This document shows positions 1 to 64,000 of a DNA stretch of 64,000 nucleotides, piece after piece (the first letter of the stretch is position 1; each line of letters begins with the position of its first letter). The notes under the pieces were generated by a model. It had not been told where the DNA came from and searched no databases. It saw only the letters and a program-made list of their open reading frames with translations. The DNA is taken from contig DAIDHW010000001.1 of assembly GCA_027451865.1 (NCBI GenBank), forward strand, positions 744,353-808,352, read 5' to 3'. A program made the translations under genes and the position numbers. The stretch is from Leptolyngbyaceae cyanobacterium clean351 (GTDB lineage: Bacteria > Cyanobacteriota > Cyanobacteriia > DAIDHW01).

Positions 1-35
1 GGAACAGGTGTGAGAAGCGACGGCTAGCGGGGGAT

Positions 36-293
36 TTAGCTGGCAGTCAAGTCGAAACGGTAGTCTTCAATTACTGGATTGGCCAGCAGTTGACTACAGG
101 CCCGGTCAACCTCCCGGTGGGCCAACTCCAGGGAGGGGGCCTCAAGGGTGAGCTGGATGTACTTGCCGATACGCACTTGACTGACCATATCGTAACCCAG
201 ATTCACCAAACCTACCTGGACAGCCGCCCCGGCCGGGTCCAGGACAGACGGCCGGAGAGTGATGTACACCTGAGCTGAGTATTGTCCGCCCAT
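36..293 (-). CDS. purS: PurS subunit of phosphoribosylformylglycinamidine synthase
   Basis: This 85-residue protein has the PurS pattern: VYITLRPSVLDPAGAAVQ near the N-terminus, then LGYDMVSQVRIGKYIQL. PurS is a small subunit that joins PurL and PurQ in the cytosolic complex converting FGAR to FGAM in purine synthesis. The length is normal for the family. The gene reads towards the left edge, so purQ may follow just outside the window, but no start codon for it is visible in the first 35 bases. Together with purA at 14.5 kb it is one of two purine genes here. Confidence 0.93.
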   Translation of the reverse strand: MGGQYSAQVYITLRPSVLDPAGAAVQVGLVNLGYDMVSQVRIGKYIQLTLEAPSLELAHREVDRACSQLLANPVIEDYRFDLTAS

Positions 294-352
294 AACACCT
301 CGCCAAAAAGTTAAAACCCCGGTCTAGCCTGAGGCCAGACCACCATCATCAT

Positions 353-484
353 CTAGAGGTTTCCGCCCCGGGTAGCCAGCAAGAAAATTACTACTGGACC
401 GGAAAGCATGATCAGGCTCACCATTGTCAGCTGCACTAGGGCTTCCCAATTTACGCTACTGACAAGACTACTCAACATTTCCAT
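353..484 (-). CDS. psb30: Photosystem II protein Psb30 (Ycf12)
   Basis: This is a 43-residue reading frame too short for usual ORF cut-offs. The translation contains WEALVQLTMVSLIM followed by LSGPVVIFLLATRGGNL, which matches the single-helix Psb30/Ycf12 subunit at the periphery of photosystem II: a QLT motif, one hydrophobic helix with GP in it, and an RxGNL end. It probably lies in the thylakoid membrane. The start chosen is the ATG at 484 with GGAG about nine bases upstream; the second Met, two codons in, is an alternative. It is divergent from the exporter genes at 637. Confidence 0.85.
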   Translation of the reverse strand: MEMLSSLVSSVNWEALVQLTMVSLIMLSGPVVIFLLATRGGNL

Positions 485-550
485 GGGTGCTGCTCCGTCA
501 ATACCACGACTTACCATACTGCCGATTTTAGGGGATGGGATTACCTTGCT

Positions 551-576
551 TTTAGAAAAATTTACAAAACTCTAAA
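551..576. promoter_or_regulatory. Inverted repeat upstream of the exporter pair
   Basis: TTTAGA at 551-556 and TCTAAA at 571-576 form a perfect six-base inverted repeat with a 14-base AT-rich spacer. It lies in the divergent region between psb30 and the UPF0016 genes, about 60 bases before the start of the first exporter gene. The spacing suits a dimeric regulator or an overlapped promoter, but this is inference and chance is possible. Confidence 0.25.
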
Positions 577-636
577 TTTCTTCGCGGGTAAGTTGCGTCT
601 GGGCTGGCCTAGTCAGATAATGAAAGGGATTACTGC

Positions 637-975
637 TTGCTTGAGAATTTGGCTCCTAAACCCCTTGATCCCCCCCTGACTAAAGCCGCCGACTCGGCTC
701 TCAAGGTATTCGCTTCAACCTTTTTGACAGTCTTTCTGGCGGAGCTAGGGGACAAAACCCAGGTGACTACCCTCCTCATGAGTGCCCAATCCCAAAATCC
801 AGGGGTGGTATTTTTGGGGGCTGCCTTGGCCCTGGTTCTGACTAGCCTGCTAGGAGTGTTACTTGGCCAATTTATTGGCAGCCGGCTTTCGCCAGTGCTC
901 CTGCAGCGGGCCGCCGGGGTGTCCCTAGTGGGGATTGCCCTGAGTCTAGCCTGGGAATTAATTCATGTAGGGTAA
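637..975 (+). CDS. Half-size UPF0016/GDT1 cation exporter subunit 1
   Basis: This 112-residue membrane protein has one copy of the UPF0016 (TMEM165/GDT1) signature, FLAELGDKTQ near residue 35, followed by two or three hydrophobic helices. Full-size members have two such repeats and export Mn2+ or Ca2+; here each repeat is a separate gene. Heteromeric two-gene manganese exporters (Hmx1/Hmx2) have been described in cyanobacteria and this pair fits that pattern. The start is a TTG preceded by AAAGGGA at good spacing; no in-frame ATG lies upstream. The second half-gene follows after three bases, so the two products are probably made together. The metal is inferred from the family. Confidence 0.82.
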   Translation: MLENLAPKPLDPPLTKAADSALKVFASTFLTVFLAELGDKTQVTTLLMSAQSQNPGVVFLGAALALVLTSLLGVLLGQFIGSRLSPVLLQRAAGVSLVGIALSLAWELIHVG

Positions 976-978
976 TTC

Positions 979-1308
979 ATGTCTTGGCAACTGCTGCTAG
1001 TCAGCTTCGGCACAGTTTTCCTCTCCGAATTGGGAGATAAAAGTCAGTTGGCCGCCATTGCCCTCGGGGGCAGTACTAAGTCTCCCCAGGCCGTATTTCT
1101 CGGCTCGGCCCTAGCCCTAGTCTTAGCTAGCGGCCTAGGGGTCCTCCTGGGCCACGGGGCGGGGGTTGTCCTGCCCACCATCTGGGTCAAGGGCCTAGCG
1201 GCGGCGGGGTTTTTAATTATGGGCCTACGGTTGCTCTTGACCCCGGTGGAAACTGACCAGGGGGGAGCCCAGACAGCTCAGGTCCAGGATATGCCCCGCC
1301 ACCACTAG
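979..1308 (+). CDS. Half-size UPF0016/GDT1 cation exporter subunit 2
   Basis: This 109-residue protein carries the second UPF0016 repeat with the motif FLSELGDKSQ near residue 14 and three hydrophobic segments. It lies three bases after the first half-gene and probably forms a heterodimer with it in a membrane, exporting Mn2+ or a similar divalent cation. Its last 84 bases overlap the 3' end of the convergent cobU gene, so the C-terminal tail after the last helix is encoded on both strands. The hydrophilic tail is the least conserved part of the family, which makes such an overlap tolerable. Confidence 0.8.
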   Translation: MSWQLLLVSFGTVFLSELGDKSQLAAIALGGSTKSPQAVFLGSALALVLASGLGVLLGHGAGVVLPTIWVKGLAAAGFLIMGLRLLLTPVETDQGGAQTAQVQDMPRHH

Positions 1309-1800
1309 GTAAACGGGTTCGGCCAAGAGGGCCACCCGGCGCAGCAGCGTGCCGAGGCGGTCACGGAACAAACCCCCCGCCGGGAAAGCCGGTACTACTC
1401 CCCAGCCCACCTCCTCAGCCACCAGAATTACTTGACAGGCCACTCCAGCCAGAGTCTGCAGCAAGTCCTGTTCCACCCGGTTCCAGGCCGGTGAGTCCAG
1501 CTCGAGAAGATTGGCTAACCAAGTCCCGAGGGAGTCAACTAACACGCACTGGTCAGGCCCACTCCTGGCCAATACTAAGCTGAGCTCCCTAGGTTCTTCA
1601 ATCACCTGCCAAGTGGAGGGCCGCCGCTGGCGATGCCGCTGTAGGCGGTCTGCCCACTCCTGGTCTTCGGGATAGTTAACGGCGGTGGCCACGTACAGGA
1701 CTGGTTGACCGGACTGGCAGGCTAGGGTTTCAGCCCACTCGCTCTTGCCTGACCGGGCTGGCCCTGTAACTAGGACCACACGGCTAGGTTTCTGGGGCAT
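1225..1800 (-). CDS. cobU: Adenosylcobinamide kinase/guanylyltransferase CobU
   Basis: This 191-residue protein has the CobU/CobP features: a P-loop GPARSGKS at residues 13-20, the histidine-containing stretch RLQRHRQRR, and the VLVDSLGTWLANLL motif around residue 87. The enzyme phosphorylates adenosylcobinamide and then attaches GMP in the last steps of cobalamin synthesis. The start overlaps the end of the upstream gene by 17 bases, which suggests translational coupling. Its 3' end overlaps the convergent exporter gene by 84 bases. No other cobalamin gene is seen in the window. Confidence 0.9.
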   Translation of the reverse strand: MPQKPSRVVLVTGPARSGKSEWAETLACQSGQPVLYVATAVNYPEDQEWADRLQRHRQRRPSTWQVIEEPRELSLVLARSGPDQCVLVDSLGTWLANLLELDSPAWNRVEQDLLQTLAGVACQVILVAEEVGWGVVPAFPAGGLFRDRLGTLLRRVALLAEPVYLVVAGHILDLSCLGSPLVSFHRGQEQP

Positions 1801-2326
1801 CTTCCATGGTTGGAGGAGCCTCCGCCAGCAGGGAAACTGCTAACTGCCACAGCAGCAATAGCACGATCCAGGTCAGTAACACCACGGCCTCGGGCCGACG
1901 TATGAGTTGTGCTAGGTCTAGCTTTTCTGGTTCAGGGATGAGGGCCAAAGCCTCGGTAGCCACGGCCAGGTCACAGGCGGCCACTCCCGCCTCCAAGCAC
2001 TCTAGGTCCGACAGCCTAGGTAGCGTCTCGGGTACTAGAGCATCGGCGGTTAACCGCTCAGACCTAGCTTCTGTCCCCTGCCCCAGAGGCAGGACTATTA
2101 GTTCAATGGGGTTATCCCCGGGCTGACCTAGGTACATGAGGGTCCGGCGCACTTGGTCTACCACTGCCTGGGAGGCTGGCCCGGACTGGAGTTTCACTTG
2201 GAGTATTTCCCCTTGACGGCACACCTGCACAGGCACAGCGGCCACAAAGGTCAGCAGCGCAGCCATAGCCTCCAAGTCTCCCTGTTGAGCCAGCTGAGCA
2301 AGGGCACGAAGATCATCTAGAGGCAT
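1784..2326 (-). CDS. Conserved-looking protein with a C-terminal membrane helix
   Basis: I do not recognise this 180-residue protein. The N-terminal 150 residues are acidic and soluble-looking, with an alternating strand-helix pattern around QVCRQGEILQVKLQSG. A single strong hydrophobic helix, AVVLLTWIVLLLLWQLAVSLL, lies near residues 147-167, so it is probably tail-anchored. It ends inside the start of cobU with a 17-base overlap and is likely cotranscribed with it. That context alone does not prove a role in cobalamin metabolism. Confidence 0.7.
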   Translation of the reverse strand: MPLDDLRALAQLAQQGDLEAMAALLTFVAAVPVQVCRQGEILQVKLQSGPASQAVVDQVRRTLMYLGQPGDNPIELIVLPLGQGTEARSERLTADALVPETLPRLSDLECLEAGVAACDLAVATEALALIPEPEKLDLAQLIRRPEAVVLLTWIVLLLLWQLAVSLLAEAPPTMEDAPET

Positions 2327-2386
2327 GATGAACAGAAGATAAGTAGGCTAAACCAGAGGCCAATCAATTATGGGACTGTCTTATCC

Positions 2387-3310
2387 CTATTGAACCCCTT
2401 CCCGGGCTAAAACTTTACCTTCTGTCAATAGGTAGGTCAGGAAAGTCCGGGCCACTACGGACAGGTGTTTGCCCTGGGGATGGATCACGTGCCAGTGACG
2501 CCGGATCGGGAACTCCTCCACGTCTAAGCAGGCGATTTGGCTGGTATGGCCCTCTAGAGCCATGGTGTGGGCTGAGAGAATCGATATGCCCAGCCCACCG
2601 GCAATCGCCTGCTTGATCGCCTCATTGCTACCTAATTCCATGCGTACCTTGAGCTTCAGGCCGTGGTGACTGAATAGTTTTTGCACAGCCTGTCGGGTCC
2701 CGGAACCAGGTTCACGCATGATGAAAGGCTCCTCCACCAGGCGCACCAAGCTAATCTGTTTCTGACCGACTAGGGGATGATCACCGGGGGCCAAGACCAC
2801 CAAAGGATTATCCAGGAAAGGTTGACAAGCCACATCCATGGTCTCCGGAGGATGGCTGAGAATGTACAGGTCATCCTGATTAGCACCTAGGCGGTCCATC
2901 AGCTGGTCATGGTTAGCTACAATCAAGGACACATCAATGCCCGGGTAGTGCCGACAAAAAGGACCGAGCAACCGCGGCACCACGTACTTAGCCGTAGTCA
3001 CCACCGTCAACCTTAAGTACCCTTGCTTCAGGCCCTTCATCTCCGCCACTAGGGTTTCAAACTGGCGTAGCTCTTCGAAGATATGCTCACAGGTGCGGCA
3101 GAGCTCACGACCGGCATCCGTCAGGTAGAGCCGCCGCCCCACCTGCTCAAACAAGGGCAGCCCAACGGTCTTAGTCAACTGTTTCATCTGCATAGAAACA
3201 GTAGGCTGAGTGAGAAACAACTCTTCCGCCGCCCGAGTAAAACTGAGGTGTCGGGCTGCAGCTTCAAAAACTGCTAACTGGTGCAGGGTAGCCTGCTTTA
3301 GGGGGGGCAC
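2387..3310 (-). CDS. ndhR: LysR-family carbon-metabolism regulator (NdhR/CcmR type)
   Basis: This 307-residue LysR-type regulator has an N-terminal helix-turn-helix (LHQLAVFEAAARHLSFTRAA then LFLTQPTVSMQMKQL) and a C-terminal effector domain. The opening KQATLHQLAVFEAAARH matches the cyanobacterial NdhR/CcmR proteins, also annotated rbcR, which control inorganic-carbon uptake and NDH-1 genes in response to 2-oxoglutarate and photorespiratory metabolites. The start is a GTG giving MPPLKQATLHQ. Assignment to NdhR rather than another RbcR paralogue rests on the N-terminal sequence and would need an alignment. Confidence 0.82.
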   Translation of the reverse strand: MPPLKQATLHQLAVFEAAARHLSFTRAAEELFLTQPTVSMQMKQLTKTVGLPLFEQVGRRLYLTDAGRELCRTCEHIFEELRQFETLVAEMKGLKQGYLRLTVVTTAKYVVPRLLGPFCRHYPGIDVSLIVANHDQLMDRLGANQDDLYILSHPPETMDVACQPFLDNPLVVLAPGDHPLVGQKQISLVRLVEEPFIMREPGSGTRQAVQKLFSHHGLKLKVRMELGSNEAIKQAIAGGLGISILSAHTMALEGHTSQIACLDVEEFPIRRHWHVIHPQGKHLSVVARTFLTYLLTEGKVLAREGVQ

Positions 3311-3645
3311 TAGGGCTAAACTCAGGGGAAGGTACTTCTCTAGTGTCTGAGTATACCATAGGAGAGGCTACTCTATGCAGGCGGGTGACTAGATACCAGC
3401 TCAACCTCACTCCCCATGGCCAGCTCAGCTCAGATACCCAGAGGAATTATGGATTAGTCTAGACCAGTTTAGTGTTGTGTGGAGCAGCGCCCTGGAGGAT
3501 AAACTGAGGTTGTTCTTCCAGACCTTAACTGGTCAACTCGAAATTGGTAGAGACTATCCTCAGTATCCTGAATTAGCCAAGCAGACTTGCTCTTTAGGAA
3601 AAATTGTGGCTACAATCAAACACGATCCGAATAACATCAAACCCA
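3311..3645. other. Intergenic region, nothing recognised
   Basis: These 335 bases separate the LysR gene from the first GtrII-like gene, which is read in the opposite direction. I see no tRNA, strong hairpin or small gene. A TTG at 3604 could extend the following gene by 14 codons. Promoters for both flanking genes are expected here, but no convincing -35/-10 pair is visible. Confidence 0.4.
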
Positions 3646-5202
3646 ATGTATGAAATATGGCAAAATTTGAACCGGCGCCGCCGTGCCAGCCTGGGAAACT
3701 TTGGCATTTTTTTCCTCTGTTGGGTGCTAGTCTATCTCCCGGCACTACCAAGCTTCTTCTACATCATTGATGATGCCCTCAGTTTTTATCAAGTCTACAA
3801 AAGTGATCTGACCTATACTAGCCCTGGCTCAGCTGACCTGAGCCTTATGGTTATTGAGTGGGACCAACAGGGCAGATTCTTAGCCACGCCCTGGGACTCC
3901 CTCTCCAACTTCCTCGGCATTGAGGTCTTCCTGTCTAATTCCCAAACCTGGATCGGGGGAATATTCGCAGCCCTAACCAGTGTAGCTCTTCTAGATATTC
4001 TCCGGGTAAGATACGACCTTAAGGACTACCGACTTCTCATCATCTGCCCCTGCCTATACGTCATTACCTCCCCCTTCTTCGCTGAGGTTCAGTACCTCCA
4101 CAGTGCCGCGGCTATCTATGCCCTAAGTACCCTACTAAGTATTATTGCTTACCGACTAATTTTTTCAACTAGTCTTGGTTATAGGGTTTTAAGCTGCATT
4201 TGTAATCTGGTGGCCTTCTGTCTATCCCAGGTGCCCGCCATGATATTCTATTGCTTTCTGATTATTGATTTTATTACTGAAGACCTCTACGACCAAAAGA
4301 AACAGCGCCTCCCCTTGAGTCGCTCCTGGCAGAGCCTGGGTTTCTACAGCAGCTCCCTAGTACTCTATGCCGGTATATATCTAGCTTCGCAACACTGGTT
4401 CCATGGTAGCCAAGCCAGGTCTCTTGCCGACTCTATTAATTTCAGTTTTATCCAGGGCAAGGCTGAATTAGTCTGGCAGATTTTCAACTTATTTCTGACT
4501 GGTGGTAATTTCTCACCATTGCTGTGGACTGCCTATCTAGAGGCACTGCTTGGGGTCACAGTCACATTGTTAATAATCAACAAATGCCGCCGGTCCTGGT
4601 CCTTAGGAACTGCCTTAGTTAAGGTCCTAGGTCTTCTCTTAGGCTTAGCATTCTTGATCTTTGCTAGTGTGTTGCCCTTACTCATCGTCCCTGAAAACTG
4701 GCCCAGCTTTCGGGTCTGTGTGACCATGAGTTTATCACTAGTGGTGCTGTGCGTAGTTACCACAAGAAGCTTTCCCCCCCAAAGCCTCTACGTCAAAGGC
4801 CTGGCCCTAACTTTGGTGCTTTATATGTTCGTTCAGGCCCTCAACACCCTGGAACAAGGTACTAAGAGGGTGCTAATTGCCCAGCGGGATGAGCAGACCA
4901 TCCTGCGGATTGCCAACCTCAATGCGGACCACGGGGTTCACCAAGCCCAGGTAGTCCTAGGGACCATTACAGACTTTAACCCCTACCACATCCCGGGCCG
5001 TCTCAGCTCCTCTGATATCCTGTCTAGTTCCACCCTCGAGTACGATTACTGTCTAGATTCCTACCTGCGTATCAATGGGGTTGGCAAGGTGATCTACGTC
5101 AGTGACGCCGAGCAACAACAGCTCAATCAAACCTACTGCCAGGGAACCCTTCCCATGACCCCGGTCTGGGCGGACCAGGGGTTGACAATTCTCTGCCGTT
5201 AA
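3646..5202 (+). CDS. GtrII-like multi-pass glucosyltransferase, copy 1
   Basis: This 518-residue polytopic membrane protein has roughly ten hydrophobic segments. The first (LGNFGIFFLCWVLVYLPALP) is followed at once by the acidic pair IDDALSFY, a layout typical of GT-C fold enzymes and of the GtrII family that add glucose to cell-surface polysaccharide from a lipid carrier. A FAEVQYLHSA motif lies further on and a soluble C-terminal domain of about 130 residues follows the last helix. The ATG at 3646 was chosen because the paralogue at 5474 shares the start context NPMYE(I/L)WQ; a TTG at 3604 is an alternative. It forms a tandem pair with the next gene, upstream of many glycosyltransferases. 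Confidence 0.68.
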   Translation: MYEIWQNLNRRRRASLGNFGIFFLCWVLVYLPALPSFFYIIDDALSFYQVYKSDLTYTSPGSADLSLMVIEWDQQGRFLATPWDSLSNFLGIEVFLSNSQTWIGGIFAALTSVALLDILRVRYDLKDYRLLIICPCLYVITSPFFAEVQYLHSAAAIYALSTLLSIIAYRLIFSTSLGYRVLSCICNLVAFCLSQVPAMIFYCFLIIDFITEDLYDQKKQRLPLSRSWQSLGFYSSSLVLYAGIYLASQHWFHGSQARSLADSINFSFIQGKAELVWQIFNLFLTGGNFSPLLWTAYLEALLGVTVTLLIINKCRRSWSLGTALVKVLGLLLGLAFLIFASVLPLLIVPENWPSFRVCVTMSLSLVVLCVVTTRSFPPQSLYVKGLALTLVLYMFVQALNTLEQGTKRVLIAQRDEQTILRIANLNADHGVHQAQVVLGTITDFNPYHIPGRLSSSDILSSSTLEYDYCLDSYLRINGVGKVIYVSDAEQQQLNQTYCQGTLPMTPVWADQGLTILCR

Positions 5203-5383
5203 GATTAGTGAGAAGGATTCTTAGCTCTAAGCTTCGGCCTAGGGAGTAGAGAAACTTGTGTTAGATACTGACCTCGCTCTTAATCAAAACTGTGGGCTCA
5301 GGGAGGACTATTTCCTCTGCCGGGAACTCGGCTTAACCCTCCCCCCCCAGACTAACAAATCAACTGGTTGACCCGGGCCATAA

Positions 5384-5409
5384 ACCCTAGATGTGATCAG
5401 TTCTAGGGT
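5384..5409. repeat. Eight-base inverted repeat between the GtrII-like paralogues
   Basis: ACCCTAGA (5384-5391) and TCTAGGGT (5402-5409) form a perfect stem with a 10-base loop in the 271-base gap between the two paralogues. The downstream bases (CTTTGAAC) are not a good T-tract, so it is a poor intrinsic terminator. An operator or RNA-level element before the second gene is equally possible. Confidence 0.35.
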
Positions 5410-5473
5410 CTTTGAACGACCCCGTAGTCTTGCCCACGGAGAAAGACCACAGTTATAATTAGGCATTGCATGG

Positions 5474-7045
5474 ATGAGATTCAACCCGATGTATGAACTA
5501 TGGCAATACCTAAACCAGCGCCAACGGGCGGGATTTTGGAATTTCAGCGCCTTTTTTCTGTGTTGGTTCTTGGTCTATCTCCCCGCTCTACCAAGTTTCT
5601 TCTTCTTTTACGATGATGCCGTTAGTTTTTACTTAACCTACCCCAATGATTTAACCTACACCGGACCCGGTCCAGCTGATTTGACAGTCGTAGAAGTCGG
5701 TTGGAGCCAACAGGGCCGATTTTTAGCTGGAATTTGGGACTATCTCTCCAACTTTCTCGGAATTGAGATGTTCCTATCCGACTCTCAAAATTGGATCGGG
5801 GGGATATTTACAGTCCTCGCCAGCATGACCCTACTCTATATTCTCCGGGTCAGATTTGACCTTAAGAACTATCCCCTGCTAACCCTATCTCCCTGCCTAT
5901 ACATCATCACTGCCCCCTGCTTCGCCGAGATCCAATTCCTCCACAGTGCAGTGGCAATCTATACCCTGAGCACTCTACTAAGCATTGTCGCTTACCGCCT
6001 AGTCTGGTGGCGTAGTCTGGGGTGTCAGGTTTTATCCTCCCTGTGCAACCTAGCAGCTTTTTGCTTGACCCAGGTGTCAGGAATGATCTTCTACTGCCTT
6101 TTGATTATCGATTTTCTAACCCAGGATATGTACGAGCAAAAAGAGCAACGGCCCCCCTTGGGTCGCTCCTGGAAGAGCCTGGGGTTCTACAGCAGTTCCC
6201 TGGTAATTTATGCAGTTATTTATCTAATCTCACGACGCTGGTTACAGGGGCCAGGTGACCGGTCTATCCCAAGCTTTATTAACCTAGACTTTATTAAGGG
6301 CAAAGTAGATTTAGTCTTCCAGGTATTTGACACCTACTTAAATAGTGCTTACTTCGCCCCCCCCCTGTGGGTCTATTACCTCGAAGGACTGCTGGCTATT
6401 ACGGTGGTAGTGTTAGTGGTCAGAAGATGCCGGCAACCTAGGTCTTTAAAGACGACTATCCTCAAGGTTTTAGGTCTCGCCTTGGGCCTGGTATCCTTAA
6501 CTATCGCCAGCACCCTACCCCTACTCGTAGTCCCGGAAAACTGGCCCAGTTTGAGGGTCTGTGTGACCATGAGCCTATCATTAATTGTACTGTGCGTAGT
6601 GGCCGCGAGAAACTTCCCCCCCCAAAGTTTCTACGTCAAAGGCCTAGCCCTAACCCTGGTGTTTTATATGTTTGTTCAGGCTCTCAATACCCTGGAGCAA
6701 GGTACTAAGAGAGTGCTAATTTCCCAGCGGGATGAACAGACTATCCTGCGGATTGCCAGCCTTAATGCGGACCACGGGGTCCACCAAGCCCAGGTAGTCC
6801 TAGGGAAGCTCACGACCTACAACCCCTACCATATCCCGGGTCGCCTTAGCTACTCTGACGTCCTATCAAGTTCCACCCTGCAATTTGACAATGGTGTAGA
6901 CACCTATCTCCGGCTCAATGGGGTCGGCCAGGTGATTACCGTCAGTGACACCGAGCAAAAACAGATGAATCAAACCTATTGCCAGGGAGCTCTCCCCATG
7001 ACCCCGGTCTGGATGGGCCAGGGGCTCACGATCCTCTGTCGCTAA
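5474..7045 (+). CDS. GtrII-like multi-pass glucosyltransferase, copy 2
   Basis: This 523-residue protein is a close paralogue of the upstream gene along its whole length, with the same first helix, the acidic pair (YDDAVSFY) after it, and FAEIQFLHSA. The C-terminal third is nearly the same in both (for example VQALNTLEQGTKRVLI and NADHGVHQAQVVLG), while the loop after the sixth helix has diverged. It is therefore probably also a lipid-carrier-dependent glucosyltransferase in the membrane, perhaps with a different acceptor. The ATG at 5474 is used; one at 5489 aligns exactly with the chosen start of copy 1. The 3' end overlaps the convergent glycosyltransferase fusion by 20 bases. Confidence 0.68.
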   Translation: MRFNPMYELWQYLNQRQRAGFWNFSAFFLCWFLVYLPALPSFFFFYDDAVSFYLTYPNDLTYTGPGPADLTVVEVGWSQQGRFLAGIWDYLSNFLGIEMFLSDSQNWIGGIFTVLASMTLLYILRVRFDLKNYPLLTLSPCLYIITAPCFAEIQFLHSAVAIYTLSTLLSIVAYRLVWWRSLGCQVLSSLCNLAAFCLTQVSGMIFYCLLIIDFLTQDMYEQKEQRPPLGRSWKSLGFYSSSLVIYAVIYLISRRWLQGPGDRSIPSFINLDFIKGKVDLVFQVFDTYLNSAYFAPPLWVYYLEGLLAITVVVLVVRRCRQPRSLKTTILKVLGLALGLVSLTIASTLPLLVVPENWPSLRVCVTMSLSLIVLCVVAARNFPPQSFYVKGLALTLVFYMFVQALNTLEQGTKRVLISQRDEQTILRIASLNADHGVHQAQVVLGKLTTYNPYHIPGRLSYSDVLSSSTLQFDNGVDTYLRLNGVGQVITVSDTEQKQMNQTYCQGALPMTPVWMGQGLTILCR

Positions 7046-9446
7046 GGAGGTGGCGCAGTCGCCACCACTTAGAATCCTTGATCGCTTCAAGCTCGGCCTG
7101 GGCTAATTTAGCAAGATTGATGTAGTGCTGGAGTGTGGCCTGGCTAATGGGCCCCTCAACGGTTGATAATGGTTCTGCTAGCTCGGTGAGCTTGCCGGCT
7201 GAGAAGGGATGACGCAGCCGCCACCACCTGGAGGCCTTGATGGCCTGGAGTTCGATGCGGGCTAAGTTAACTAGATTGATGTAGTGGGTTAACGTGTCCC
7301 TACTCACCTGGGATTCCCCCCGGGGCTGAGGTAGGGCAGCCTGACCGGTGTGGCCCTGCTCCAACCTAGTAAATTCCAAGGCCCACAGGAGGGCCTCATC
7401 GGCGAGACTGGAAGCGGGTGGTAGCTTGGGGTCAGGTTGGGCCGCCGCCTCGGCAAAGAGAGCCGCCATCCGCTCCCCCATCGCCCTGAGGGAAAATTTA
7501 GCCACTATCCGCTGCCGGGCTTGCCGTCCTACCTCCTGCCGGAGACTAGGGGAGGTGACTAGGGGGTGCAAAACTTCGATGTAGGCCTGGACTTCGGCGG
7601 CATCAGCCTGACCCAAGGGCACCAAAAACCCGGCCTCCGGTACCACCAGCTCCGACTGCCCACCCACATCCGAGGCAACTACCGGCAGACCCATGGCCAT
7701 GGCCTCGTACACGGCTAGGGATATCCCCTCGTAGGCTGAGGGGAGTAGCAGAATATCCGCGATATCATAGTAGGCCTGCATTGACGACCCGGGTGCCACC
7801 GGAGGGAGGATCTGTAGCTGGTCTCCCAGCCCGTACTGGGCAATCTTAGCCTCCACGTCTGGCTGGAGGTGGACGTGACCAGCAGAGAGGATCAAAGCCC
7901 TCACCGGTAACCCAGAGTCCACCAAGGTTTTAACTATTTCCACCAAGAACAGGGGGCGTTTTTGCGCTACTAACCGCGCTGGAGTCAATAAGACCACCTG
8001 TTCGGGAGGTATGCCTAGGGCTTGGCGGCAGTGGCGGCCCCGGTCTGGGTCTGGTCGCCAATACTCCGGGTCGACATTAATGTAGCAGGTGCGGACGTTC
8101 GCGATGCTCTCGGGGTTAAGGGCCCGGTAAATATCTGCCAAGTGATTGCAGGAGACAATCCTCAAGTGAAGCCACTGGCTAAACTGGCAGGAAACTCGCG
8201 GGTAGCCACACCCGCGCCAGGTGTCGGTAGTGTGGGTGTAGTCGAGGAAAGCTACCCGGGGAAAGGCGCTCCTAAGGAAGGGTAGCCAGTAGTAGGCGAT
8301 GTAGGAGTTAGAAAGCAGGACGGTGTCAACCTGACGGGAGGTAATTAGATACTTGAGGATCATCAGCCAGCTGTAGGGGTCCCCCAGGTGGGGTAAGTGG
8401 AAAATATCTGGGGTGAGAGCGTAAAACTGATGGTGCCAGGGGTGATGACTAGGCAAGGTAGTAGCAATAGTGACCCCGTAGCCCCGGGCCAATAGTTGAG
8501 AGATTAGATCCAGGTTGAATTTGTCAGCACCGCCTATTTCCAGGTGGGGGAAAATGCAGAGGACCTGGCGCCGGGGACTGGCGAGGAGATTTTGCCGAGG
8601 AAAGTCAGCATGAAACCAACTGGTCTCAAAGGCGAGGTTAGGCGGCTCGGCTGGGAGTAACTGATGGGTAGCAAAGTACTCGGCGTACAGGCTGCGGATC
8701 TGGGTCAGGGCGTCCTGTTTGCGCAGGGCGTCCGCCTCGTAGGTAGCCAGGGTCCCGGATGCGGTACGGCGATAGCAGTCGAGAAACTCTGGAATTGTCC
8801 AGCCCCTTTGACCCTGGACAATGGCCCGCAACCACACCTCCCAATCCTCATAGCAGCGCCGGTTCTCGTCGTATCCTCCCAGCTGGTCCCAGGCCGACCG
8901 GCGATACAGTAGGCGCCCGGTAAGCGGGTTGTAATCGATCAAAACCCCTGGAAAATTAGCACTAGAAGGGGACCAGGTTTCCTCGTCCTGGAAGTGGGCG
9001 ACGTAGGCACTGACAAAGGCAACTGAAGGATGCAATTCTAGGAATAAGACACCCTTTTCAATATAGGTAGGATCGATAAGATCATCGGCATCCATAAAGA
9101 ACAGGTACTGGCCAAGGGCATGCTTGATAGCTGTATTACGGCCAGCGGCGGGACCCCGGTTACAATCATGACTGTAGGTTCTGATTTTGGGTGACCAATC
9201 AGGAAGGCTAGTAAACAGCTCAAGGGCCTCAGGGTCAGTGGAGCCGTCATCGACCAAGATCCACTCAAAGTTTTGCCAGGTCTGAGCCATGATTGAGTGA
9301 TAGGTCTGCTTAAAGTAGGTGTGGGAATTGTAAAAGGGAGTAATAATTGAGACCACCGGATCAGGGTCTTTCCTGTTGCTAAACAGCGCTTCTCTAGTAG
9401 TGAGCAACCGAATAAAGTCCTTGATCTCGGGGGTTGGTTTCATCAT
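7026..9446 (-). CDS. Two-domain glycosyltransferase (GT2-GT4 fusion) with duplicated C-terminal tail
   Basis: This 806-residue protein joins two enzymes. An N-terminal GT2 domain contains VSIITPFYN, WILVDDGST and the FFMDADD metal-binding motif. It is followed, from about residue 300, by a GT4 domain with CIFPHLEIGGADKFNLDL, LTPARLVAQKRP and the ExxxxxxxE-type signature LLPSAYEGISLAVYEAMAMG. The last 100 residues hold two copies of a short module ending KASRWWRLRH and KDSKWWRLRH. The ATG at 9446 (MMKPTPEIKDF) is chosen; a GTG at 9515 would add 23 residues. The enzyme probably adds successive sugars to a surface glycan in the cytoplasm or at the inner face of the membrane. Confidence 0.85.
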   Translation of the reverse strand: MMKPTPEIKDFIRLLTTREALFSNRKDPDPVVSIITPFYNSHTYFKQTYHSIMAQTWQNFEWILVDDGSTDPEALELFTSLPDWSPKIRTYSHDCNRGPAAGRNTAIKHALGQYLFFMDADDLIDPTYIEKGVLFLELHPSVAFVSAYVAHFQDEETWSPSSANFPGVLIDYNPLTGRLLYRRSAWDQLGGYDENRRCYEDWEVWLRAIVQGQRGWTIPEFLDCYRRTASGTLATYEADALRKQDALTQIRSLYAEYFATHQLLPAEPPNLAFETSWFHADFPRQNLLASPRRQVLCIFPHLEIGGADKFNLDLISQLLARGYGVTIATTLPSHHPWHHQFYALTPDIFHLPHLGDPYSWLMILKYLITSRQVDTVLLSNSYIAYYWLPFLRSAFPRVAFLDYTHTTDTWRGCGYPRVSCQFSQWLHLRIVSCNHLADIYRALNPESIANVRTCYINVDPEYWRPDPDRGRHCRQALGIPPEQVVLLTPARLVAQKRPLFLVEIVKTLVDSGLPVRALILSAGHVHLQPDVEAKIAQYGLGDQLQILPPVAPGSSMQAYYDIADILLLPSAYEGISLAVYEAMAMGLPVVASDVGGQSELVVPEAGFLVPLGQADAAEVQAYIEVLHPLVTSPSLRQEVGRQARQRIVAKFSLRAMGERMAALFAEAAAQPDPKLPPASSLADEALLWALEFTRLEQGHTGQAALPQPRGESQVSRDTLTHYINLVNLARIELQAIKASRWWRLRHPFSAGKLTELAEPLSTVEGPISQATLQHYINLAKLAQAELEAIKDSKWWRLRHLLSDRGS

Positions 9447-9641
9447 GTTCAGATCCGATGTACTTACATTACAGGCGCAGTTTTCCGTCAGCCTCACCAG
9501 TGGATAGGATGCCACTGAACGAGTTGATGTTCCGTCCTATTCTGTAGCCATAACTACCCCTCTAATCCCTAGTGCCTAAAGGCTAACCCACTTGGGACCT
9601 CTCCAGTAGCAAACCTGCGGGGGCCGGATTGTAGGCCCCTT

Positions 9642-10637
9642 TCATTTAGCCTTAATTAGCCAACCCTTGAGGCCAGTGTAGTAAGTGCGCAGTTTCCAAA
9701 ATTTGCTACTCTTCATGGCGGCAATTTCTGCTTGACTCTGAGCTAGGGCAGTCTCGGATTGAGCTAGGGCCTGCCGAGTCTCATGGAGGGCCTGCTGGGA
9801 TTCTAACCAATCAGCTTGAGCCTTTTCAACTGCCGCAGTCAGTCTGTGGTACTCACCCTCTAGCCAGTCCTTAGCTGCCTGCAGTTCCGGGACATAGCCG
9901 GCCAACATGGACTGGTATTTGAGGAGGCGCCGCTGGAGCCACTCTGGTTGCTGATACAGGGGGGCGAGGTTTTGGATCGTAAACATTTCCCGGCGGGTAG
10001 CCGCCAGGTCACTAGATAGCCCCCCCTGATAGTAGGAGATGATGTTCCTCGGCAGATGGTGTCTAGTAACCGTGTTGTCCTGGAGGACCCGAATAAACCA
10101 GTCGTAATCGGCGCAGATTCGGTACTCTTCCTGATATGAACCAAACCGATGAAACAGGCTAGCGCGCATAAAACAGCTGCCGTGGCAGAGCCCCTCCCCA
10201 ATCATTGACTCTAAGAGGTCACCCGGTTCAGGAGCCTGATTGATAAACTGCCGGCCGGAGGGGTGGCGCACCTCAATATCACCGTAAATGAGGTCGCAGT
10301 TGGGATGGGCCTGGATGACATGAGCCACATCGGCAAGTACCTGGGGGTCTACTAGGTAGTCATCGGCGTTGAGGAACTGCAAGAAGTCTCCCGTAGCTGC
10401 TTGAATCCCCAGGTTCATAGCCGGGTAGACTCCCTGCCCGGGCTCCACAATCACCCGCTGGATCCGGGGCTGGTAGGGGGCAATCTTGGCTAGGGTGCCA
10501 TCGGTAGAGCTGCCGTCAACAATAACGTACTCTACGTGGGGATAGGTCTGGTCTAGAACACTCTCGATAGTCTTTTCAATAGTGGAGGCAGAATTTTTGC
10601 AGACTGTGATGATAGAAAAGACAGGAAAGTCGGTCAT
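9642..10637 (-). CDS. Family 2 glycosyltransferase with coiled-coil tail
   Basis: This 331-residue protein starts with a GT2 domain: FSIITVCKNSASTIEKTIES, EYVIVDGSSTDGT and the LQFLNADDYL metal-binding motif. ICADYDWFIR is the acceptor-side motif. After about residue 240 comes an alanine- and glutamine-rich coiled coil ending in MKSSKFWKLR, a tail shared with the downstream fusion protein. It acts in the same glycan region as its neighbours; the sugar and acceptor are unknown. The next gene upstream ends 20 bases before its start. Confidence 0.88.
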   Translation of the reverse strand: MTDFPVFSIITVCKNSASTIEKTIESVLDQTYPHVEYVIVDGSSTDGTLAKIAPYQPRIQRVIVEPGQGVYPAMNLGIQAATGDFLQFLNADDYLVDPQVLADVAHVIQAHPNCDLIYGDIEVRHPSGRQFINQAPEPGDLLESMIGEGLCHGSCFMRASLFHRFGSYQEEYRICADYDWFIRVLQDNTVTRHHLPRNIISYYQGGLSSDLAATRREMFTIQNLAPLYQQPEWLQRRLLKYQSMLAGYVPELQAAKDWLEGEYHRLTAAVEKAQADWLESQQALHETRQALAQSETALAQSQAEIAAMKSSKFWKLRTYYTGLKGWLIKAK

Positions 10638-10657
10638 AGATCTGCAGGGCTTACGGG

Positions 10658-11563
10658 CTATGTCCGGGGAGTGAATCTAGAGATTTTCAGCAGATCTGGG
10701 TTCATCCAGCGGTCTTCATATTGGTACCGTAAAGATTCCCGACGGTGCCAGTCTGTTAGTTCCCAAATTCGATGAAAGAAGGCGAAGGCGGCGGGCTGCT
10801 CCTCGTGACTCACACCATAAAAGTAGCTCAGGAAGTAGTTATACATATCCTCCTCCAAGACAATTCGGCCTAGGTACTTCTGGTGCAGACGAGCGATTTC
10901 TGGCAGGCCTTTTTCATGCCATTGCTCCTGGCTTTTCTGGTTGGGGTACCACCGAAATAGGCCAAACAGATGGTCGACAGCAAGGAACTCAGCCCCCGAC
11001 TCTAGAAAGCGAAACCACAGCTCGTAGTCCATGGCGAAGTTAAACTCAGTGCTGATATGGTTACCAGCCCGCTCAAAGATGCCACGGCGCCAGAAGGTAC
11101 ATTCCTGGGGGATATAGTCAGCCAGGTAGAGGAGCCGCCGGTTAAAGGGTTGGTAGGGGCGGGCAATCTGAAACACCCCCTGGGCATCAATAAAGTGGCG
11201 ACGACCATAAACTAGGTCTGTCTCAGGATGCTGGTCCAGAAAGGCGACCGCCGCCGAGACTACCTCCGGCCCCGCATAGCAGTCGTCTGAGTTTAGGTAG
11301 GCCAGAATCTCGCCGGTAGCCAGGGCAAACCCCTTATTTAGGGCATCAGACTGGCCCTGGTCCGGCTCAATAATCAGGTGCCCAAGGTGGGGGCGGTATC
11401 TTTCGAGCACTTCAACAGTACCATCCTGGGAGGCACCGTCTACAACTATGTACTCCAGGTTGGGGTAGTCTTGACACAGAACACTCAGCAGAGTCCTCTC
11501 AATAAACTCCCGATGGTTATAGGAGGGAGTAATAATGCTAACCCGAGGCTGACTAGTGGCCAT
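10658..11563 (-). CDS. Family 2 glycosyltransferase
   Basis: This 301-residue GT2 enzyme has VSIITPSYNHREFIERTL at the N-terminus, YIVVDGASQDGT, the metal-binding LAYLNSDD and the acceptor-side MDYELWFRF. The lack of hydrophobic segments suggests a soluble or peripheral enzyme using nucleotide sugars. The start overlaps the end of the preceding small gene by 11 bases, so the two are likely translationally coupled. Confidence 0.9.
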   Translation of the reverse strand: MATSQPRVSIITPSYNHREFIERTLLSVLCQDYPNLEYIVVDGASQDGTVEVLERYRPHLGHLIIEPDQGQSDALNKGFALATGEILAYLNSDDCYAGPEVVSAAVAFLDQHPETDLVYGRRHFIDAQGVFQIARPYQPFNRRLLYLADYIPQECTFWRRGIFERAGNHISTEFNFAMDYELWFRFLESGAEFLAVDHLFGLFRWYPNQKSQEQWHEKGLPEIARLHQKYLGRIVLEEDMYNYFLSYFYGVSHEEQPAAFAFFHRIWELTDWHRRESLRYQYEDRWMNPDLLKISRFTPRT

Positions 11564-11921
11564 TAAGGGAGTGTTTTAGGCTTTCTAGGGCGGTGTGGAT
11601 CTTGACTAGCTCATCCACTAGAACAACGTTGAGTTTCAGGTCGTCGCGGCCACACCTAATTTCCTCAATTAGGTTATACATTTTGACAAATTCATCCCCC
11701 ACGTGCTGGGAGAGTTGCTGACGTAACTGTAGGTCTAGTTGATGCAGGCGATGTAGCTCCTCGAGGGCTTTATGTACCTGGCGGACCTCTGCCCGTGTCA
11801 TTTGGGTTTCCTCCCAAACTACCTGGTGCAGGCTGTGCATTTCCATCCTCAATTCGTGCTTACTCTGGTCCAGAGCGGGACGAAATAGTCGATAATATAT
11901 GCCCTTTAAAATTTTTCTCAA
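11553..11921 (-). CDS. Small coiled-coil protein coupled to a GT2 gene
   Basis: I do not recognise a family for this 122-residue protein. It is basic at the N-terminus (RKILKGIYYRLFRPAL), which could be an amphipathic membrane-binding stretch, and then almost wholly helical with heptad-like spacing (AEVRQVHKALEELHRLHQLD). The gene lies between two glycosyltransferases and overlaps the next by 11 bases. A scaffolding role for the glycan enzymes is possible but unproven. Confidence 0.65.
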   Translation of the reverse strand: MRKILKGIYYRLFRPALDQSKHELRMEMHSLHQVVWEETQMTRAEVRQVHKALEELHRLHQLDLQLRQQLSQHVGDEFVKMYNLIEEIRCGRDDLKLNVVLVDELVKIHTALESLKHSLNGH

Positions 11922-11930
11922 GGTGTCATC

Positions 11931-12671
11931 CTATACTTTTACTTTGGAATGCTGACGGAACCGAATTGCCAGAAGCTCCCTAAAATTGCGCCAGGTCCCT
12001 TTGATGGGGTCGTAGCGAGTATCGTGGTCATTGTACCAAAGGACCGGGAATTCTAGGATATGATAGCCTTGGCGGAGGGCCAGCAAAATCACCTCGATGT
12101 CAATCATAAATCCATCCGTTCTGGCCAGGCTGTAGAGGCTGCGGGCTACATCTCCTGAGTAGATTTTAAAGCCGCATTGGGTATCAGAGATGCTCCAGGG
12201 TATCCCCAAGCAGGTGTGGACTACGAAACCATACACCTTAGAACCAAGGCGACGATATAAGGGCTGTCGACGGCGGATACTGCCGCGCATCCGCCGGGAG
12301 CCGTGGGCGAGGTCACACATACCTAACCTGATCATCGTCATCCCAATGGTGGCAATTTCGTAGGGGACACACAAACCAGCATCGGCGAACATCACGTACT
12401 TACCTTGGGAACGGACAATCCCGTAGCGCAGGGCATGGCCTTTGCCGCGGTTTTGGGAGTAGGCGAGGACTTGCAAGTTGGGGTGAACGGACTTGAGCTG
12501 CTCAGCTACTGCCGCCGTCTCATCGCCAGAACCATCATCTACCACAATTATTTCCCCAGCCAGACTATGGTTTTGCAAAAATGCTGCTGCTGCTTGGATG
12601 TCATTACTGATCTTTTGGGCCTCCTTAAAGGCGGGGATGATAATGCTCAGCTCTGGAGACTTGCTTAACAT
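11931..12671 (-). CDS. Dolichyl-phosphate sugar synthase-like GT2 enzyme
   Basis: This 246-residue GT2 protein resembles polyprenyl-phosphate glucosyl- or mannosyltransferases (DPM1/ALG5 type). It has LSIIIPAFKEAQKI, IIVVDDGSGDET, a QNRGKGHALRYGI motif, MFADAGL as the metal-binding site, and ISDTQCGFKIY, which is typical of this subgroup. Such enzymes load a sugar on a lipid carrier; the GtrII-like membrane proteins at 3.6-7 kb and the GT83-like protein at 46 kb would be natural users. That link is inference. Confidence 0.87.
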   Translation of the reverse strand: MLSKSPELSIIIPAFKEAQKISNDIQAAAAFLQNHSLAGEIIVVDDGSGDETAAVAEQLKSVHPNLQVLAYSQNRGKGHALRYGIVRSQGKYVMFADAGLCVPYEIATIGMTMIRLGMCDLAHGSRRMRGSIRRRQPLYRRLGSKVYGFVVHTCLGIPWSISDTQCGFKIYSGDVARSLYSLARTDGFMIDIEVILLALRQGYHILEFPVLWYNDHDTRYDPIKGTWRNFRELLAIRFRQHSKVKV

Positions 12672-12711
12672 TCAGGGGGTTCTAGGCGCGACGGAGAATC
12701 CTATCACTGGA

Positions 12712-13401
12712 TCACAGGCGGGCCATAAGTTGGCTACACCAGAATACCAGGGCGGCACTCCCCAGGGGAACCGTCAAATTATCCAGGCCAAAGCGGGAAA
12801 CACTCTCTAAAAGCGCAGCTCCCACTGCCGCAATGGCACTAATTAACCCTAGCTGCCAGGAAAAGTGACCCTCAACTACCCCTAACACTAATCCAGTCAC
12901 TACCCCACTCACCAAGACCATGGCTAGGGTCCCCTCCCAGGTTTTGCGCATTCCCCACACCTCGTAGGCATGACTCCCCCAGGTCTGGCCCACCACCGCC
13001 GCTAGGCCGTCTCCCCAGGCCATAACCAAAATTCCCACTGCAGCGTACTCCGGGTGTGCCTGAGGCCAGAACCAGGCCAACAAAAGGCCAATACTGAGGG
13101 CGTAGAAGAAGGTACCTAGGCTTTGGCGGCCTACTCCGTTGATGGTGGGGAGGAGGGGCCAAAAGTAGGAGGCCAGGGTTAGGCCACTACACAAAACCGC
13201 TGCCCCTAAGCCAACAGTCAGGGGGATCTGCCCCCACCAAGCCAGGAGAATCACATTTCCTGACCCGATGTGAACTATCTTACGGGCCAGTTCCCGGTCC
13301 CAGGGGAGCCGCCGGGCCACCACCTCCGCTAGACCAAAAACCACACCCAGCCAGCCGATGACCAGGCTAGTGCTCAGCCACAGGGGAGGTAACCCAATCA
13401 C
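12712..13401 (-). CDS. Phytol kinase-like CTP-dependent membrane kinase (VTE5 type)
   Basis: This 229-residue protein has about six hydrophobic helices with the motifs of the SEC59/DGK1/VTE5 family: ARKIVHIGSGNVILL near residue 40, MAWGDGLAAVVGQTWG near 130 and RKTWEGTLAM. In cyanobacteria the family includes phytol kinase, which recycles phytol from chlorophyll into tocopherol and chlorophyll side chains. Dolichol or diacylglycerol kinase cannot be excluded from sequence alone. Its start and the end of the upstream deaminase-like gene overlap by one base. Confidence 0.8.
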   Translation of the reverse strand: MIGLPPLWLSTSLVIGWLGVVFGLAEVVARRLPWDRELARKIVHIGSGNVILLAWWGQIPLTVGLGAAVLCSGLTLASYFWPLLPTINGVGRQSLGTFFYALSIGLLLAWFWPQAHPEYAAVGILVMAWGDGLAAVVGQTWGSHAYEVWGMRKTWEGTLAMVLVSGVVTGLVLGVVEGHFSWQLGLISAIAAVGAALLESVSRFGLDNLTVPLGSAALVFWCSQLMARL

Positions 13402-14453
13402 TAGGACTTAACAGGTTGGGGAATGAGCAAGGAGGGCGAAGCATTAAGCATCTGGTTAAGCATAAGCACCGGGGGATGAACGTGGGGCCAGGCAAAGGCA
13501 TGCCGGAAGGCCGCAGCCTGACAGGCCTGGAGCTGATCAAAGTCTAGGATATCCTGAGTGATCAAGTTTTCGTACTCAAAGGGCAACCGGACATTGTGCA
13601 GGCCGGCGTTGTCGGTGCCGATGGCAATGTCTACCCCGGCCCCAAAACAGCGCTCAAAAACTGGTTTTAGGGCCCTCAGATCCCTGAGGGTACCGGTTTT
13701 GAGGTAGGTGGTTGGGCAAACCTCCAAACACTGACCTTGTCTGGCGATCTCAGGCAGTAACTCAGGGTACAGCAACGGGATCTGAATCCCGTGGCCAATG
13801 CGCATCAGGTAAGGCAGCAACTCTGGATAGCACCCTTGGGGGGTTTCGTAGAGGTGGCCGGTGGTATTTAACCCGAGGGAAAGGGCGTAGGCGTAGAGTT
13901 GGCTAAACTCCCCTAGTCTGTCCGCGTACAGGGCGTCACCCCCCGCCAGGTCTACCCCACAGACGTACTTGTCCTTCATGGCAGCGGCTAGGTCAATGAT
14001 GGCCCGATTGACTGAGTAGGGCAGCCGGGAGTGCATACACAGGACCTGCTGAGTGACAATCGGATAAGCAGGCAACTGGCTGGCCCGGTCCACCACCTCC
14101 ACCACCTGGCGCATCTGGTCGATACGCTGTGACTCCCCAAGGTGTTGGTCCGTGCGCAGGTAAGGGGTGTAGCGCAACTCGAGGTAGGCTAAATTCTCAA
14201 ACACGTAGGCTCCCCTCAGCAGCCGATGTACAAAGTAGGGGAGGGAAGCTAGGGTCTGACAGCTCTCCACCAGGGTATGCAACTCTAGATATTCCTCCAG
14301 GGTTTGCCGGGGCTTGGTGTAAAACTCCTCAAACTGGGGATAGTCGGGGAACTGCCGGGCCAAATCTCCCCCAGACCGCTGGAAGTAGCGCCAGAGAATC
14401 CGTGGCACCACTGAACCCCCAAGATGACGATGCAGTTCGGCGTATAAAGTCAC
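13401..14453 (-). CDS. Adenosine deaminase-like amidohydrolase
   Basis: This 350-residue protein has the metal-dependent deaminase layout: ELHRHLGGSV at residues 6-15 (two metal-binding histidines), GVDLAGGD, RIGHGIQIP and GTDNAGLH near the end. True adenosine deaminases usually have DxxP after the last Asp, whereas this protein has DNAGLH, so the substrate may differ (for example another adenosine derivative). It is divergent from purA and may act in purine salvage; that link rests only on position. Confidence 0.8.
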   Translation of the reverse strand: MTLYAELHRHLGGSVVPRILWRYFQRSGGDLARQFPDYPQFEEFYTKPRQTLEEYLELHTLVESCQTLASLPYFVHRLLRGAYVFENLAYLELRYTPYLRTDQHLGESQRIDQMRQVVEVVDRASQLPAYPIVTQQVLCMHSRLPYSVNRAIIDLAAAMKDKYVCGVDLAGGDALYADRLGEFSQLYAYALSLGLNTTGHLYETPQGCYPELLPYLMRIGHGIQIPLLYPELLPEIARQGQCLEVCPTTYLKTGTLRDLRALKPVFERCFGAGVDIAIGTDNAGLHNVRLPFEYENLITQDILDFDQLQACQAAAFRHAFAWPHVHPPVLMLNQMLNASPSLLIPQPVKS

Positions 14454-14488
14454 AGTTACCTCTCAGCCGCAGGGGCAAGTATTTCAGG

Positions 14489-16768
<2,280 letters not shown>

Positions 16769-16785
16769 GAAGAGGAGGGGAGGAA

Positions 16786-16858
16786 TGCCAGGAGCCGGAC
16801 TTGAACCGGCGACACAGGGATTTTCAGTCCCCCGCTCTACCAGCTGAGCTATCCCGGC
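16786..16858 (-). tRNA. tRNA-Phe (anticodon GAA)
   Basis: The reverse strand folds into a full cloverleaf of 73 bases: acceptor stem GCCGGGA with TCCTGGC (one G-T pair), D arm GCTCAGCTGGTAGAGC, anticodon loop CTGAAAA with GAA at positions 34-36, and T arm GCCGG TTCAAGT CCGGC, followed by discriminator A. CCA is not encoded. Confidence 0.96.
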
Positions 16859-16890
16859 CGGCTTTCCACCTTTGTTATCCTAACAGGTTC

Positions 16891-17649
16891 TTAACCTAAA
16901 CGCAACCATCCCCGGAGTAACTGGCTCAGAAACAGGACCAGGAAGAGGGGGTTGTTAATCAGGTAGCGCTGCCAAAGTCGCCCGGGCTCCTGGGTGAGGC
17001 GATAGAGCCACTCCAAACCCCAGTGCATCATCCAGCGGGGAGCCTGCTTGACAACGCCGCTGTGAAAGCTGAAAGCTGCCCCCACTCCCAGAGCGACTAT
17101 CCCTAGGCTCTGACAGTGTTGGGCCATCCAGTATTCTTGTTTGGGACAGCCTAACCCCACAAGCAGGACCTGGGCCCGGGCGGAGCGAATTCTCTCAAGG
17201 GCAGCGGTGGTTTCCTCCTCAGTCAAGGGTCGAAAGGGGGGGGACTCATAACCGGCGATGGGCAAGCGCGGGAACTGGCGTTGCAGATTAGCAGAAAGTT
17301 TCGCCAGCACCGCCTCAGTACTGCCGTAGAGGTAAACCGAATGCTGCTCCTGGGCTGCCCGGGCACACCAGGCAAGCAAGAGATCAGGACCATAAACCCG
17401 GGTTTGACGAGACACTCCCAGGAGGCGCAGGGCCCATACCAGGGGCATGCCATCGGGGGTCACTAGGGCTGCTCCCTCCAGGACTGGGCGGAATTTAGGC
17501 TGCCAGAGGGCGGTCATCACCACATGGACGTTAGCAGCTACTACGTAGGCAGGGGTTTGACTAATGACTAGGGCGTGGATTTGATCACAGGCAGCCTGGT
17601 AACTGGTGCAGTCAATCCGCACCCCCAGGACACGACGGCTAGAAACCAA
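16891..17649 (-). CDS. WecG/TagA/CpsF-family glycosyltransferase
   Basis: This 252-residue GT26 enzyme has VVAANVHVVMTAL, VTPDGMPLVWALRL, VLLVGLGCPKQEYWM and the C-terminal RWMMHWGLEWLYRL pattern that precedes the membrane-associating tail. Members add N-acetylmannosaminuronate or N-acetylmannosamine to a lipid-linked sugar at the cytoplasmic membrane. The TTG start at 17649 overlaps the end of the upstream GT4 gene by 11 bases; the two are likely one operon for a surface polysaccharide. Confidence 0.9.
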   Translation of the reverse strand: MVSSRRVLGVRIDCTSYQAACDQIHALVISQTPAYVVAANVHVVMTALWQPKFRPVLEGAALVTPDGMPLVWALRLLGVSRQTRVYGPDLLLAWCARAAQEQHSVYLYGSTEAVLAKLSANLQRQFPRLPIAGYESPPFRPLTEEETTAALERIRSARAQVLLVGLGCPKQEYWMAQHCQSLGIVALGVGAAFSFHSGVVKQAPRWMMHWGLEWLYRLTQEPGRLWQRYLINNPLFLVLFLSQLLRGWLRLG

Positions 17650-18775
17650 GATTTTCCCTCAAGAAAGCGGCGTAGGCGGGAATGACCCTAGTTTGGTCAA
17701 AGTCCAGGGCCCGCTGCGGACCAGCCCGGCACAGAGTCTGGGCAAGCTGAGGGTTTTGGAGCACCTGGGCAAGCCCCTGGGCCATAGCCTGGCTGTCTCC
17801 CGGTGGCACCAGAATCCCCCAGCGTCCCCCTCGAAGGATTTCGGCTGGTCCAGCCGGGCAGTCGGTAGCTACGACTGGACAGCCTACGGCTAGGGCTTCA
17901 ATCACCACCCGGCCAAAGCCTTCGTAATCTGAGGATAACAAAAAGGCTTGGGCTCGACTCATGTAGGCGCAGGGGTACTCCACCTGCCCCAGAAAAAACA
18001 CTTGGTCGGCTAGTCCCCTCCCGTTAGCTTGGGCTCTTAGGTCTGCCTCGAGATGGCCTTCTCCCAGAATTACCAAGTTGACCCTCAGGCCTTGGTCTTT
18101 TAGGGCTGCGATGGCGGCAATGGCCAGGTCAAAGCGCTTCTGAGAAGTCAGACGGCCGGCTACCACAACAGTGGGCCGGGTGAAGATTCGGGCATGGGCA
18201 GGGGGGAGAGGAGCCCTCGCGGTTTGGAGGAGGTTGGGGATATCAAAGGGGACGTAGACCACTCGCAAGCACTTACTGGTAACCCCAAAGTTGGCTTCCA
18301 GGTCTTGGGCTACCCCCTGGGACACGCAGCGCACTGTCTGGAGGCGCGGGTATATCCAGCGAGCTAGATGGTAGTGTACGGGATGACAGTTATCCTTGAT
18401 CCAGGCCGACAAAACCACCTGCACATCAGCGAACATGGGCTTACGGTACCATTGAGCCCAGACCCAGGTCAGGTAAGTGGGGGTAAGTTCAGAGGTGGCT
18501 ATCACCGCGTCAGCCCTAGCCACTAGATTCCCTAGCCGGACCAGATCCTGGATTGAGCGGTCTAGGACCGTGACTTGGCCGGGAAATCGGTCAAGAATAA
18601 ACCGATCACGGGGAGCACCTAGTAAGGCAAGAGCAGGCTGATCCCCCTGTCGAACCATGGCCTGGGCTAGGGGTACTAGGGTCCGCTCTGCCCCTCCTAA
18701 ACCAGAAAATTGGGCGACAAACAACAGTTGCAATCTCTGAAGTGGTTTAGGGTAATTGCTGCCTTCTAATACCAT
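17639..18775 (-). CDS. Family 4 glycosyltransferase
   Basis: This 378-residue GT4 enzyme has the N-terminal glycine-rich LLFVAQFSGLGGAERTLVPL, a second Rossmann domain starting VVVAGRLTSQKRFDLAI, and the C-terminal donor motif LLSSDYEGFGRVVIEALAVG. It is predicted to be a retaining, nucleotide-sugar-dependent enzyme acting on the cytoplasmic side. It precedes the WecG-type gene with an 11-base overlap. Its start is only 54 bases from the far (trailer) end of the CRISPR array. Confidence 0.9.
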   Translation of the reverse strand: MVLEGSNYPKPLQRLQLLFVAQFSGLGGAERTLVPLAQAMVRQGDQPALALLGAPRDRFILDRFPGQVTVLDRSIQDLVRLGNLVARADAVIATSELTPTYLTWVWAQWYRKPMFADVQVVLSAWIKDNCHPVHYHLARWIYPRLQTVRCVSQGVAQDLEANFGVTSKCLRVVYVPFDIPNLLQTARAPLPPAHARIFTRPTVVVAGRLTSQKRFDLAIAAIAALKDQGLRVNLVILGEGHLEADLRAQANGRGLADQVFFLGQVEYPCAYMSRAQAFLLSSDYEGFGRVVIEALAVGCPVVATDCPAGPAEILRGGRWGILVPPGDSQAMAQGLAQVLQNPQLAQTLCRAGPQRALDFDQTRVIPAYAAFLRENLGF

Positions 18776-18829
18776 AATTCTCTCATCTATTGGAGAGTTT
18801 TAATATAATGCAACTAATGCAACGATTTT

Positions 18830-18877
18830 GTTTCAATCCCTGAAAGGGCACTGAAAGGATTTAGGGATAATTGTTGG
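18830..18877 (-). repeat. Degenerate terminal repeat with internal duplication
   Basis: The leftmost repeat is 48 bases long. An extra CACTGAAAGGA after the first 19 bases contains a second copy of CTGAAAGG, and the 3' part has GGGATAATT in place of GGGGTAATT. Such decay is typical of the oldest, leader-distal repeat. The duplication alters the hairpin region, so Cas6 may not process this copy normally. Confidence 0.85.
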
Positions 18878-21800
18878 CCTTGAGGAGTGCCATCTAAGAG
18901 AACGCATTGTAGGTTTCAATCCCTGAAAGGGTTTAGGGGTAATTGTTGGATTCGGCGCCAGCAGGGCAGTATTTGGGGGGGAATCCATTTCAATCCCTGA
19001 AAGGGTTTAGGGGTAATTGTTGGGCCTTTTCCCCCGAGTACCCCTCCCCCGAAATTCTCGTTTCAATCCCTGAAAGGGTTTAGGGGTAATTGTTGGGGGT
19101 CCCGGCATTTATATTAAGCTTCGAATTGTCAGGTTTCAATCCCTGAAAGGGTTTAGGGGTAATTGTTGGGTTGGGTAAAGTCAGTAAAGGCGTCCTTGTA
19201 TCCGTTTCAATCCCTGAAAGGGTTTAGGGGTAATTGTTGGGCCGCCCCCACTGGAATTTTGCTGCTGGGAATTTGTTTCAATCCCTGAAAGGGTTTAGGG
19301 GTAATTGTTGGGGTTGGAAGCCTCATATGTATATAGATGTGCGAGGGGTTTCAATCCCTGAAAGGGTTTAGGGGTAATTGTTGGGCTAGCTCCAATTTAA
19401 GCTAAGATGGTGGTCGTTGTTTCAATCCCTGAAAGGGTTTAGGGGTAATTGTTGGGAGGGGGGAAGCTTTCCAAGGAATCCGTAAAGCTCAAGTTTCAAT
19501 CCCTGAAAGGGTTTAGGGGTAATTGTTGGGGGCTGGGCCACCAGGCTGCGGCGGTGGGTGATTGATAGGTTTCAATCCCTGAAAGGGTTTAGGGGTAATT
19601 GTTGGCCGGCTGATCGAGGGCTCGGTTCCCAGCTGGTTGCGGTTTCAATCCCTGAAAGGGTTTAGGGGTAATTGTTGGGGCCAAGTATCCAAAGCAGTGC
19701 AGTTTGATTACCTTGTTTCAATCCCTGAAAGGGTTTAGGGGTAATTGTTGGGGGGGCCTATCAGCGCGCGGCAACTAACAGTGGTACTGTTTCAATCCCT
19801 GAAAGGGTTTAGGGGTAATTGTTGGGGCCTTGTTGGCTGCAATCGGAGCGCAGACCAGCGGTTTCAATCCCTGAAAGGGTTTAGGGGTAATTGTTGGGGC
19901 TTAACCAGTACCAGGCGGATTCGGTTTGGGCAACGTTTCAATCCCTGAAAGGGTTTAGGGGTAATTGTTGGGTCTTTCTAAGGGCACTCAATCGCTGGAT
20001 CTGCCTGGTTTCAATCCCTGAAAGGGTTTAGGGGTAATTGTTGGGTGGGGATTGATATACGCGCTGAGAGCAAGTGCGATTGTTTCAATCCCTGAAAGGG
20101 TTTAGGGGTAATTGTTGGGCCAGGGGGTCTGGAAGCAAGGCTCCGGCAAATTATGGTTTCAATCCCTGAAAGGGTTTAGGGGTAATTGTTGGGCCCCCTG
20201 GCTCCATTGTGCCGTGCGGGGGGGGGGTTTCAATCCCTGAAAGGGTTTAGGGGTAATTGTTGGGAGGCGGTCTATGGGCTTGTTAGGCCGTGCGATTTGA
20301 GTTTCAATCCCTGAAAGGGTTTAGGGGTAATTGTTGGGGGGATTTTACAAAACTTTACAATAGCTGCTTGGCCCGTTTCAATCCCTGAAAGGGTTTAGGG
20401 GTAATTGTTGGGTGGTGTCGGCCAGAGCCCTAGCCCTAGCGTAGCTGAGTTTCAATCCCTGAAAGGGTTTAGGGGTAATTGTTGGGCTCCAATCGGGGGG
20501 CTTCCCATTCCCCGCTTCCGGTTTCAATCCCTGAAAGGGTTTAGGGGTAATTGTTGGGCCGGGATTTCCGGGACCCGTGGGCCCGTTCGATCCAGTTTCA
20601 ATCCCTGAAAGGGTTTAGGGGTAATTGTTGGGCCCCTGATAGCGAAGGGGGAAGCTGGCTAGGTAAGAGTTTCAATCCCTGAAAGGGTTTAGGGGTAATT
20701 GTTGGGGAAGCCTCCTGGGGGGGGCTTTTTTTTTGAGAGTATGTTTCAATCCCTGAAAGGGTTTAGGGGTAATTGTTGGGAGTAGTACGGTGCGGCCACC
20801 GCTACTGGCGCTGTACGTTTCAATCCCTGAAAGGGTTTAGGGGTAATTGTTGGGTTTGGGGATTTCCAGGTGCAGCTCATGGAAGTATTTGTTTCAATCC
20901 CTGAAAGGGTTTAGGGGTAATTGTTGGTAAGCGGAGAGCTCAAATTCTGGGATTTTCTCTTCGTTTCAATCCCTGAAAGGGTTTAGGGGTAATTGTTGGG
21001 CCGAATTGATTGTACCAGCAAACGCGTAATTTTTGTTTCAATCCCTGAAAGGGTTTAGGGGTAATTGTTGGGCCAGCTCCAAGGTACCTGGAAGCAAGGC
21101 TCGGGAAGTTTCAATCCCTGAAAGGGTTTAGGGGTAATTGTTGGGTAATCCCCTTCCCGGTACCGCTCAGCCAGCCCAGCCACCACAGGTTTCAATCCCT
21201 GAAAGGGTTTAGGGGTAATTGTTGGGCGATTCCCAACCCACAATTCAATCCGATCAGCCAAGTTTCAATCCCTGAAAGGGTTTAGGGGTAATTGTTGGGA
21301 CTGAGGCCCCAGCGATTGGCGTAAGTGGTCAGCCGTTTCAATCCCTGAAAGGGTTTAGGGGTAATTGTTGGGCCTGAATTCGGAGTCGCTCTTCCCAGGC
21401 AGCCAGGGTTTCAATCCCTGAAAGGGTTTAGGGGTAATTGTTGGGTCAATCCCCTAGTACAGCAGCAATCCCTTCCGGCAGTTTCAATCCCTGAAAGGGT
21501 TTAGGGGTAATTGTTGGGATTTGCGGCTGCCGGCATAACAGTATAGGGGGAGGTTTCAATCCCTGAAAGGGTTTAGGGGTAATTGTTGGGGGCGCTTCCC
21601 CCGCCAGGCTACCTATAATATTTGTGTTTCAATCCCTGAAAGGGTTTAGGGGTAATTGTTGGTATCTCTCCGGAGCCTTGTCCGGACTAATCGGCCTGTT
21701 TCAATCCCTGAAAGGGTTTAGGGGTAATTGTTGGGGCGGCAATCCCGCGGTGCCTGGATTCTCTCCCCCAGTTTCAATCCCTGAAAGGGTTTAGGGGTAA

Positions 21801-24800
21801 TTGTTGGGCTGAATCGGAAAAATCTTTATTTCCCCAGCCTCCTCGTTTCAATCCCTGAAAGGGTTTAGGGGTAATTGTTGGGCAATCTGGCTTGCCTTTT
21901 TGCTTGATAGGCGTAAATGTTTCAATCCCTGAAAGGGTTTAGGGGTAATTGTTGGGGGAGCCACGGGATGTAATCCAGGGCTTAGAGGCCGTATTTCAAT
22001 CCCTGAAAGGGTTTAGGGGTAATTGTTGGGAGATTGGGGTGTAGGGTGTCGCCATTCAAAAATTTATTTCAATCCCTGAAAGGGTTTAGGGGTAATTGTT
22101 GGGCTTTACAGGAAGTTAATCGCGGTGCCACCGTACCGATTTCAATCCCTGAAAGGGTTTAGGGGTAATTGTTGGGTCCCCCCGCACATCTATATAAAGG
22201 ACTCTCAAAATATTTCAATCCCTGAAAGGGTTTAGGGGTAATTGTTGGGCTTGAAATCGATTCAAATCCGTCGGCATGGAGCCAAATTTCAATCCCTGAA
22301 AGGGTTTGGGGGTAATTGTTGGGGAAGTTAGAGGATTGGGAAGCCTTTTTAGAGACCGAGTTTCAATCCCTGAAAGGGTTTGGGGGTAATTGTTGGGAAC
22401 ACTAGGGCCGCCTCGGCATTAAGAGCATTTCGGTTTCAATCCCTGAAAGGGTTTGGGGGTAATTGTTGGGGAGAGATGAGAAAGGCGCCTTTTGTCGCGC
22501 GAAAGGTTTCAATCCCTGAAAGGGTTTGGGGGTAATTGTTGGGTTTTCTTTTCTTTTCCGTATATACGTTTTCCGTAAAGTTTCAATCCCTGAAAGGGTT
22601 TGGGGGTAATTGTTGGGTTCTGCCGCTAAGCGGTAAAGGAGAGAAAAGTGAAGTTTCAATCCCTGAAAGGGTTTGGGGGTAATTGTTGGGGCTAAAGCTA
22701 CCTAAGGAAGAAAAGTTAAACATTTCTCGTTTCAATCCCTGAAAGGGTTTGGGGGTAATTGTTGGGTCACCCTCTTCCCTGTAGTCAAGCGGCATGATTT
22801 GTTTCAATCCCTGAAAGGGTTTGGGGGTAATTGTTGGGACAACCCTTCAGCAGGACAGGCAAATGCAAATGGTGTTTCAATCCCTGAAAGGGTTTGGGGG
22901 TAATTGTTGGGCACACCACCACCACACCACCGGTCACCCACCAGGGGTTTCAATCCCTGAAAGGGTTTGGGGGTAATTGTTGGGGATTCAGAAATCTCCC
23001 GAAAGGGGAGATAGGTTGGTTTCAATCCCTGAAAGGGTTTGGGGGTAATTGTTGGGCGCAACCAATGGTTGGAGCTCGTCTTCCCTTCTCAGTTTCAATC
23101 CCTGAAAGGGTTTGGGGGTAATTGTTGGGCAGACCCGGGAGAGGTCTCCCGAATCTCGATCTCGAGTTTCAATCCCTGAAAGGGTTTGGGGGTAATTGTT
23201 GGGGTTTTAACCCAAACCTCAACCTTCTTGACCACTTTGGTTTCAATCCCTGAAAGGGTTTGGGGGTAATTGTTGGGCGGGAAAGGGCAACTTTATGTCC
23301 AAAGTCCGCTATGTTTCAATCCCTGAAAGGGTTTGGGGGTAATTGTTGGGGTTCCAACACCGCCTTAAGGGTGAGGTCCTCTGCCGTTTCAATCCCTGAA
23401 AGGGTTTGGGGGTAATTGTTGGGGGGGAGATTCACACCCCTGGACAAATAGCCGTTTTGCCCGTTTCAATCCCTGAAAGGGTTTGGGGGTAATTGTTGGG
23501 GTTAGTAAAAAACTACGGGTTCTCGGCCACGTGTACGTTTCAATCCCTGAAAGGGTTTGGGGGTAATTGTTGGGCGGGAAAGGATTACCTCGGAACGGGT
23601 GAGGTCTGTGTTTCAATCCCTGAAAGGGTTTGGGGGTAATTGTTGGGGAGGAAGCGCCGCCAGAGGCTGCCCCTTTAGAAGGTTTCAATCCCTGAAAGGG
23701 TTTGGGGGTAATTGTTGGGTGGCAAGGTTGTTACCCTTAAGCCAATCCTTTATCGGTTTCAATCCCTGAAAGGGTTTGGGGGTAATTGTTGGGGTTTTGA
23801 GACGGAAATTACCCGCGACATCCAAGAAGGTTTCAATCCCTGAAAGGGTTTGGGGGTAATTGTTGGGTTTTTAGGATTTCTGAATAATCCAGGGAATCCC
23901 CTTGTTTCAATCCCTGAAAGGGTTTGGGGGTAATTGTTGGGTCCAAGGGCTCATAGGTTTAGGCTCCCATCCGGGTTGTTTCAATCCCTGAAAGGGTTTG
24001 GGGGTAATTGTTGGGCAGCGCATATACCAAGGTGCTGGCGTCTGCTAAGGCGTTTCAATCCCTGAAAGGGTTTGGGGGTAATTGTTGGGGGGGCGGACAA
24101 GCCGCCCCGTGGTTCTTAGAAAGGGTTTCAATCCCTGAAAGGGTTTGGGGGTAATTGTTGGGGCAACGCCGGTAAAGGGGCTCAAAATGGCCATCATTCC
24201 GTTTCAATCCCTGAAAGGGTTTGGGGGTAATTGTTGGGCTAGGGCAAAGTACCAACCACCCTTCCGGGTGGTCTGTTTCAATCCCTGAAAGGGTTTGGGG
24301 GTAATTGTTGGGGTACCTCGGTGATGTTACCCGGTTTCCCGGGTAGTGTGTTTCAATCCCTGAAAGGGTTTGGGGGTAATTGTTGGGTTGTTCCCCGCCT
24401 AGCTCAGCAGCAAGGAATTCGGCGTTTCAATCCCTGAAAGGGTTTGGGGGTAATTGTTGGGCTCTCCCTTCGCCGCCTAGCGGCTTGCTTATCGATGTTT
24501 CAATCCCTGAAAGGGTTTGGGGGTAATTGTTGGGGGACCACAGGGTCTTGGGTTCTTGGCCCTTAGCCCGTTTCAATCCCTGAAAGGGTTTGGGGGTAAT
24601 TGTTGGGGGCGTAATTGAGCAAGCTCTACCCCGTACTGGTTTGCGTTTCAATCCCTGAAAGGGTTTGGGGGTAATTGTTGGGCGTAGCAAGGAGACATCT
24701 ACTTCGTAGAGGGTTGCGTTTCAATCCCTGAAAGGGTTTGGGGGTAATTGTTGGGCCGGTCTGCCTCGTACTTGGCGATTACTTCGCGGTTTCAATCCCT

Positions 24801-24826
24801 GAAAGGGTTTGGGGGTAATTGTTGGG

Positions 24827-24857
24827 AAAAAAGAGGCCAGCCCCCCGGCTAGCCTCT
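24827..24857 (-). terminator. Intrinsic terminator carried inside a spacer
   Basis: Read on the transcribed (minus) strand, the spacer holds AGAGGC-T-AGCC, a GGGG loop and GGCT-G-GCCTCT, an 11-pair stem including one G-U wobble, followed at once by a run of T (24831-24827). This is a textbook rho-independent terminator in the direction of array transcription. It is the 16th spacer from the leader, so it could limit transcription of the 81 spacers beyond it. Confidence 0.7.
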
Positions 24858-25999
24858 AGAAAGTTTCAATCCCTGAAAGGGTTTGGGGGTAATTGTTGGG
24901 CTATTGCAAAAAAAATTACGCGTACAAAATATCCAGTTTCAATCCCTGAAAGGGTTTGGGGGTAATTGTTGGGCCTTTACCGGCATTTACCGGCTATTAT
25001 TTTACAGCGTTTCAATCCCTGAAAGGGTTTGGGGGTAATTGTTGGGACCAACCCTCAAACCTCTGCGAGAGCGTAGCCTTGCGTTTCAATCCCTGAAAGG
25101 GTTTGGGGGTAATTGTTGGGGCTGAGAGCCAGGGTTTCCGGTTTCCCGGTGCCCGTTTCAATCCCTGAAAGGGTTTGGGGGTAATTGTTGGGGTGGCCTG
25201 GCCATCTAGAATCAGGCTCTACACTCTCCGTTTCAATCCCTGAAAGGGTTTGGGGGTAATTGTTGGGCCCCACTTCTCTACCGGAGGTAGTATTGGAGGA
25301 GGTTTCAATCCCTGAAAGGGTTTGGGGGTAATTGTTGGGCCGGCGTTGCCGGCATAAAAACTACAGAATTTACAGCGTTTCAATCCCTGAAAGGGTTTGG
25401 GGGTAATTGTTGGGGGGGATTATTTACATGGTTGCGCCTACTATCAGCAAGTTTCAATCCCTGAAAGGGTTTGGGGGTAATTGTTGGGCGGCAGCCGAGT
25501 AGGGCTTACCCCTATTCGCTGTTGTTTCAATCCCTGAAAGGGTTTGGGGGTAATTGTTGGGTTTCATCCTGTTTTTCTCCTTTAATTACACTAACCGTTT
25601 CAATCCCTGAAAGGGTTTGGGGGTAATTGTTGGGAAACCGTTGTTAAGTTAGTAGGAAAACTACTGTGGTTTCAATCCCTGAAAGGGTTTGGGGGTAATT
25701 GTTGGGCTATAGGACTTCCACTTCCCATCCCAAGAACGGCAGTTTCAATCCCTGAAAGGGTTTGGGGGTAATTGTTGGGTTAAAAAATAGGCTCGCTAAC
25801 CCCGCCGGAAAATTCGTTTCAATCCCTGAAAGGGTTTGGGGGTAATTGTTGGGCCGGTGGGGAGTCCTTTACACCCTTTTTGATGGCGTTTCAATCCCTG
25901 AAAGGGTTTGGGGGTAATTGTTGGGGATCAAACTGTAGGGGTAATAAAAGCGGCTAAAAAAGTTTCAATCCCTGAAAGGGTTTGGGGGTAATTGTTGGG

Positions 26000-26248
26000 A
26001 GCGGGCGCCTGAAAGACGGACTGTATTTAGATTTCAAGGTGCAGTTGCGCGGAACACCGTCATCATAACATTTTTGGATGCGGTCTTGGGCATTGCGCAC
26101 GATCTGGATTGACCTGAAGTAATGAGCTGGACAGGATTGGTGCGGCTGCGCGAGTGCGGCATGGGCGTTATAGGCTGAAGTGACGATCAGGAAAGACTTC
26201 CGGCCCGCTGCCGAAGACCAAGCATAAAAACACCTACCCATCCGCGCC
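26000..26248 (-). promoter_or_regulatory. CRISPR leader with extended -10 promoter
   Basis: The 249 bases between the cas2 stop and the newest repeat have no convincing gene and are in the expected place for the leader. On the minus strand an extended -10 element TGTTATGAT occurs (26070-26062) and would start transcription about 55 bases before the first repeat. I see no good -35 match and no clear boxA antitermination site. The leader should also be the Cas1-Cas2 integration site. Confidence 0.6.
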
Positions 26249-26253
26249 CTAGG
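26235..26253. repeat. Left copy of a 19-base repeat bracketing the cas genes
   Basis: TACCCATCCGCGCCCTAGG spans the stop codon of cas2. It recurs in direct orientation at 37245-37263 with one mismatch, just past the WYL regulator, so the two copies enclose the cas operon and its regulator. It may be a trace of how the block was inserted, or chance. Confidence 0.35.
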
Positions 26254-26521
26254 CAAAAAAGACTGTTTCATCTCGTACTGCCGTGCCTCCAATCCGTTCA
26301 ACCTTCGCCTGACAACAGGCACAAAGGAAATAAAACCGGACACTATCTTGCTCAGGCTTAATGAGGGCGCCCAAGCGGGATCTCAGCTTAGCGTATTGTG
26401 TCTCAGTTAAATCACACTCGAACACACTGTACTGCATCCACTGACCGTAAGACTTGAGAATATTATGGATTTTAGTACGGCGTTTGTCTTCGACGATATC
26501 ATAACTAATGACCACCTGCAT
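26249..26521 (-). CDS. cas2: CRISPR-associated endonuclease Cas2
   Basis: This 90-residue protein starts MQVVISYDIVEDKRRTKIH, with the Cas2 ferredoxin-like strand and conserved Asp at residue 8, then SYGQWMQYSVFECDL and SVRFYFLCACC. Cas2 dimers bridge Cas1 in the spacer-integration complex. It is the last gene of the cas operon, four bases after the cas1 stop, and borders the leader. Confidence 0.95.
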   Translation of the reverse strand: MQVVISYDIVEDKRRTKIHNILKSYGQWMQYSVFECDLTETQYAKLRSRLGALIKPEQDSVRFYFLCACCQAKVERIGGTAVRDETVFFA

Positions 26522-26525
26522 CAGC

Positions 26526-27530
26526 TTATTTGAGTACTAAGGGTGGATATTGGTCAATTTCGTGCATCAAGTACTTTGCTAGCAGCCGAGCCTGAATCTC
26601 AAAGGACTCTTGATAGGTGCACTGGGTTTGCATCACGGGATGCTTGAACTTTGACTGTTTTTTTAGCTCATAGGATCTTAAAAAAGTACGGATTCCTTCT
26701 GATGTGAGTGAAACCGCACCGCTTAATGGTTCAGTTGTAAAATCAGCGGGGACGATCGCCCGTTTATTTATACTGCTCAGTACTACGGCATCTACCACAA
26801 GGGGGCGAAATTCCTCCATCAAATCTAGCGCTAGAGATGCGCGACCATAACGCTGAGTATGGAGGTAGCCAAGATACGGGTCAAAGCCGACTAGATTCAA
26901 AGCGCTTTGAACATCATGGCGCAGGAGGGCATAGCCTAGGCTGAGGAGGGAATTCACCGGATCAGTAGGTGGGCGGCGTCTGCGGGCATCAAACTGAAAG
27001 CCATCAGCACGAATTAGGCTCGCAAAACTGCCGAAGTAGGCTGCACTACCCGCCCCCTCTAGGCCACGCAGGGAATCAATCTCTGTGCTAGTGTCAATGG
27101 GGGCAATTGCCTGCTCTAACCGAGATATCGCCTGATGTAGATCCAGGTCGGTTATTTCCCGTTGGGCTCGCAGGAGGCTGTGGCGATAGTTCTTGAGTTT
27201 GCCACGCACAAATCCGCGCACCACATGAGATGCTTGCATGGAAGGGGCCATGGCTTGCCACTGAGCACCACGTACAAAAATATTTTTGTTTAACTCTGGT
27301 TCAAGTCGTCCTAGATAACGCCCTGTCCAGGTGAGAAAGCTCAGGGGAATACGACGCTCTAGGAGCTCCATAACAACAGCGGGGGAAACCGTGGCGCGTC
27401 CCATAACGACTACCCCATCTATTTTGATCAGTGGGACATCCAGGAGCGTCTGTTTGTTGGCCCGTACCGTCAAGCGTTCATCGGTCTTGCCAATAAAGGC
27501 ATCTTCTTGAGTGATATATAGGGTGCCCAT
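26526..27530 (-). CDS. cas1: CRISPR-associated integrase Cas1
   Basis: This 334-residue Cas1 has the N-terminal beta domain (MGTLYITQEDAFIGKTDERL), the linker RRIPLSFLTWTGRYLGRL, the LEGAGSAAYFGSF motif with the first metal-binding Glu near residue 160, and RYGRASLALDLMEEFRPLVVD with the last active-site residues. With Cas2 it integrates new spacers next to the leader. The ATG has a pyrimidine-rich upstream region with no clear ribosome binding site, so coupling to cas4 or leaderless-type initiation is possible. Confidence 0.96.
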   Translation of the reverse strand: MGTLYITQEDAFIGKTDERLTVRANKQTLLDVPLIKIDGVVVMGRATVSPAVVMELLERRIPLSFLTWTGRYLGRLEPELNKNIFVRGAQWQAMAPSMQASHVVRGFVRGKLKNYRHSLLRAQREITDLDLHQAISRLEQAIAPIDTSTEIDSLRGLEGAGSAAYFGSFASLIRADGFQFDARRRRPPTDPVNSLLSLGYALLRHDVQSALNLVGFDPYLGYLHTQRYGRASLALDLMEEFRPLVVDAVVLSSINKRAIVPADFTTEPLSGAVSLTSEGIRTFLRSYELKKQSKFKHPVMQTQCTYQESFEIQARLLAKYLMHEIDQYPPLVLK

Positions 27531-27586
27531 GGGGAGGATGAGGGAAGTGAGCTTTAATTTGTCCTACAAATCCTAGATGTCTGGTA

Positions 27587-28174
27587 CTAAATAGCTTCTA
27601 GATAACGCTTCATCTTCTCGGTAGCTTTGGGGAGGCACTGTTCATAGAGGCTACAGCCTTTACACCGGGGGCCGTAAATCGCAGGGGGCATTTTGCCGGT
27701 GTTGAGGATCTCCGTGATGGCAGCAATGGCCTCGATTGTCATTTGCCGTAGGGTGGCTGAAAGCTCTATGGGTTGACGCTGATGGGTTTGAGCATAGTAA
27801 ACATAACCGACCGGAACTGGGCTGCCGATCATTTCCTCCAGGCAAAGCGCCTGGGCACACACCTGCAAGGCATCATTATCAAACTCACCCCGTTTGCCTC
27901 GCTTGTACTCCACGGGCACCCAATGACCGTCGGTTTCTTCAATCAAGTCCGCCTTACCGATCAGTCTATAGCGCTCTGACTTGAGCCAGATGGCTCGGAT
28001 CTGCCAGGTCTCTTCCCGGTGACCCTCCCCTAGGGTGTGCACTCGCTCGTGGAGACTAGCCCCTTCGATAGTGTACTGATTATCCACAAAGCCATCTAAG
28101 CAAAACATGCGCCAGCAGCGATGGGGACAGTAGGCATATTGGTTAAGAGCAGCGATCGGAATGAGGTCATCCAT
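27587..28174 (-). CDS. cas4: Cas4 iron-sulfur nuclease
   Basis: This 195-residue RecB-family protein has an N-terminal cysteine in YAYCPHRCW, the nuclease motif VEYKRGKRG near residue 110, and the C-terminal cluster CKGCSLYEQC, which binds a 4Fe-4S cluster. Cas4 trims prespacers and checks the PAM before integration. The ATG at 28174 is chosen over an upstream one at 28237 because AGGAGG lies six to seven bases before it. It overlaps the end of cas6 by eight bases. Confidence 0.94.
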   Translation of the reverse strand: MDDLIPIAALNQYAYCPHRCWRMFCLDGFVDNQYTIEGASLHERVHTLGEGHREETWQIRAIWLKSERYRLIGKADLIEETDGHWVPVEYKRGKRGEFDNDALQVCAQALCLEEMIGSPVPVGYVYYAQTHQRQPIELSATLRQMTIEAIAAITEILNTGKMPPAIYGPRCKGCSLYEQCLPKATEKMKRYLEAI

Positions 28175-28997
28175 ATATCCTCCTAACCATCCCCATCCCC
28201 ATGGGTGTTTTCCTACCAACCCCCGCATAGAGGGCAAAATCTGCTAGGGTGTTTAGCTGCTTGATGACGGTGGGGTCTACGGGGTCTTCATCTCCTAGGA
28301 TGTGATAAGTAATCGTCCCCACACAACCGGCCCACTTGGATTTAGAGTCATTAGCAAGTTGGGTAAACAGGTCAAAACGACTACTAAATAACCATTGGCT
28401 CAGGGTCTCGGGAAACGGGATCCCACTGTAGTGATTCCAGCGTTTTAGCAAACTGTTGAATACACACTCGCGCGTGGGCAGCGCCGAGTCGTGCCGGCCC
28501 TGGCGGAAGGTGGCGGGAGTATAAAACCTCAAGGTTAAAGAGTGACAATTATCGGAGGCTTGGTCATACAAGTCCTTGTAGGAACAGTAATTAGCCCAGG
28601 GCTGGGTTGATTGGGCTGTACCTAAAACACTGGTGATGTGGAGGTCAGCAGGACCGAGATGCCAGGGGTGTCCAGGGTTAAGCTGCAACCAGAGGGGTGT
28701 CAGGTGCCTGAACAGGGTCTCATCTAGTAAAGATATCCGCCACCAACAGGGGGTCTGGGGTGGGATCGGCTGCTTGTATTCCCATTGGAGGGTGTGGCCT
28801 GGGGGAGTATAGTCACTCCTTTGTAAGGGGCTGATTGTAAAGGCTTTCTCAGTAGTTTGTTCATGGAGTTGATTGCCTAAGTTCTGATCTACTGAGCTCA
28901 CCAGGGTCAAAAACAGAGCATGGAGGTGTTTACCAGTTAAGTAGCCTGGCTGGATCGTGGTTGCCGGTAAGAGGTTAAGGACTAGGGTGTGGGGCAT
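28167..28997 (-). CDS. cas6: CRISPR RNA endonuclease Cas6
   Basis: This 276-residue protein ends in LADFALYAGVGRKTPMGMGM, the glycine-rich RNA-binding loop of Cas6, and has two RAMP-like halves. It should cut each repeat on the 3' side of the CCCT/AGGG hairpin and leave the eight-base handle ATTGAAAC. It lies 129 bases after cas3, a gap with no gene that could hold a second promoter for cas6-cas4-cas1-cas2; its stop overlaps cas4. Confidence 0.93.
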   Translation of the reverse strand: MPHTLVLNLLPATTIQPGYLTGKHLHALFLTLVSSVDQNLGNQLHEQTTEKAFTISPLQRSDYTPPGHTLQWEYKQPIPPQTPCWWRISLLDETLFRHLTPLWLQLNPGHPWHLGPADLHITSVLGTAQSTQPWANYCSYKDLYDQASDNCHSLTLRFYTPATFRQGRHDSALPTRECVFNSLLKRWNHYSGIPFPETLSQWLFSSRFDLFTQLANDSKSKWAGCVGTITYHILGDEDPVDPTVIKQLNTLADFALYAGVGRKTPMGMGMVRRIYG

Positions 28998-29126
28998 GAT
29001 AACAGCAAGTAACCTTTGTCAGCCTTGGGCAAGTATTACCAATTATCAAGTACAACTAAATACAACCAAACAAGGCACTAAAACCCATCCAGTGGAAGTC
29101 CGGAAATCCCTAAGCCCCGCCAACAC

Positions 29127-31844
29127 TCAATCTGAGTTCAGAGGTTTTACATATGTAATAATCACTGATTTATCAGGTTTATTGTGCTTGCATAGTAGCT
29201 TCTTATTAAAGTCATTAGTCTTAATATCGATAAGTACGCCAGGTAAGTCCACAAAGCCAAACTCAGGATCATAGTTATAATCAGCCGTCATTCCATCAAA
29301 TGTCATGACACTCTGGTGATTAGGTGATACCTTGACAAGAATATCTTTTGAGTAAGCAGAACCAAAGGTTAATGAGCACTCTTTCCAGCATGTAGCTTCC
29401 TGATCGTAGAACCTTTCCAGTACATAAGTGTTTGCATACTGATTATTTTGATTTTGGATGAGACGATCAAGTGGCACAGTAATTTGTGGTGGATTCTTAT
29501 CCCCATTTTCATAAATCAATGTTGCTGATGGTGTCCAACTTCGTGTGACTACCAAGCCGTTCTTATAGGTAGGTTCACAGGTTAGATCGGCCCCATATAT
29601 ATAATCATGGAGCATTGAAAATAGTTCTACGACCCGATAGTCATCAATGTGTCGTGGACGTGAAATACATCTGCCAACTGCTTTGGTATCAAACACTGAC
29701 ATGGACTGAAGTGTTGATCGATAAGTTTGCCATCCGGACGCATCTAGGCTGTTAGTAAAATCGGGAATAAGATCACCCATTAAGATAACTTTAGCATCGT
29801 GTACATCGCCTCTACGATTACACCGTCCAGCTCGTTGGATGAGATTCTCAGGTGGGCAGATCTGAGATATCAATACCTCTGCGTTCAGATCACAGCCGAC
29901 CTCGATTGCACTGGTAGTTACCAGGACATATGGTATCTTAAGTTCATCAAACTTCTTAACTTGTTTATAAAGTTCCGGCTGGAGATTGTCTGCAATACGA
30001 CCATGATATAGAAACAGATTCTGACGATCAAGTTTCTCCTTAAGCAGTCTGTAGATGGCGGCAGCATCGACAACGGTTTCAACAACGACCAAAATTCTGC
30101 GATGTCCCTCGTGTTGGTTCCATTCATGAATAATTCGCTGCGCAAAAGCTTCATGAAATCCTTTAGGAGACTCACTATTTCGTCGTAAGTCACATATCCA
30201 CTCAAAACCACGGCAGTTGAGATAGGGATGACTTAGATACTGGGGTTGATTTAGACTTCCGGACTTTTCAGGGTCGTCGATGAAGTCGATCAAGTCTAGA
30301 TATCCGAAACTTTTAGTCAGTTCTTGTGGCATTGTTGCCGTCATTAGCACAAGTGACCGCCCTGCTTCGTAAAGTGATTGCACTAGGCTTCGAAAGTTTG
30401 TGAATGAGATATCATCATAGCTATGAGCCTCATCAAAGCAAATCAGTGAGTTACTGAAGTGAATACGATGAGGGAAGATAAAAGATTTTTGCTTATCTCC
30501 GAATGAGAAGTAACGATAGAGAAACTTATCGAGGGTAGTTAATATGACGTCGCCTTTATATAAATGTCTCCTGGGGTTAACCTTAGGCCTATGACATTCA
30601 CCATTAATATAGATGCACCGATCCATCGTGGCTCCAGTATCGACAACCAAGGAAATTTCGCTGTCGTAATTGGATGCCAAGCCAGAGAAAGCAAGTAGAT
30701 ATTTGTCAATTCTTTCTCTTTGATCATCAAGTAAGCTTCGGGTCGGCAAAACCAGAAATAAACGATAGTTGTTTGCTAAAGCAGGAAACAAAACTGACTC
30801 GGTCTTACCAGAACCAGTAGGTGCCTTTAACAAAATAGCTGGATGATTGTCTGGAGTCAATGCATTAATGAGCACCTGCTGCATTGAGTTAGGTAAAAAT
30901 TTCCCAACTGATTCATAGACTGTTTGAGCTCTAATATTTTTTGGTGGATCACCAGACCGTTGTCTAATAAGAATCGCTTCTTTTTTAGATCTTTTAAGAT
31001 TCTCGGCATCAGTCCGGGTCTGCCACAGAGTCTGCCACCATTCACGCACAGCTTGATTTAGATCGTTCGTTAAAGCTTTACTATTTTTGGAACGATTTTC
31101 AATCGCGGACTTGATTTTGGGTGGGAACGGCATTGACCAATAGGAAAGCGTTAGCTCAATTTGCTCAATCTGTTGGTGACTATTACTAAATACCCAGGGA
31201 TCTACTGTAAATTCGTGACCATTTCTTGTGATACTGAAATCCATGAAGGCCCTGGATTCAGCATGGCTTGATTCAGGTTCAAAGAACCTACAAGCAATGT
31301 CTGCTTCGATTTGGTCACACATCTCTAGAATGTATAGTTCATGGGCATAGGATAGTGGATTTACCACAAGAGCTTGTTGGTATGCTACGGCTTGCTGAGC
31401 CAGTGGGTCAGCTTTGTCAAGCTTATCAGCTAGAGTCTTTAGTTTATAGGTATCTCGGCAGATATCATGGGCACTAAAGTCATGATGCCCCTGGGCCAGT
31501 GCTTCTACCCAAGGGTGACTCGGATCTACTGCCAGAAAACGATGACCCTTAAAGGAGTAGCCAAAATTAATCTTACCACACGCAGATATATCGATGTTTA
31601 GAGCAAATTTCTGTGGTTTCCCAATATCATGCAGACCCGCAGCGGCAGAGACTCTTTTGCGGGCTGCCATTCGCTCACTCTCAGTCTTGGAAAAGTCTAT
31701 TAAAGCCCAGTATTGGACAAGCTTTCTAACATTTGAAACATGGTTACCAAGGGGCTGGAAAAGAATACTTTCAGGTATTGAAAGTTCATCTTTTCTGGGA
31801 AAAAATACACGGCCAAAATCAAAGGGTTTAGACACAGACTTCAC
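29127..31844 (-). CDS. cas3: Cas3 with both HD nuclease and helicase domains
   Basis: This 905-residue protein has an N-terminal HD nuclease domain: H35, H72-D73 in GLHDIGKP, H101, H120-H121 in QGHHDF and D177 in EMCDQIEADI. A superfamily 2 helicase follows, with APTGSGKTE (341-349), CFDEAH (469-474), MTATMP (501-506) and QRAGRCNRRG (670-679). It would unwind and degrade target DNA after Cascade binding. In standard type I-D systems Cas3 is helicase-only and the HD lies in Cas10d; here it is reversed. The start overlaps the end of csc1 by 17 bases, and the gene follows csc1 rather than leading the operon. Confidence 0.93.
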   Translation of the reverse strand: MKSVSKPFDFGRVFFPRKDELSIPESILFQPLGNHVSNVRKLVQYWALIDFSKTESERMAARKRVSAAAGLHDIGKPQKFALNIDISACGKINFGYSFKGHRFLAVDPSHPWVEALAQGHHDFSAHDICRDTYKLKTLADKLDKADPLAQQAVAYQQALVVNPLSYAHELYILEMCDQIEADIACRFFEPESSHAESRAFMDFSITRNGHEFTVDPWVFSNSHQQIEQIELTLSYWSMPFPPKIKSAIENRSKNSKALTNDLNQAVREWWQTLWQTRTDAENLKRSKKEAILIRQRSGDPPKNIRAQTVYESVGKFLPNSMQQVLINALTPDNHPAILLKAPTGSGKTESVLFPALANNYRLFLVLPTRSLLDDQRERIDKYLLAFSGLASNYDSEISLVVDTGATMDRCIYINGECHRPKVNPRRHLYKGDVILTTLDKFLYRYFSFGDKQKSFIFPHRIHFSNSLICFDEAHSYDDISFTNFRSLVQSLYEAGRSLVLMTATMPQELTKSFGYLDLIDFIDDPEKSGSLNQPQYLSHPYLNCRGFEWICDLRRNSESPKGFHEAFAQRIIHEWNQHEGHRRILVVVETVVDAAAIYRLLKEKLDRQNLFLYHGRIADNLQPELYKQVKKFDELKIPYVLVTTSAIEVGCDLNAEVLISQICPPENLIQRAGRCNRRGDVHDAKVILMGDLIPDFTNSLDASGWQTYRSTLQSMSVFDTKAVGRCISRPRHIDDYRVVELFSMLHDYIYGADLTCEPTYKNGLVVTRSWTPSATLIYENGDKNPPQITVPLDRLIQNQNNQYANTYVLERFYDQEATCWKECSLTFGSAYSKDILVKVSPNHQSVMTFDGMTADYNYDPEFGFVDLPGVLIDIKTNDFNKKLLCKHNKPDKSVIITYVKPLNSD

Positions 31845-32652
31845 CTCTCAAGAGATTAACAAGGGACACAGGAAGATATATTTCTCCATCTGTGTAGTAG
31901 TCTAGTTCTACTGACTGTTTACTTGACTTCGGGAAATAAGCTGCTACAAAAGGGACAAATCCATCTACGATTGTGGGATTAGAATCTAAGAAGCCAGCAT
32001 GGTCAGAACCAATCTGAGGAGTGTCGGCCCACTGGTAACGATAGAGACTATAGATGTCGCAACCGCCTGCAAACTGACTGCCCTGAAGTAAGTCTTCCAT
32101 CGGAATCAGAGTTGAGGGATGGGCAGCGACCCTCTGACGTTCTAGAGCAATCACTTTAGATACTCCGGTGACAACTGCAAACCCCTCTTTACCACACTTG
32201 CATCCAAAACATTCCAAACTCTGAAAAAGTTCCAGTCCTTCCGGGTGATCTGTTATGACATATCCTTCCAACTCATCGGCGATTAAATACTCCCAGGTGT
32301 GGAGCTGAAAGTTAGCTCCCTTATCTTCTTGATAAAGCCTAGAGAAAGAATCGTGATTAAATTCTCGCATCCCTTTGCGATAGGTACGATGTACTCCACT
32401 CCAGGTCCTTATTGTTGGATATGCACCCAGGGCTAAATAGTGAGGAGGTAAGGCATACGTCGGCGGGTTTTCATCGTTAACACAAGTTCCAGGAAGTTCT
32501 AGCCCAATACTCATCATGACTAGCCTTCTTAAGAAACCAGAGAAGGTCGTTGGTGGCACAAAAGGATAGGTAGCAATATTGAGGATCGACCCCGGCAAAA
32601 TGCGGAAGGTCATCGCTGCGGTGGGTTGGACAGTGAGTTTTAGGCAGTACAT
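31828..32652 (-). CDS. csc1: Type I-D Cascade subunit Csc1 (Cas5d-like)
   Basis: This 274-residue RAMP protein has the Csc1 pattern: an N-terminal strand MYCLKLTVQPTAAMTFRI, YPFVPPTTFSGFLRRLVM, TYALPPHYLALGAYPTIRTW and the late YFPKSSKQ region. It plays the Cas5 role, capping the 5' handle of the crRNA in Cascade. It starts three bases after the csc2 stop and overlaps cas3 at its end. It is slightly longer than most Csc1 proteins I know, without an obvious extra domain. Confidence 0.92.
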   Translation of the reverse strand: MYCLKLTVQPTAAMTFRILPGSILNIATYPFVPPTTFSGFLRRLVMMSIGLELPGTCVNDENPPTYALPPHYLALGAYPTIRTWSGVHRTYRKGMREFNHDSFSRLYQEDKGANFQLHTWEYLIADELEGYVITDHPEGLELFQSLECFGCKCGKEGFAVVTGVSKVIALERQRVAAHPSTLIPMEDLLQGSQFAGGCDIYSLYRYQWADTPQIGSDHAGFLDSNPTIVDGFVPFVAAYFPKSSKQSVELDYYTDGEIYLPVSLVNLLRGEVCV

Positions 32653-32655
32653 AAC

Positions 32656-33564
32656 TTATGCCTGTAAAACTTCTTGGACAAATTTACTAGAATACTCCTG
32701 CAGTTTCTCCAATGCAGCATCGCCAATCCAACGCTCAAAATGAGATGCTTCTATGTGATCAGAGTTCAGCTCCGGAGTCCTAGCAAGGCGGATGAAGTCA
32801 TTAATCGCCGTTTCTGGGTTGGTGACAGACGGTGAGACGATAGGACGTTTGCCTTTGGGGACTAAGTAACGATCAACGACAAGCAGAGGCATGTTGTCAT
32901 GGGCTTCCGCGATGGATATACCCTTGGGATTTCCTGAGCCAATACGTGGTAGTGCATCCAGGAAAGCATAGGCGACTGATGCGAACTCCTTATCAGTCAC
33001 GCTCAGTGCATGATTGGACACAGGATAGAGAATTCCAGGCTGGTTGTATTGACGCTTAAAAGGCATTGGTGTTTTCTCCTTTTGGTTAACTAGTTGTGCC
33101 GGGTGCATTGCCCGTTGCTTCTCAACTGGGTAAATGTCTTGAACCGCAACACCACCACCATGAGTTACTCGACCAATCAGGGTTTTCTTACCTGGTATTA
33201 ACCCACCATAAGGAGCACATATGGGGCAGGTTGGCAGCGAACAAGTTTCAGGGATGCCGCAACCTTGCTTGTCACCCAGTAAACTGCCATTTTTTACAGG
33301 TGCCCAGATCAGGCAGCGTCGCTCGACACCACGCCTCTTGGTGGGAGAGATGTAACACTTTTCTATAGATTTGCCATCCTTAGTTGAGAGCTTGACAATC
33401 TCAACGAGGTTCACATTAACCTGTACTTCATGCCCCAAATAAAGCTCCTGCGAGCCCTCTAGCATCGCATAGATGTCAAAGTGCATTCGGGGGTTTTTTA
33501 TGTCTTTAGGAAGCCCAGTAGTCACTTGGGGCTTCTCTGTAGTTTCGGGAGATTTAGTAGTCAT
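32656..33564 (-). CDS. csc2: Type I-D Cascade backbone Csc2 (Cas7d)
   Basis: This 302-residue protein is the crRNA-coating Cas7 subunit of type I-D. Visible landmarks are YAMLEGSQELYLGHEVQVNV, KRRGVERRCLIWAP, a four-cysteine insertion (CGIPETCSLPTCPIC) likely to bind zinc, and the glycine-rich PRIGSGNPKGIS segment. Several copies polymerise along the spacer part of the crRNA. Its ATG shares one base with the cas10d stop codon (TAATG), implying coupled translation. Confidence 0.94.
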   Translation of the reverse strand: MTTKSPETTEKPQVTTGLPKDIKNPRMHFDIYAMLEGSQELYLGHEVQVNVNLVEIVKLSTKDGKSIEKCYISPTKRRGVERRCLIWAPVKNGSLLGDKQGCGIPETCSLPTCPICAPYGGLIPGKKTLIGRVTHGGGVAVQDIYPVEKQRAMHPAQLVNQKEKTPMPFKRQYNQPGILYPVSNHALSVTDKEFASVAYAFLDALPRIGSGNPKGISIAEAHDNMPLLVVDRYLVPKGKRPIVSPSVTNPETAINDFIRLARTPELNSDHIEASHFERWIGDAALEKLQEYSSKFVQEVLQA

Positions 33565-34079
33565 TAGTCTGTCTCACTTGTGGATTTCAATTTGCGAACC
33601 AACTCGGGGAAGCGGGTATAGAGAGAGAGTTTGAGGTTGTATGTCAGTTCCTTCCAGTCTCTCTCTTGGGCATAATCTCTAGTTGCAAAGTGCTGATATG
33701 CACGTGAAATATCATCAGCATAAAACTGCAGATAAGGCCTACCTCCATTATCCTTATCCTCCCTTTCCCGATCAAAAATACTTAGTTCAGTCAATAAGGT
33801 TTTCGCATGACTGTAAATGAAGTCACAGCTAGGGTTATGATATAGCCTTGCCTCGACACTAGTTTTCTGCTCATCACCCAGGGTGGCATAATAACTGAAG
33901 GCGATCGCATCATCAACTTTCTCAATTAACTTGCTAACTTCGCGTTCAGCATTTTCCTGATTCATTGAATTTTTAGCGGTCTTCTCTAGAGATTGGGCGA
34001 AAGCATAGGTTAAGCCCGTCAGTGCTGCAACATCACGATACAATCTAGCTCGTTTGGGTAGTTGGTTGTTTGAATCCAC
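33564..34079 (-). CDS. Predicted internally translated small subunit Cas11d
   Basis: Inside cas10d, in frame, a GTG codon at 34079 (residue 655 of Cas10d) is preceded by AAGGAG with five bases between, a near-perfect ribosome binding site. The product would be 171 residues, starting MDSNNQLPKRARLYRDV, all helical and matching the C-terminal domain of Cas10d. Type I-D systems are known to make Cas11d by internal initiation at this kind of site. A second in-frame candidate is the ATG at 34244, which has AAGGA seven bases before it and would give 226 residues. Expression has not been shown. Confidence 0.6.
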   Translation of the reverse strand: MDSNNQLPKRARLYRDVAALTGLTYAFAQSLEKTAKNSMNQENAEREVSKLIEKVDDAIAFSYYATLGDEQKTSVEARLYHNPSCDFIYSHAKTLLTELSIFDREREDKDNGGRPYLQFYADDISRAYQHFATRDYAQERDWKELTYNLKLSLYTRFPELVRKLKSTSETD

Positions 34080-36041
34080 AGTTTCTCCTTGTCGTTGTAA
34101 ATCTTGATTTAGAGCCTTCCAGTAAGATTGACGGACCTGCTCTAATTTAAAATTATTCGAAAAACTTGAACCCTTAGCGAGGATATAAATGGCTAGGAAG
34201 GGCAGATCCTGCTGCACATATCGAACAGCATCACCCAAAGCCATATTGATGTCCTTACCAGATATCACGATCGACTGCCCATAGCAAACCATCAAACCCT
34301 TAACTAAAAGCAGGTGTCGGTTCAGAAGAAGTACCTGAGAACCCTGGATAACTAGTGAGAACTTAAAGTCTGCTAACACTTCACCAGGGAAAATAGAAGC
34401 GACTTTAGCTAATGCATACTGCACCTGTCCTAATTTTGTGGATGCACAATCACCTTTAGCCGTGCGGTCTGACACCAATATCAAATAGCGGCCGGCACTC
34501 AGATGTACCTCCTTATTAGTAAGCATTCTGAGGTAATCCTTAATTTTTAACCCGGAGGTTACTCTGCTATCACTCGGGTCAAGTCTTATCATGACACTCT
34601 CTTCTGATACTTTCAGTGGCGAAGCAAGAGCCAATGCGGAACAGGAGTGACAAATGTGCGGTCTACCTTCCCCTGAAGATGACTGACGACGCTGGGAAGG
34701 GCGTTCAAACATGAAACGCAGAACTTGCCAGCGTGCTTTCTTAGGATCAAGAACAATACCACAAGAGTAACAAAACTCTTTACTATCATCTCCAGGTGCC
34801 CTCAGCCCTGGCAAGATAGGCTCCTCTGTCAGTAACGGTCTCGGCAATTGATCAAACTGTTCAGGCTTAATCTCTAGAAGGCGATACATCTCAGACAGGC
34901 ACTTGATGAAAATATCACCACGTGTTGAGTTAATCTGATCCGTAGCTGTTCTATTAAATTTCTTGGCGACAGTGATGACGGACTGGTATTTCTCTGGGTT
35001 ATTTTCTATATCGATGCGAATGAACTGGAATGGGTTATCCTTAGACTGATCGATAATCTCCAGTTTTTGTTTCACAGACTTCCGTTCAAAAACTAGTCCT
35101 GAGCAAAGCTTATTTTTTTGGTTTAAAAGTTTTTTTTGCTCAGCTTTCATTACCTCTGGTCTGGCTAATTGAGCATTTAGGCGGTCAAGTTCTTCATATG
35201 TATCTGCATGATTGCGAAGGGTGGTAATAAATGATTTTCTAAAAGATTCCTGATACTTCCCGGCTTCCTTTTCCTGCATGGCCTGAAGTTCTCGAAGCTC
35301 TTTAGACTTAGTTTTCTGTTCCTTCTCATCTAAGTCGTGTTTCTCAAGCTCCCTGTTAAGCAGATCAATTTCAGACTGGCGTCTAGCTTGACGTTTTTCC
35401 ACATCCCTAATTACCGCGTAGTACCAAGCTGTAAGTACATCAGCTTGTTCTTGTGTTAAAATTGGTACATCCAATGTGCTAAACCCACGATCTGATAAGG
35501 TAATTCCATTCAGAATCGCAACGAAAGTTTGCACTAAGCCAGGTAATTGAAGCTCACTCTTGCCATATACAGAGAATGCAACTTGCTCTAGAAACTCCTG
35601 CCAGAGTGTTGCAAAATCATTGATTGGTTGCTTGGGAGTGAAAATCCTGACATGACGGTCGCTCTCCTCAAGTAATACAACCTGATATACCTTCTGCAAA
35701 TATTCTAGGAAGCGGTCAGTAGCACTTTCTGTCGCTAGTCGTGCCTGTAACTCACCAGGTATTGGCAGTTTATACAGGATGTGGATTTTGCCAATGATTT
35801 GCTTCTGATAAAGAACTTGGCCTTTATCGCCTGTTTCAACTGTTGGCCAAAACTCCTTAACATCAGATTTTCCACTAAGTCGTAGCAGCCGGATCAATTT
35901 TGGGGAGCCAAATGATTGTGCCAATGCTAGAGCATCTGGTTCCTTAGCTAGTACTGCAAAAAGCTCTTTCTTGTGCTCCAGTGCAATGTCTGCAGCTAAA
36001 GCACTAACTAAAATCCTGATTTTGGAAGACCAGCTAAGCAT
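33564..36041 (-). CDS. csc3: Type I-D large subunit Cas10d (Csc3) lacking the HD domain
   Basis: This 825-residue protein is recognised as Csc3/Cas10d by its zinc-finger cysteines at 424, 427, 464 and 467 (FCYSCG and HICHSCS), the following palm-like segment and the helical C-terminus. Unlike standard Cas10d it has no N-terminal HD motifs and is shorter than those I know (about 950-1,180 residues). Residues 212-334 form a long charged coiled coil with no counterpart I can name. No GGDD cyclase motif is present, as expected for Cas10d. It should recognise the PAM and hold Cascade together; nuclease activity must come from Cas3. It is the first gene of the operon. Confidence 0.9.
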   Translation of the reverse strand: MLSWSSKIRILVSALAADIALEHKKELFAVLAKEPDALALAQSFGSPKLIRLLRLSGKSDVKEFWPTVETGDKGQVLYQKQIIGKIHILYKLPIPGELQARLATESATDRFLEYLQKVYQVVLLEESDRHVRIFTPKQPINDFATLWQEFLEQVAFSVYGKSELQLPGLVQTFVAILNGITLSDRGFSTLDVPILTQEQADVLTAWYYAVIRDVEKRQARRQSEIDLLNRELEKHDLDEKEQKTKSKELRELQAMQEKEAGKYQESFRKSFITTLRNHADTYEELDRLNAQLARPEVMKAEQKKLLNQKNKLCSGLVFERKSVKQKLEIIDQSKDNPFQFIRIDIENNPEKYQSVITVAKKFNRTATDQINSTRGDIFIKCLSEMYRLLEIKPEQFDQLPRPLLTEEPILPGLRAPGDDSKEFCYSCGIVLDPKKARWQVLRFMFERPSQRRQSSSGEGRPHICHSCSALALASPLKVSEESVMIRLDPSDSRVTSGLKIKDYLRMLTNKEVHLSAGRYLILVSDRTAKGDCASTKLGQVQYALAKVASIFPGEVLADFKFSLVIQGSQVLLLNRHLLLVKGLMVCYGQSIVISGKDINMALGDAVRYVQQDLPFLAIYILAKGSSFSNNFKLEQVRQSYWKALNQDLQRQGETVDSNNQLPKRARLYRDVAALTGLTYAFAQSLEKTAKNSMNQENAEREVSKLIEKVDDAIAFSYYATLGDEQKTSVEARLYHNPSCDFIYSHAKTLLTELSIFDREREDKDNGGRPYLQFYADDISRAYQHFATRDYAQERDWKELTYNLKLSLYTRFPELVRKLKSTSETD

Positions 36042-36300
36042 TTGATGTTTCTTGGTAGAGTCCCACCAACCATTAAGTGACTAAGTCTCCAGCCTGGAAC
36101 GATGGCGATGTCCAAACTTCTAAACAAGCTCACCGACAGGATGCCGATACCATCAAATGGTATAAGCAAATCTCTCTAGCCAGGATGGTTCGGCAGTAGG
36201 TTAGGCCTATAATTTGTCCGTAAACCGTTGCTAATATCCATATTGCCATGGAAAATGGAGGATGACAAGATACTTACGGATAAAGTGTCCGTATACTTCC
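36042..36300. promoter_or_regulatory. Divergent control region of the cas operon and its WYL regulator
   Basis: This 259-base region drives cas10d to the left and the WYL gene to the right. It holds ATACCA-TCAAA-TGGTAT (36147-36163) and TACGGA-N7-TCCGTA (36275-36293), both perfect six-base dyads, plus a third TCCGTA half-site at 36217-36222. The second dyad lies just before the WYL start codon and is a good candidate for self-repression. Binding is inferred, not shown. Confidence 0.5.
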
Positions 36301-37155
36301 ATGAGCCGTAAAGGACACTCGATTACCCTTTCCATCAATGAGCGGGACAAAGCCCAACTCGAGCAGATCGCCATGGAGCAGGGGATGATGTGGGGTGACC
36401 GCCCTAACATCTCCCGCTTAGTAGAGGCGATCGCCCGCCATGAACTATTGATCGGACGTAACAACGATTGGTCTAAAGAGAGGATCACAGCGGTGTGGCA
36501 GGCAGCTCAAGCACTACAGGACGCAGGCTGTACTGATGCTGCACTTATTATGGCTGGGCTTTTGCAAGAGCGCAGTGAATTACCAAATCCCTTAAGAAAA
36601 CAGGTCAATGCCTTCCTCAACACCCCCCAGATCCCCTGGCGCACTGAGGTCGACCGGCATATTCGCCAGCAGGTGCCCTTCCAGTTAACCTATCGGGATG
36701 CTACTGACCGCTCCTGGACCTTTAGGATCCGCCATGCCCGCAATACCTTCCGGGAAAGGCGCCAATACCTGGAATGCTGGTGTGAAGAAACCGAGGGTAA
36801 CCAGGATCTACCGGAGTTGCAGCACAACTGGACACTACGGTTTGACCGTATCCCTGAGGCCGCCTTGGCACCGATCCAGGGGGCTTGGCGCCCTCACCTC
36901 GACACGATTGATGCTGAAATCCATCTCCTAGGTAGCCTAGCCTTCGCCTATCAAGCCAAAACTGAAGACAGACTCGACCAATGGCTCACTGACCCCCCTA
37001 ACCTCCGCCGGGTTGTGCGCCCCATTTCTAACAGCTTCTGGTTCTTCCGGGAGATTCTCCCCTACGGTGAAGATTGTATCCTGGTGGGTCCTGCGGAATT
37101 GCGGTCCCGCTTTATCGCCAAACTGCGGACCTTAACTAGAAACTATGAACTATAG
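36301..37155 (+). CDS. CRISPR-linked WYL-domain transcriptional regulator
   Basis: This 284-residue protein begins MSRKGHSITLSINERDKAQL, a ribbon-helix-helix-like DNA-binding start, and has a central to C-terminal WYL-type domain (PFQLTYRDATDRSWTFRIRHA). Proteins of this type sit next to type I-D loci in cyanobacteria; the Synechocystis example (Sll7009) represses its cas operon and crRNA. The ATG at 36301 is preferred over an upstream one at 36262 because it starts the conserved region and leaves the TACGGA/TCCGTA dyad upstream. GCGATCGC (HIP1) lies inside the gene at 36427. Confidence 0.82.
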   Translation: MSRKGHSITLSINERDKAQLEQIAMEQGMMWGDRPNISRLVEAIARHELLIGRNNDWSKERITAVWQAAQALQDAGCTDAALIMAGLLQERSELPNPLRKQVNAFLNTPQIPWRTEVDRHIRQQVPFQLTYRDATDRSWTFRIRHARNTFRERRQYLECWCEETEGNQDLPELQHNWTLRFDRIPEAALAPIQGAWRPHLDTIDAEIHLLGSLAFAYQAKTEDRLDQWLTDPPNLRRVVRPISNSFWFFREILPYGEDCILVGPAELRSRFIAKLRTLTRNYEL

Positions 37156-37244
37156 TCGAATCGACAACTAAACTAAAGCATAAATATCTCGACAGTCAGG
37201 ATAATACCCCCCGACCAAGACAGTAGTGCTTAGCCAGAGGGCAT

Positions 37245-37263
37245 TACCCATCCGCCCCCTAGG
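37245..37263. repeat. Right copy of the 19-base repeat bracketing the cas genes
   Basis: TACCCATCCGCCCCCTAGG matches the sequence at 26235-26253 in the same orientation with one mismatch. It lies between the WYL regulator and the stop codon of ndhJ, exactly at the change from the cas block to the core genome. Confidence 0.35.
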
Positions 37264-37271
37264 AACTGACC

Positions 37272-37787
37272 CTAGTGGGCATCCTGCAGCTCATAGAAGT
37301 CAGGGGAAATGTAGTCCTTGCGCAGGGGCCAGCCCACCCAATCCTCCGGCATCAGCAATCGCTTCAGATGAGGATGGCCCTCGTAGATGATCCCGAACAT
37401 ATCGTAGGACTCCCGCTCCTGCCAATCGGCTCCCTTCCACAACCAGTAGACAGAGGGGATCCGGGGATTTTCCCGGGGTAGGAAGACCTTGACCCGCACC
37501 TCCTGAGGGCGTTCAGCTGTTTCCTGGAGGCAGACTAAGTGGTAGAAACTGACTAACTCCTGCCCAGCCCCTAGGTCGTAGGCGCCTTGGCACTGGAGGT
37601 AGTTGAAGCCGTAGGCCGCCAGAGCGGTCATGACCGGGATCAGAAATTCCCCTGACACCTTGAGGATTTCTACCCCCAGGTGGTCACGGCCGAGGAACTC
37701 ATGGTCAAAGCCATTGTCCCGCAGCCACGTGGAGACAGGACCAGCCTTCGGCAACAGGGGACTTATTTCAGGAGTAGGATCAACCAC
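37272..37787 (-). CDS. ndhJ: NAD(P)H-quinone oxidoreductase subunit J
   Basis: This 171-residue subunit of the NDH-1 peripheral arm has [33 protein letters not shown] and the family signature [14 protein letters not shown], followed by [20 protein letters not shown]. It works in cyclic electron flow and respiration at the thylakoid membrane. The GTG at 37787 is chosen because GGAGG lies just upstream and the start then overlaps the ndhK stop by eight bases; an upstream start at 37829 would run deep into ndhK. Confidence 0.95.
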
Positions 37788-38484
37788 GCTCCACCTCCGC
37801 TTGGGTAGCCGGCAGGACTGGTAAACCAAAGGCCGCCGCTAGCTCCGGGGGCGGGGTCTGGCGACTGAGAGCCTGGAGGTATTCCCCCGTGAGAATCGCT
37901 GGGACCGGCTTCATTTGGTGTTTGACCGTGTAGAAGCGGTGGGTTTGGGCCTTAGCGCCCCGCTCGAGGATGGCTTCGTTAGCAATCTTTTTGCGCAGCT
38001 TGATAATCGCATCAATGATCGCCTCGGGCCGGGGCGGACAACCCGGCAGGTAGACATCAACGGGAATTAGTTTATCCACCCCCCGCACCGCCGTAGGGGA
38101 GTCGGCACTGAACATGCCCCCGGTGATGGTGCAAGCCCCCATAGCAATCACGTACTTGGGGTCAGGCATCTGTTCGTACAGACGCACGAGAGCCGGGGCC
38201 ATCTTCATGGTGATGGTGCCGGCGGTGATAATCAGGTCCGCCTGACGGGGGCTGGAGCGGGGGATAAGCCCAAAGCGGTCAAAATCGAACCGGGAGCCGA
38301 TGAGGGCGGCGAATTCGATGAAACAGCAGGCGGTACCGTAGAGCATCGGCCAGAGGCTGGAGAGACGAGCCCAGTTGTGGAGGTCATCTACAGTGGTCAG
38401 AATGACATTTTCCGACAACTCCTGGGTGACCGCAGCCTTACCCAAGGGGTATTTCAGGTCAGGGGAGGAATTACTTACGACCAT
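37780..38484 (-). CDS. ndhK: NAD(P)H-quinone oxidoreductase subunit K
   Basis: This 234-residue subunit carries the last iron-sulfur cluster (N2) of NDH-1: [22 protein letters not shown] and [12 protein letters not shown] supply the cysteines. The ATG at 38484 (MVVSNSSPD) is preceded by AGGAG and overlaps the ndhC stop by ten bases; an ATG seven codons upstream is possible. It is the middle gene of the conserved ndhC-ndhK-ndhJ operon. Confidence 0.96.
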
Positions 38485-38876
38485 TCCAGAGCTCCTTTGC
38501 GCCAAGCATAGACAAGGCCCACAATTAAGATGGCAACGAAAATCAAGGCTTCAATGAAGGCCAGTAGACCTAGGGTGTGGAAGGCTACAGCCCAGGGGTA
38601 TAAAAACACCGTCTCCACATCAAAGATCACGAACACGAGGGCAAACATGTAGTAGCGAATGTTGAACTGGATCCAGGCTCCCCCTAGGGGCTCCATCCCA
38701 GATTCGTAGGTGGTCCGCCGCTCAGGGGAGCCTCGTTTGGGACGGACTACCCAGGATGCCGTCAAGGCGATTACCGGCACCAAGCTACACAGGAGCAAAA
38801 ATCCGAGGAAGTATTCGTAACCACTGAGTGCAAACACGATAGTCAAGGGGGGGGAAATGGTGGCGCTGGTGTACAT
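38475..38876 (-). CDS. ndhC: NAD(P)H-quinone oxidoreductase subunit A homologue NdhC
   Basis: This membrane subunit has three helices and the strongly conserved block [20 protein letters not shown] and [20 protein letters not shown], ending [11 protein letters not shown]. The ATG at 38876 gives 133 residues; the conserved family start corresponds to a GTG at 38837, which would give the usual 120 residues. Neither has a clear ribosome binding site. First gene of ndhC-K-J. Confidence 0.95.
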
Positions 38877-38945
38877 TATAGGAGCTAGGGTCGGTCCTGT
38901 CCGGCAAATTAGGATTGCCGGTGCCTATAGATAGGATTGGCATCC

Positions 38946-41525
38946 CTAGGGGACAGGGGTGGGCACAACCGAAAAATCCGCTAACTCTAAACCCAACTGA
39001 AAAATCTCCTCCAAGGACCGCATCTCGCCGCTGGTGGTCATGAATTGATGGTCGGCGGTAGCCTCCAGGACGGAGCCATCCTCTAGGGTGTAGGCCCAGA
39101 CCTCCTGGGCACCGCGGAGGTGCCACTGGGCAATCGGCTGGGTGTAAACGTGCCCCTGGGGGTTGACGCTGTATACCCGGCAGGCCAAGTTCTCCTCAAC
39201 AATCTTGCCGATGGCCAGGGGACCATACTCGACGGTTAAGATCTGGGTGTTGTAGCTGAGGCAGTACTCGGCAAACTTGACCATCTGGTCAAACAGAGCC
39301 TCGGCGGTGGCGGGCTGGATGCCCTTGCGGGCCGAACCATCAATGAATTTTTCCCGCTGCTTTTGCATCTCCTCGGGCTTCTTCTTCCCCATGCAGCGGC
39401 GCAGTAGGTCCGCCTCCCCCAGGGTATAACCGGCCAGGTCCTGAGCCATACGCATGATCTGCTCTTGGTAAACTAGGACAGCGTAGGTTTCCTGGAGGAT
39501 CGGCTCGAGGAGAGGATGATCGTAGTGGATTCGCTCCCGGCCGTGCTTGCGGTTGATGAACAGGGGGATGAGGCCAGCATCTAGGGGGCCGGGGCGATAG
39601 AGAGCCAGGATAGAGGAGATGTCCTCCAGGGAAGAGGGCTTCAGGTCCCGGACGATCTGGCGCATCCCCGTAGACTCCAGCTGAAATACCCCCTCTAGCT
39701 GGCCGGTCCCTAACAGTTGATAGGCTTTAGGGTCGTCTAGGGGCAGACGGTCCAGGTCCACCCGGCACTGGTGGTTTTTCTGAACTAAGTCCACGGTTTT
39801 TTGAATCGTGGTCAGGTTTTTTAGCCCCAGGAAGTCCATCTTCAGTAGGCCCAGACTTTCCAGGTCTTCCATGAAGTACTGGGTGATCAGGGCTCCATCG
39901 TTGTTGCGCTGCAGGGGCACCATCTCATCCAGGGGCTGAGCGGAAATCACTACCCCCGCCGCGTGCACGCCGTAGGTTTTGTTAGTCCCCTCAATCCGCA
40001 GGGCCATGTCTACCCAGCGCCTCACCCGGGGGTCTTTTTGGTACTTCTCGAGAAACTCCGGGGCAGGGGTGTCGGGGCTGACCATGGTCTTGAGGGGGGT
40101 AGGCTTGCCCCGGACCACCGGGATCAGCTTAGCCATCCGGTCTGCCTCCCCGTAGGGAATATCTAAGACCCGCGCCACATCCTTGAGCACGGCCCTAGAG
40201 GTCATGCGGTTAAAGGTGATGATCTGGGCTACCCGCTCTTCCCCATACTTCTCGGTGACGTAGGCGATCATCCGGTCCCGCTGTTCAATACAAAAGTCGG
40301 TGTCAATATCTGGCATGCTCACCCGCTCCGGGTTGAGGAACCGCTCAAACAGCAGACCATGGAAAACCGGGTCGATGTTAGTGATCTCGAGGGCGTAGGC
40401 GACGAGAGACCCGGCTGCCGATCCCCGGCCTGGGCCCACCGGGATTCCCTGACTGCGGGCGTAGCGGATGAAGTCCCACACCACCAGAAAATAGGTGGCA
40501 AACCCCATGGTCTGGATCATCTTGAGCTCGTAGTTGAGCCGTTCCTGATACTTTGGCTGAACTTCGGGGTCTAGGTAGGTCAGCCGCCGGGCCAACCCCT
40601 GCTGAGTCACTTCCTCCAGGTAGGTATTGGGAGTGTGCCCAGGGGGGACCGGAAAATTGGGCAGGGGGTTAGGACTCTTAATCGTGTAGGGCTCTACCTT
40701 GTTGGCTACCTTGACTGTGTTGGCCACTGCCTGATCGACCAACTGATCCGGTAGGTGGTCACGAAACAGCTGCCGCATCTCGGCGGCCGACTTGAGGTAT
40801 TCGGTGCCGGAGTATCGCAGGCGTTTGTCTTCACTAATGAGTTTGCCAGTCTGGATGCACAACAGGGCGTCATGGGCTTCCACGTCCTGACAAGAGATAA
40901 AGTGGGAGTCGTTGGTGGCAATGATCTCAATACCCATCTCCGCTGCTATCTTGACTAGCTCCCGGTTGACGATCCGGTCCTCGGGGGAGCCGTGGTCTTG
41001 GATCTCGATATAGAAATCATCCTTGAATCTTTCCTGGTACCACTGGCACACCTGGCGGGCAATGGCCGGTTTTTTTTGCAAGATGGCCTGGGGGACTTCC
41101 CCCCCGAGACAGGCAGTGGTGACTATCAATCCCTCCCGATACTGCTCGAGGAGGTCTTTGTTGATACAGGGACGGGCGAAAATTCCTTTACCTTGGATCC
41201 CCTCTAGGTGAGAGATAGTCGTCAGCTTAACCAGATTCCGGTAGCCTTGGGTGTTTTTAGCCAGTACCACTAGGTGGTAGCGCGGCAGACGCTCCTGCTT
41301 GCGGATGTCCCCGTTGATTAGGTACATCTCATTGCCAATGATCGGCTTAAGGTTCTTCTGGCGGCAGACCTTAAGCAACTCGATGGCCCCGTACATCACC
41401 CCGTGGTCGGTTAAGGCCACCCCTGGCATTCCCAGGGTAGCGGCCCGCTCAGCCAGGGCGGGAATCTGACTAGCCCCGTCAAGGAGGCTATAGTCACTGT
41501 GGATGTGCAGGCCGACAAAGTCCAT
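38946..41525 (-). CDS. dnaE: DNA polymerase III alpha subunit, N-terminal half fused to a split intein
   Basis: This 859-residue protein has the PHP domain at the start ([20 protein letters not shown]), then the polymerase III alpha active-site blocks, including [15 protein letters not shown] and [17 protein letters not shown]. The extein ends FAEY at residue 754 and an N-terminal half intein follows. The C-terminal half of DnaE must be encoded elsewhere in the genome, as in many cyanobacteria; protein trans-splicing makes the replicative polymerase. The ATG gives the conserved [11 protein letters not shown] start. Confidence 0.97.
38949..39263 (-). other. N-terminal half of the DnaE split intein
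   Basis: The 105 residues after FAEY begin with Cys ([16 protein letters not shown], block A) and contain [15 protein letters not shown] (block B with the conserved His). It resembles the Npu/Ssp DnaE N-intein closely, with the usual length plus a few extra residues at the end (FSVVPTPVP). It splices in trans with the C-intein on the other DnaE half. Confidence 0.95.
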
Positions 41526-41830
41526 ACATTGACCCGGAGTAAGGGACGCTAAGGTGATCAGAATACTTCTAGCCTAAACAAAACCAAGCCACTTCCGGGA
41601 TGATCTGTTCCCTGACTACCCAAGGAGTGTCATGATAGAGGCTTACGCAAAGAATCAACCCCTAGCGGGTCAGGGGGGCAGTTTTTAGACTCCTAACCAG
41701 GCCGGCGCCCTGGCTGCGGGGGCTATGGATCCGTGGCAATTATGCTAACAGCTAGCGGCGAGGCTTAGACGACTAGTCCAGATGCCTCCCTAGCTAGTCT
41801 GACCATCAGTCCTAACCGGAGTAGAATCCT
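41526..41830. other. Intergenic region, nothing recognised
   Basis: These 305 bases separate divergent dnaE and the YtxH-like gene. I see no small reading frame with a good ribosome binding site, no tRNA and no strong hairpin. CTAG occurs several times, as in the rest of the host DNA. Confidence 0.4.
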
Positions 41831-42178
41831 ATGTCCAATCAGCGCAACCTGGGTTTTTGGGGCGGCCTATTGTTTGGGGGGGCCCTAGGGACAGCGGTAG
41901 GTCTGAGCCTCTCCCCCCGCTCAGGCCGGGTAGTCCGCCAAGTCCTCCGGCAGGCCGCCACCTTCTCGGGGGTCCTCCAGAGTCGGGTAGTGCAGCTCTC
42001 CGCTGGTGCTTTACACAACTGGGATGGCACCCTAGAGCGGCTTCAGGATTCAGTCAGCGCCGGACTAGTGGCGGGGCGTCAGGAACTAGATGGGATTCCC
42101 CTGGGCAAGCCTCAGCCTAGCCCGCCGGGGATTGGCACAGGGGCCGGGTCCGATACTCCCCCGAGCCGGGAGGGGTGA
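41831..42178 (+). CDS. YtxH-like small membrane-anchored protein
   Basis: This 115-residue protein has a glycine-rich hydrophobic helix near the N-terminus (FWGGLLFGGALGTAVGLSL) followed by SPRSGRVVRQVLRQAA, the layout of the YtxH family, and a proline- and glycine-rich tail. The function is unknown; homologues are common in cyanobacteria. It is followed after 49 bases by another small membrane protein in the same direction and they probably form an operon. Confidence 0.7.
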   Translation: MSNQRNLGFWGGLLFGGALGTAVGLSLSPRSGRVVRQVLRQAATFSGVLQSRVVQLSAGALHNWDGTLERLQDSVSAGLVAGRQELDGIPLGKPQPSPPGIGTGAGSDTPPSREG

Positions 42179-42227
42179 TCCGCACCTCCTGGCCTGAAGT
42201 TGTGTCTCTATTACTAGTCTCTAGCCT

Positions 42228-42674
42228 ATGAGCTCCCCTATCTTTTGGCTGGGCATGTCCCTTTTTTTAGTCTCCGCCAGCTTGGCCGCCGTCCTAGTGG
42301 CCGCCGTACCGGCCCTCCAAGAGCTGGCCCGGGCCGCCCGCAGTGCCGAAAAGTTGTTTGACACCCTGGCCCGGGACCTGCCCCCTACCCTGGAGGCAAT
42401 CCGCCTAACGGGTCTAGAAATCACTGACTTGACTGACGACGTTAGTGAGGGGGTCAAGAGTGCCAACGACGTTGTGAAGCAGGTTGATCAGAGTATCCTC
42501 AAGGCCAAGCGTCAAGCCCAACGGGTGCAAACTAACGCCCGGGGAGTAGTGGTGGGGATGAAGGCGGCGTGGCGGGCGCTAACGGGCAGGCCTAGCGGTC
42601 CCCGGCGAGAACGCCTATCTTCTGGTAATCGCCCCGCTAACCCTCCAGGCGCTGACGATACTCTGAAGCACTAA
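42228..42674 (+). CDS. DUF948-like membrane-anchored helical protein
   Basis: This 148-residue protein has one N-terminal membrane helix (FWLGMSLFLVSASLAAVLVA) and then a helical region with repeated polar heptads (LTDDVSEGVKSANDVVKQVD), similar to DUF948-type proteins. The tail is basic and proline-rich. The function is not known. Its last 38 bases overlap the convergent gcvH gene. Confidence 0.68.
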   Translation: MSSPIFWLGMSLFLVSASLAAVLVAAVPALQELARAARSAEKLFDTLARDLPPTLEAIRLTGLEITDLTDDVSEGVKSANDVVKQVDQSILKAKRQAQRVQTNARGVVVGMKAAWRALTGRPSGPRRERLSSGNRPANPPGADDTLKH

Positions 42675-43020
42675 GGGTATCAGCCGGGTCATATTCCTCT
42701 ACCTGCACCCTGATGAGCCATCCCTGACCGTAGGGGTCAGCTGCCAAAACCTCAGGGGCATCGACTACGGGTTGATTGCGTTCGGTGACCAGACCGGTGA
42801 CAGGGGAGTTAAGGTCCTCAACCGCCTTAACTGATTCGACTGTACCGAAGGTCTGCCCCCTGGTGACCCGACTGCCCACCGCCGGCAGTTCCACAAACAC
42901 GATGTCCCCCAGTTCCTCTACGGCGTAGGCAGTAATGCCTAGGGTGGCAATGGAGCCTTCTAAACCACAATACTCATGGGAGTCCAAGTAGCGCAGATGT
43001 TCTGGATATTCTGGGGACAT
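42637..43020 (-). CDS. gcvH: Glycine cleavage system H protein
   Basis: This 127-residue protein has the GcvH fold pattern: HEYCGLEGSIATLGITAYAV, LGDIVFVELPAVGS, the lipoylation site ESVKAVEDLNSPVTG with the target lysine, and the C-terminal YGQGWLIRV. It carries aminomethyl groups between the P and T proteins in photorespiratory glycine breakdown. No other gcv gene is in the window. Confidence 0.95.
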   Translation of the reverse strand: MSPEYPEHLRYLDSHEYCGLEGSIATLGITAYAVEELGDIVFVELPAVGSRVTRGQTFGTVESVKAVEDLNSPVTGLVTERNQPVVDAPEVLAADPYGQGWLIRVQVEEYDPADTLSASEYRQRLEG

Positions 43021-43051
43021 AGGGGGGCGGGGAGGGCGGTGGCTGGTCTTG

Positions 43052-43068
43052 AGCTACCCGGGGTAGCT
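43052..43068. repeat. Palindrome between gcvH and ycf36
   Basis: AGCTACC-CGG-GGTAGCT is a seven-base perfect inverted repeat with a three-base centre, lying midway in the 97-base divergent region between gcvH and the Ycf36-like gene. It could be an operator for either gene. Confidence 0.35.
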
Positions 43069-43117
43069 GGCCTATGATCGTCTCTACCTACGATACAACA
43101 CTGGAAGGCTAAGCACT

Positions 43118-43618
43118 ATGGAGCCGTTAGATCATCCCTGTCCGGTTCCCCCCGAACAGCAGCCTCTCCAGGAGTACGAAGCCCTGCGCCGCTCCTGGTT
43201 TTTCAGTTGGGCCGGCCGGCCTTGGCCGGGATACCTCCAGGGGGTGGCCTGGGTTTGGGGCTGCAACTGGCTACTTGTCGGACCAGTGGTGGCTAGCAGT
43301 TTCCCCCCCCTCAAGTCCCCGGGTGGGTTTCTCCTGGGAGGCACTGCGGGTACCACCCTGGTTTTGGGGTTAGTCCTGCTGCGGCTTTACCTGGGCTGGA
43401 TCTACGTGCGTAGTCGGCTGAACGACCACAGGGTAGTTTACGAAGAGTCTGGGTGGTACGATGGTCAGACCTGGACTAAGCCTAAGTCCATCCTGGACCG
43501 AGACCGCCTGATCGTCACCTATCAGGTCCAGCCTCTCCTGAGCCGGCTAAAGTACACCCTGGGGGTGGTGGTCCTAGTCTGCCTTAGCTGTGGCTGGGGA
43601 GTCAGGCTGCTCACCTAG
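43118..43618 (+). CDS. ycf36: Ycf36/CGLD27-family membrane protein (DUF1230)
   Basis: This 166-residue protein has two or three hydrophobic segments and the family core VRSRLNDHRVVYEESGWYDG, followed by RDRLIVTYQVQPLLSRLKYT. The family is restricted to cyanobacteria and plastids (Ycf36, CGLD27) and is linked in algae and plants to plastid iron or stress responses, without an assigned reaction. It is divergent from gcvH. Confidence 0.83.
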   Translation: MEPLDHPCPVPPEQQPLQEYEALRRSWFFSWAGRPWPGYLQGVAWVWGCNWLLVGPVVASSFPPLKSPGGFLLGGTAGTTLVLGLVLLRLYLGWIYVRSRLNDHRVVYEESGWYDGQTWTKPKSILDRDRLIVTYQVQPLLSRLKYTLGVVVLVCLSCGWGVRLLT

Positions 43619-43737
43619 GGCCCTCCTTGCGGCCGGCATCATGGTAGGATGGGGTCTGGCAAATTGAGGCTATCCGTGGCCTATAAATGTCCTCCCGATG
43701 GTCTTTTGCCTAATAGACCCCGGATCGCGGTGTTTTT

Positions 43738-44877
43738 ATGTTTGATTGTATTGTGGTCGGAGCAGGGCCTGCCGGAGCGAGCGCAGCTTACCATCTGGCT
43801 AAACTAGGCAGATCAGTGCTGTTGCTGGAGAAGGAGTCTCTCCCACGCTATAAACCTTGCGGCGGTGGGGTATCCCCTCAGATTGCCGAATGGTTTGATT
43901 TCGACTTTTCCCCGGCGATCTCCCTTAAGGTCAACTCCATCCGCTATACCTGGAAAATGGGCGATCCGGTGGAAGCTACCCTGGAAACCCCCGAACCGAT
44001 GTGGATGGTGCGCCGGGATGTGTTCGATCATTTTCTGGTCCGCCAAGCCCAAGGGCAAGGGGCCCAGCTGCGCGACAGCACCCCTGTCCGAGGAGTACAG
44101 TGGGTAGGGGACCACTGGCAGGTTGATACCGACCAGGAACCCCTAGAGGGGCAATACCTAATCGCGGCTGACGGAGCCAAGGGGCAGATGGCCAAATGGC
44201 TCGGGTTTAAAGACCGGCGGCGGCGGCTCGGGGGAGCCCTTGAGGTGGAGGCACCAGCCCAGGTGGTTGACAGCCACGTAGCCCACTTTGAATTTGGTAT
44301 GGTGCGTAACGGTTACATCTGGAATTTTCCCAAGGCTGACGGTTACTCCATCGGCATTGGTACCTTCCGGGGGGGCGACCCCCAAGACTTCAAGGGGATT
44401 CTGCAGGAGTACGCTACCATCTTCGGCATTGATATCCACGCGGCTAAGCAGTTCGGTCATCCCCTATGCCTGTGGGATGGTAACCAGAAGCTCCACACCC
44501 GCCAAGCCCTGCTAGCTGGGGAAGCCGCCTGTGTGGTGGACCCCTTCACGGCCGAGGGCATTCGCCCCTCGATTTTCAGCGCCATTGAGGCGGCCAAGGC
44601 GGTGCACAAAGCCTTAGCCGGTGACCTAGATGCCCTCCCTAACTACAGCGCCTATATCAACGAGTCATGGGGGGCAGACATGGCCTGGGCCCAGCGCCTA
44701 GCTGGCGTGTTCTACCGCTTCCCCGAAACCGGCTATCAGGTGGGGGTCAAGCGCCCCTCAGCTACCGCCCACATGGGCAAAATCATGTGTGGGGAGGAGC
44801 GTTACTCAGACGTTGTTACCCGGGCCCTGAAGCGCATGGCTGCGAAGCTAGGGCAGCTGGTGCCGGGTTTCCACTAG
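43738..44877 (+). CDS. Geranylgeranyl reductase-family flavoprotein
   Basis: This 379-residue FAD-dependent enzyme has the dinucleotide-binding start FDCIVVGAGPAGASAAYHL, KPCGGGVSP, MVRRDVFDHFL, LIAADGAKG and ALLAGEAACVVDPFTAEGIR. It belongs with geranylgeranyl reductases and related monooxygenase-like flavoproteins. It differs from chlorophyll ChlP in its N-terminal region and is probably a second paralogue with an isoprenoid substrate; the substrate is not known. Confidence 0.83.
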   Translation: MFDCIVVGAGPAGASAAYHLAKLGRSVLLLEKESLPRYKPCGGGVSPQIAEWFDFDFSPAISLKVNSIRYTWKMGDPVEATLETPEPMWMVRRDVFDHFLVRQAQGQGAQLRDSTPVRGVQWVGDHWQVDTDQEPLEGQYLIAADGAKGQMAKWLGFKDRRRRLGGALEVEAPAQVVDSHVAHFEFGMVRNGYIWNFPKADGYSIGIGTFRGGDPQDFKGILQEYATIFGIDIHAAKQFGHPLCLWDGNQKLHTRQALLAGEAACVVDPFTAEGIRPSIFSAIEAAKAVHKALAGDLDALPNYSAYINESWGADMAWAQRLAGVFYRFPETGYQVGVKRPSATAHMGKIMCGEERYSDVVTRALKRMAAKLGQLVPGFH

Positions 44878-44941
44878 CTGTGCGCTGAACCCCCTGTGGC
44901 CTCGCTTAGACTTGAGGGGAGCAGTTAAGGATGCCTCACGG

Positions 44942-46018
44942 ATGACCCACCTATTCAGTCAACTCACCCTCAGGGGAGTTACCCTGCGCAACCGAATTGG
45001 CGTCTCGCCCATGTGTCAGTACTGGTCCCGGGAAGGTATGGCCTCCGACTGGCACCTAGTCCACTTGGGGGCCCGGGCCCTCGGGGGGGCGGGCTTGGTT
45101 ATTGCCGAAGCTACTGCCGTGGAAGCCCGGGGCCGGATCACCGCCCAGGACCTAGGGATTTGGACCGAGGAGCACGTAGAACCCCTAGCCAGAATTACCC
45201 GTTTTCTCCGGGAGTACGCAGCGGTGCCGGGGATTCAGCTTGCCCACGCAGGCCGCAAAGCCAGTACAGCCCCTCCTTGGCAGCGTCAAGGCCAAGATGT
45301 AGCAGTTGCCGATGAGGAAGGGGGCTGGGAACCTGTAGCCCCGAGTGCCCTACCCTTTCGTCCGGGCTCGCGCAAGCCTAGGGAACTATCCCTAGGGGAA
45401 ATCAAGCAGATTCAAGTTGCCTTTGCCAGGGCAGCTGAGCGAGCTGGGAGAGCAGGGTTTGAGTGGCTAGAATTTCACGCCGCCCACGGCTATCTAGCTC
45501 ACTCTTTTTTGTCTCCCTTAGCTAACCACCGTCAGGACGAGTACGGGGGAAGCTTCGAGAATCGGATTCGCTTCACGGTCGAAACTGCCCAGGCCATCCG
45601 GGGGGTTTGGCCTGAGCAGTATCCCTTAGCAGTACGCCTCTCCTGCACAGACTGGGTAGAAGGGGGCTGGACCCTAGAGGAATCGGTGGAGCTAGCCCGC
45701 CGCCTCAAGGGTGAAGGAGTAGACTTGATCGACTGCAGCTCTGGCTTCGTAGTGCCAGGGGTTAAATATCCTCAGGCCCCGGGCTGGCAAGTGCCTCTGA
45801 GTGCCACCATCCGCCAGCAGGCGGATATTCCTACCGCAGCGGTGGGGATGATCTTTGAGCCCCGGCAAGCTGAACAGATCCTGGCCCAAGGACAGGCAGA
45901 TGTGGTCCTGTTAGCGACAGAAATGCTGCGCGACCCCTTCTGGCCCCTCCACGCTGCCCAAGCCCTCGGGGAAGTGGTGACCTTACCTAAACCCTACGAC
46001 TATGTCCTGCATCCCTAA
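44942..46018 (+). CDS. Old yellow enzyme-family NADPH:flavin oxidoreductase
   Basis: This 358-residue protein is a TIM-barrel flavoenzyme of the YqjM/NamA class: ISPMCQYW-type motif (GVSPMCQYWSREG) with the active-site Cys, GIQLAHAGRKAS, FHAAHGYLAHSFLSPLANHR with substrate-binding His residues, YGGSFENRIRF and DVVLLATEMLRDP. Such enzymes reduce activated alkenes using NADPH. The ATG at 44942 (MTHLFSQL) matches the family start; an upstream alternative codon at 44912 is less likely. Confidence 0.9.
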   Translation: MTHLFSQLTLRGVTLRNRIGVSPMCQYWSREGMASDWHLVHLGARALGGAGLVIAEATAVEARGRITAQDLGIWTEEHVEPLARITRFLREYAAVPGIQLAHAGRKASTAPPWQRQGQDVAVADEEGGWEPVAPSALPFRPGSRKPRELSLGEIKQIQVAFARAAERAGRAGFEWLEFHAAHGYLAHSFLSPLANHRQDEYGGSFENRIRFTVETAQAIRGVWPEQYPLAVRLSCTDWVEGGWTLEESVELARRLKGEGVDLIDCSSGFVVPGVKYPQAPGWQVPLSATIRQQADIPTAAVGMIFEPRQAEQILAQGQADVVLLATEMLRDPFWPLHAAQALGEVVTLPKPYDYVLHP

Positions 46019-46058
46019 GCAGCCGGTCGACCTTAAGGGGGAGTGACCCTCAACACCT

Positions 46059-47768
46059 ATGCTCTGGTTGAAAAAAAAATCCCTGCCCTTAGTCTGTCTA
46101 GGTGGGCTGCTATTTTGGTTTGCCTTGACCTTCTGGTGGCAGCTAGGCAGCACCGGCCTAGTAGATGAAACCGAGCCCCTGTTTGCCGAAGCTGCCCGAC
46201 AAATGGATGTGACCGGTAACTGGATTACCCCTTACTTTGATGGCCATACCCGCTTCGACAAGCCCCCCTTAATCTACTGGTTGATGGCTCTGGGGTATCA
46301 GGTTTTGGGAGTTAATTCCTGGGCAGTACGCCTCCCTTCCGCCCTAGCTGCGACTGCCTTGATGGGGTTGCTAGCCTACACCCTCTACCGCTGCACGGCT
46401 GCTCTTCACCCAGACCGACCATGGTTGGCGGCGGGCATAGGAGGTACTATGGGGACCCTGAATCTCCTGGTACTGGTCTGGAGTCGGACAGGGGTAGCAG
46501 ATATGCTGTTGAGCGGTTGTCTCGGGGGGGCCCTGCTAACTTTTTTCCTCGCCTACAGCCAACCTCAACTAGCCCGTAAAACCTACTGGTATCTGGGCAG
46601 CTACCTCCTGATGGGTCTGGCAGTACTCACCAAGGGGCCCGTGGGGGTGGTGCTGCCGGGTTTGATTATTAGCAGCTTCCTGTGGTACGTCGGTCAAGGG
46701 AGAGCAATCCGCCGGGAGATGCACCTAGGGTGGGGGGTCCTGGTAATGGGTTTGGTCTGTGTGCCTTGGTACGTCCTAGCCACCTGGCAAAATGGCCCGG
46801 CTTTTTTGGAGAATTTCTTTGGGTACCAAAACGCCTACCGGTTTCTGCACGTTATTGCCCGGCAAACCGGTCCCTGGTATTTTTACTTGATAGTTCTGGC
46901 CCTGGGGTTTGCCCCCTGGTCCGTATACTTGCCCTTAGCCATCACTCACCTGCAGCCCTGGCGGCGCTACCTCTGGCAGCAACAACCCCGGGCTGAGCAG
47001 CTGGGTCTGTTCGCCATTTTCTGGTGCGGGGGGGTGTTGCTTTTCTTTACCTTGGCGGCTACCAAGCTCCCCAGCTACATCTTGCCCCTGATCCCCGCCG
47101 CCGCCATCCTCGTCACTGGGCTATTCCTCACCCCGTCCCCCCGGGGGATGCGGCTGAGCGCTCTGGTAAACCTGGGTTTGTGGGGCCTGGGGGCGGAAGT
47201 CCTGTTCTGGGGACCCCACTGGCTGCCTGATACTCTAGACCCAGCCATGCCCCATTTCCCTACGGTCCTGATCCAGTCTCTCCTACCCCTGCGCGCCGCT
47301 CTGGTGGCAGTGGCCGGGGTACTAGGGGTGGGCCTGGCCCTAGGCCGGCGCGCCTGGGGGCAGCTGTGGCTTGCCAATGCCCTTAGCTGCGGGCTGATGG
47401 TGGGCTTGTTTTGTCTACCTTTTCTCGGCCTCATCGACCAGGAGCGGCAGCTCCCCCTCCGGCAGCTCTCAGCCATCATTCGCCAGGTGCAGCGCCCCGG
47501 CGAGTCCCTGGTAATGTACGGGGTGAAAAAACCCAGTGTGGTTTTTTATACTCACGAACCAATTAACTACTCTTGGAGCAAGCCGGGCTTGATTCACCGG
47601 CTCCAGGAGGATGCTCACCAGCTTGACCCGCCTACTTCCCTACTGTTGTCCCAGGCGGAAAAACTCTCCCGGGTGGGCCTCCAGCCGGACCAGTACCAGG
47701 TGTTGGCTTACCGGGGTGCCTACGTGCTAGTGCGCCTCAACCATCAGGCCCTTGGTCAGACCTATTAG
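46059..47768 (+). CDS. ArnT/PMT-like membrane glycosyltransferase (GT83 type)
   Basis: This 569-residue protein has about eleven membrane helices and the GT-C features of ArnT-like enzymes: GLVDETEPLFAEAARQM (acidic catalytic motif after helix 1), YFDGHTRFDKPPLIYWL and LTKGPVGVVLPG. They move a sugar from a polyprenyl-phosphate carrier to an acceptor at the outer face of the plasma membrane. A C-terminal soluble domain follows the last helix. The GT2 enzymes at 11.9 and 55.1 kb resemble makers of such lipid-linked sugars. Confidence 0.85.
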   Translation: MLWLKKKSLPLVCLGGLLFWFALTFWWQLGSTGLVDETEPLFAEAARQMDVTGNWITPYFDGHTRFDKPPLIYWLMALGYQVLGVNSWAVRLPSALAATALMGLLAYTLYRCTAALHPDRPWLAAGIGGTMGTLNLLVLVWSRTGVADMLLSGCLGGALLTFFLAYSQPQLARKTYWYLGSYLLMGLAVLTKGPVGVVLPGLIISSFLWYVGQGRAIRREMHLGWGVLVMGLVCVPWYVLATWQNGPAFLENFFGYQNAYRFLHVIARQTGPWYFYLIVLALGFAPWSVYLPLAITHLQPWRRYLWQQQPRAEQLGLFAIFWCGGVLLFFTLAATKLPSYILPLIPAAAILVTGLFLTPSPRGMRLSALVNLGLWGLGAEVLFWGPHWLPDTLDPAMPHFPTVLIQSLLPLRAALVAVAGVLGVGLALGRRAWGQLWLANALSCGLMVGLFCLPFLGLIDQERQLPLRQLSAIIRQVQRPGESLVMYGVKKPSVVFYTHEPINYSWSKPGLIHRLQEDAHQLDPPTSLLLSQAEKLSRVGLQPDQYQVLAYRGAYVLVRLNHQALGQTY

Positions 47769-47839
47769 GACTGGTAGTGTTATGTTAAGTGTTACACAGA
47801 CTTTCTAACCTACCGCTGGGTTCCCACTCATCAGGTAAA

Positions 47840-49027
47840 ATGTTTCTCCTCACCCCAGACTCTCCCCCCTCCGGTCCAGACTCTCCCCTTTTGCCCGTTG
47901 ATCAACCTACTCCCCGGGTAGAGGCTTTGCGGCAGACCCTGGAGCGTCACCGAGGAGAACGACACCTGGTAATTTTGCAGGACTTCCCGGACCCCGATGC
48001 CCTAGCCTGCGGCTGGGCCTACCTCCTGATTGCCCAGCGGTTTGGTATTCAGTGCGACATTGTTTACGCTGGCACCCTGAGCCATCAGGAAAACATCGCC
48101 CTAGTCAAACTGACTAGTCTGCCCGCCCAACGCTGGACCTTGCCAGTCCTGAAAACCAAGGACTTAAGCGCCTACCAGGGCTGTGTTTACGTAGACCACC
48201 AGGGTACCACCAGTCAGTTAGTCCTGCCCGTCCGTCAAGCCGGCGTCCCCCTCGTGGTGGTAGTAGACCACCACAGCCTCCAGAGCGACCCCCCAACGGA
48301 AAGAATCACCCCTGAATTTGCCGATATTCGCCCCCAAGCCAGGGCCACTTCCACCATCTTCACTCAATACCTCCAGGCCGGCCTACTTAAATTAGACGGG
48401 TCCCTTAGCGATCACGTGCGCTGTGCCACAGCCCTGATGCATGGCCTGCGCTCCGACACTAATCGGCTGATGCAGGCTCAAGAGGAGGACTTTTTAGCCG
48501 CCGCCTACCTGAGTCGCTTTTGTGATACGCAACTGCTCAACGCGGTACTTCAGGCCTCCCGCTCCCGACCAGTCATGGAGGTGATCGAACGAGCGCTGCA
48601 GAATCGGGTAGTGCGCAATAACTTCTCCATCGCCGGAGTAGGTTACCTCCACTACGACAATCGCGACGCCATTCCCCAGGCAGCTGACTTTCTAGTCACG
48701 GAGGAGAACGTGCACACTGCAGTGGTGTACGGGATTGTCCACGAGGAGGCTAAGGACCTAGAAGTACTGATCGGCTCCCTGCGCACCAATAAGCTCACCC
48801 TGGACCCAGACGAATTTATTAAGGCAGTCTTCGGGCAAGATTCCCAGGGCCGCTACTTTGGTGGTGGCCGGGCCATGGCGGGGGGATTTGAGGTACCCAT
48901 CGGCTTCCTAGCCGGAGCTAATAACTGCCAGGAGTACGCCCAGCTCAAGTGGAACGTCTTCGACAGCCAAATCAAACAAAAGCTAATGCGTCTAGTTAGT
49001 CCCAAAAACACCCCCCTGAATGGCTAG
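47840..49027 (+). CDS. DHH-family phosphoesterase (NrnA-like)
   Basis: This 395-residue protein has the DHH/DHHA1 layout: LQDFPDPDALACGWAYL, CVYVDHQGTTSQ, VVVVDHHSLQSDPP, a GLRSDTNRL motif and the C-terminal RYFGGGRAMAGGFEVP. Members degrade nanoRNA, pAp or cyclic dinucleotides with Mn2+. The ATG at 47840 is preferred (AGGTAAA just before it); a GTG at 47789 would add 17 residues. It overlaps sixA by eight bases. Confidence 0.86.
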   Translation: MFLLTPDSPPSGPDSPLLPVDQPTPRVEALRQTLERHRGERHLVILQDFPDPDALACGWAYLLIAQRFGIQCDIVYAGTLSHQENIALVKLTSLPAQRWTLPVLKTKDLSAYQGCVYVDHQGTTSQLVLPVRQAGVPLVVVVDHHSLQSDPPTERITPEFADIRPQARATSTIFTQYLQAGLLKLDGSLSDHVRCATALMHGLRSDTNRLMQAQEEDFLAAAYLSRFCDTQLLNAVLQASRSRPVMEVIERALQNRVVRNNFSIAGVGYLHYDNRDAIPQAADFLVTEENVHTAVVYGIVHEEAKDLEVLIGSLRTNKLTLDPDEFIKAVFGQDSQGRYFGGGRAMAGGFEVPIGFLAGANNCQEYAQLKWNVFDSQIKQKLMRLVSPKNTPLNG

Positions 49028-49496
49028 TCTGGAACTATACCTGTTCCGCCACGGCTTAGCCGAGGAGGGCTCCCCGGACGAGCTACGCCCCTTGAGCCCC
49101 TTGGGGCAGCAGCGCACCGGCCAGGTAGCCCGGCGGCTGCAATCTATGAGTATGCAGGTTGATGCCATTCTCACAAGTCCCCTAGTCCGGGCCCGGGAGA
49201 CCGCCGCTATCCTCCAGGAAGCAGGCCTGGGGCCGGGGGTGGTCCTGGAGCCTGAGCTAGCCCCTGGGGGCGACTGTCTGTGTTGCTTGCGTGCCCTGGC
49301 CCACACTAGCTTCAGCCAGGTGATGCTAGTAGGCCACGAACCGAGCCTAAGCAGCTGGGCAGAACTTCTGGGCTGGGGGCAAGTCCGAGGTCACCTCATC
49401 TTAAAAAAAGCTGGTATCATCGGGGTGCACCTGCCGGAGCGTAGTGTGCCGGTTGGCGAAATCTTTTGGCTCAGTGCCCCCAAGTTCCTTCTGTAA
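49020..49496 (+). CDS. sixA: Phosphohistidine phosphatase SixA
   Basis: This 158-residue histidine phosphatase has LYLFRHGLAEEG at residues 6-17 (catalytic His in RHG), LTSPLVRARETAAIL and MLVGHEPSLSSW with the second catalytic His. SixA removes phosphate from histidines of phosphotransfer proteins. It is translationally coupled to the DHH gene upstream and is followed after five bases by gspE. Confidence 0.9.
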   Translation: MASLELYLFRHGLAEEGSPDELRPLSPLGQQRTGQVARRLQSMSMQVDAILTSPLVRARETAAILQEAGLGPGVVLEPELAPGGDCLCCLRALAHTSFSQVMLVGHEPSLSSWAELLGWGQVRGHLILKKAGIIGVHLPERSVPVGEIFWLSAPKFLL

Positions 49497-49501
49497 GGCC
49501 A

Positions 49502-51181
49502 ATGCCAAAACCTAAATCAAACTCCAGTGCCGAAGCGTCTGCACCAGTGTCGGCTTGGCGGCGCCTAAAAAACCGGGACATCACTTGCGCAGAAGCCCTA
49601 GCCCTCCTCGTTGATGGCCAGGGTCACGTTAACCTCCAGCTGCTAGACCGGGAAGTGGCGGCACGTTTTCGCAGTCAATGTCCCGACTGGGCCAACCTGC
49701 CCCCCCTTTTACCCCTGTTGCTGTGGCAAAACTGTTACTATCTAGGCAGTCCCCAGCCTTTAGACCCGGAAAAAGCCCAGGAAATCGGCAACCGAGCCGG
49801 CACCGAAGTTGCCATTATCCCCATCAGTGACAAGAGCTACCGGTCCTGGTTCCATCGCCTGAAGCACGATGTTAGTCGTATCAGTGCTGCCCCCCTAGTT
49901 AATCCCCTGACCGGTGAACTGGAACAGGAGGATATCAGTGAGGTTACAGAACTATACCTGGACCAAGCCGTTGACCAGATTGGTCGCTTGCGCACGATCA
50001 TCTCCGGCGCCCTGCGCAATCGCGCCAGTGATATCCACCTAGAACCGACTTTGGAAGGGCTACGGGTGCGCTACCGTATTGACGGCATCCTCAGGGATAT
50101 CACCGTTTTGCCCCAGGAAATTAGTCGGCGGGTGGTGATCGCCCTCAAGGTGATGGCCGACATGGACATTGCCGAGAGCCGTTATCCCCAAGACGCTCGC
50201 CTAGGGACTAAGTACACTAGTGGCGAAACTGAGGACCTCGGCCTGGACATGCGGGTGAGTACTCTACCCTGCATCGGGGGTGAAAAGGCAGTAATTCGTC
50301 TGTTGCCCCGGGAAAACCCCTTCGCCAACATGGACCAGCTGGGGTTTTCCCCCACTGCCCTAGAGGTCTATAAAAGCTGGCTACGGCAACCCCAGGGGAT
50401 GATTATCCTCACAGGCCCCACTGGCTCCGGCAAAACCAGCACCCTCTACACTAGTCTCCAATCCCTGGCTACGGAGCAGGTGAACGTAGTGACCGTAGAG
50501 GACCCGGTTGAGTACGTGCTGGAGCGAATTACCCAAACCCAGGTCCTAGAAGCGGCCGGCATGACTTTCGCGGCCGGGCTGCGGGCAATTTTGCGCCAGG
50601 ACCCTGACATCATCATGGTGGGGGAAATCCGCGACCACGAAACTGCTGAAACCGCAGTCCGGGCTGCCCTGACTGGTCACCTGGTCATGACCACTCTCCA
50701 CACCAATAACGCCGTCAGCGCCATCCCCCGCCTCAAGGATATTGGTCCGGACCCTGGACTGATTAGCGATGCGCTGCTAGGCATTGTAGCCCAAAGGTTA
50801 GTCCGGCGGGTCTGCCCCCACTGTGCCGAACCCTACCAACCGACCCAGGCTGACCTGAAGATTTTGGGTCTACCGGAGGATACCAACGAGGTCCAAAACT
50901 GGCGTCAGGGCAAGGGCTGTAGCCGCTGTTACTACTCAGGCTATCTGGGGCGGGATGGCATTTTCGAACTGCTCGACGTTGATAACCAGGTACGCCAGCT
51001 GATCTACGAGGGAGCTATGACCCAGCTTCATCAATACCTTTCCCGGAGCAATTTTGAGTCCTTTCAATTGGCTGCGATGCGCAAGGTCACCCAGGGGATT
51101 ACTACTGTCCAGGAGGTGCGGCGAGTCCTGCCCTACAGCGCCCTGAGCTGCCCAGTCCTCCAGAACAGCTCCCTGGGGTAA
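49502..51181 (+). CDS. gspE: GspE/PilB-family secretion ATPase
   Basis: This 559-residue ATPase has the GspE N-terminal domain, then ASDIHLEPTLEGLRVRYRID, Walker A TGPTGSGKTSTLYT, the Asp box VTVEDPVEYVL, Walker B ILRQDPDIIMVGEIRD and a four-cysteine zinc site (CPHCAEP and GCSRCYYSG). It powers assembly of type IV pili or a type II secretion pseudopilus. It is shorter than cyanobacterial PilB and closer to the second GspE paralogue. The ATG at 49502 has AAGG upstream; an upstream TTG in sixA is unlikely. Confidence 0.9.
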   Translation: MPKPKSNSSAEASAPVSAWRRLKNRDITCAEALALLVDGQGHVNLQLLDREVAARFRSQCPDWANLPPLLPLLLWQNCYYLGSPQPLDPEKAQEIGNRAGTEVAIIPISDKSYRSWFHRLKHDVSRISAAPLVNPLTGELEQEDISEVTELYLDQAVDQIGRLRTIISGALRNRASDIHLEPTLEGLRVRYRIDGILRDITVLPQEISRRVVIALKVMADMDIAESRYPQDARLGTKYTSGETEDLGLDMRVSTLPCIGGEKAVIRLLPRENPFANMDQLGFSPTALEVYKSWLRQPQGMIILTGPTGSGKTSTLYTSLQSLATEQVNVVTVEDPVEYVLERITQTQVLEAAGMTFAAGLRAILRQDPDIIMVGEIRDHETAETAVRAALTGHLVMTTLHTNNAVSAIPRLKDIGPDPGLISDALLGIVAQRLVRRVCPHCAEPYQPTQADLKILGLPEDTNEVQNWRQGKGCSRCYYSGYLGRDGIFELLDVDNQVRQLIYEGAMTQLHQYLSRSNFESFQLAAMRKVTQGITTVQEVRRVLPYSALSCPVLQNSSLG

Positions 51182-51184
51182 GCC

Positions 51185-52168
51185 ATGGCCTTGATCGAGG
51201 TGGAGAGTTTGGGCAAGGTTTACCCGGTAGCCCTTAAGGAGCCAGGATGGCAGGGGACACTGCAGCACTTTTTCCGCCGTACCTACCGGTCTATCCCCGC
51301 GGTACAGGGGGTGTCATTCCAGATCGGCGCTGGAGAAGTAGTGGGCTTTTTGGGGGCCAATGGGGCTGGGAAGACTACTACTCTCAAGATGCTCACGGGT
51401 CTGATTCGTCCCTCTGAAGGTCTGGTACGGGTGGCCGGTTTTGACCCTTTCGAGCGCCAGACTAAATTCCTTGAGCAGATCACCCTGGTAATGGGCCAGA
51501 AACAGCAGTTAATCTGGGATCTGCCGGCTCTAGACTCCCTACGGATTAATGCTGCTGTCTACTCCCTCAGTCCCGGGATTTTCCAAGAGCGCCTAGAGGT
51601 ACTGTCCACCATGCTCGGGGTCAAAGGGCAATTGCGTCAGCCCGTCCGCAAGCTTTCCCTCGGAGAGCGCATGAAGGTAGAGCTCCTAGCTGCTCTCCTG
51701 CACCAACCCCGGGTCCTCTTCCTCGATGAACCCACCCTGGGCCTAGACATTAATGCCCAGGCGGCGGTCCGGCAGTTCTTGCAAGCTTATAACCAGCGCT
51801 ATCAGGCCACAATCCTGCTTACTAGCCACTACATGGCTGACATCACCGCCCTGTGTCAACGGGTATTGTTGATTCATCAGGGAAGCCTGATCTATGATGG
51901 CCAGCTGGAGTCCCTGCGGGCTAAGTTTGCCCCCTACCGGGAGGTGAAGTTGGAGCTGGCTCGCCCCTATCCCCGAGACAAACTACAGGTCTACGGGGAG
52001 TTAGAGTCCCTAGAGGGCCAGTCCGCCCGGTTTTTACTGGGGCGCCAAGGCCTGACCAACGCCATTGCCCAGATGCTTGCGGAACTAGAGGTGGTGGATC
52101 TAAGTGTCACGGACCCCCCGATTGAACAGATTATTGGGCGAGTATTTCAGTCAGGGTCGGCTAGATGA
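51185..52168 (+). CDS. ABC transporter ATP-binding protein
   Basis: This 327-residue ATPase has Walker A GANGAGKTTTLKML, the Q loop VMGQKQQLIWDLP, signature KLSLGERMKVELLAALLH, Walker B VLFLDEPTLGLD and the switch LLTSHYMAD. It is of the ABC-2 type used in drug or polysaccharide export (DrrA/NatA-like). Its final bases overlap the permease start by ATGA. The transported substrate is unknown. Confidence 0.92.
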   Translation: MALIEVESLGKVYPVALKEPGWQGTLQHFFRRTYRSIPAVQGVSFQIGAGEVVGFLGANGAGKTTTLKMLTGLIRPSEGLVRVAGFDPFERQTKFLEQITLVMGQKQQLIWDLPALDSLRINAAVYSLSPGIFQERLEVLSTMLGVKGQLRQPVRKLSLGERMKVELLAALLHQPRVLFLDEPTLGLDINAQAAVRQFLQAYNQRYQATILLTSHYMADITALCQRVLLIHQGSLIYDGQLESLRAKFAPYREVKLELARPYPRDKLQVYGELESLEGQSARFLLGRQGLTNAIAQMLAELEVVDLSVTDPPIEQIIGRVFQSGSAR

Positions 52169-52953
52169 GGAAGTTGGGGGCTAAGCTAGGAGTGCTCCTG
52201 CAGGTGTACTATGCCTACATGCTAGAGTACCGGGCTGAGCTTATCCTGTGGGTGTTGTCAGGGCTCCTACCCCTACTCTTACTGGGAGTTTGGATGCAGG
52301 CGGCGGCCACGGGCAAATTCCCCCTTACCCCAGTCAGTTTTGCCCGCTACTTTCTGGCTGCCTTTCTAGTGCGCCAACTAACGGTGGTGTGGGTAGCCTG
52401 GGAATTTGAGAAGGAAGTAGTGGAGGGGCGGCTCTCACCACGGCTGCTGCAACCCCTAGACCCGGTCTGGCACCACGTGACCTCCCATTTGGCTGAACGT
52501 CTAGCCCGGGCCCCCTTCATCGCGGCGGTTGCAGGGGTTTGTTTACTGTTGTACCCCCAAGCTGCCTGGCTTCCTACCTGGTCGGGAGCTCTCTTAGGAC
52601 TAGTGGCAGTGGCTTGGGGTTTTGGGTTGCGGTTCCTAATTCAGCACACCTTTGCCCTGGTAGCCTTTTGGACCGAGCGGGCTAGCGCCCTAGAGCAGTT
52701 TTGGTTTTTGATCTATCTATTTTTTTCGGGAGTCAGTGCTCCCCTTGAAGTATTTCCAGACCTGGTGCGGGCGGTAGTCCTGTGGACCCCTTTCCCCTAC
52801 CTAGTCTACTTTCCTGTGGCTCTGCTGCTGGGACTGCCCGTGGACCTGTTGCAGGGTTTTGCGGTCATGGGAGGGTGGACCGGGCTATTCTGGTTGGCGA
52901 ACCGTTGGGTCTGGCGCCAAGGTCTTAAACGGTACTCGGGTATGGGAGCTTGA
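52165..52953 (+). CDS. ABC-2 type permease
   Basis: This 262-residue protein has six hydrophobic helices with the ABC-2 layout; a long polar loop (VRQLTVVWVAWEFEKEVVEG, then RLSPRLLQPLDPVWHHVTSH) follows the second helix. It is the membrane partner of the preceding ATPase, coupled by an ATGA overlap. Related systems use two different permeases; the second is not seen here, so it may be elsewhere or the complex may be a homodimer. Confidence 0.85.
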   Translation: MRKLGAKLGVLLQVYYAYMLEYRAELILWVLSGLLPLLLLGVWMQAAATGKFPLTPVSFARYFLAAFLVRQLTVVWVAWEFEKEVVEGRLSPRLLQPLDPVWHHVTSHLAERLARAPFIAAVAGVCLLLYPQAAWLPTWSGALLGLVAVAWGFGLRFLIQHTFALVAFWTERASALEQFWFLIYLFFSGVSAPLEVFPDLVRAVVLWTPFPYLVYFPVALLLGLPVDLLQGFAVMGGWTGLFWLANRWVWRQGLKRYSGMGA

Positions 52954-53087
52954 GCATGTTAGGATCGAGGGTGTTGACAAGGCTTTATAGAGAGGGACGT
53001 CAGGGGGTGCGTAACCTTGGGCCCAGCAGGTCCTAGTCAGCGCACGGGACATAAAAGTACGCATTCGAGCTCCACAGTCTAGTCACC

Positions 53088-54425
53088 ATGCTTCAGGGAT
53101 CAATTCTAGACAAACTGTCGCAAGCCCATCGGGGCCTCTCCTCCGGCAAACGGCCCCTGAATTTTGGCGTCTACTACAAACATACCCTTGTCAGTCTTTG
53201 TCATGCCCTAGAGGATGTCATCCTCGCTTCCCGTGGGGCTTGCCCGGTGGTAGTTACAGCTTTCCAGCGCGGTAAATGGTACTTAGAGGAGGCTGACCGT
53301 TACCAAGAAATTGCCGGGAGCGCCCGGCAGGTGGTGATCATGGCGGCCCCAGACGCCGGCTTTGCCGAACATCCTACCAGTCAGCTAGGCAACGTAGCTC
53401 TAGTCCCCCTCGACCCCCAAGACCCCGTCGCCCAAGAGTGGCACTTAGTAATTTTTGCCCCTAGTTATACGGCCATGGTCCTGTGTCAAGAATTGTCGGT
53501 TCAGGACTACGGTCCCGAGGGCCCCCCCCAGGAGGATCGGGAGCGCAAGTTCTACGGCCTGTGGACCTTCGAGCCGGACCTAGTCCGGGAAACCCTAGAA
53601 CTGCTAATCCAAAAGGTCGGCAGTTACCAACCCCAGCTCCAGACACGCCTCCAAGCCCAACTCCAGGAGATGGCAGAGCAAAAGGTGCAGCCAGAAGACC
53701 TCAAGCTGGTTGTCAGCCGCATTGTTGATTACCTCGAAGCCAGCCAAGCAGACCGGCCCCACCACCTCACCTCAAATCTCACAGCCAACGAACTCCAGGC
53801 CTACCTGCGCACCGCCCAAGTTCTCGACCAGCTAGACCTGCGCAATCCCCAGGCAGCAGCCCAGGTAGCAGCCTTGGCGGAGGCTCTCGGTCAGTTGTTG
53901 GACTTACCAGGCTGGCAGCTGAACCGCCTGCGCCTAGCTGGGTTATTACATCGCCTCGGCATGCTGGCCCCGGGGGGGAACCCCTGGGAGGTCCAGGGCC
54001 CGGTTTGCCCTCTGGTTCCCGGGGTGCAAGCCCTCCGGGTGATGGGGCGGCTGCGGGCCTTGGCGGTGATTCTGAACCATCTGCAGGAGTGGTGGAATGG
54101 CCAAGGTCAGCCGGCGGGGCTGGTAGGGGAAACCATTCCCCTCGAATCACGGATTCTCAGCCTGGTAATCGACTTTCAGCAACATCTCACGCCGGCCCTG
54201 GGATTTGGCATCCCCCGCGATGATAGCCTAGAGCTAGCTGTGGAGCGGATCCGCGCCGAAGCGGGTACCCGTTGGGACCCCAGTCTGGTGGGGCTGCTGG
54301 AACTACTGGTGGCCAGCCTGCGCCAGGGGCTAGATTTGCCCGTCAGTCCTCCCCGCATCGCCGCTGGTCTTTGGTGGCAGGATGCCTACGGCACCGAGAT
54401 AACTGTGATTAGCGCTGAAGACTAA
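53088..54425 (+). CDS. DICT-domain protein with a degenerate HD-GYP-like region
   Basis: This 445-residue protein has a DICT sensory domain in the first half (LCHALEDVILASRGACPVVV, VVTAFQRGKWYLEE, FAPSYTAMVLCQEL). The second half resembles an HD-GYP phosphodiesterase (AGLLHRLGM, WWNGQGQPAGLVGETIPLES), but HD is replaced by HR and GYP by GQP, so catalysis is probably lost. It is likely a signalling protein, maybe for light or nucleotide cues. It lies one base upstream of the pentapeptide gene. Confidence 0.75.
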   Translation: MLQGSILDKLSQAHRGLSSGKRPLNFGVYYKHTLVSLCHALEDVILASRGACPVVVTAFQRGKWYLEEADRYQEIAGSARQVVIMAAPDAGFAEHPTSQLGNVALVPLDPQDPVAQEWHLVIFAPSYTAMVLCQELSVQDYGPEGPPQEDRERKFYGLWTFEPDLVRETLELLIQKVGSYQPQLQTRLQAQLQEMAEQKVQPEDLKLVVSRIVDYLEASQADRPHHLTSNLTANELQAYLRTAQVLDQLDLRNPQAAAQVAALAEALGQLLDLPGWQLNRLRLAGLLHRLGMLAPGGNPWEVQGPVCPLVPGVQALRVMGRLRALAVILNHLQEWWNGQGQPAGLVGETIPLESRILSLVIDFQQHLTPALGFGIPRDDSLELAVERIRAEAGTRWDPSLVGLLELLVASLRQGLDLPVSPPRIAAGLWWQDAYGTEITVISAED

Positions 54426-54426
54426 G

Positions 54427-55068
54427 ATGAATTCTCATCCCCCTGACCGGCCAGACCTTGATTTTGCCCCTGGGGTCAACCTGGAGGATGAAGACCTATC
54501 CGGTCTAGACCTGCGGGGTGCCAGCCTGGCTGGAGCCTATTTGGCGGGGGTTGACCTAACTAATAGTCAATTGGTAGGTGCCTTCCTGAGGGGAGCAGAC
54601 CTGACGGGAGCCAAGTTGACCAGGGCAGATCTGCGGGCCGCCTGCCAGGGGGCTAATTTAGTCCAGGCGGATTTAGCTGGTGCCGACCTGCGGGGGGCCA
54701 ACCTAGCTGGGGCTAACCTAAAACAAGCTAACTTGGCCCAGGCCATCCTCAGTGGGGCCCACCTAGCCGGCGCTGACTTGACCGGGGCTTGCCTACAGGG
54801 GGCCGACCTCAAGAGCGCCGACCTCCGGGGGGTGCGCCTCCTAGGAGCAGACCTGGGGAAAGCGGACCTCCGGGGGTCCTCCCTCCAAGGGGCTTACCTC
54901 GGGGGAGCTAACCTGGAGGAAGCAGACTTGGCCGGGGCTACCCTGACCGGCGCAGACTTTGAGCACTCTAACCTCCTGTGCGCTAACCTGGAGGGAGCCA
55001 TCCGCCAGGGCACCAATTTCCAAGGGGCCTGTCTCGTGGGCACCTTGATTGAGCTTAGTTATCCGTGA
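54427..55068 (+). CDS. Pentapeptide repeat protein
   Basis: This 213-residue protein is made almost entirely of A(D/N)LxG-type pentapeptides from about residue 20 to the end, with about 35 repeats, predicting a right-handed quadrilateral beta helix. No signal peptide or membrane helix is seen. Such proteins are abundant in cyanobacteria and mostly of unknown function. The gene starts one base after the DICT gene stop and overlaps the next gene by GTGA. Confidence 0.9.
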   Translation: MNSHPPDRPDLDFAPGVNLEDEDLSGLDLRGASLAGAYLAGVDLTNSQLVGAFLRGADLTGAKLTRADLRAACQGANLVQADLAGADLRGANLAGANLKQANLAQAILSGAHLAGADLTGACLQGADLKSADLRGVRLLGADLGKADLRGSSLQGAYLGGANLEEADLAGATLTGADFEHSNLLCANLEGAIRQGTNFQGACLVGTLIELSYP

Positions 55069-55895
55069 GCGAACTCATCCCCCTAGTTCCTGCCCCCCTG
55101 GGTCCCCTCCGCGTCTCTGGCCGTCCACTGCACAACCTCCGGCTCAGCTTGGTAATCCCCACCTATCAAGAGCGTGCGAATATCCAGGTTCTTGTCCAAA
55201 CCCTTGTCTCGCTTCTGGACCGTTACCAATCCGGTAACTATGAACTAATTGTCGTGGATGATGACAGCCCAGACCGCACCTGGGAAGTAGCCCAGGCTCT
55301 CCAGGGAGAGTACCCCCAACTACGGGTGATGCGACGCCAAGAAAAAGGCCTGGCCACCGCAGTGGTGCGGGGTTGGCAAGTGGCTCGCGGGGACATTCTG
55401 GGAGTCATCGATGGGGATTTGCAACATCCACCAGAGGTCCTCGGTCAGATGTTAACGGTGATGGATGGGGGAGCCGACCTGGTAGTGGCCAGTCGCCATA
55501 TTCCCGGGGGGGGGGTGAGCAGCTGGAGCCTGGGTCGCCGCTTATTATCCCGCGGGGCCCAGGCCCTAGGCCTCCTCATCTTACCCGGGGTAGTAGGACG
55601 GGTCTCAGACCCCATGAGTGGGTACTTTTTAGTCCGGCGCCAAGCTCTAGCTGGCCGAGAGCTGCAACCGACTGGGTACAAGATTCTCCTAGAAGTCCTC
55701 GGCCGGGCTTCCCTCACGCGCATCCAGGAGGTAGGCTATGTGTTTCAGGAACGCCAGCAAGGGCAAAGTAAGGTTGGTTGGCGGCACTACCTAGACTACC
55801 TCCATCATCTAATTCGCCTTCGCTGGTCTAAACTGACCGAGGCAAGGAAATCCTGGCGGCATTTTTGGCGACGCATTACCCATAACCGGTCGTGA
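55065..55895 (+). CDS. Dolichol-phosphate mannosyltransferase-like GT2 enzyme
   Basis: This 276-residue GT2 enzyme has LSLVIPTYQERANIQVLV, ELIVVDDDSPDRTWEVA, GVIDGDLQHPPEVL (metal-binding DxD) and SDPMSGYFLVRR, the pattern of polyprenyl-phosphate mannose or glucose synthases. The C-terminus lacks strong helices, so it is probably peripheral. The GTG start overlaps the previous stop (GTGA), and its own end overlaps dcd in the same way. Confidence 0.88.
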   Translation: MSELIPLVPAPLGPLRVSGRPLHNLRLSLVIPTYQERANIQVLVQTLVSLLDRYQSGNYELIVVDDDSPDRTWEVAQALQGEYPQLRVMRRQEKGLATAVVRGWQVARGDILGVIDGDLQHPPEVLGQMLTVMDGGADLVVASRHIPGGGVSSWSLGRRLLSRGAQALGLLILPGVVGRVSDPMSGYFLVRRQALAGRELQPTGYKILLEVLGRASLTRIQEVGYVFQERQQGQSKVGWRHYLDYLHHLIRLRWSKLTEARKSWRHFWRRITHNRS

Positions 55896-56476
55896 TCAAG
55901 CAAGACACCTGGATTTCAGCCGAGGCCGCCAAGGGGATGATCACTCCCTTTGAGCCTCATTTGATTCGCGCTATTGAGCCAGGCTGCAAGGTAATTAGCT
56001 ACGGGCTATCTTCTTATGGCTACGACATCCGCCTTTCCCCAGCAGAGTTTAAGGTGTTCCGCCACATCCCCGGGACGGTGGTAGACCCCAAGAACTTCAA
56101 TCCAGACAATCTGGAGCCAGTGGCCCTCCACCAGGGGGAAAATGGGTCCTACTTCGTCTTGCCGGCCCACTCCTACGGCTTGGGAGTAGCCCTGGAGCGG
56201 CTCCAGGTCCCCGACAACGTTACGGTCTTGTGTATCGGTAAGAGTACTTACGCTCGCTGTGGTATTATCGCCAACCTTACCCCAGCTGAGGCAGGATGGC
56301 GGGGGCACCTCACCTTGGAATTCTCGAACTCCTCCAGTGCGGACTGTCGGATCTACTCTAACGAGGGAGTAGTACAACTACTGTTCCTAGAAGGGGAACC
56401 CTGCGCCGTCAGCTACCACACCCGGGCCGGCAAGTACCAGGACCAGCCCGAAGCTGTTACCTTAGCTCGCCTCTAG
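55892..56476 (+). CDS. dcd: dCTP deaminase
   Basis: This 194-residue enzyme has the Dcd/dUTPase fold motifs YGLSSYGYDIRLSPAEF, LCIGKSTYARCGIIANLTP and WRGHLTLEFSN with the catalytic Glu. It makes dUTP from dCTP, the first step to dTMP. The GTG start overlaps the upstream glycosyltransferase by four bases. It is convergent with the CgeB-like gene (15-base overlap), beyond which lies a thymidylate synthase-like gene. Confidence 0.95.
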   Translation: MIKQDTWISAEAAKGMITPFEPHLIRAIEPGCKVISYGLSSYGYDIRLSPAEFKVFRHIPGTVVDPKNFNPDNLEPVALHQGENGSYFVLPAHSYGLGVALERLQVPDNVTVLCIGKSTYARCGIIANLTPAEAGWRGHLTLEFSNSSSADCRIYSNEGVVQLLFLEGEPCAVSYHTRAGKYQDQPEAVTLARL

Positions 56477-57640
56477 GTGCTCTAGGATAGTCGCGGTCAC
56501 CTGGGGGTAGGAACAGGAGCGGCGAATGTCCGCCGCCAGTTGTGCTGCTACCTCCTGCCGCTGCCGGGGGTGGGCTTGATAGTAAGCGATCTTACTGTTG
56601 AGCTCCTCAATGCTGCGGTAGGAAATTTCCTGGGCGACTGAGGTGAGTGAAGCTAGGTCCGGTTTCCAATCTGTCAGCACAAAGCCACCGCAGGCCCCAA
56701 TGTCAATCACCCGGTTGATCACCGCCGTATCAAACTGCAAGGAGGTGATGTTGAGATTAATACAGGAGTGGCGGTAGATGGCCTGGGCCTGCTGGTAGTC
56801 GGGGGTAGGTGGGTAGTAACGCACGTGGTCTGCCGTCAAAAAGTCCCAGTCTGGGTCCTCCGGGCCTGACGGGGGAGGGCCGCCGATGATAGCTACCTCT
56901 GTCCCCTCGATGCGCTTAATCACCTCCCCCCGTAGAAAAATTGAGTACAGGTGCAGCTGGGAAATGTAGGAGTGCTTGAGGCTGATCAACAGGGGGAGAT
57001 TATCTGAGTCGGGCAGATGGTGGCGGGCAAACCTGAGGGCTGAGGGTTCTAGGGAGTAGCCAAAATCGACCAGGCGATTCCAGCAGTCAGCCTTGAGCCA
57101 GTGGGAAAAGCGAAAGTAGTCGTAGTGATTACTAATACCCGCCATGACGTGGCCCACAAAAGAGCAGGGATAGGCGGGGCCTGTTTCAGGGAGGTCAGCA
57201 AAAAATTCCGAAGCATGGCGGACCGGGAAAGCAGGAATCCCCAGACTCTCCAAGTCGGCGATATTCCAGGACTCCAGGCAAAAGTGAGTACTCCAAGCGC
57301 GAGTTGCCATCAGGGCCGTCAGCTTGGCCCCAATGGCCTCCGGAGTGGGGACAGTGGCAAAGATGCTGTCGTGGTGGATAAAAACTAGAGGCATCTCCAA
57401 AAGCTCAAACAGGAAGTGGCCCAGTTCCGGGGAATATTGATTGAGGCGGGAAATGGGATTGGTAATTAGGCAGTAGTCGACGTTTTGTTGATGGATTTTG
57501 ATCAGGTAGTCTAGGGGGTCGCAGTTCTCAGGCCAACCAAGCACAACCCCATGACCAAGGCTAGAAAGGGCCTGGGTAAAGTTCTCGATAATTCGCTGGT
57601 AAATAGGCTGCCGCGAAATTTCCAAAAAAAATTTAGCCAT
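56462..57640 (-). CDS. CgeB-like glycosyltransferase
   Basis: This 392-residue protein resembles CgeB/YkvP-type glycosyltransferases: a divergent N-terminal Rossmann domain (KFFLEISRQPIYQRIIENFT), a PCSFVGHV motif mid-protein and the C-terminal donor site NLNITSLQFDTAVINRVIDI, then GACGGFVLTDW. The ATG at 57640 (MAKFFLEI) overlaps the end of the thymidylate synthase-like gene by eight bases; an upstream start at 57727 would be buried in that gene. It is the last gene of the apparent gas vesicle transcription unit. The acceptor is unknown. Confidence 0.75.
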   Translation of the reverse strand: MAKFFLEISRQPIYQRIIENFTQALSSLGHGVVLGWPENCDPLDYLIKIHQQNVDYCLITNPISRLNQYSPELGHFLFELLEMPLVFIHHDSIFATVPTPEAIGAKLTALMATRAWSTHFCLESWNIADLESLGIPAFPVRHASEFFADLPETGPAYPCSFVGHVMAGISNHYDYFRFSHWLKADCWNRLVDFGYSLEPSALRFARHHLPDSDNLPLLISLKHSYISQLHLYSIFLRGEVIKRIEGTEVAIIGGPPPSGPEDPDWDFLTADHVRYYPPTPDYQQAQAIYRHSCINLNITSLQFDTAVINRVIDIGACGGFVLTDWKPDLASLTSVAQEISYRSIEELNSKIAYYQAHPRQRQEVAAQLAADIRRSCSYPQVTATILEHLEAS

Positions 57641-59042
57641 GGCCAACCCGAGTACTCCCTCGCAATTTTTCCAGCTCCTTCCCCAGGTAGAAGGCGTGGT
57701 CTGGTTGGATGGCTGGGTTGGCGGCAATGATTTCTCTCCCTAGCCTAGTGGGGTCCTTGCCTCGGTAAACTCTCACCACGGCACCACCTCCTGGGGTTGT
57801 CTGTTCCACTACTAATTCCCCCTCCTCTCGGCTGATCACAAAATCCCCCACCGGGTCGGTGTATTCTGCCCGGGGAGGGTATTCCTGTTGGATTAAGATG
57901 TCTGCGTTGGCCCAAGCATCCTCATAGATGTGAGCGCTCTCGCTGAGGGTTGTCAGTGGACCTAGGTTTAGGTTCGGGTCCACTGCATCCCGGATGTGGG
58001 TCTGGAGTGCCCTTAAGGCGACCACGTTGGCGGGCCAAGCTGCCCACATGTCGTTACTGCGGAACACAGCGGTGAGGACCAACCGCTGGCTGCTGACACG
58101 ACACCAGATGTGGTTGAGGCAAGGAGGGCTAGGGGTATGGTAGTCTGCCACGTCCCAGAGGTTCATCACGCTACGGGTAGTGTAGGGGTCGGCTTTTAGC
58201 TTGTCTATCAACTGCTGCAGCTGGTCAACTCCAAACCAACTGCGTAGCCGCTGGCCGTAGGTGTACTTGACCCCGTCCCGTGGCATGGCGTCTTCTAGGA
58301 CTTGGTCTAGGTATTCCTGGCCGATTTGGGGAAAGAACTTTGGGTAAGGTGCCCCGTCCCCCTCCACCACCACCAGGAGGTTGAGCAGTTCCTGCCATTG
58401 GCTGTCGTAGGCGGTGGGGCAGATACGTCCGGTAGCGCGGATACGCTGCAGCACCTTTACCCAAGCTTCAGGGATGGTTCTGGCTTGGACCCGTTGGCCG
58501 ACCAGGGGACCAGGAAGAACCGGGGAAGAGGGGATGTCTGGGCAGGGGAAGGTTTGGGGCTCTCGATGGCTGGGGACGGGGGTCGGGAAAGCTTGGATTT
58601 GGATCACCAGCTCTGCCAGGCTTTTGGCTTCTTTCCAGGCCAGCTCTTGACGCAAGCTTTCCAATGCGTCTAGGGGGATTTCCCGGTCAATGTAGCCGGT
58701 GACCCCTGACCGTACCACCCAGCAGGTCCGTCCCGTGTCGCTGACCCCTTCCCGCACCCCGTGGAGAAGAAAATCCACCAAGCAGGTGCAAGCTCCCCCC
58801 ACCACATCTTGGGGAGTGGCGTTGAGGACTGCCAGTTGCCGATAGCTGGGGTTGGCCAACAGGTTACGAATCAGGTAACTGATGCCCCGGGTGGGACTGT
58901 AGAGCTGACCTAGGGCGGCGTACCGGGTGGGGTCTAACCGTTTGGCCACCAATTCTTTGACGGACCATCCGGTCACCACGACTACGGGGCCCTGGCCGAG
59001 GATAAGTTGTCCGGGTTTGTAGAGGGGGTGGTAGGCATTCAT
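57633..59042 (-). CDS. Thymidylate synthase-like protein with an extra N-terminal domain
   Basis: This 469-residue protein has a C-terminal region with the thymidylate synthase/dCMP hydroxymethylase pattern: YTYGQRLRSWFG, DPYTTRSVMNLWD, PPCLNHIWCRVSSQRLVL with the nucleophile cysteine, and FRSNDMWAAWPANVVALRAL. The first 150-190 residues form another domain, perhaps DUF4346, that I cannot assign with certainty. Classical ThyA proteins are 264-320 residues, so substrate and reaction are not certain. Its ATG overlaps the gvpG stop by four bases (ATGA), so it is read with the gas vesicle genes. Confidence 0.78.
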   Translation of the reverse strand: MNAYHPLYKPGQLILGQGPVVVVTGWSVKELVAKRLDPTRYAALGQLYSPTRGISYLIRNLLANPSYRQLAVLNATPQDVVGGACTCLVDFLLHGVREGVSDTGRTCWVVRSGVTGYIDREIPLDALESLRQELAWKEAKSLAELVIQIQAFPTPVPSHREPQTFPCPDIPSSPVLPGPLVGQRVQARTIPEAWVKVLQRIRATGRICPTAYDSQWQELLNLLVVVEGDGAPYPKFFPQIGQEYLDQVLEDAMPRDGVKYTYGQRLRSWFGVDQLQQLIDKLKADPYTTRSVMNLWDVADYHTPSPPCLNHIWCRVSSQRLVLTAVFRSNDMWAAWPANVVALRALQTHIRDAVDPNLNLGPLTTLSESAHIYEDAWANADILIQQEYPPRAEYTDPVGDFVISREEGELVVEQTTPGGGAVVRVYRGKDPTRLGREIIAANPAIQPDHAFYLGKELEKLRGSTRVGHG

Positions 59043-59290
59043 CCAGATTCCTCTTGGTCTCGGGCTAACTTCGCTTCCTCTGCTAGCTCCTGGAGCTGTC
59101 CTAGGAGCTCCTCCTCTTGGGCCATGAATTCTTCCTCCTCCACATCACCCATATCAAAGGCTAACTGCAACGCCAGTAGGCGTTTTTGGAGATTTTCTTG
59201 AGAGTCTAACTCTGTGTCTACGCGCTCCTTGATCTGTTCGGCAATCCAGGTGATGCCCAAAATCGGGGACAGTAGCAGTCGCAGCACCAT
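59039..59290 (-). CDS. gvpG: Gas vesicle protein GvpG
   Basis: This 83-residue GvpG has the conserved hydrophobic start LRLLLSPILGITWIAEQIKE and a helical acidic tail (DMGDVEEEEFMAQEEELLGQ). It is a minor assembly protein of gas vesicles. The ATG shares one base with the gvpF stop, and its stop overlaps the thymidylate synthase-like start, so three genes are coupled in a row. Confidence 0.93.
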   Translation of the reverse strand: MVLRLLLSPILGITWIAEQIKERVDTELDSQENLQKRLLALQLAFDMGDVEEEEFMAQEEELLGQLQELAEEAKLARDQEESG

Positions 59291-60039
59291 TAGTTAGTCT
59301 CCAGGAGTTCTAACCGGGCAAAGTTATAGGGGGCAGTGAAATTGTTGTAGCGGATGCGCAGCCGTTGGTCGAACTCCCGGTCTAGGGCCTCTACCCGGTC
59401 ACTAAACTCCGGTTCTGCTTCCCAAGGAATCAGGTAGGCCCCATTGTAGATCATGGCGTTGGTGAGCAATTCATTTTCAGCTGTGGCCACCGCCAGAGGT
59501 GCCAGGGCCGCCTCGAAGGCCGTGATAATTTTCTCCTGCCAATCTCCTAGAGCCTGCTCGATCGCCTGACCGATAATGATGACCTGGTCCATACTCAGGT
59601 TTTGGTTAGCTAGGGCATCCCGTTGCTCCCGCAGGGGCAGATTGTGCTCAAGGAGCAGTTTTAGTTCCGCTTCACTGTCCCAGAAGACCTTAACTCCCAC
59701 CTCCCGCCGGCCCGCCAGATAGGCAAACAATTGGTGTAATTGCTCCTGGTGGGGACCGATCAGTTGTTGCTGCACTAGCTGCCAATCGGAGATCACCAAG
59801 CCAAACTGCAGGGGTAGTAGAGTGCGATAGCCTGCCTCCATGGCCTGCTCGAGAACTTTTTCATGACCGAGGAGATTGCGGCGACTTGCCAGGTAGTTCT
59901 CCTGTTGGGCAAGGGAGTACAGAAACACGAACCCGTCTAGGGTGTAGGTTTTAACTGGCTGCTGGTCAAGACCCTGAACGGTAATCTGTCGGGGGCCGGG
60001 AGTGGGGAAGATTCCGTAGAGGTAGAAACCATAATCCAT
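59290..60039 (-). CDS. gvpF: Gas vesicle protein GvpF (GvpF/L family)
   Basis: This 249-residue protein starts MDYGFYLYGIFPTPGPRQIT and has LPLQFGLVISDW, GVKVFWDSEAELKLLL and the C-terminal YNNFTAPYNFARLEL, all features of GvpF/L. It is thought to start or cap vesicle growth and to bind GvpA. The ATG at 60039 with AGGTG five bases upstream is chosen; an upstream TTG would lengthen it by 31 non-conserved residues. Confidence 0.93.
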   Translation of the reverse strand: MDYGFYLYGIFPTPGPRQITVQGLDQQPVKTYTLDGFVFLYSLAQQENYLASRRNLLGHEKVLEQAMEAGYRTLLPLQFGLVISDWQLVQQQLIGPHQEQLHQLFAYLAGRREVGVKVFWDSEAELKLLLEHNLPLREQRDALANQNLSMDQVIIIGQAIEQALGDWQEKIITAFEAALAPLAVATAENELLTNAMIYNGAYLIPWEAEPEFSDRVEALDREFDQRLRIRYNNFTAPYNFARLELLETN

Positions 60040-60147
60040 ACAGACACCTAGAGGTGGTAACAAAGGCTCTGGGACCAGTTTTAAACCAGCGGTCAGGGCA
60101 CGGGACCAGACCGTCAAACCCCCCCGGCCCAACTTAGGATAGCAGCT

Positions 60148-60864
60148 CTACGTCCCCTTTTCCTGGCCAGGGGGGGGATTAGTGCAGGCAGCGAAGCGGT
60201 AAGGACGTTGGTAGGTCTGTTTTTCGGCCTCGGTCTTTTTGCGGACTATGATGCAGTTCGTGCCGAAACTAACCGATGACACCCAATCCCAGGTAGCTGG
60301 GGCGAGGGCTGAGTCAGCCTCAAGGTCAGCAAACTCCTGATTGACCAGACGATGTAAGGAGCGACTAAAGACGCCCACCAGGTTGAGGGGATGATCGACA
60401 CCACACCGGATCAGATTGCCATAGCAATAGCCTTCTTGCCAGTAGCTGGTTTCAATATCTTCCAGGATGTACCACCCCCCCGGGGCAAGAAAATCCGTAA
60501 ACCAGGTGTTAAAACCCAACAGCTGATGCTCCGGGACGTGGGAGCCGTCATCCACAATTACCTGGGGGGTCGGCACAGTACCGGCAAAGGCTCGCAGGAT
60601 ATTTGGGTCTCCCTGGTCTCCCTGGTAAACGCGAAAGCGGGGCCCAGTGGTGGCAACCTCAATATCCAGCACGTGGACGTGGACGAAGGGGAAGTAAGTT
60701 AACCAAGCCAACAGGGAGGAACCATCACCATAACCAACCTCCACCAGGGTAAAGGTCTGGTCTCGCAGGGGCCGCAGCAGATCTTCGTAGTAGCGGTGAT
60801 AGCCGTGGTGGAGACCCTTGTCACTTTGGCACCGATTGAAAATTGCTTCCAGGATAGTTTCCAC
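60148..60864 (-). CDS. SAM-dependent methyltransferase inside the gas vesicle operon
   Basis: This 238-residue class I methyltransferase has FTLVEVGYGDGSSLLAWLTY (SAM-binding loop), VHVLDIEV, VIVDDGSHVPEHQL and GGWYILEDIET, matching the sugar or small-molecule O-methyltransferases around CmcI and MycE-like enzymes. It lies between gvpK (64 bases upstream) and gvpF (108 bases downstream) in the same direction. This is not a position where the cyanobacterial gas vesicle clusters I know carry a gene. The target could be a glycan, since many glycosyltransferases are nearby, or a vesicle component; both are guesses. Confidence 0.82.
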   Translation of the reverse strand: METILEAIFNRCQSDKGLHHGYHRYYEDLLRPLRDQTFTLVEVGYGDGSSLLAWLTYFPFVHVHVLDIEVATTGPRFRVYQGDQGDPNILRAFAGTVPTPQVIVDDGSHVPEHQLLGFNTWFTDFLAPGGWYILEDIETSYWQEGYCYGNLIRCGVDHPLNLVGVFSRSLHRLVNQEFADLEADSALAPATWDWVSSVSFGTNCIIVRKKTEAEKQTYQRPYRFAACTNPPPGQEKGT

Positions 60865-60928
60865 AGGGCGGTCCCACTAAACGATTGTCCCCCGGCCGCT
60901 CCAGAGTTTACAGGAGGCCATGTACCTA

Positions 60929-61393
60929 CTATAGCGACACCGGCTGGGAGGTGAGTAACACCCGCAGACGAGCATGAATCAAGTTTAGGTCAGCTATTCC
61001 CAAGTCCACTGACCCCTCTAGGACTACTCCGGTGTGGAGCAGACGGTCTAGCAGTTCCAGAACGGAGGCTTGGGGGGAGGGTTGACCAGGGTAGTAGGTG
61101 CCCGGGGCCGGCAAAAGGGTCCCCATCTCCCCGAGATTGAGATTGAGGGATTGGGGGTCGATGGCAAAGATTTCGCACAGTTCCAAAACCTGGGCTTCGA
61201 GCTTTTGCAGACTTTCGGCCGCCCGGTCCAACTCCCGCTCGCTCAACTGCCCTGCCTCTAGCCGACGAATTACCTGGGCCTCCATCAACTGCCGCACCAG
61301 CTCCACCACTGTCAGCAGCAGGGGAGCCAAACCAGCCTCGGGATTGGGGCGGGGGGGAATTGGGGAGGGCTCAGGAAAATCAGCGGAGAGCAC
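60929..61393 (-). CDS. gvpK: Gas vesicle protein GvpK
   Basis: This 154-residue protein has the conserved GvpK core EAGLAPLLLTVVELVRQLME then AQVIRRLEAGQLSERELDRA, and a C-terminal GvpA-like region VLELLDRLLHTGVVLEGSVD. It is needed for vesicle formation in several organisms. It begins inside the end of the preceding small gene (14-base overlap). Confidence 0.95.
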   Translation of the reverse strand: MLSADFPEPSPIPPRPNPEAGLAPLLLTVVELVRQLMEAQVIRRLEAGQLSERELDRAAESLQKLEAQVLELCEIFAIDPQSLNLNLGEMGTLLPAPGTYYPGQPSPQASVLELLDRLLHTGVVLEGSVDLGIADLNLIHARLRVLLTSQPVSL

Positions 61394-61577
61394 GGTTATG
61401 GTACATAAGGTTGAGCCAGCGCCGGTGGGATTTGCGCGCTAGAAGCTGGGCTATGCCGGCCGCCATCCGGGCTTTGTCGTAGGCCTTTTGGGATAAGCCC
61501 CCCGGGGAATTGCCAGACCGAAAACTGGGAATAGTCCGACTGGTGGCGATGTGTTTCATGGTCTTCAGGGCAATCAT
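61380..61577 (-). CDS. Small basic protein in the gvpX position
   Basis: This 65-residue protein is basic and contains SQKAYDKARMAAGIAQLLAR, followed by KSHRRWLNLMYHNRA. Its ATG overlaps the gvpJ stop (ATGA) and its end overlaps gvpK by 14 bases. The place between gvpJ and gvpK is that of gvpX in Microcystis, so it may be the same gene; I cannot confirm similarity from memory of the sequence. Confidence 0.6.
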   Translation of the reverse strand: MIALKTMKHIATSRTIPSFRSGNSPGGLSQKAYDKARMAAGIAQLLARKSHRRWLNLMYHNRALR

Positions 61578-61927
61578 GGCGAGGACGGAGGGGGAGGTGT
61601 GTCAGCCTTCAGCCGCGCCAGTTCAGCTTCAAGGACCTGAATACGCTCTTGCTTTTCCAGGGCTGGCAAGTTTGGCCGAGTAGTCAGGTAGGGGTCTGTT
61701 TCCCACCAGTTAATCCCCATCTCTCGCGCCTTATCCACAGAGGCAATCAGCAGGCGGATCCGGATATTTAGTAATTCTGTGTTAGCAACTGAGATAGATA
61801 TATCGCCGGCAATGACGATCCCCTTATCCAGTACCCGCTCCAGAATATCAGCCAGGGTAGAACCTTGGGTGGCCGTTGGCATGACCCGGTTTGGTTCGAT
61901 TCCCCGTCGGGCGGGTAAAGAGTTCAT
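61574..61927 (-). CDS. gvpJ: Gas vesicle protein GvpJ
   Basis: This 117-residue protein has a GvpA-like core, TLADILERVLDKGIVIAGDI then TELLNIRIRLLIASVDKAR, followed by a longer tail than GvpA (residues 77-117). GvpJ is a minor shell protein that helps shape or seed the vesicle. The ATG at 61927 is used; a GTG two codons earlier directly follows the gvpN stop. Confidence 0.93.
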   Translation of the reverse strand: MNSLPARRGIEPNRVMPTATQGSTLADILERVLDKGIVIAGDISISVANTELLNIRIRLLIASVDKAREMGINWWETDPYLTTRPNLPALEKQERIQVLEAELARLKADTPPPPSSP

Positions 61928-61933
61928 AGACAC

Positions 61934-63004
61934 TTAGCGGGGCAGGACATGGATCCCCTCTCCCAGCCGGGTGAGCACCCCTTCTGCCACCAAGGACCGC
62001 AGGGCAGCTACGGTCTCCAAGCGGCTCACCCCCAAGCCCTGTTCAATATCCCCTAGGGTTGACCCCTGGTGCTCTAGGAGGTAGTTGTAGATCATTTCTA
62101 CCGCTGAGCCTTGGGAGTTTACCGGGGCAGCCGGGGTGAACAGCTCCTCTAGGAGGGCTTGGGCCTTAGTTGCTGGTAGTTTGGAGCGGGATACCAGCAC
62201 ATCGGTACACAAGTCTCGGAAGTCCTCATCCTGGGAAGTGATGGTAATCTCGTGGTTTTGACACACCTTAGCGATCATCAGACAGGAGCGCAGACCCGAG
62301 GAGACCTCACCGGTGGTTTTAAGTTGGAAATCTTCCACCAAATTGACGATTTGCTCAGCTCCTAACCGGTCAATTCCAGTTTTTTGTACCAGAATCTCCT
62401 GTTTAGTCAACCGGTCTGGTTCAGGGACATTGATGGTGATCAAACGGTCAAGTAGAGCATCCTGGGTGTCGTGGACACCACAGTACTCCTGGGGATTAGA
62501 GGTGAAAATTGCCCGAAACTTAGGGTTGACCCGAATGTATTCGGACCGGTTAGCCCCCGGAGGCAGGGCCAGAAGCTTTTCCTCGAGGGCAGAAAGGAGA
62601 ACATTATTAACCTCGGGCCGGGAGCGGTTGAACTCATCGTAAACTAGGGTAAATCCCTCTCGGCAGGCTAGGGTCAACCGAGAGTCAACCCAGGTCTGGT
62701 GTAGTTCGTCCTCAATCTTAACCACGCTGTGGATAAAATTATCGACAACCTTCTTCCGGGTATAACCTGACTGGTTGCCGATCAGGTCTGAGCTGCTCGA
62801 TTCGTCATCCCCGAAGATCAACATCACTGGCCGACCCAAGAGGTTTGCCAAGTGCATTGCCAGGGTAGTCTTACCCGTCCCGGCCGGGCCCCGCAGATGT
62901 ACGGAGAAACCCGACTGGAGGTAGCGCAGAGCCCGCCGGGCAACTCGCTCAACACCCGGGGTGCTGACAAATCCCCCCGGACGCATTTGAAGGACGGTGG
63001 TCAC
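61934..63004 (-). CDS. gvpN: Gas vesicle AAA+ ATPase GvpN
   Basis: This 356-residue MoxR-type AAA+ ATPase has Walker [18 protein letters not shown] near residue 40, [18 protein letters not shown] (Walker B) and [20 protein letters not shown] with sensor 1. It supports vesicle growth. The last 60 residues ([20 protein letters not shown] and following) look like a winged helix, a tail beyond the minimal domain. Confidence 0.95.
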
Positions 63005-63044
63005 GGGAAATCTTCTCCTCAGCCTTACCCATAGATTCTAGGGG

Positions 63045-63560
63045 TTATTTAGTAGACATGGCCAAATCGCGGACAAAACTTTCTACTAGGTCCTGCACCT
63101 GGTCGCGACTGAGACCGTAGGGCAGGGAAGTGGGCTGAGCCTTGGGGCCTGGGGTCCCCACAGGACGCACCACCTGGGCATCTCCCCACACCAGGTCCTG
63201 CAACTGGGAGTGATGGGTAGTAAGCTCAGCCCACAGGGCTTGGGCCTCAGTGCCACGGTCAGCGCTCAAGGCCTCGAGGACTGTCTGGACGTTGGCTTTT
63301 AGCTCCTGGGTGAAGGCTATGAGGCGTTCAGCTACTGCCTGGGCTCTTTCCTGGCGATGGTTAGCGGTGGTTTCAAGGAGCTGAGACACTTCAGCACTTA
63401 ACCGGGTCCGAAAGGCCTGGAGCCTTTCCTGGAGCTCCTTGGTGCTAGCTAGGCGTTGGGCCTGGTACTGCTGTAACTGCGCTCGTACTTGAGCTTGCCG
63501 ACGGGCTACTACTTCTTGGCGCTGTTGTTGGCGCTGTTGCCATTGGTCACGCAGGGCCAT
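63045..63560 (-). CDS. gvpC: Gas vesicle outer-surface protein GvpC
   Basis: This 171-residue protein is glutamine- and alanine-rich and helical with loose 33-residue repeats (for example AQLQQYQAQRLASTKELQER and ETTANHRQERAQAVAERLIA), as in GvpC, which binds the outside of the GvpA shell and strengthens it. It has fewer repeats than the long forms, which may mean wider or weaker vesicles. It ends YGLSRDQVQDLVESFVRDLA, a possible anchoring segment. Confidence 0.9.
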   Translation of the reverse strand: MALRDQWQQRQQQRQEVVARRQAQVRAQLQQYQAQRLASTKELQERLQAFRTRLSAEVSQLLETTANHRQERAQAVAERLIAFTQELKANVQTVLEALSADRGTEAQALWAELTTHHSQLQDLVWGDAQVVRPVGTPGPKAQPTSLPYGLSRDQVQDLVESFVRDLAMSTK

Positions 63561-63625
63561 AGGAATACCTCAAGGGATATGGGAATAATTAGGGGAGGGC
63601 AGTTACCCCCTCCCCAGGGTGAAGA

Positions 63626-63844
63626 CTAGGCCGCGGGGACGGCAGCCTGGGCGGTCAGGCCCACTGCCTCGGCATACTTGAGGTAGGTTTCTACGGAGGC
63701 GATGACGATCCGGGCTTCTACAGCCAACAGCTCGATACCTACGAGGGATACCCGCACCCAAGCATCAATCACGATCCCCTTGTCAAGAATCCGGTCAATT
63801 ACTTCAGCCAAGCTGGAGGAAGAGTTCACTTTTTCGACGGCCAT
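63626..63844 (-). CDS. gvpA: Major gas vesicle shell protein GvpA
   Basis: This 72-residue protein is the highly conserved shell subunit: [20 protein letters not shown], then [20 protein letters not shown] and [15 protein letters not shown]. Thousands of copies form the rib helix of the vesicle wall. AGAGG lies just upstream of the ATG at a good distance. It is the first gene of the operon; only one gvpA copy is in the window, though others may lie beyond 64 kb. Confidence 0.98.
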
Positions 63845-64000
63845 GATATACCTCTAATGATTTGATAATCTCCACCTAGCTCTCAAACTAGGCCTTACTA
63901 GTACTTTAGCGGGGTGGAATATCCTAAGTGTACGCAAACTTCCGGAACTTAGAGGTCTAGGAGATCGGGAATCTACGTAGAATGCCGCTCACGCCCCAGC
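63845..64000 (-). promoter_or_regulatory. Upstream region of the gas vesicle operon (incomplete)
   Basis: The 156 bases before gvpA reach the end of the window without a gene. They hold CCTAG-N8-CTAGG (63875-63892), a five-base dyad, and TTCCGGAA further upstream. GTACGCAAACTTCC is AT/GC mixed without a clear sigma-70 pair. The operon promoter is probably here or just beyond the window edge. Confidence 0.35.

Follow-up and report, generated by a model that had tools for sequence, protein, structure and literature searches.

The window, by which we mean the whole 64,000-nucleotide stretch of DNA analysed, contains a type I CRISPR-Cas locus whose effector and adaptation genes all lie on the minus strand (Table 1). 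They are transcribed in the order LS-cas7-cas5-cas3-cas6-cas4-cas1-cas2, LS being the large subunit, and the CRISPR array follows; a WYL regulator gene diverges from them on the plus strand. The source genome (2.48 Mb, 48 contigs) yielded no canonical Cas10d in a whole-genome search with TIGR03174. In the same genome, a second locus (C12, ~37115-44655) encodes an HD-Cas3 and a Cas1 whose open frame of 568 aa may represent a Cas4-Cas1 fusion; contig C1 bears a third cas1 gene (1034483-1035376). Elsewhere in the window, the end of a DnaE open frame (38946-41525) resembles the N-half of a split intein, of a type known in cyanobacteria. A CRISPR-associated transposon was considered and found unsupported: the locus has cas1, cas2, cas4 and a long array, and none of the open reading frames listed around it was recognised as a transposon gene.

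Table 1. Features of the CRISPR-Cas locus, in window coordinates
Feature	Position	Strand	Evidence and remarks
Large subunit (LS), 825 aa	33564..36041	-	PADLOC PDLC01527 'Cas8b CAS-I-B', 1024 bits
Cas11-like small subunit, predicted internal translation in LS gene, 171 aa, GTG start	33564..34079	-	Start signal; inference
AGGAG ribosome-binding site of the internal LS start	34085..34089	-	
Cas7 backbone subunit, 302 aa	32656..33564	-	PADLOC PDLC01388 'Cas7b CAS-I-B', 442 bits
Cas5 subunit, 274 aa	31828..32652	-	PADLOC PDLC01389 'Cas5b CAS-I-B', 366 bits
Cas3, 905 aa, N-terminal HD nuclease and C-terminal DExH helicase	29127..31844	-	
Cas3 HD domain region, residues 1-255	31080..31844	-	H35, H72, D73, K76, H101, H120, H121, D177 invariant
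Cas6 crRNA endoribonuclease, I-D type (Cas6d)	28167..28997	-	PADLOC PDLC02042, 445 bits
Cas4, I-D type	27587..28237	-	Listed ORF start; real start probably ~20 codons in
Cas1, I-D type	26526..27530	-	TIGR04093, 426 bits, above cut-off
Cas2	26249..26521	-	
CRISPR array, 96 spacers	18912..25999	-	Repeat in crRNA sense (C)CCAACAATTACCCCCAAACCCTTTCAGGGATTGAAAC, 3' hairpin, handle ATTGAAAC, I-D-like
WYL-domain regulator, divergent	36262..37155	+	Close homologues head most I-B-type and I-D loci

The first-pass annotation had taken this for a type I-D locus in which the HD nuclease had moved from Cas10d to Cas3. Its description of Cas3 was confirmed: the open reading frame carries a full HD motif set before the helicase, and all 22 cyanobacterial relatives in our alignment share H35, H72-D73, K76, H101, H120-H121 and D177. 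The HD motifs of Thermus Cas3 equal those of the window protein. This set and order of residues is what we take to be the metal site of Cas3 enzymes such as Thermobifida fusca Cas3. Profile searches did return matches at the N-terminus, at low significance (Pfam HD, E 0.22; TIGR00277 HDIG, E 0.02); a whole-genome search with the PF18019 profile did not pick up the Cas3 HD, and in profile comparison with other Cas3 HD domains the match was confined to the vicinity of the HD motif (prob 53). Because the profile matches are weak, the HD assignment rests on motif order and conservation. Compared with the Cas10d HD profile, the window HD scored a prob of 0.3, but the control, an ordinary Cas3 HD against the Cas10d HD, was also without a match, and the comparison is hence silent on descent of the domain. 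Cas3 is a single protein with HD fused to helicase, as in the I-B group of Thermus and PDLC01527.

The other half of the description, a large subunit without HD, likewise stood. No HD pair is conserved in LS residues 1-340, where D109 and H130 are the only well-conserved histidine or aspartate residues in the alignment. Further along, a CxxC...CxxC zinc motif (C424, C427, C464, C467) precedes a palm-like beta-alpha-beta-beta-alpha-beta region. The AlphaFold2 model of LS had a pLDDT of 85 and a pTM of 0.78. Its top Foldseek match in the PDB was the I-D Cas10d 7sba_I, a weak one (E 0.02, prob 0.82, TM 0.27-0.29), and among the matches listed no other exceeded prob 0.28. To that extent the predicted structure leans, weakly, towards Cas10d and speaks for the first-pass annotation; sequence and profile comparisons show no similarity to Cas10d. 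From the model, LS appears to have a Cas10-like plan, with N-terminal RRM-like strands, the zinc motif, the palm-like region and a helical C-terminus, and its (S/A)G-x-Y residues probably occupy the position of GGDD in active Cas10. Such a plan need not mean I-D, since a Cas10-derived origin has been proposed for most type I large subunits, which have the pattern in common (Makarova et al. 2011, PMC3150331). A sequence search with LS matched no PDB chain, solved Cas8b included; the zinc region of Thermus LS gave a marginal match (E 0.001) to a different Cas8b model. Most likely, LS serves for binding and as a scaffold, its palm having decayed and a nuclease being absent.

Near LS residue 655, a Shine-Dalgarno-like AGGA(G) or GGAG followed by ATG or GTG is present in 19 of 24 relatives, Thermus among them. 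Translation from this internal start is predicted to yield a Cas11-like protein, some 150-195 aa long, of the kind found in types I-D, I-B and I-C.

The subtype of the effector is easily mistaken. Three of the four effector genes lack a Pfam or NCBIfam model and are therefore named 'hypothetical' in RefSeq; beside a 'type I-D' Cas1d, they make the locus resemble a rewired I-D system. LS, Cas7 and Cas5 indeed have no credible NCBIfam or Pfam match, which accounts for their misnaming. PADLOC matched all three, over their full length, to the CAS-I-B families PDLC01527, PDLC01388 and PDLC01389, and the LS, Cas7 and Cas5 of Thermus HB8 match the same models at 1017, 473 and 465 bits. A PADLOC Cas7d match in the window was marginal (E 0.005), and the I-B Cas7 and Cas5 models were assigned instead. 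An AlphaFold2 model of Cas7 reached a pLDDT of 34, its input alignment being too uniform.

As an I-D reference we aligned Cas10d, Csc2, Csc1 and Cas3' from 16 canonical cyanobacterial loci and compared profiles. By hhalign, the probabilities were 0.4 percent for LS against Cas10d, 0.6 percent for Cas7 against Csc2 and 0.6 percent for Cas5 against Csc1, which speaks strongly against the Csc1-Csc2-Cas10d Cascade proposed in the first-pass annotation. The sole effector region that matched I-D was the Cas3 helicase (against Cas3', hhalign 99 percent, E 6e-22), and the best PADLOC match of Cas3 is the Cas3d helicase profile. Cas10d keeps H103, H144, D145, K148 and D238 in all 16 reference loci, and Cas3' has no HD motif in any of them; the norm that the annotation had named, HD in Cas10d and a bare-helicase Cas3, therefore holds in this sample, and the window layout is no common I-D layout. 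The position of cas3 behind the gene in the 'csc1' place is, as had been remarked, unusual relative to canonical I-D.

The remainder of the locus is of I-D type. Cas1 passes the cut-off of TIGR04093 (type I-D), Cas6 and Cas4 match Cas6d and Cas4d, and the WYL regulator is close to I-D ones; with the Cas6d model, window Cas6 scores 445 bits versus 67 for Thermus Cas6. In their repeats, I-B-type loci are similar to a variety of I-D loci; for instance, an I-B-type Picosynechococcus repeat and that of an I-D locus (L072) differ by one mismatch. The reading as type I-D thus holds for Cas1, Cas6, Cas4, WYL and repeats, and fails for LS, Cas7 and Cas5, which belong to families filed as I-B. We consider it very probable that the locus is a hybrid, a Thermus/cyanobacterial I-B-type LS-cas7-cas5-cas3 set joined to I-D-type cas6-cas4-cas1-cas2, repeats and WYL regulator. 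The annotation was right in what it observed and mostly wrong in interpreting it as I-D, an interpretation that found partial support overall; the hybrid reading corrects a tempting misreading of the locus as rewired I-D.

Among 386 genomes sampled from the phylum, 6, counting the source genome, had LS at a high score; Cas10d was found in 26 of 146. A scan of GTDB genomes gave 23 LS loci, all cyanobacterial but one, in a metagenome-assembled genome labelled Syntrophomonadaceae and perhaps misbinned. Every sufficiently complete locus among them keeps the order LS-cas7-cas5-cas3-cas6-cas4-cas1-cas2, most with the divergent WYL gene. The annotation had suggested looking for this order elsewhere; it is identical in 20+ loci, which rules out a local rearrangement or an assembly artefact, and with the layout fixed in these cyanobacterial loci and in Thermus there was no local move of HD. 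A plasmid search found LS in Picosynechococcus (2 records) and Thermus (15), and in Thermus too all four effector genes occur together. One further match to LS (G279, E 5e-4) was rejected as an unrelated coiled-coil protein.

The closest named system is that of Thermus thermophilus HB8 and HB27 on pTT27 (TTH_RS11130-RS11155, TT_RS11105-RS11130), assigned to subtype I-B in two papers (PMC10989782, PMC7515739). It has the LS, Cas7, Cas5 and full-HD Cas3 that match the same models, as well as the internal small-subunit start, in the order WYL-LS-cas7-cas5-cas3-cas6. It differs in protein sequence (~33% identity; LS is ~33% identical when aligned over 89%), in a Cas6 that is not strongly Cas6d-like, in divergent cas4-cas1-cas2 and in a repeat unlike that of the window. 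Copies of the repeat that PMC10989782 assigns to HB27 I-B lie to either side of the Thermus locus (21 matches), and the HB27 system interferes with plasmids in vivo, using a TTC PAM and leaving deletions near the target site (PMC10989782). The annotation of the older HB27 record NC_005838 (L115:12728-15177) splits the I-B cas3 into two overlapping frames, but newer HB27 records give a single uninterrupted match, which points to a sequencing error in the older one. Since Thermus I-B has the same effector set and layout, HD in Cas3 is standard in a system already known to work. The window locus is another member of a known effector family, for which HD in Cas3 is the fixed, normal layout. The label 'I-B' reflects the curators' filing, and the subtype name could be revised, the predicted LS fold being nearest, weakly, to Cas10d. 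Synechocystis PCC 6714 I-B (PDB 8H67) is comparable in its HD-Cas3, nuclease-free Cas8 and internal-start Cas11 (PMC11096372), but its Cas8b, of about 70 kDa, has no sequence match to LS.

Going by family knowledge and the Thermus work, the system in the source organism would operate as follows. Cas6 would cut array transcripts at the hairpin adjoining the ATTGAAAC handle, and LS, Cas7, Cas5 and copies of the internally translated Cas11-like LS fragment would assemble on the crRNA as Cascade. Upon PAM recognition and R-loop formation, Cascade would recruit Cas3, whose HD domain would nick and degrade the displaced strand while the helicase moves. Searches of phage records with the window array and with three related ones, and of IMG/VR with four recent spacers, yielded neither protospacers nor a PAM; the phage matches were phage-borne CRISPR-like repeats. 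Cyanophages carrying repeats similar to those of these loci include Microcystis phage LMM01 (~35763-35941), which has an annotated 56 bp repeat unit, and Nostoc phages N1 and YongM.

A true I-D variant, with HD transferred from Cas10d to Cas3' inside the I-D lineage, would account for an HD in Cas3 and none in LS, for I-D-type Cas1, Cas6, Cas4 and repeats, for the 7sba_I match at the top of the LS list and for the Cas3d profile as best match of Cas3. We regard it as very unlikely, given that LS, Cas7 and Cas5 have no similarity to Cas10d, Csc2 and Csc1 detectable by hmmscan or hhalign, that the four effector genes travel as a unit reaching as far as Thermus, and that all 16 canonical loci carry HD in Cas10d and not in Cas3'. 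The lack of a match between the Cas3 and Cas10d HD profiles also counts against it, with the reservation that the control comparison matched no better. An inactive enzyme is more improbable still: weak HD profile matches, and activity that in cyanobacterial members is a prediction, would permit a Cas3 whose HD is present but catalytically dead, in a locus that only silences its targets, yet the metal-site residues are all invariant in 22 of 22 relatives and in Thermus, where in vivo the I-B system interferes with plasmids and produces deletions close to its target (PMC10989782).

The deeper ancestry of LS is a separate matter. An evolutionary model reviewed in PMC10212523 (Fig. 7) has a transition from Cas10d-like to Cas8-type large subunits, and predicts a Cas10-fold large subunit that lacks HD beside a complete Cas3; the window family, whose HD-less large subunit may have such a fold, might be a relic or offshoot of it. 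This is compatible with the hybrid locus, as it concerns deep ancestry only. The predicted RRM-like strands, the CxxC-CxxC zinc motif, the palm-like region with AGxY-type residues at the GGDD place, the helical C-terminus with its internal Cas11 start and the weak top match to 7sba_I would all fit. We nonetheless think it rather unlikely: with most type I large subunits proposed to be Cas10-derived (PMC3150331), LS need not be special, 7sba_I is a weak match, and these data do not show which way the change went. Study of the LS family may clarify how Cas10d and Cas8 are related.

The hybrid composition of the locus has parallels across cyanobacteria. Loci of the Synechocystis PCC 6803 I-D type (L067-L082) share WYL, Cas6, Cas4, Cas1, Cas2, repeat and handle with the I-B-type loci, and their large subunit too contains an internal start for Cas11 and, going by the predicted LS structure, may be remotely similar in fold; they differ in that Cas10d (about 970-1170 aa) carries the HD, Cas3' (about 670-775 aa) is a helicase only, and Csc2 and Csc1 are unrelated to window Cas7 and Cas5. 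Trees of Cas6 and of Cas1 mix I-B-type with I-D loci as much as shuffled labels would (11 vs 11.5 and 9 vs 8.4 changes, respectively). The combined Cas6, Cas4 and Cas1 tree required 9 changes, at least 5 of them forced by starred branches, and rejected a single clade for I-B-type loci (AU test, p-AU 1.8e-43). That cyanobacteria swapped I-B-type and I-D effector cassettes several times is, judged from these comparisons, well supported as to the exchange itself.

The clearest pair is Picosynechococcus PCC 73109 (I-B type, L114:8937-15878) and an I-D locus (L072:5011-12995). At the DNA level, identity is 92% through the WYL gene, up to a point just short of the first effector gene, and 88.5% on the other side, where it resumes 2 bases ahead of cas6; between these flanks there is no match, a 6.9 kb I-B-type cassette facing an 8.0 kb I-D cassette. 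With flanks ~90% identical that end at gene boundaries, this is a clean cassette replacement, and the pair L009/L082 shows the same pattern. Other strains hold both types. Nostoc CHAB 5824 (L017:1-16878) has the end of Cas3', Cas10d, Csc2 and Csc1 upstream of an I-B-type cassette, with one cas6-cas4-cas1-cas2 set in that stretch, and Prochloron sp. (L022:9896-22460) has Cas3' and part of Cas10d downstream of one.

Shuffling of effectors in situ is already recognised as a trend (PMC12669027), and PMC10212523 mentions that I-D effector genes are shuffled next to conserved cas6 and adaptation genes; our literature search, partial in coverage, found no paper on I-D/I-B cassette exchange. As in the shuffling of Cas9, closely related adaptation genes stand beside unrelated effectors (PMC12669027), but in the cyanobacterial case a whole multi-gene class 1 cassette swaps between two subtypes. 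A single cyanobacterial guide platform (repeat, Cas6, Cas4-Cas1-Cas2 and WYL) may serve unrelated I-D and I-B-type complexes, by replacement in place and in some strains in tandem, with shared crRNAs and PAM; we hold this to have slightly less than an even chance of being right, and that both complexes draw on a single crRNA pool at the same time is its hypothetical part. These cyanobacterial loci clearly illustrate the exchange of an entire class 1 effector cassette between subtypes that have their guide platform in common, and with them one can test whether a given set of crRNAs, and one PAM, can be used by two different Cascades.
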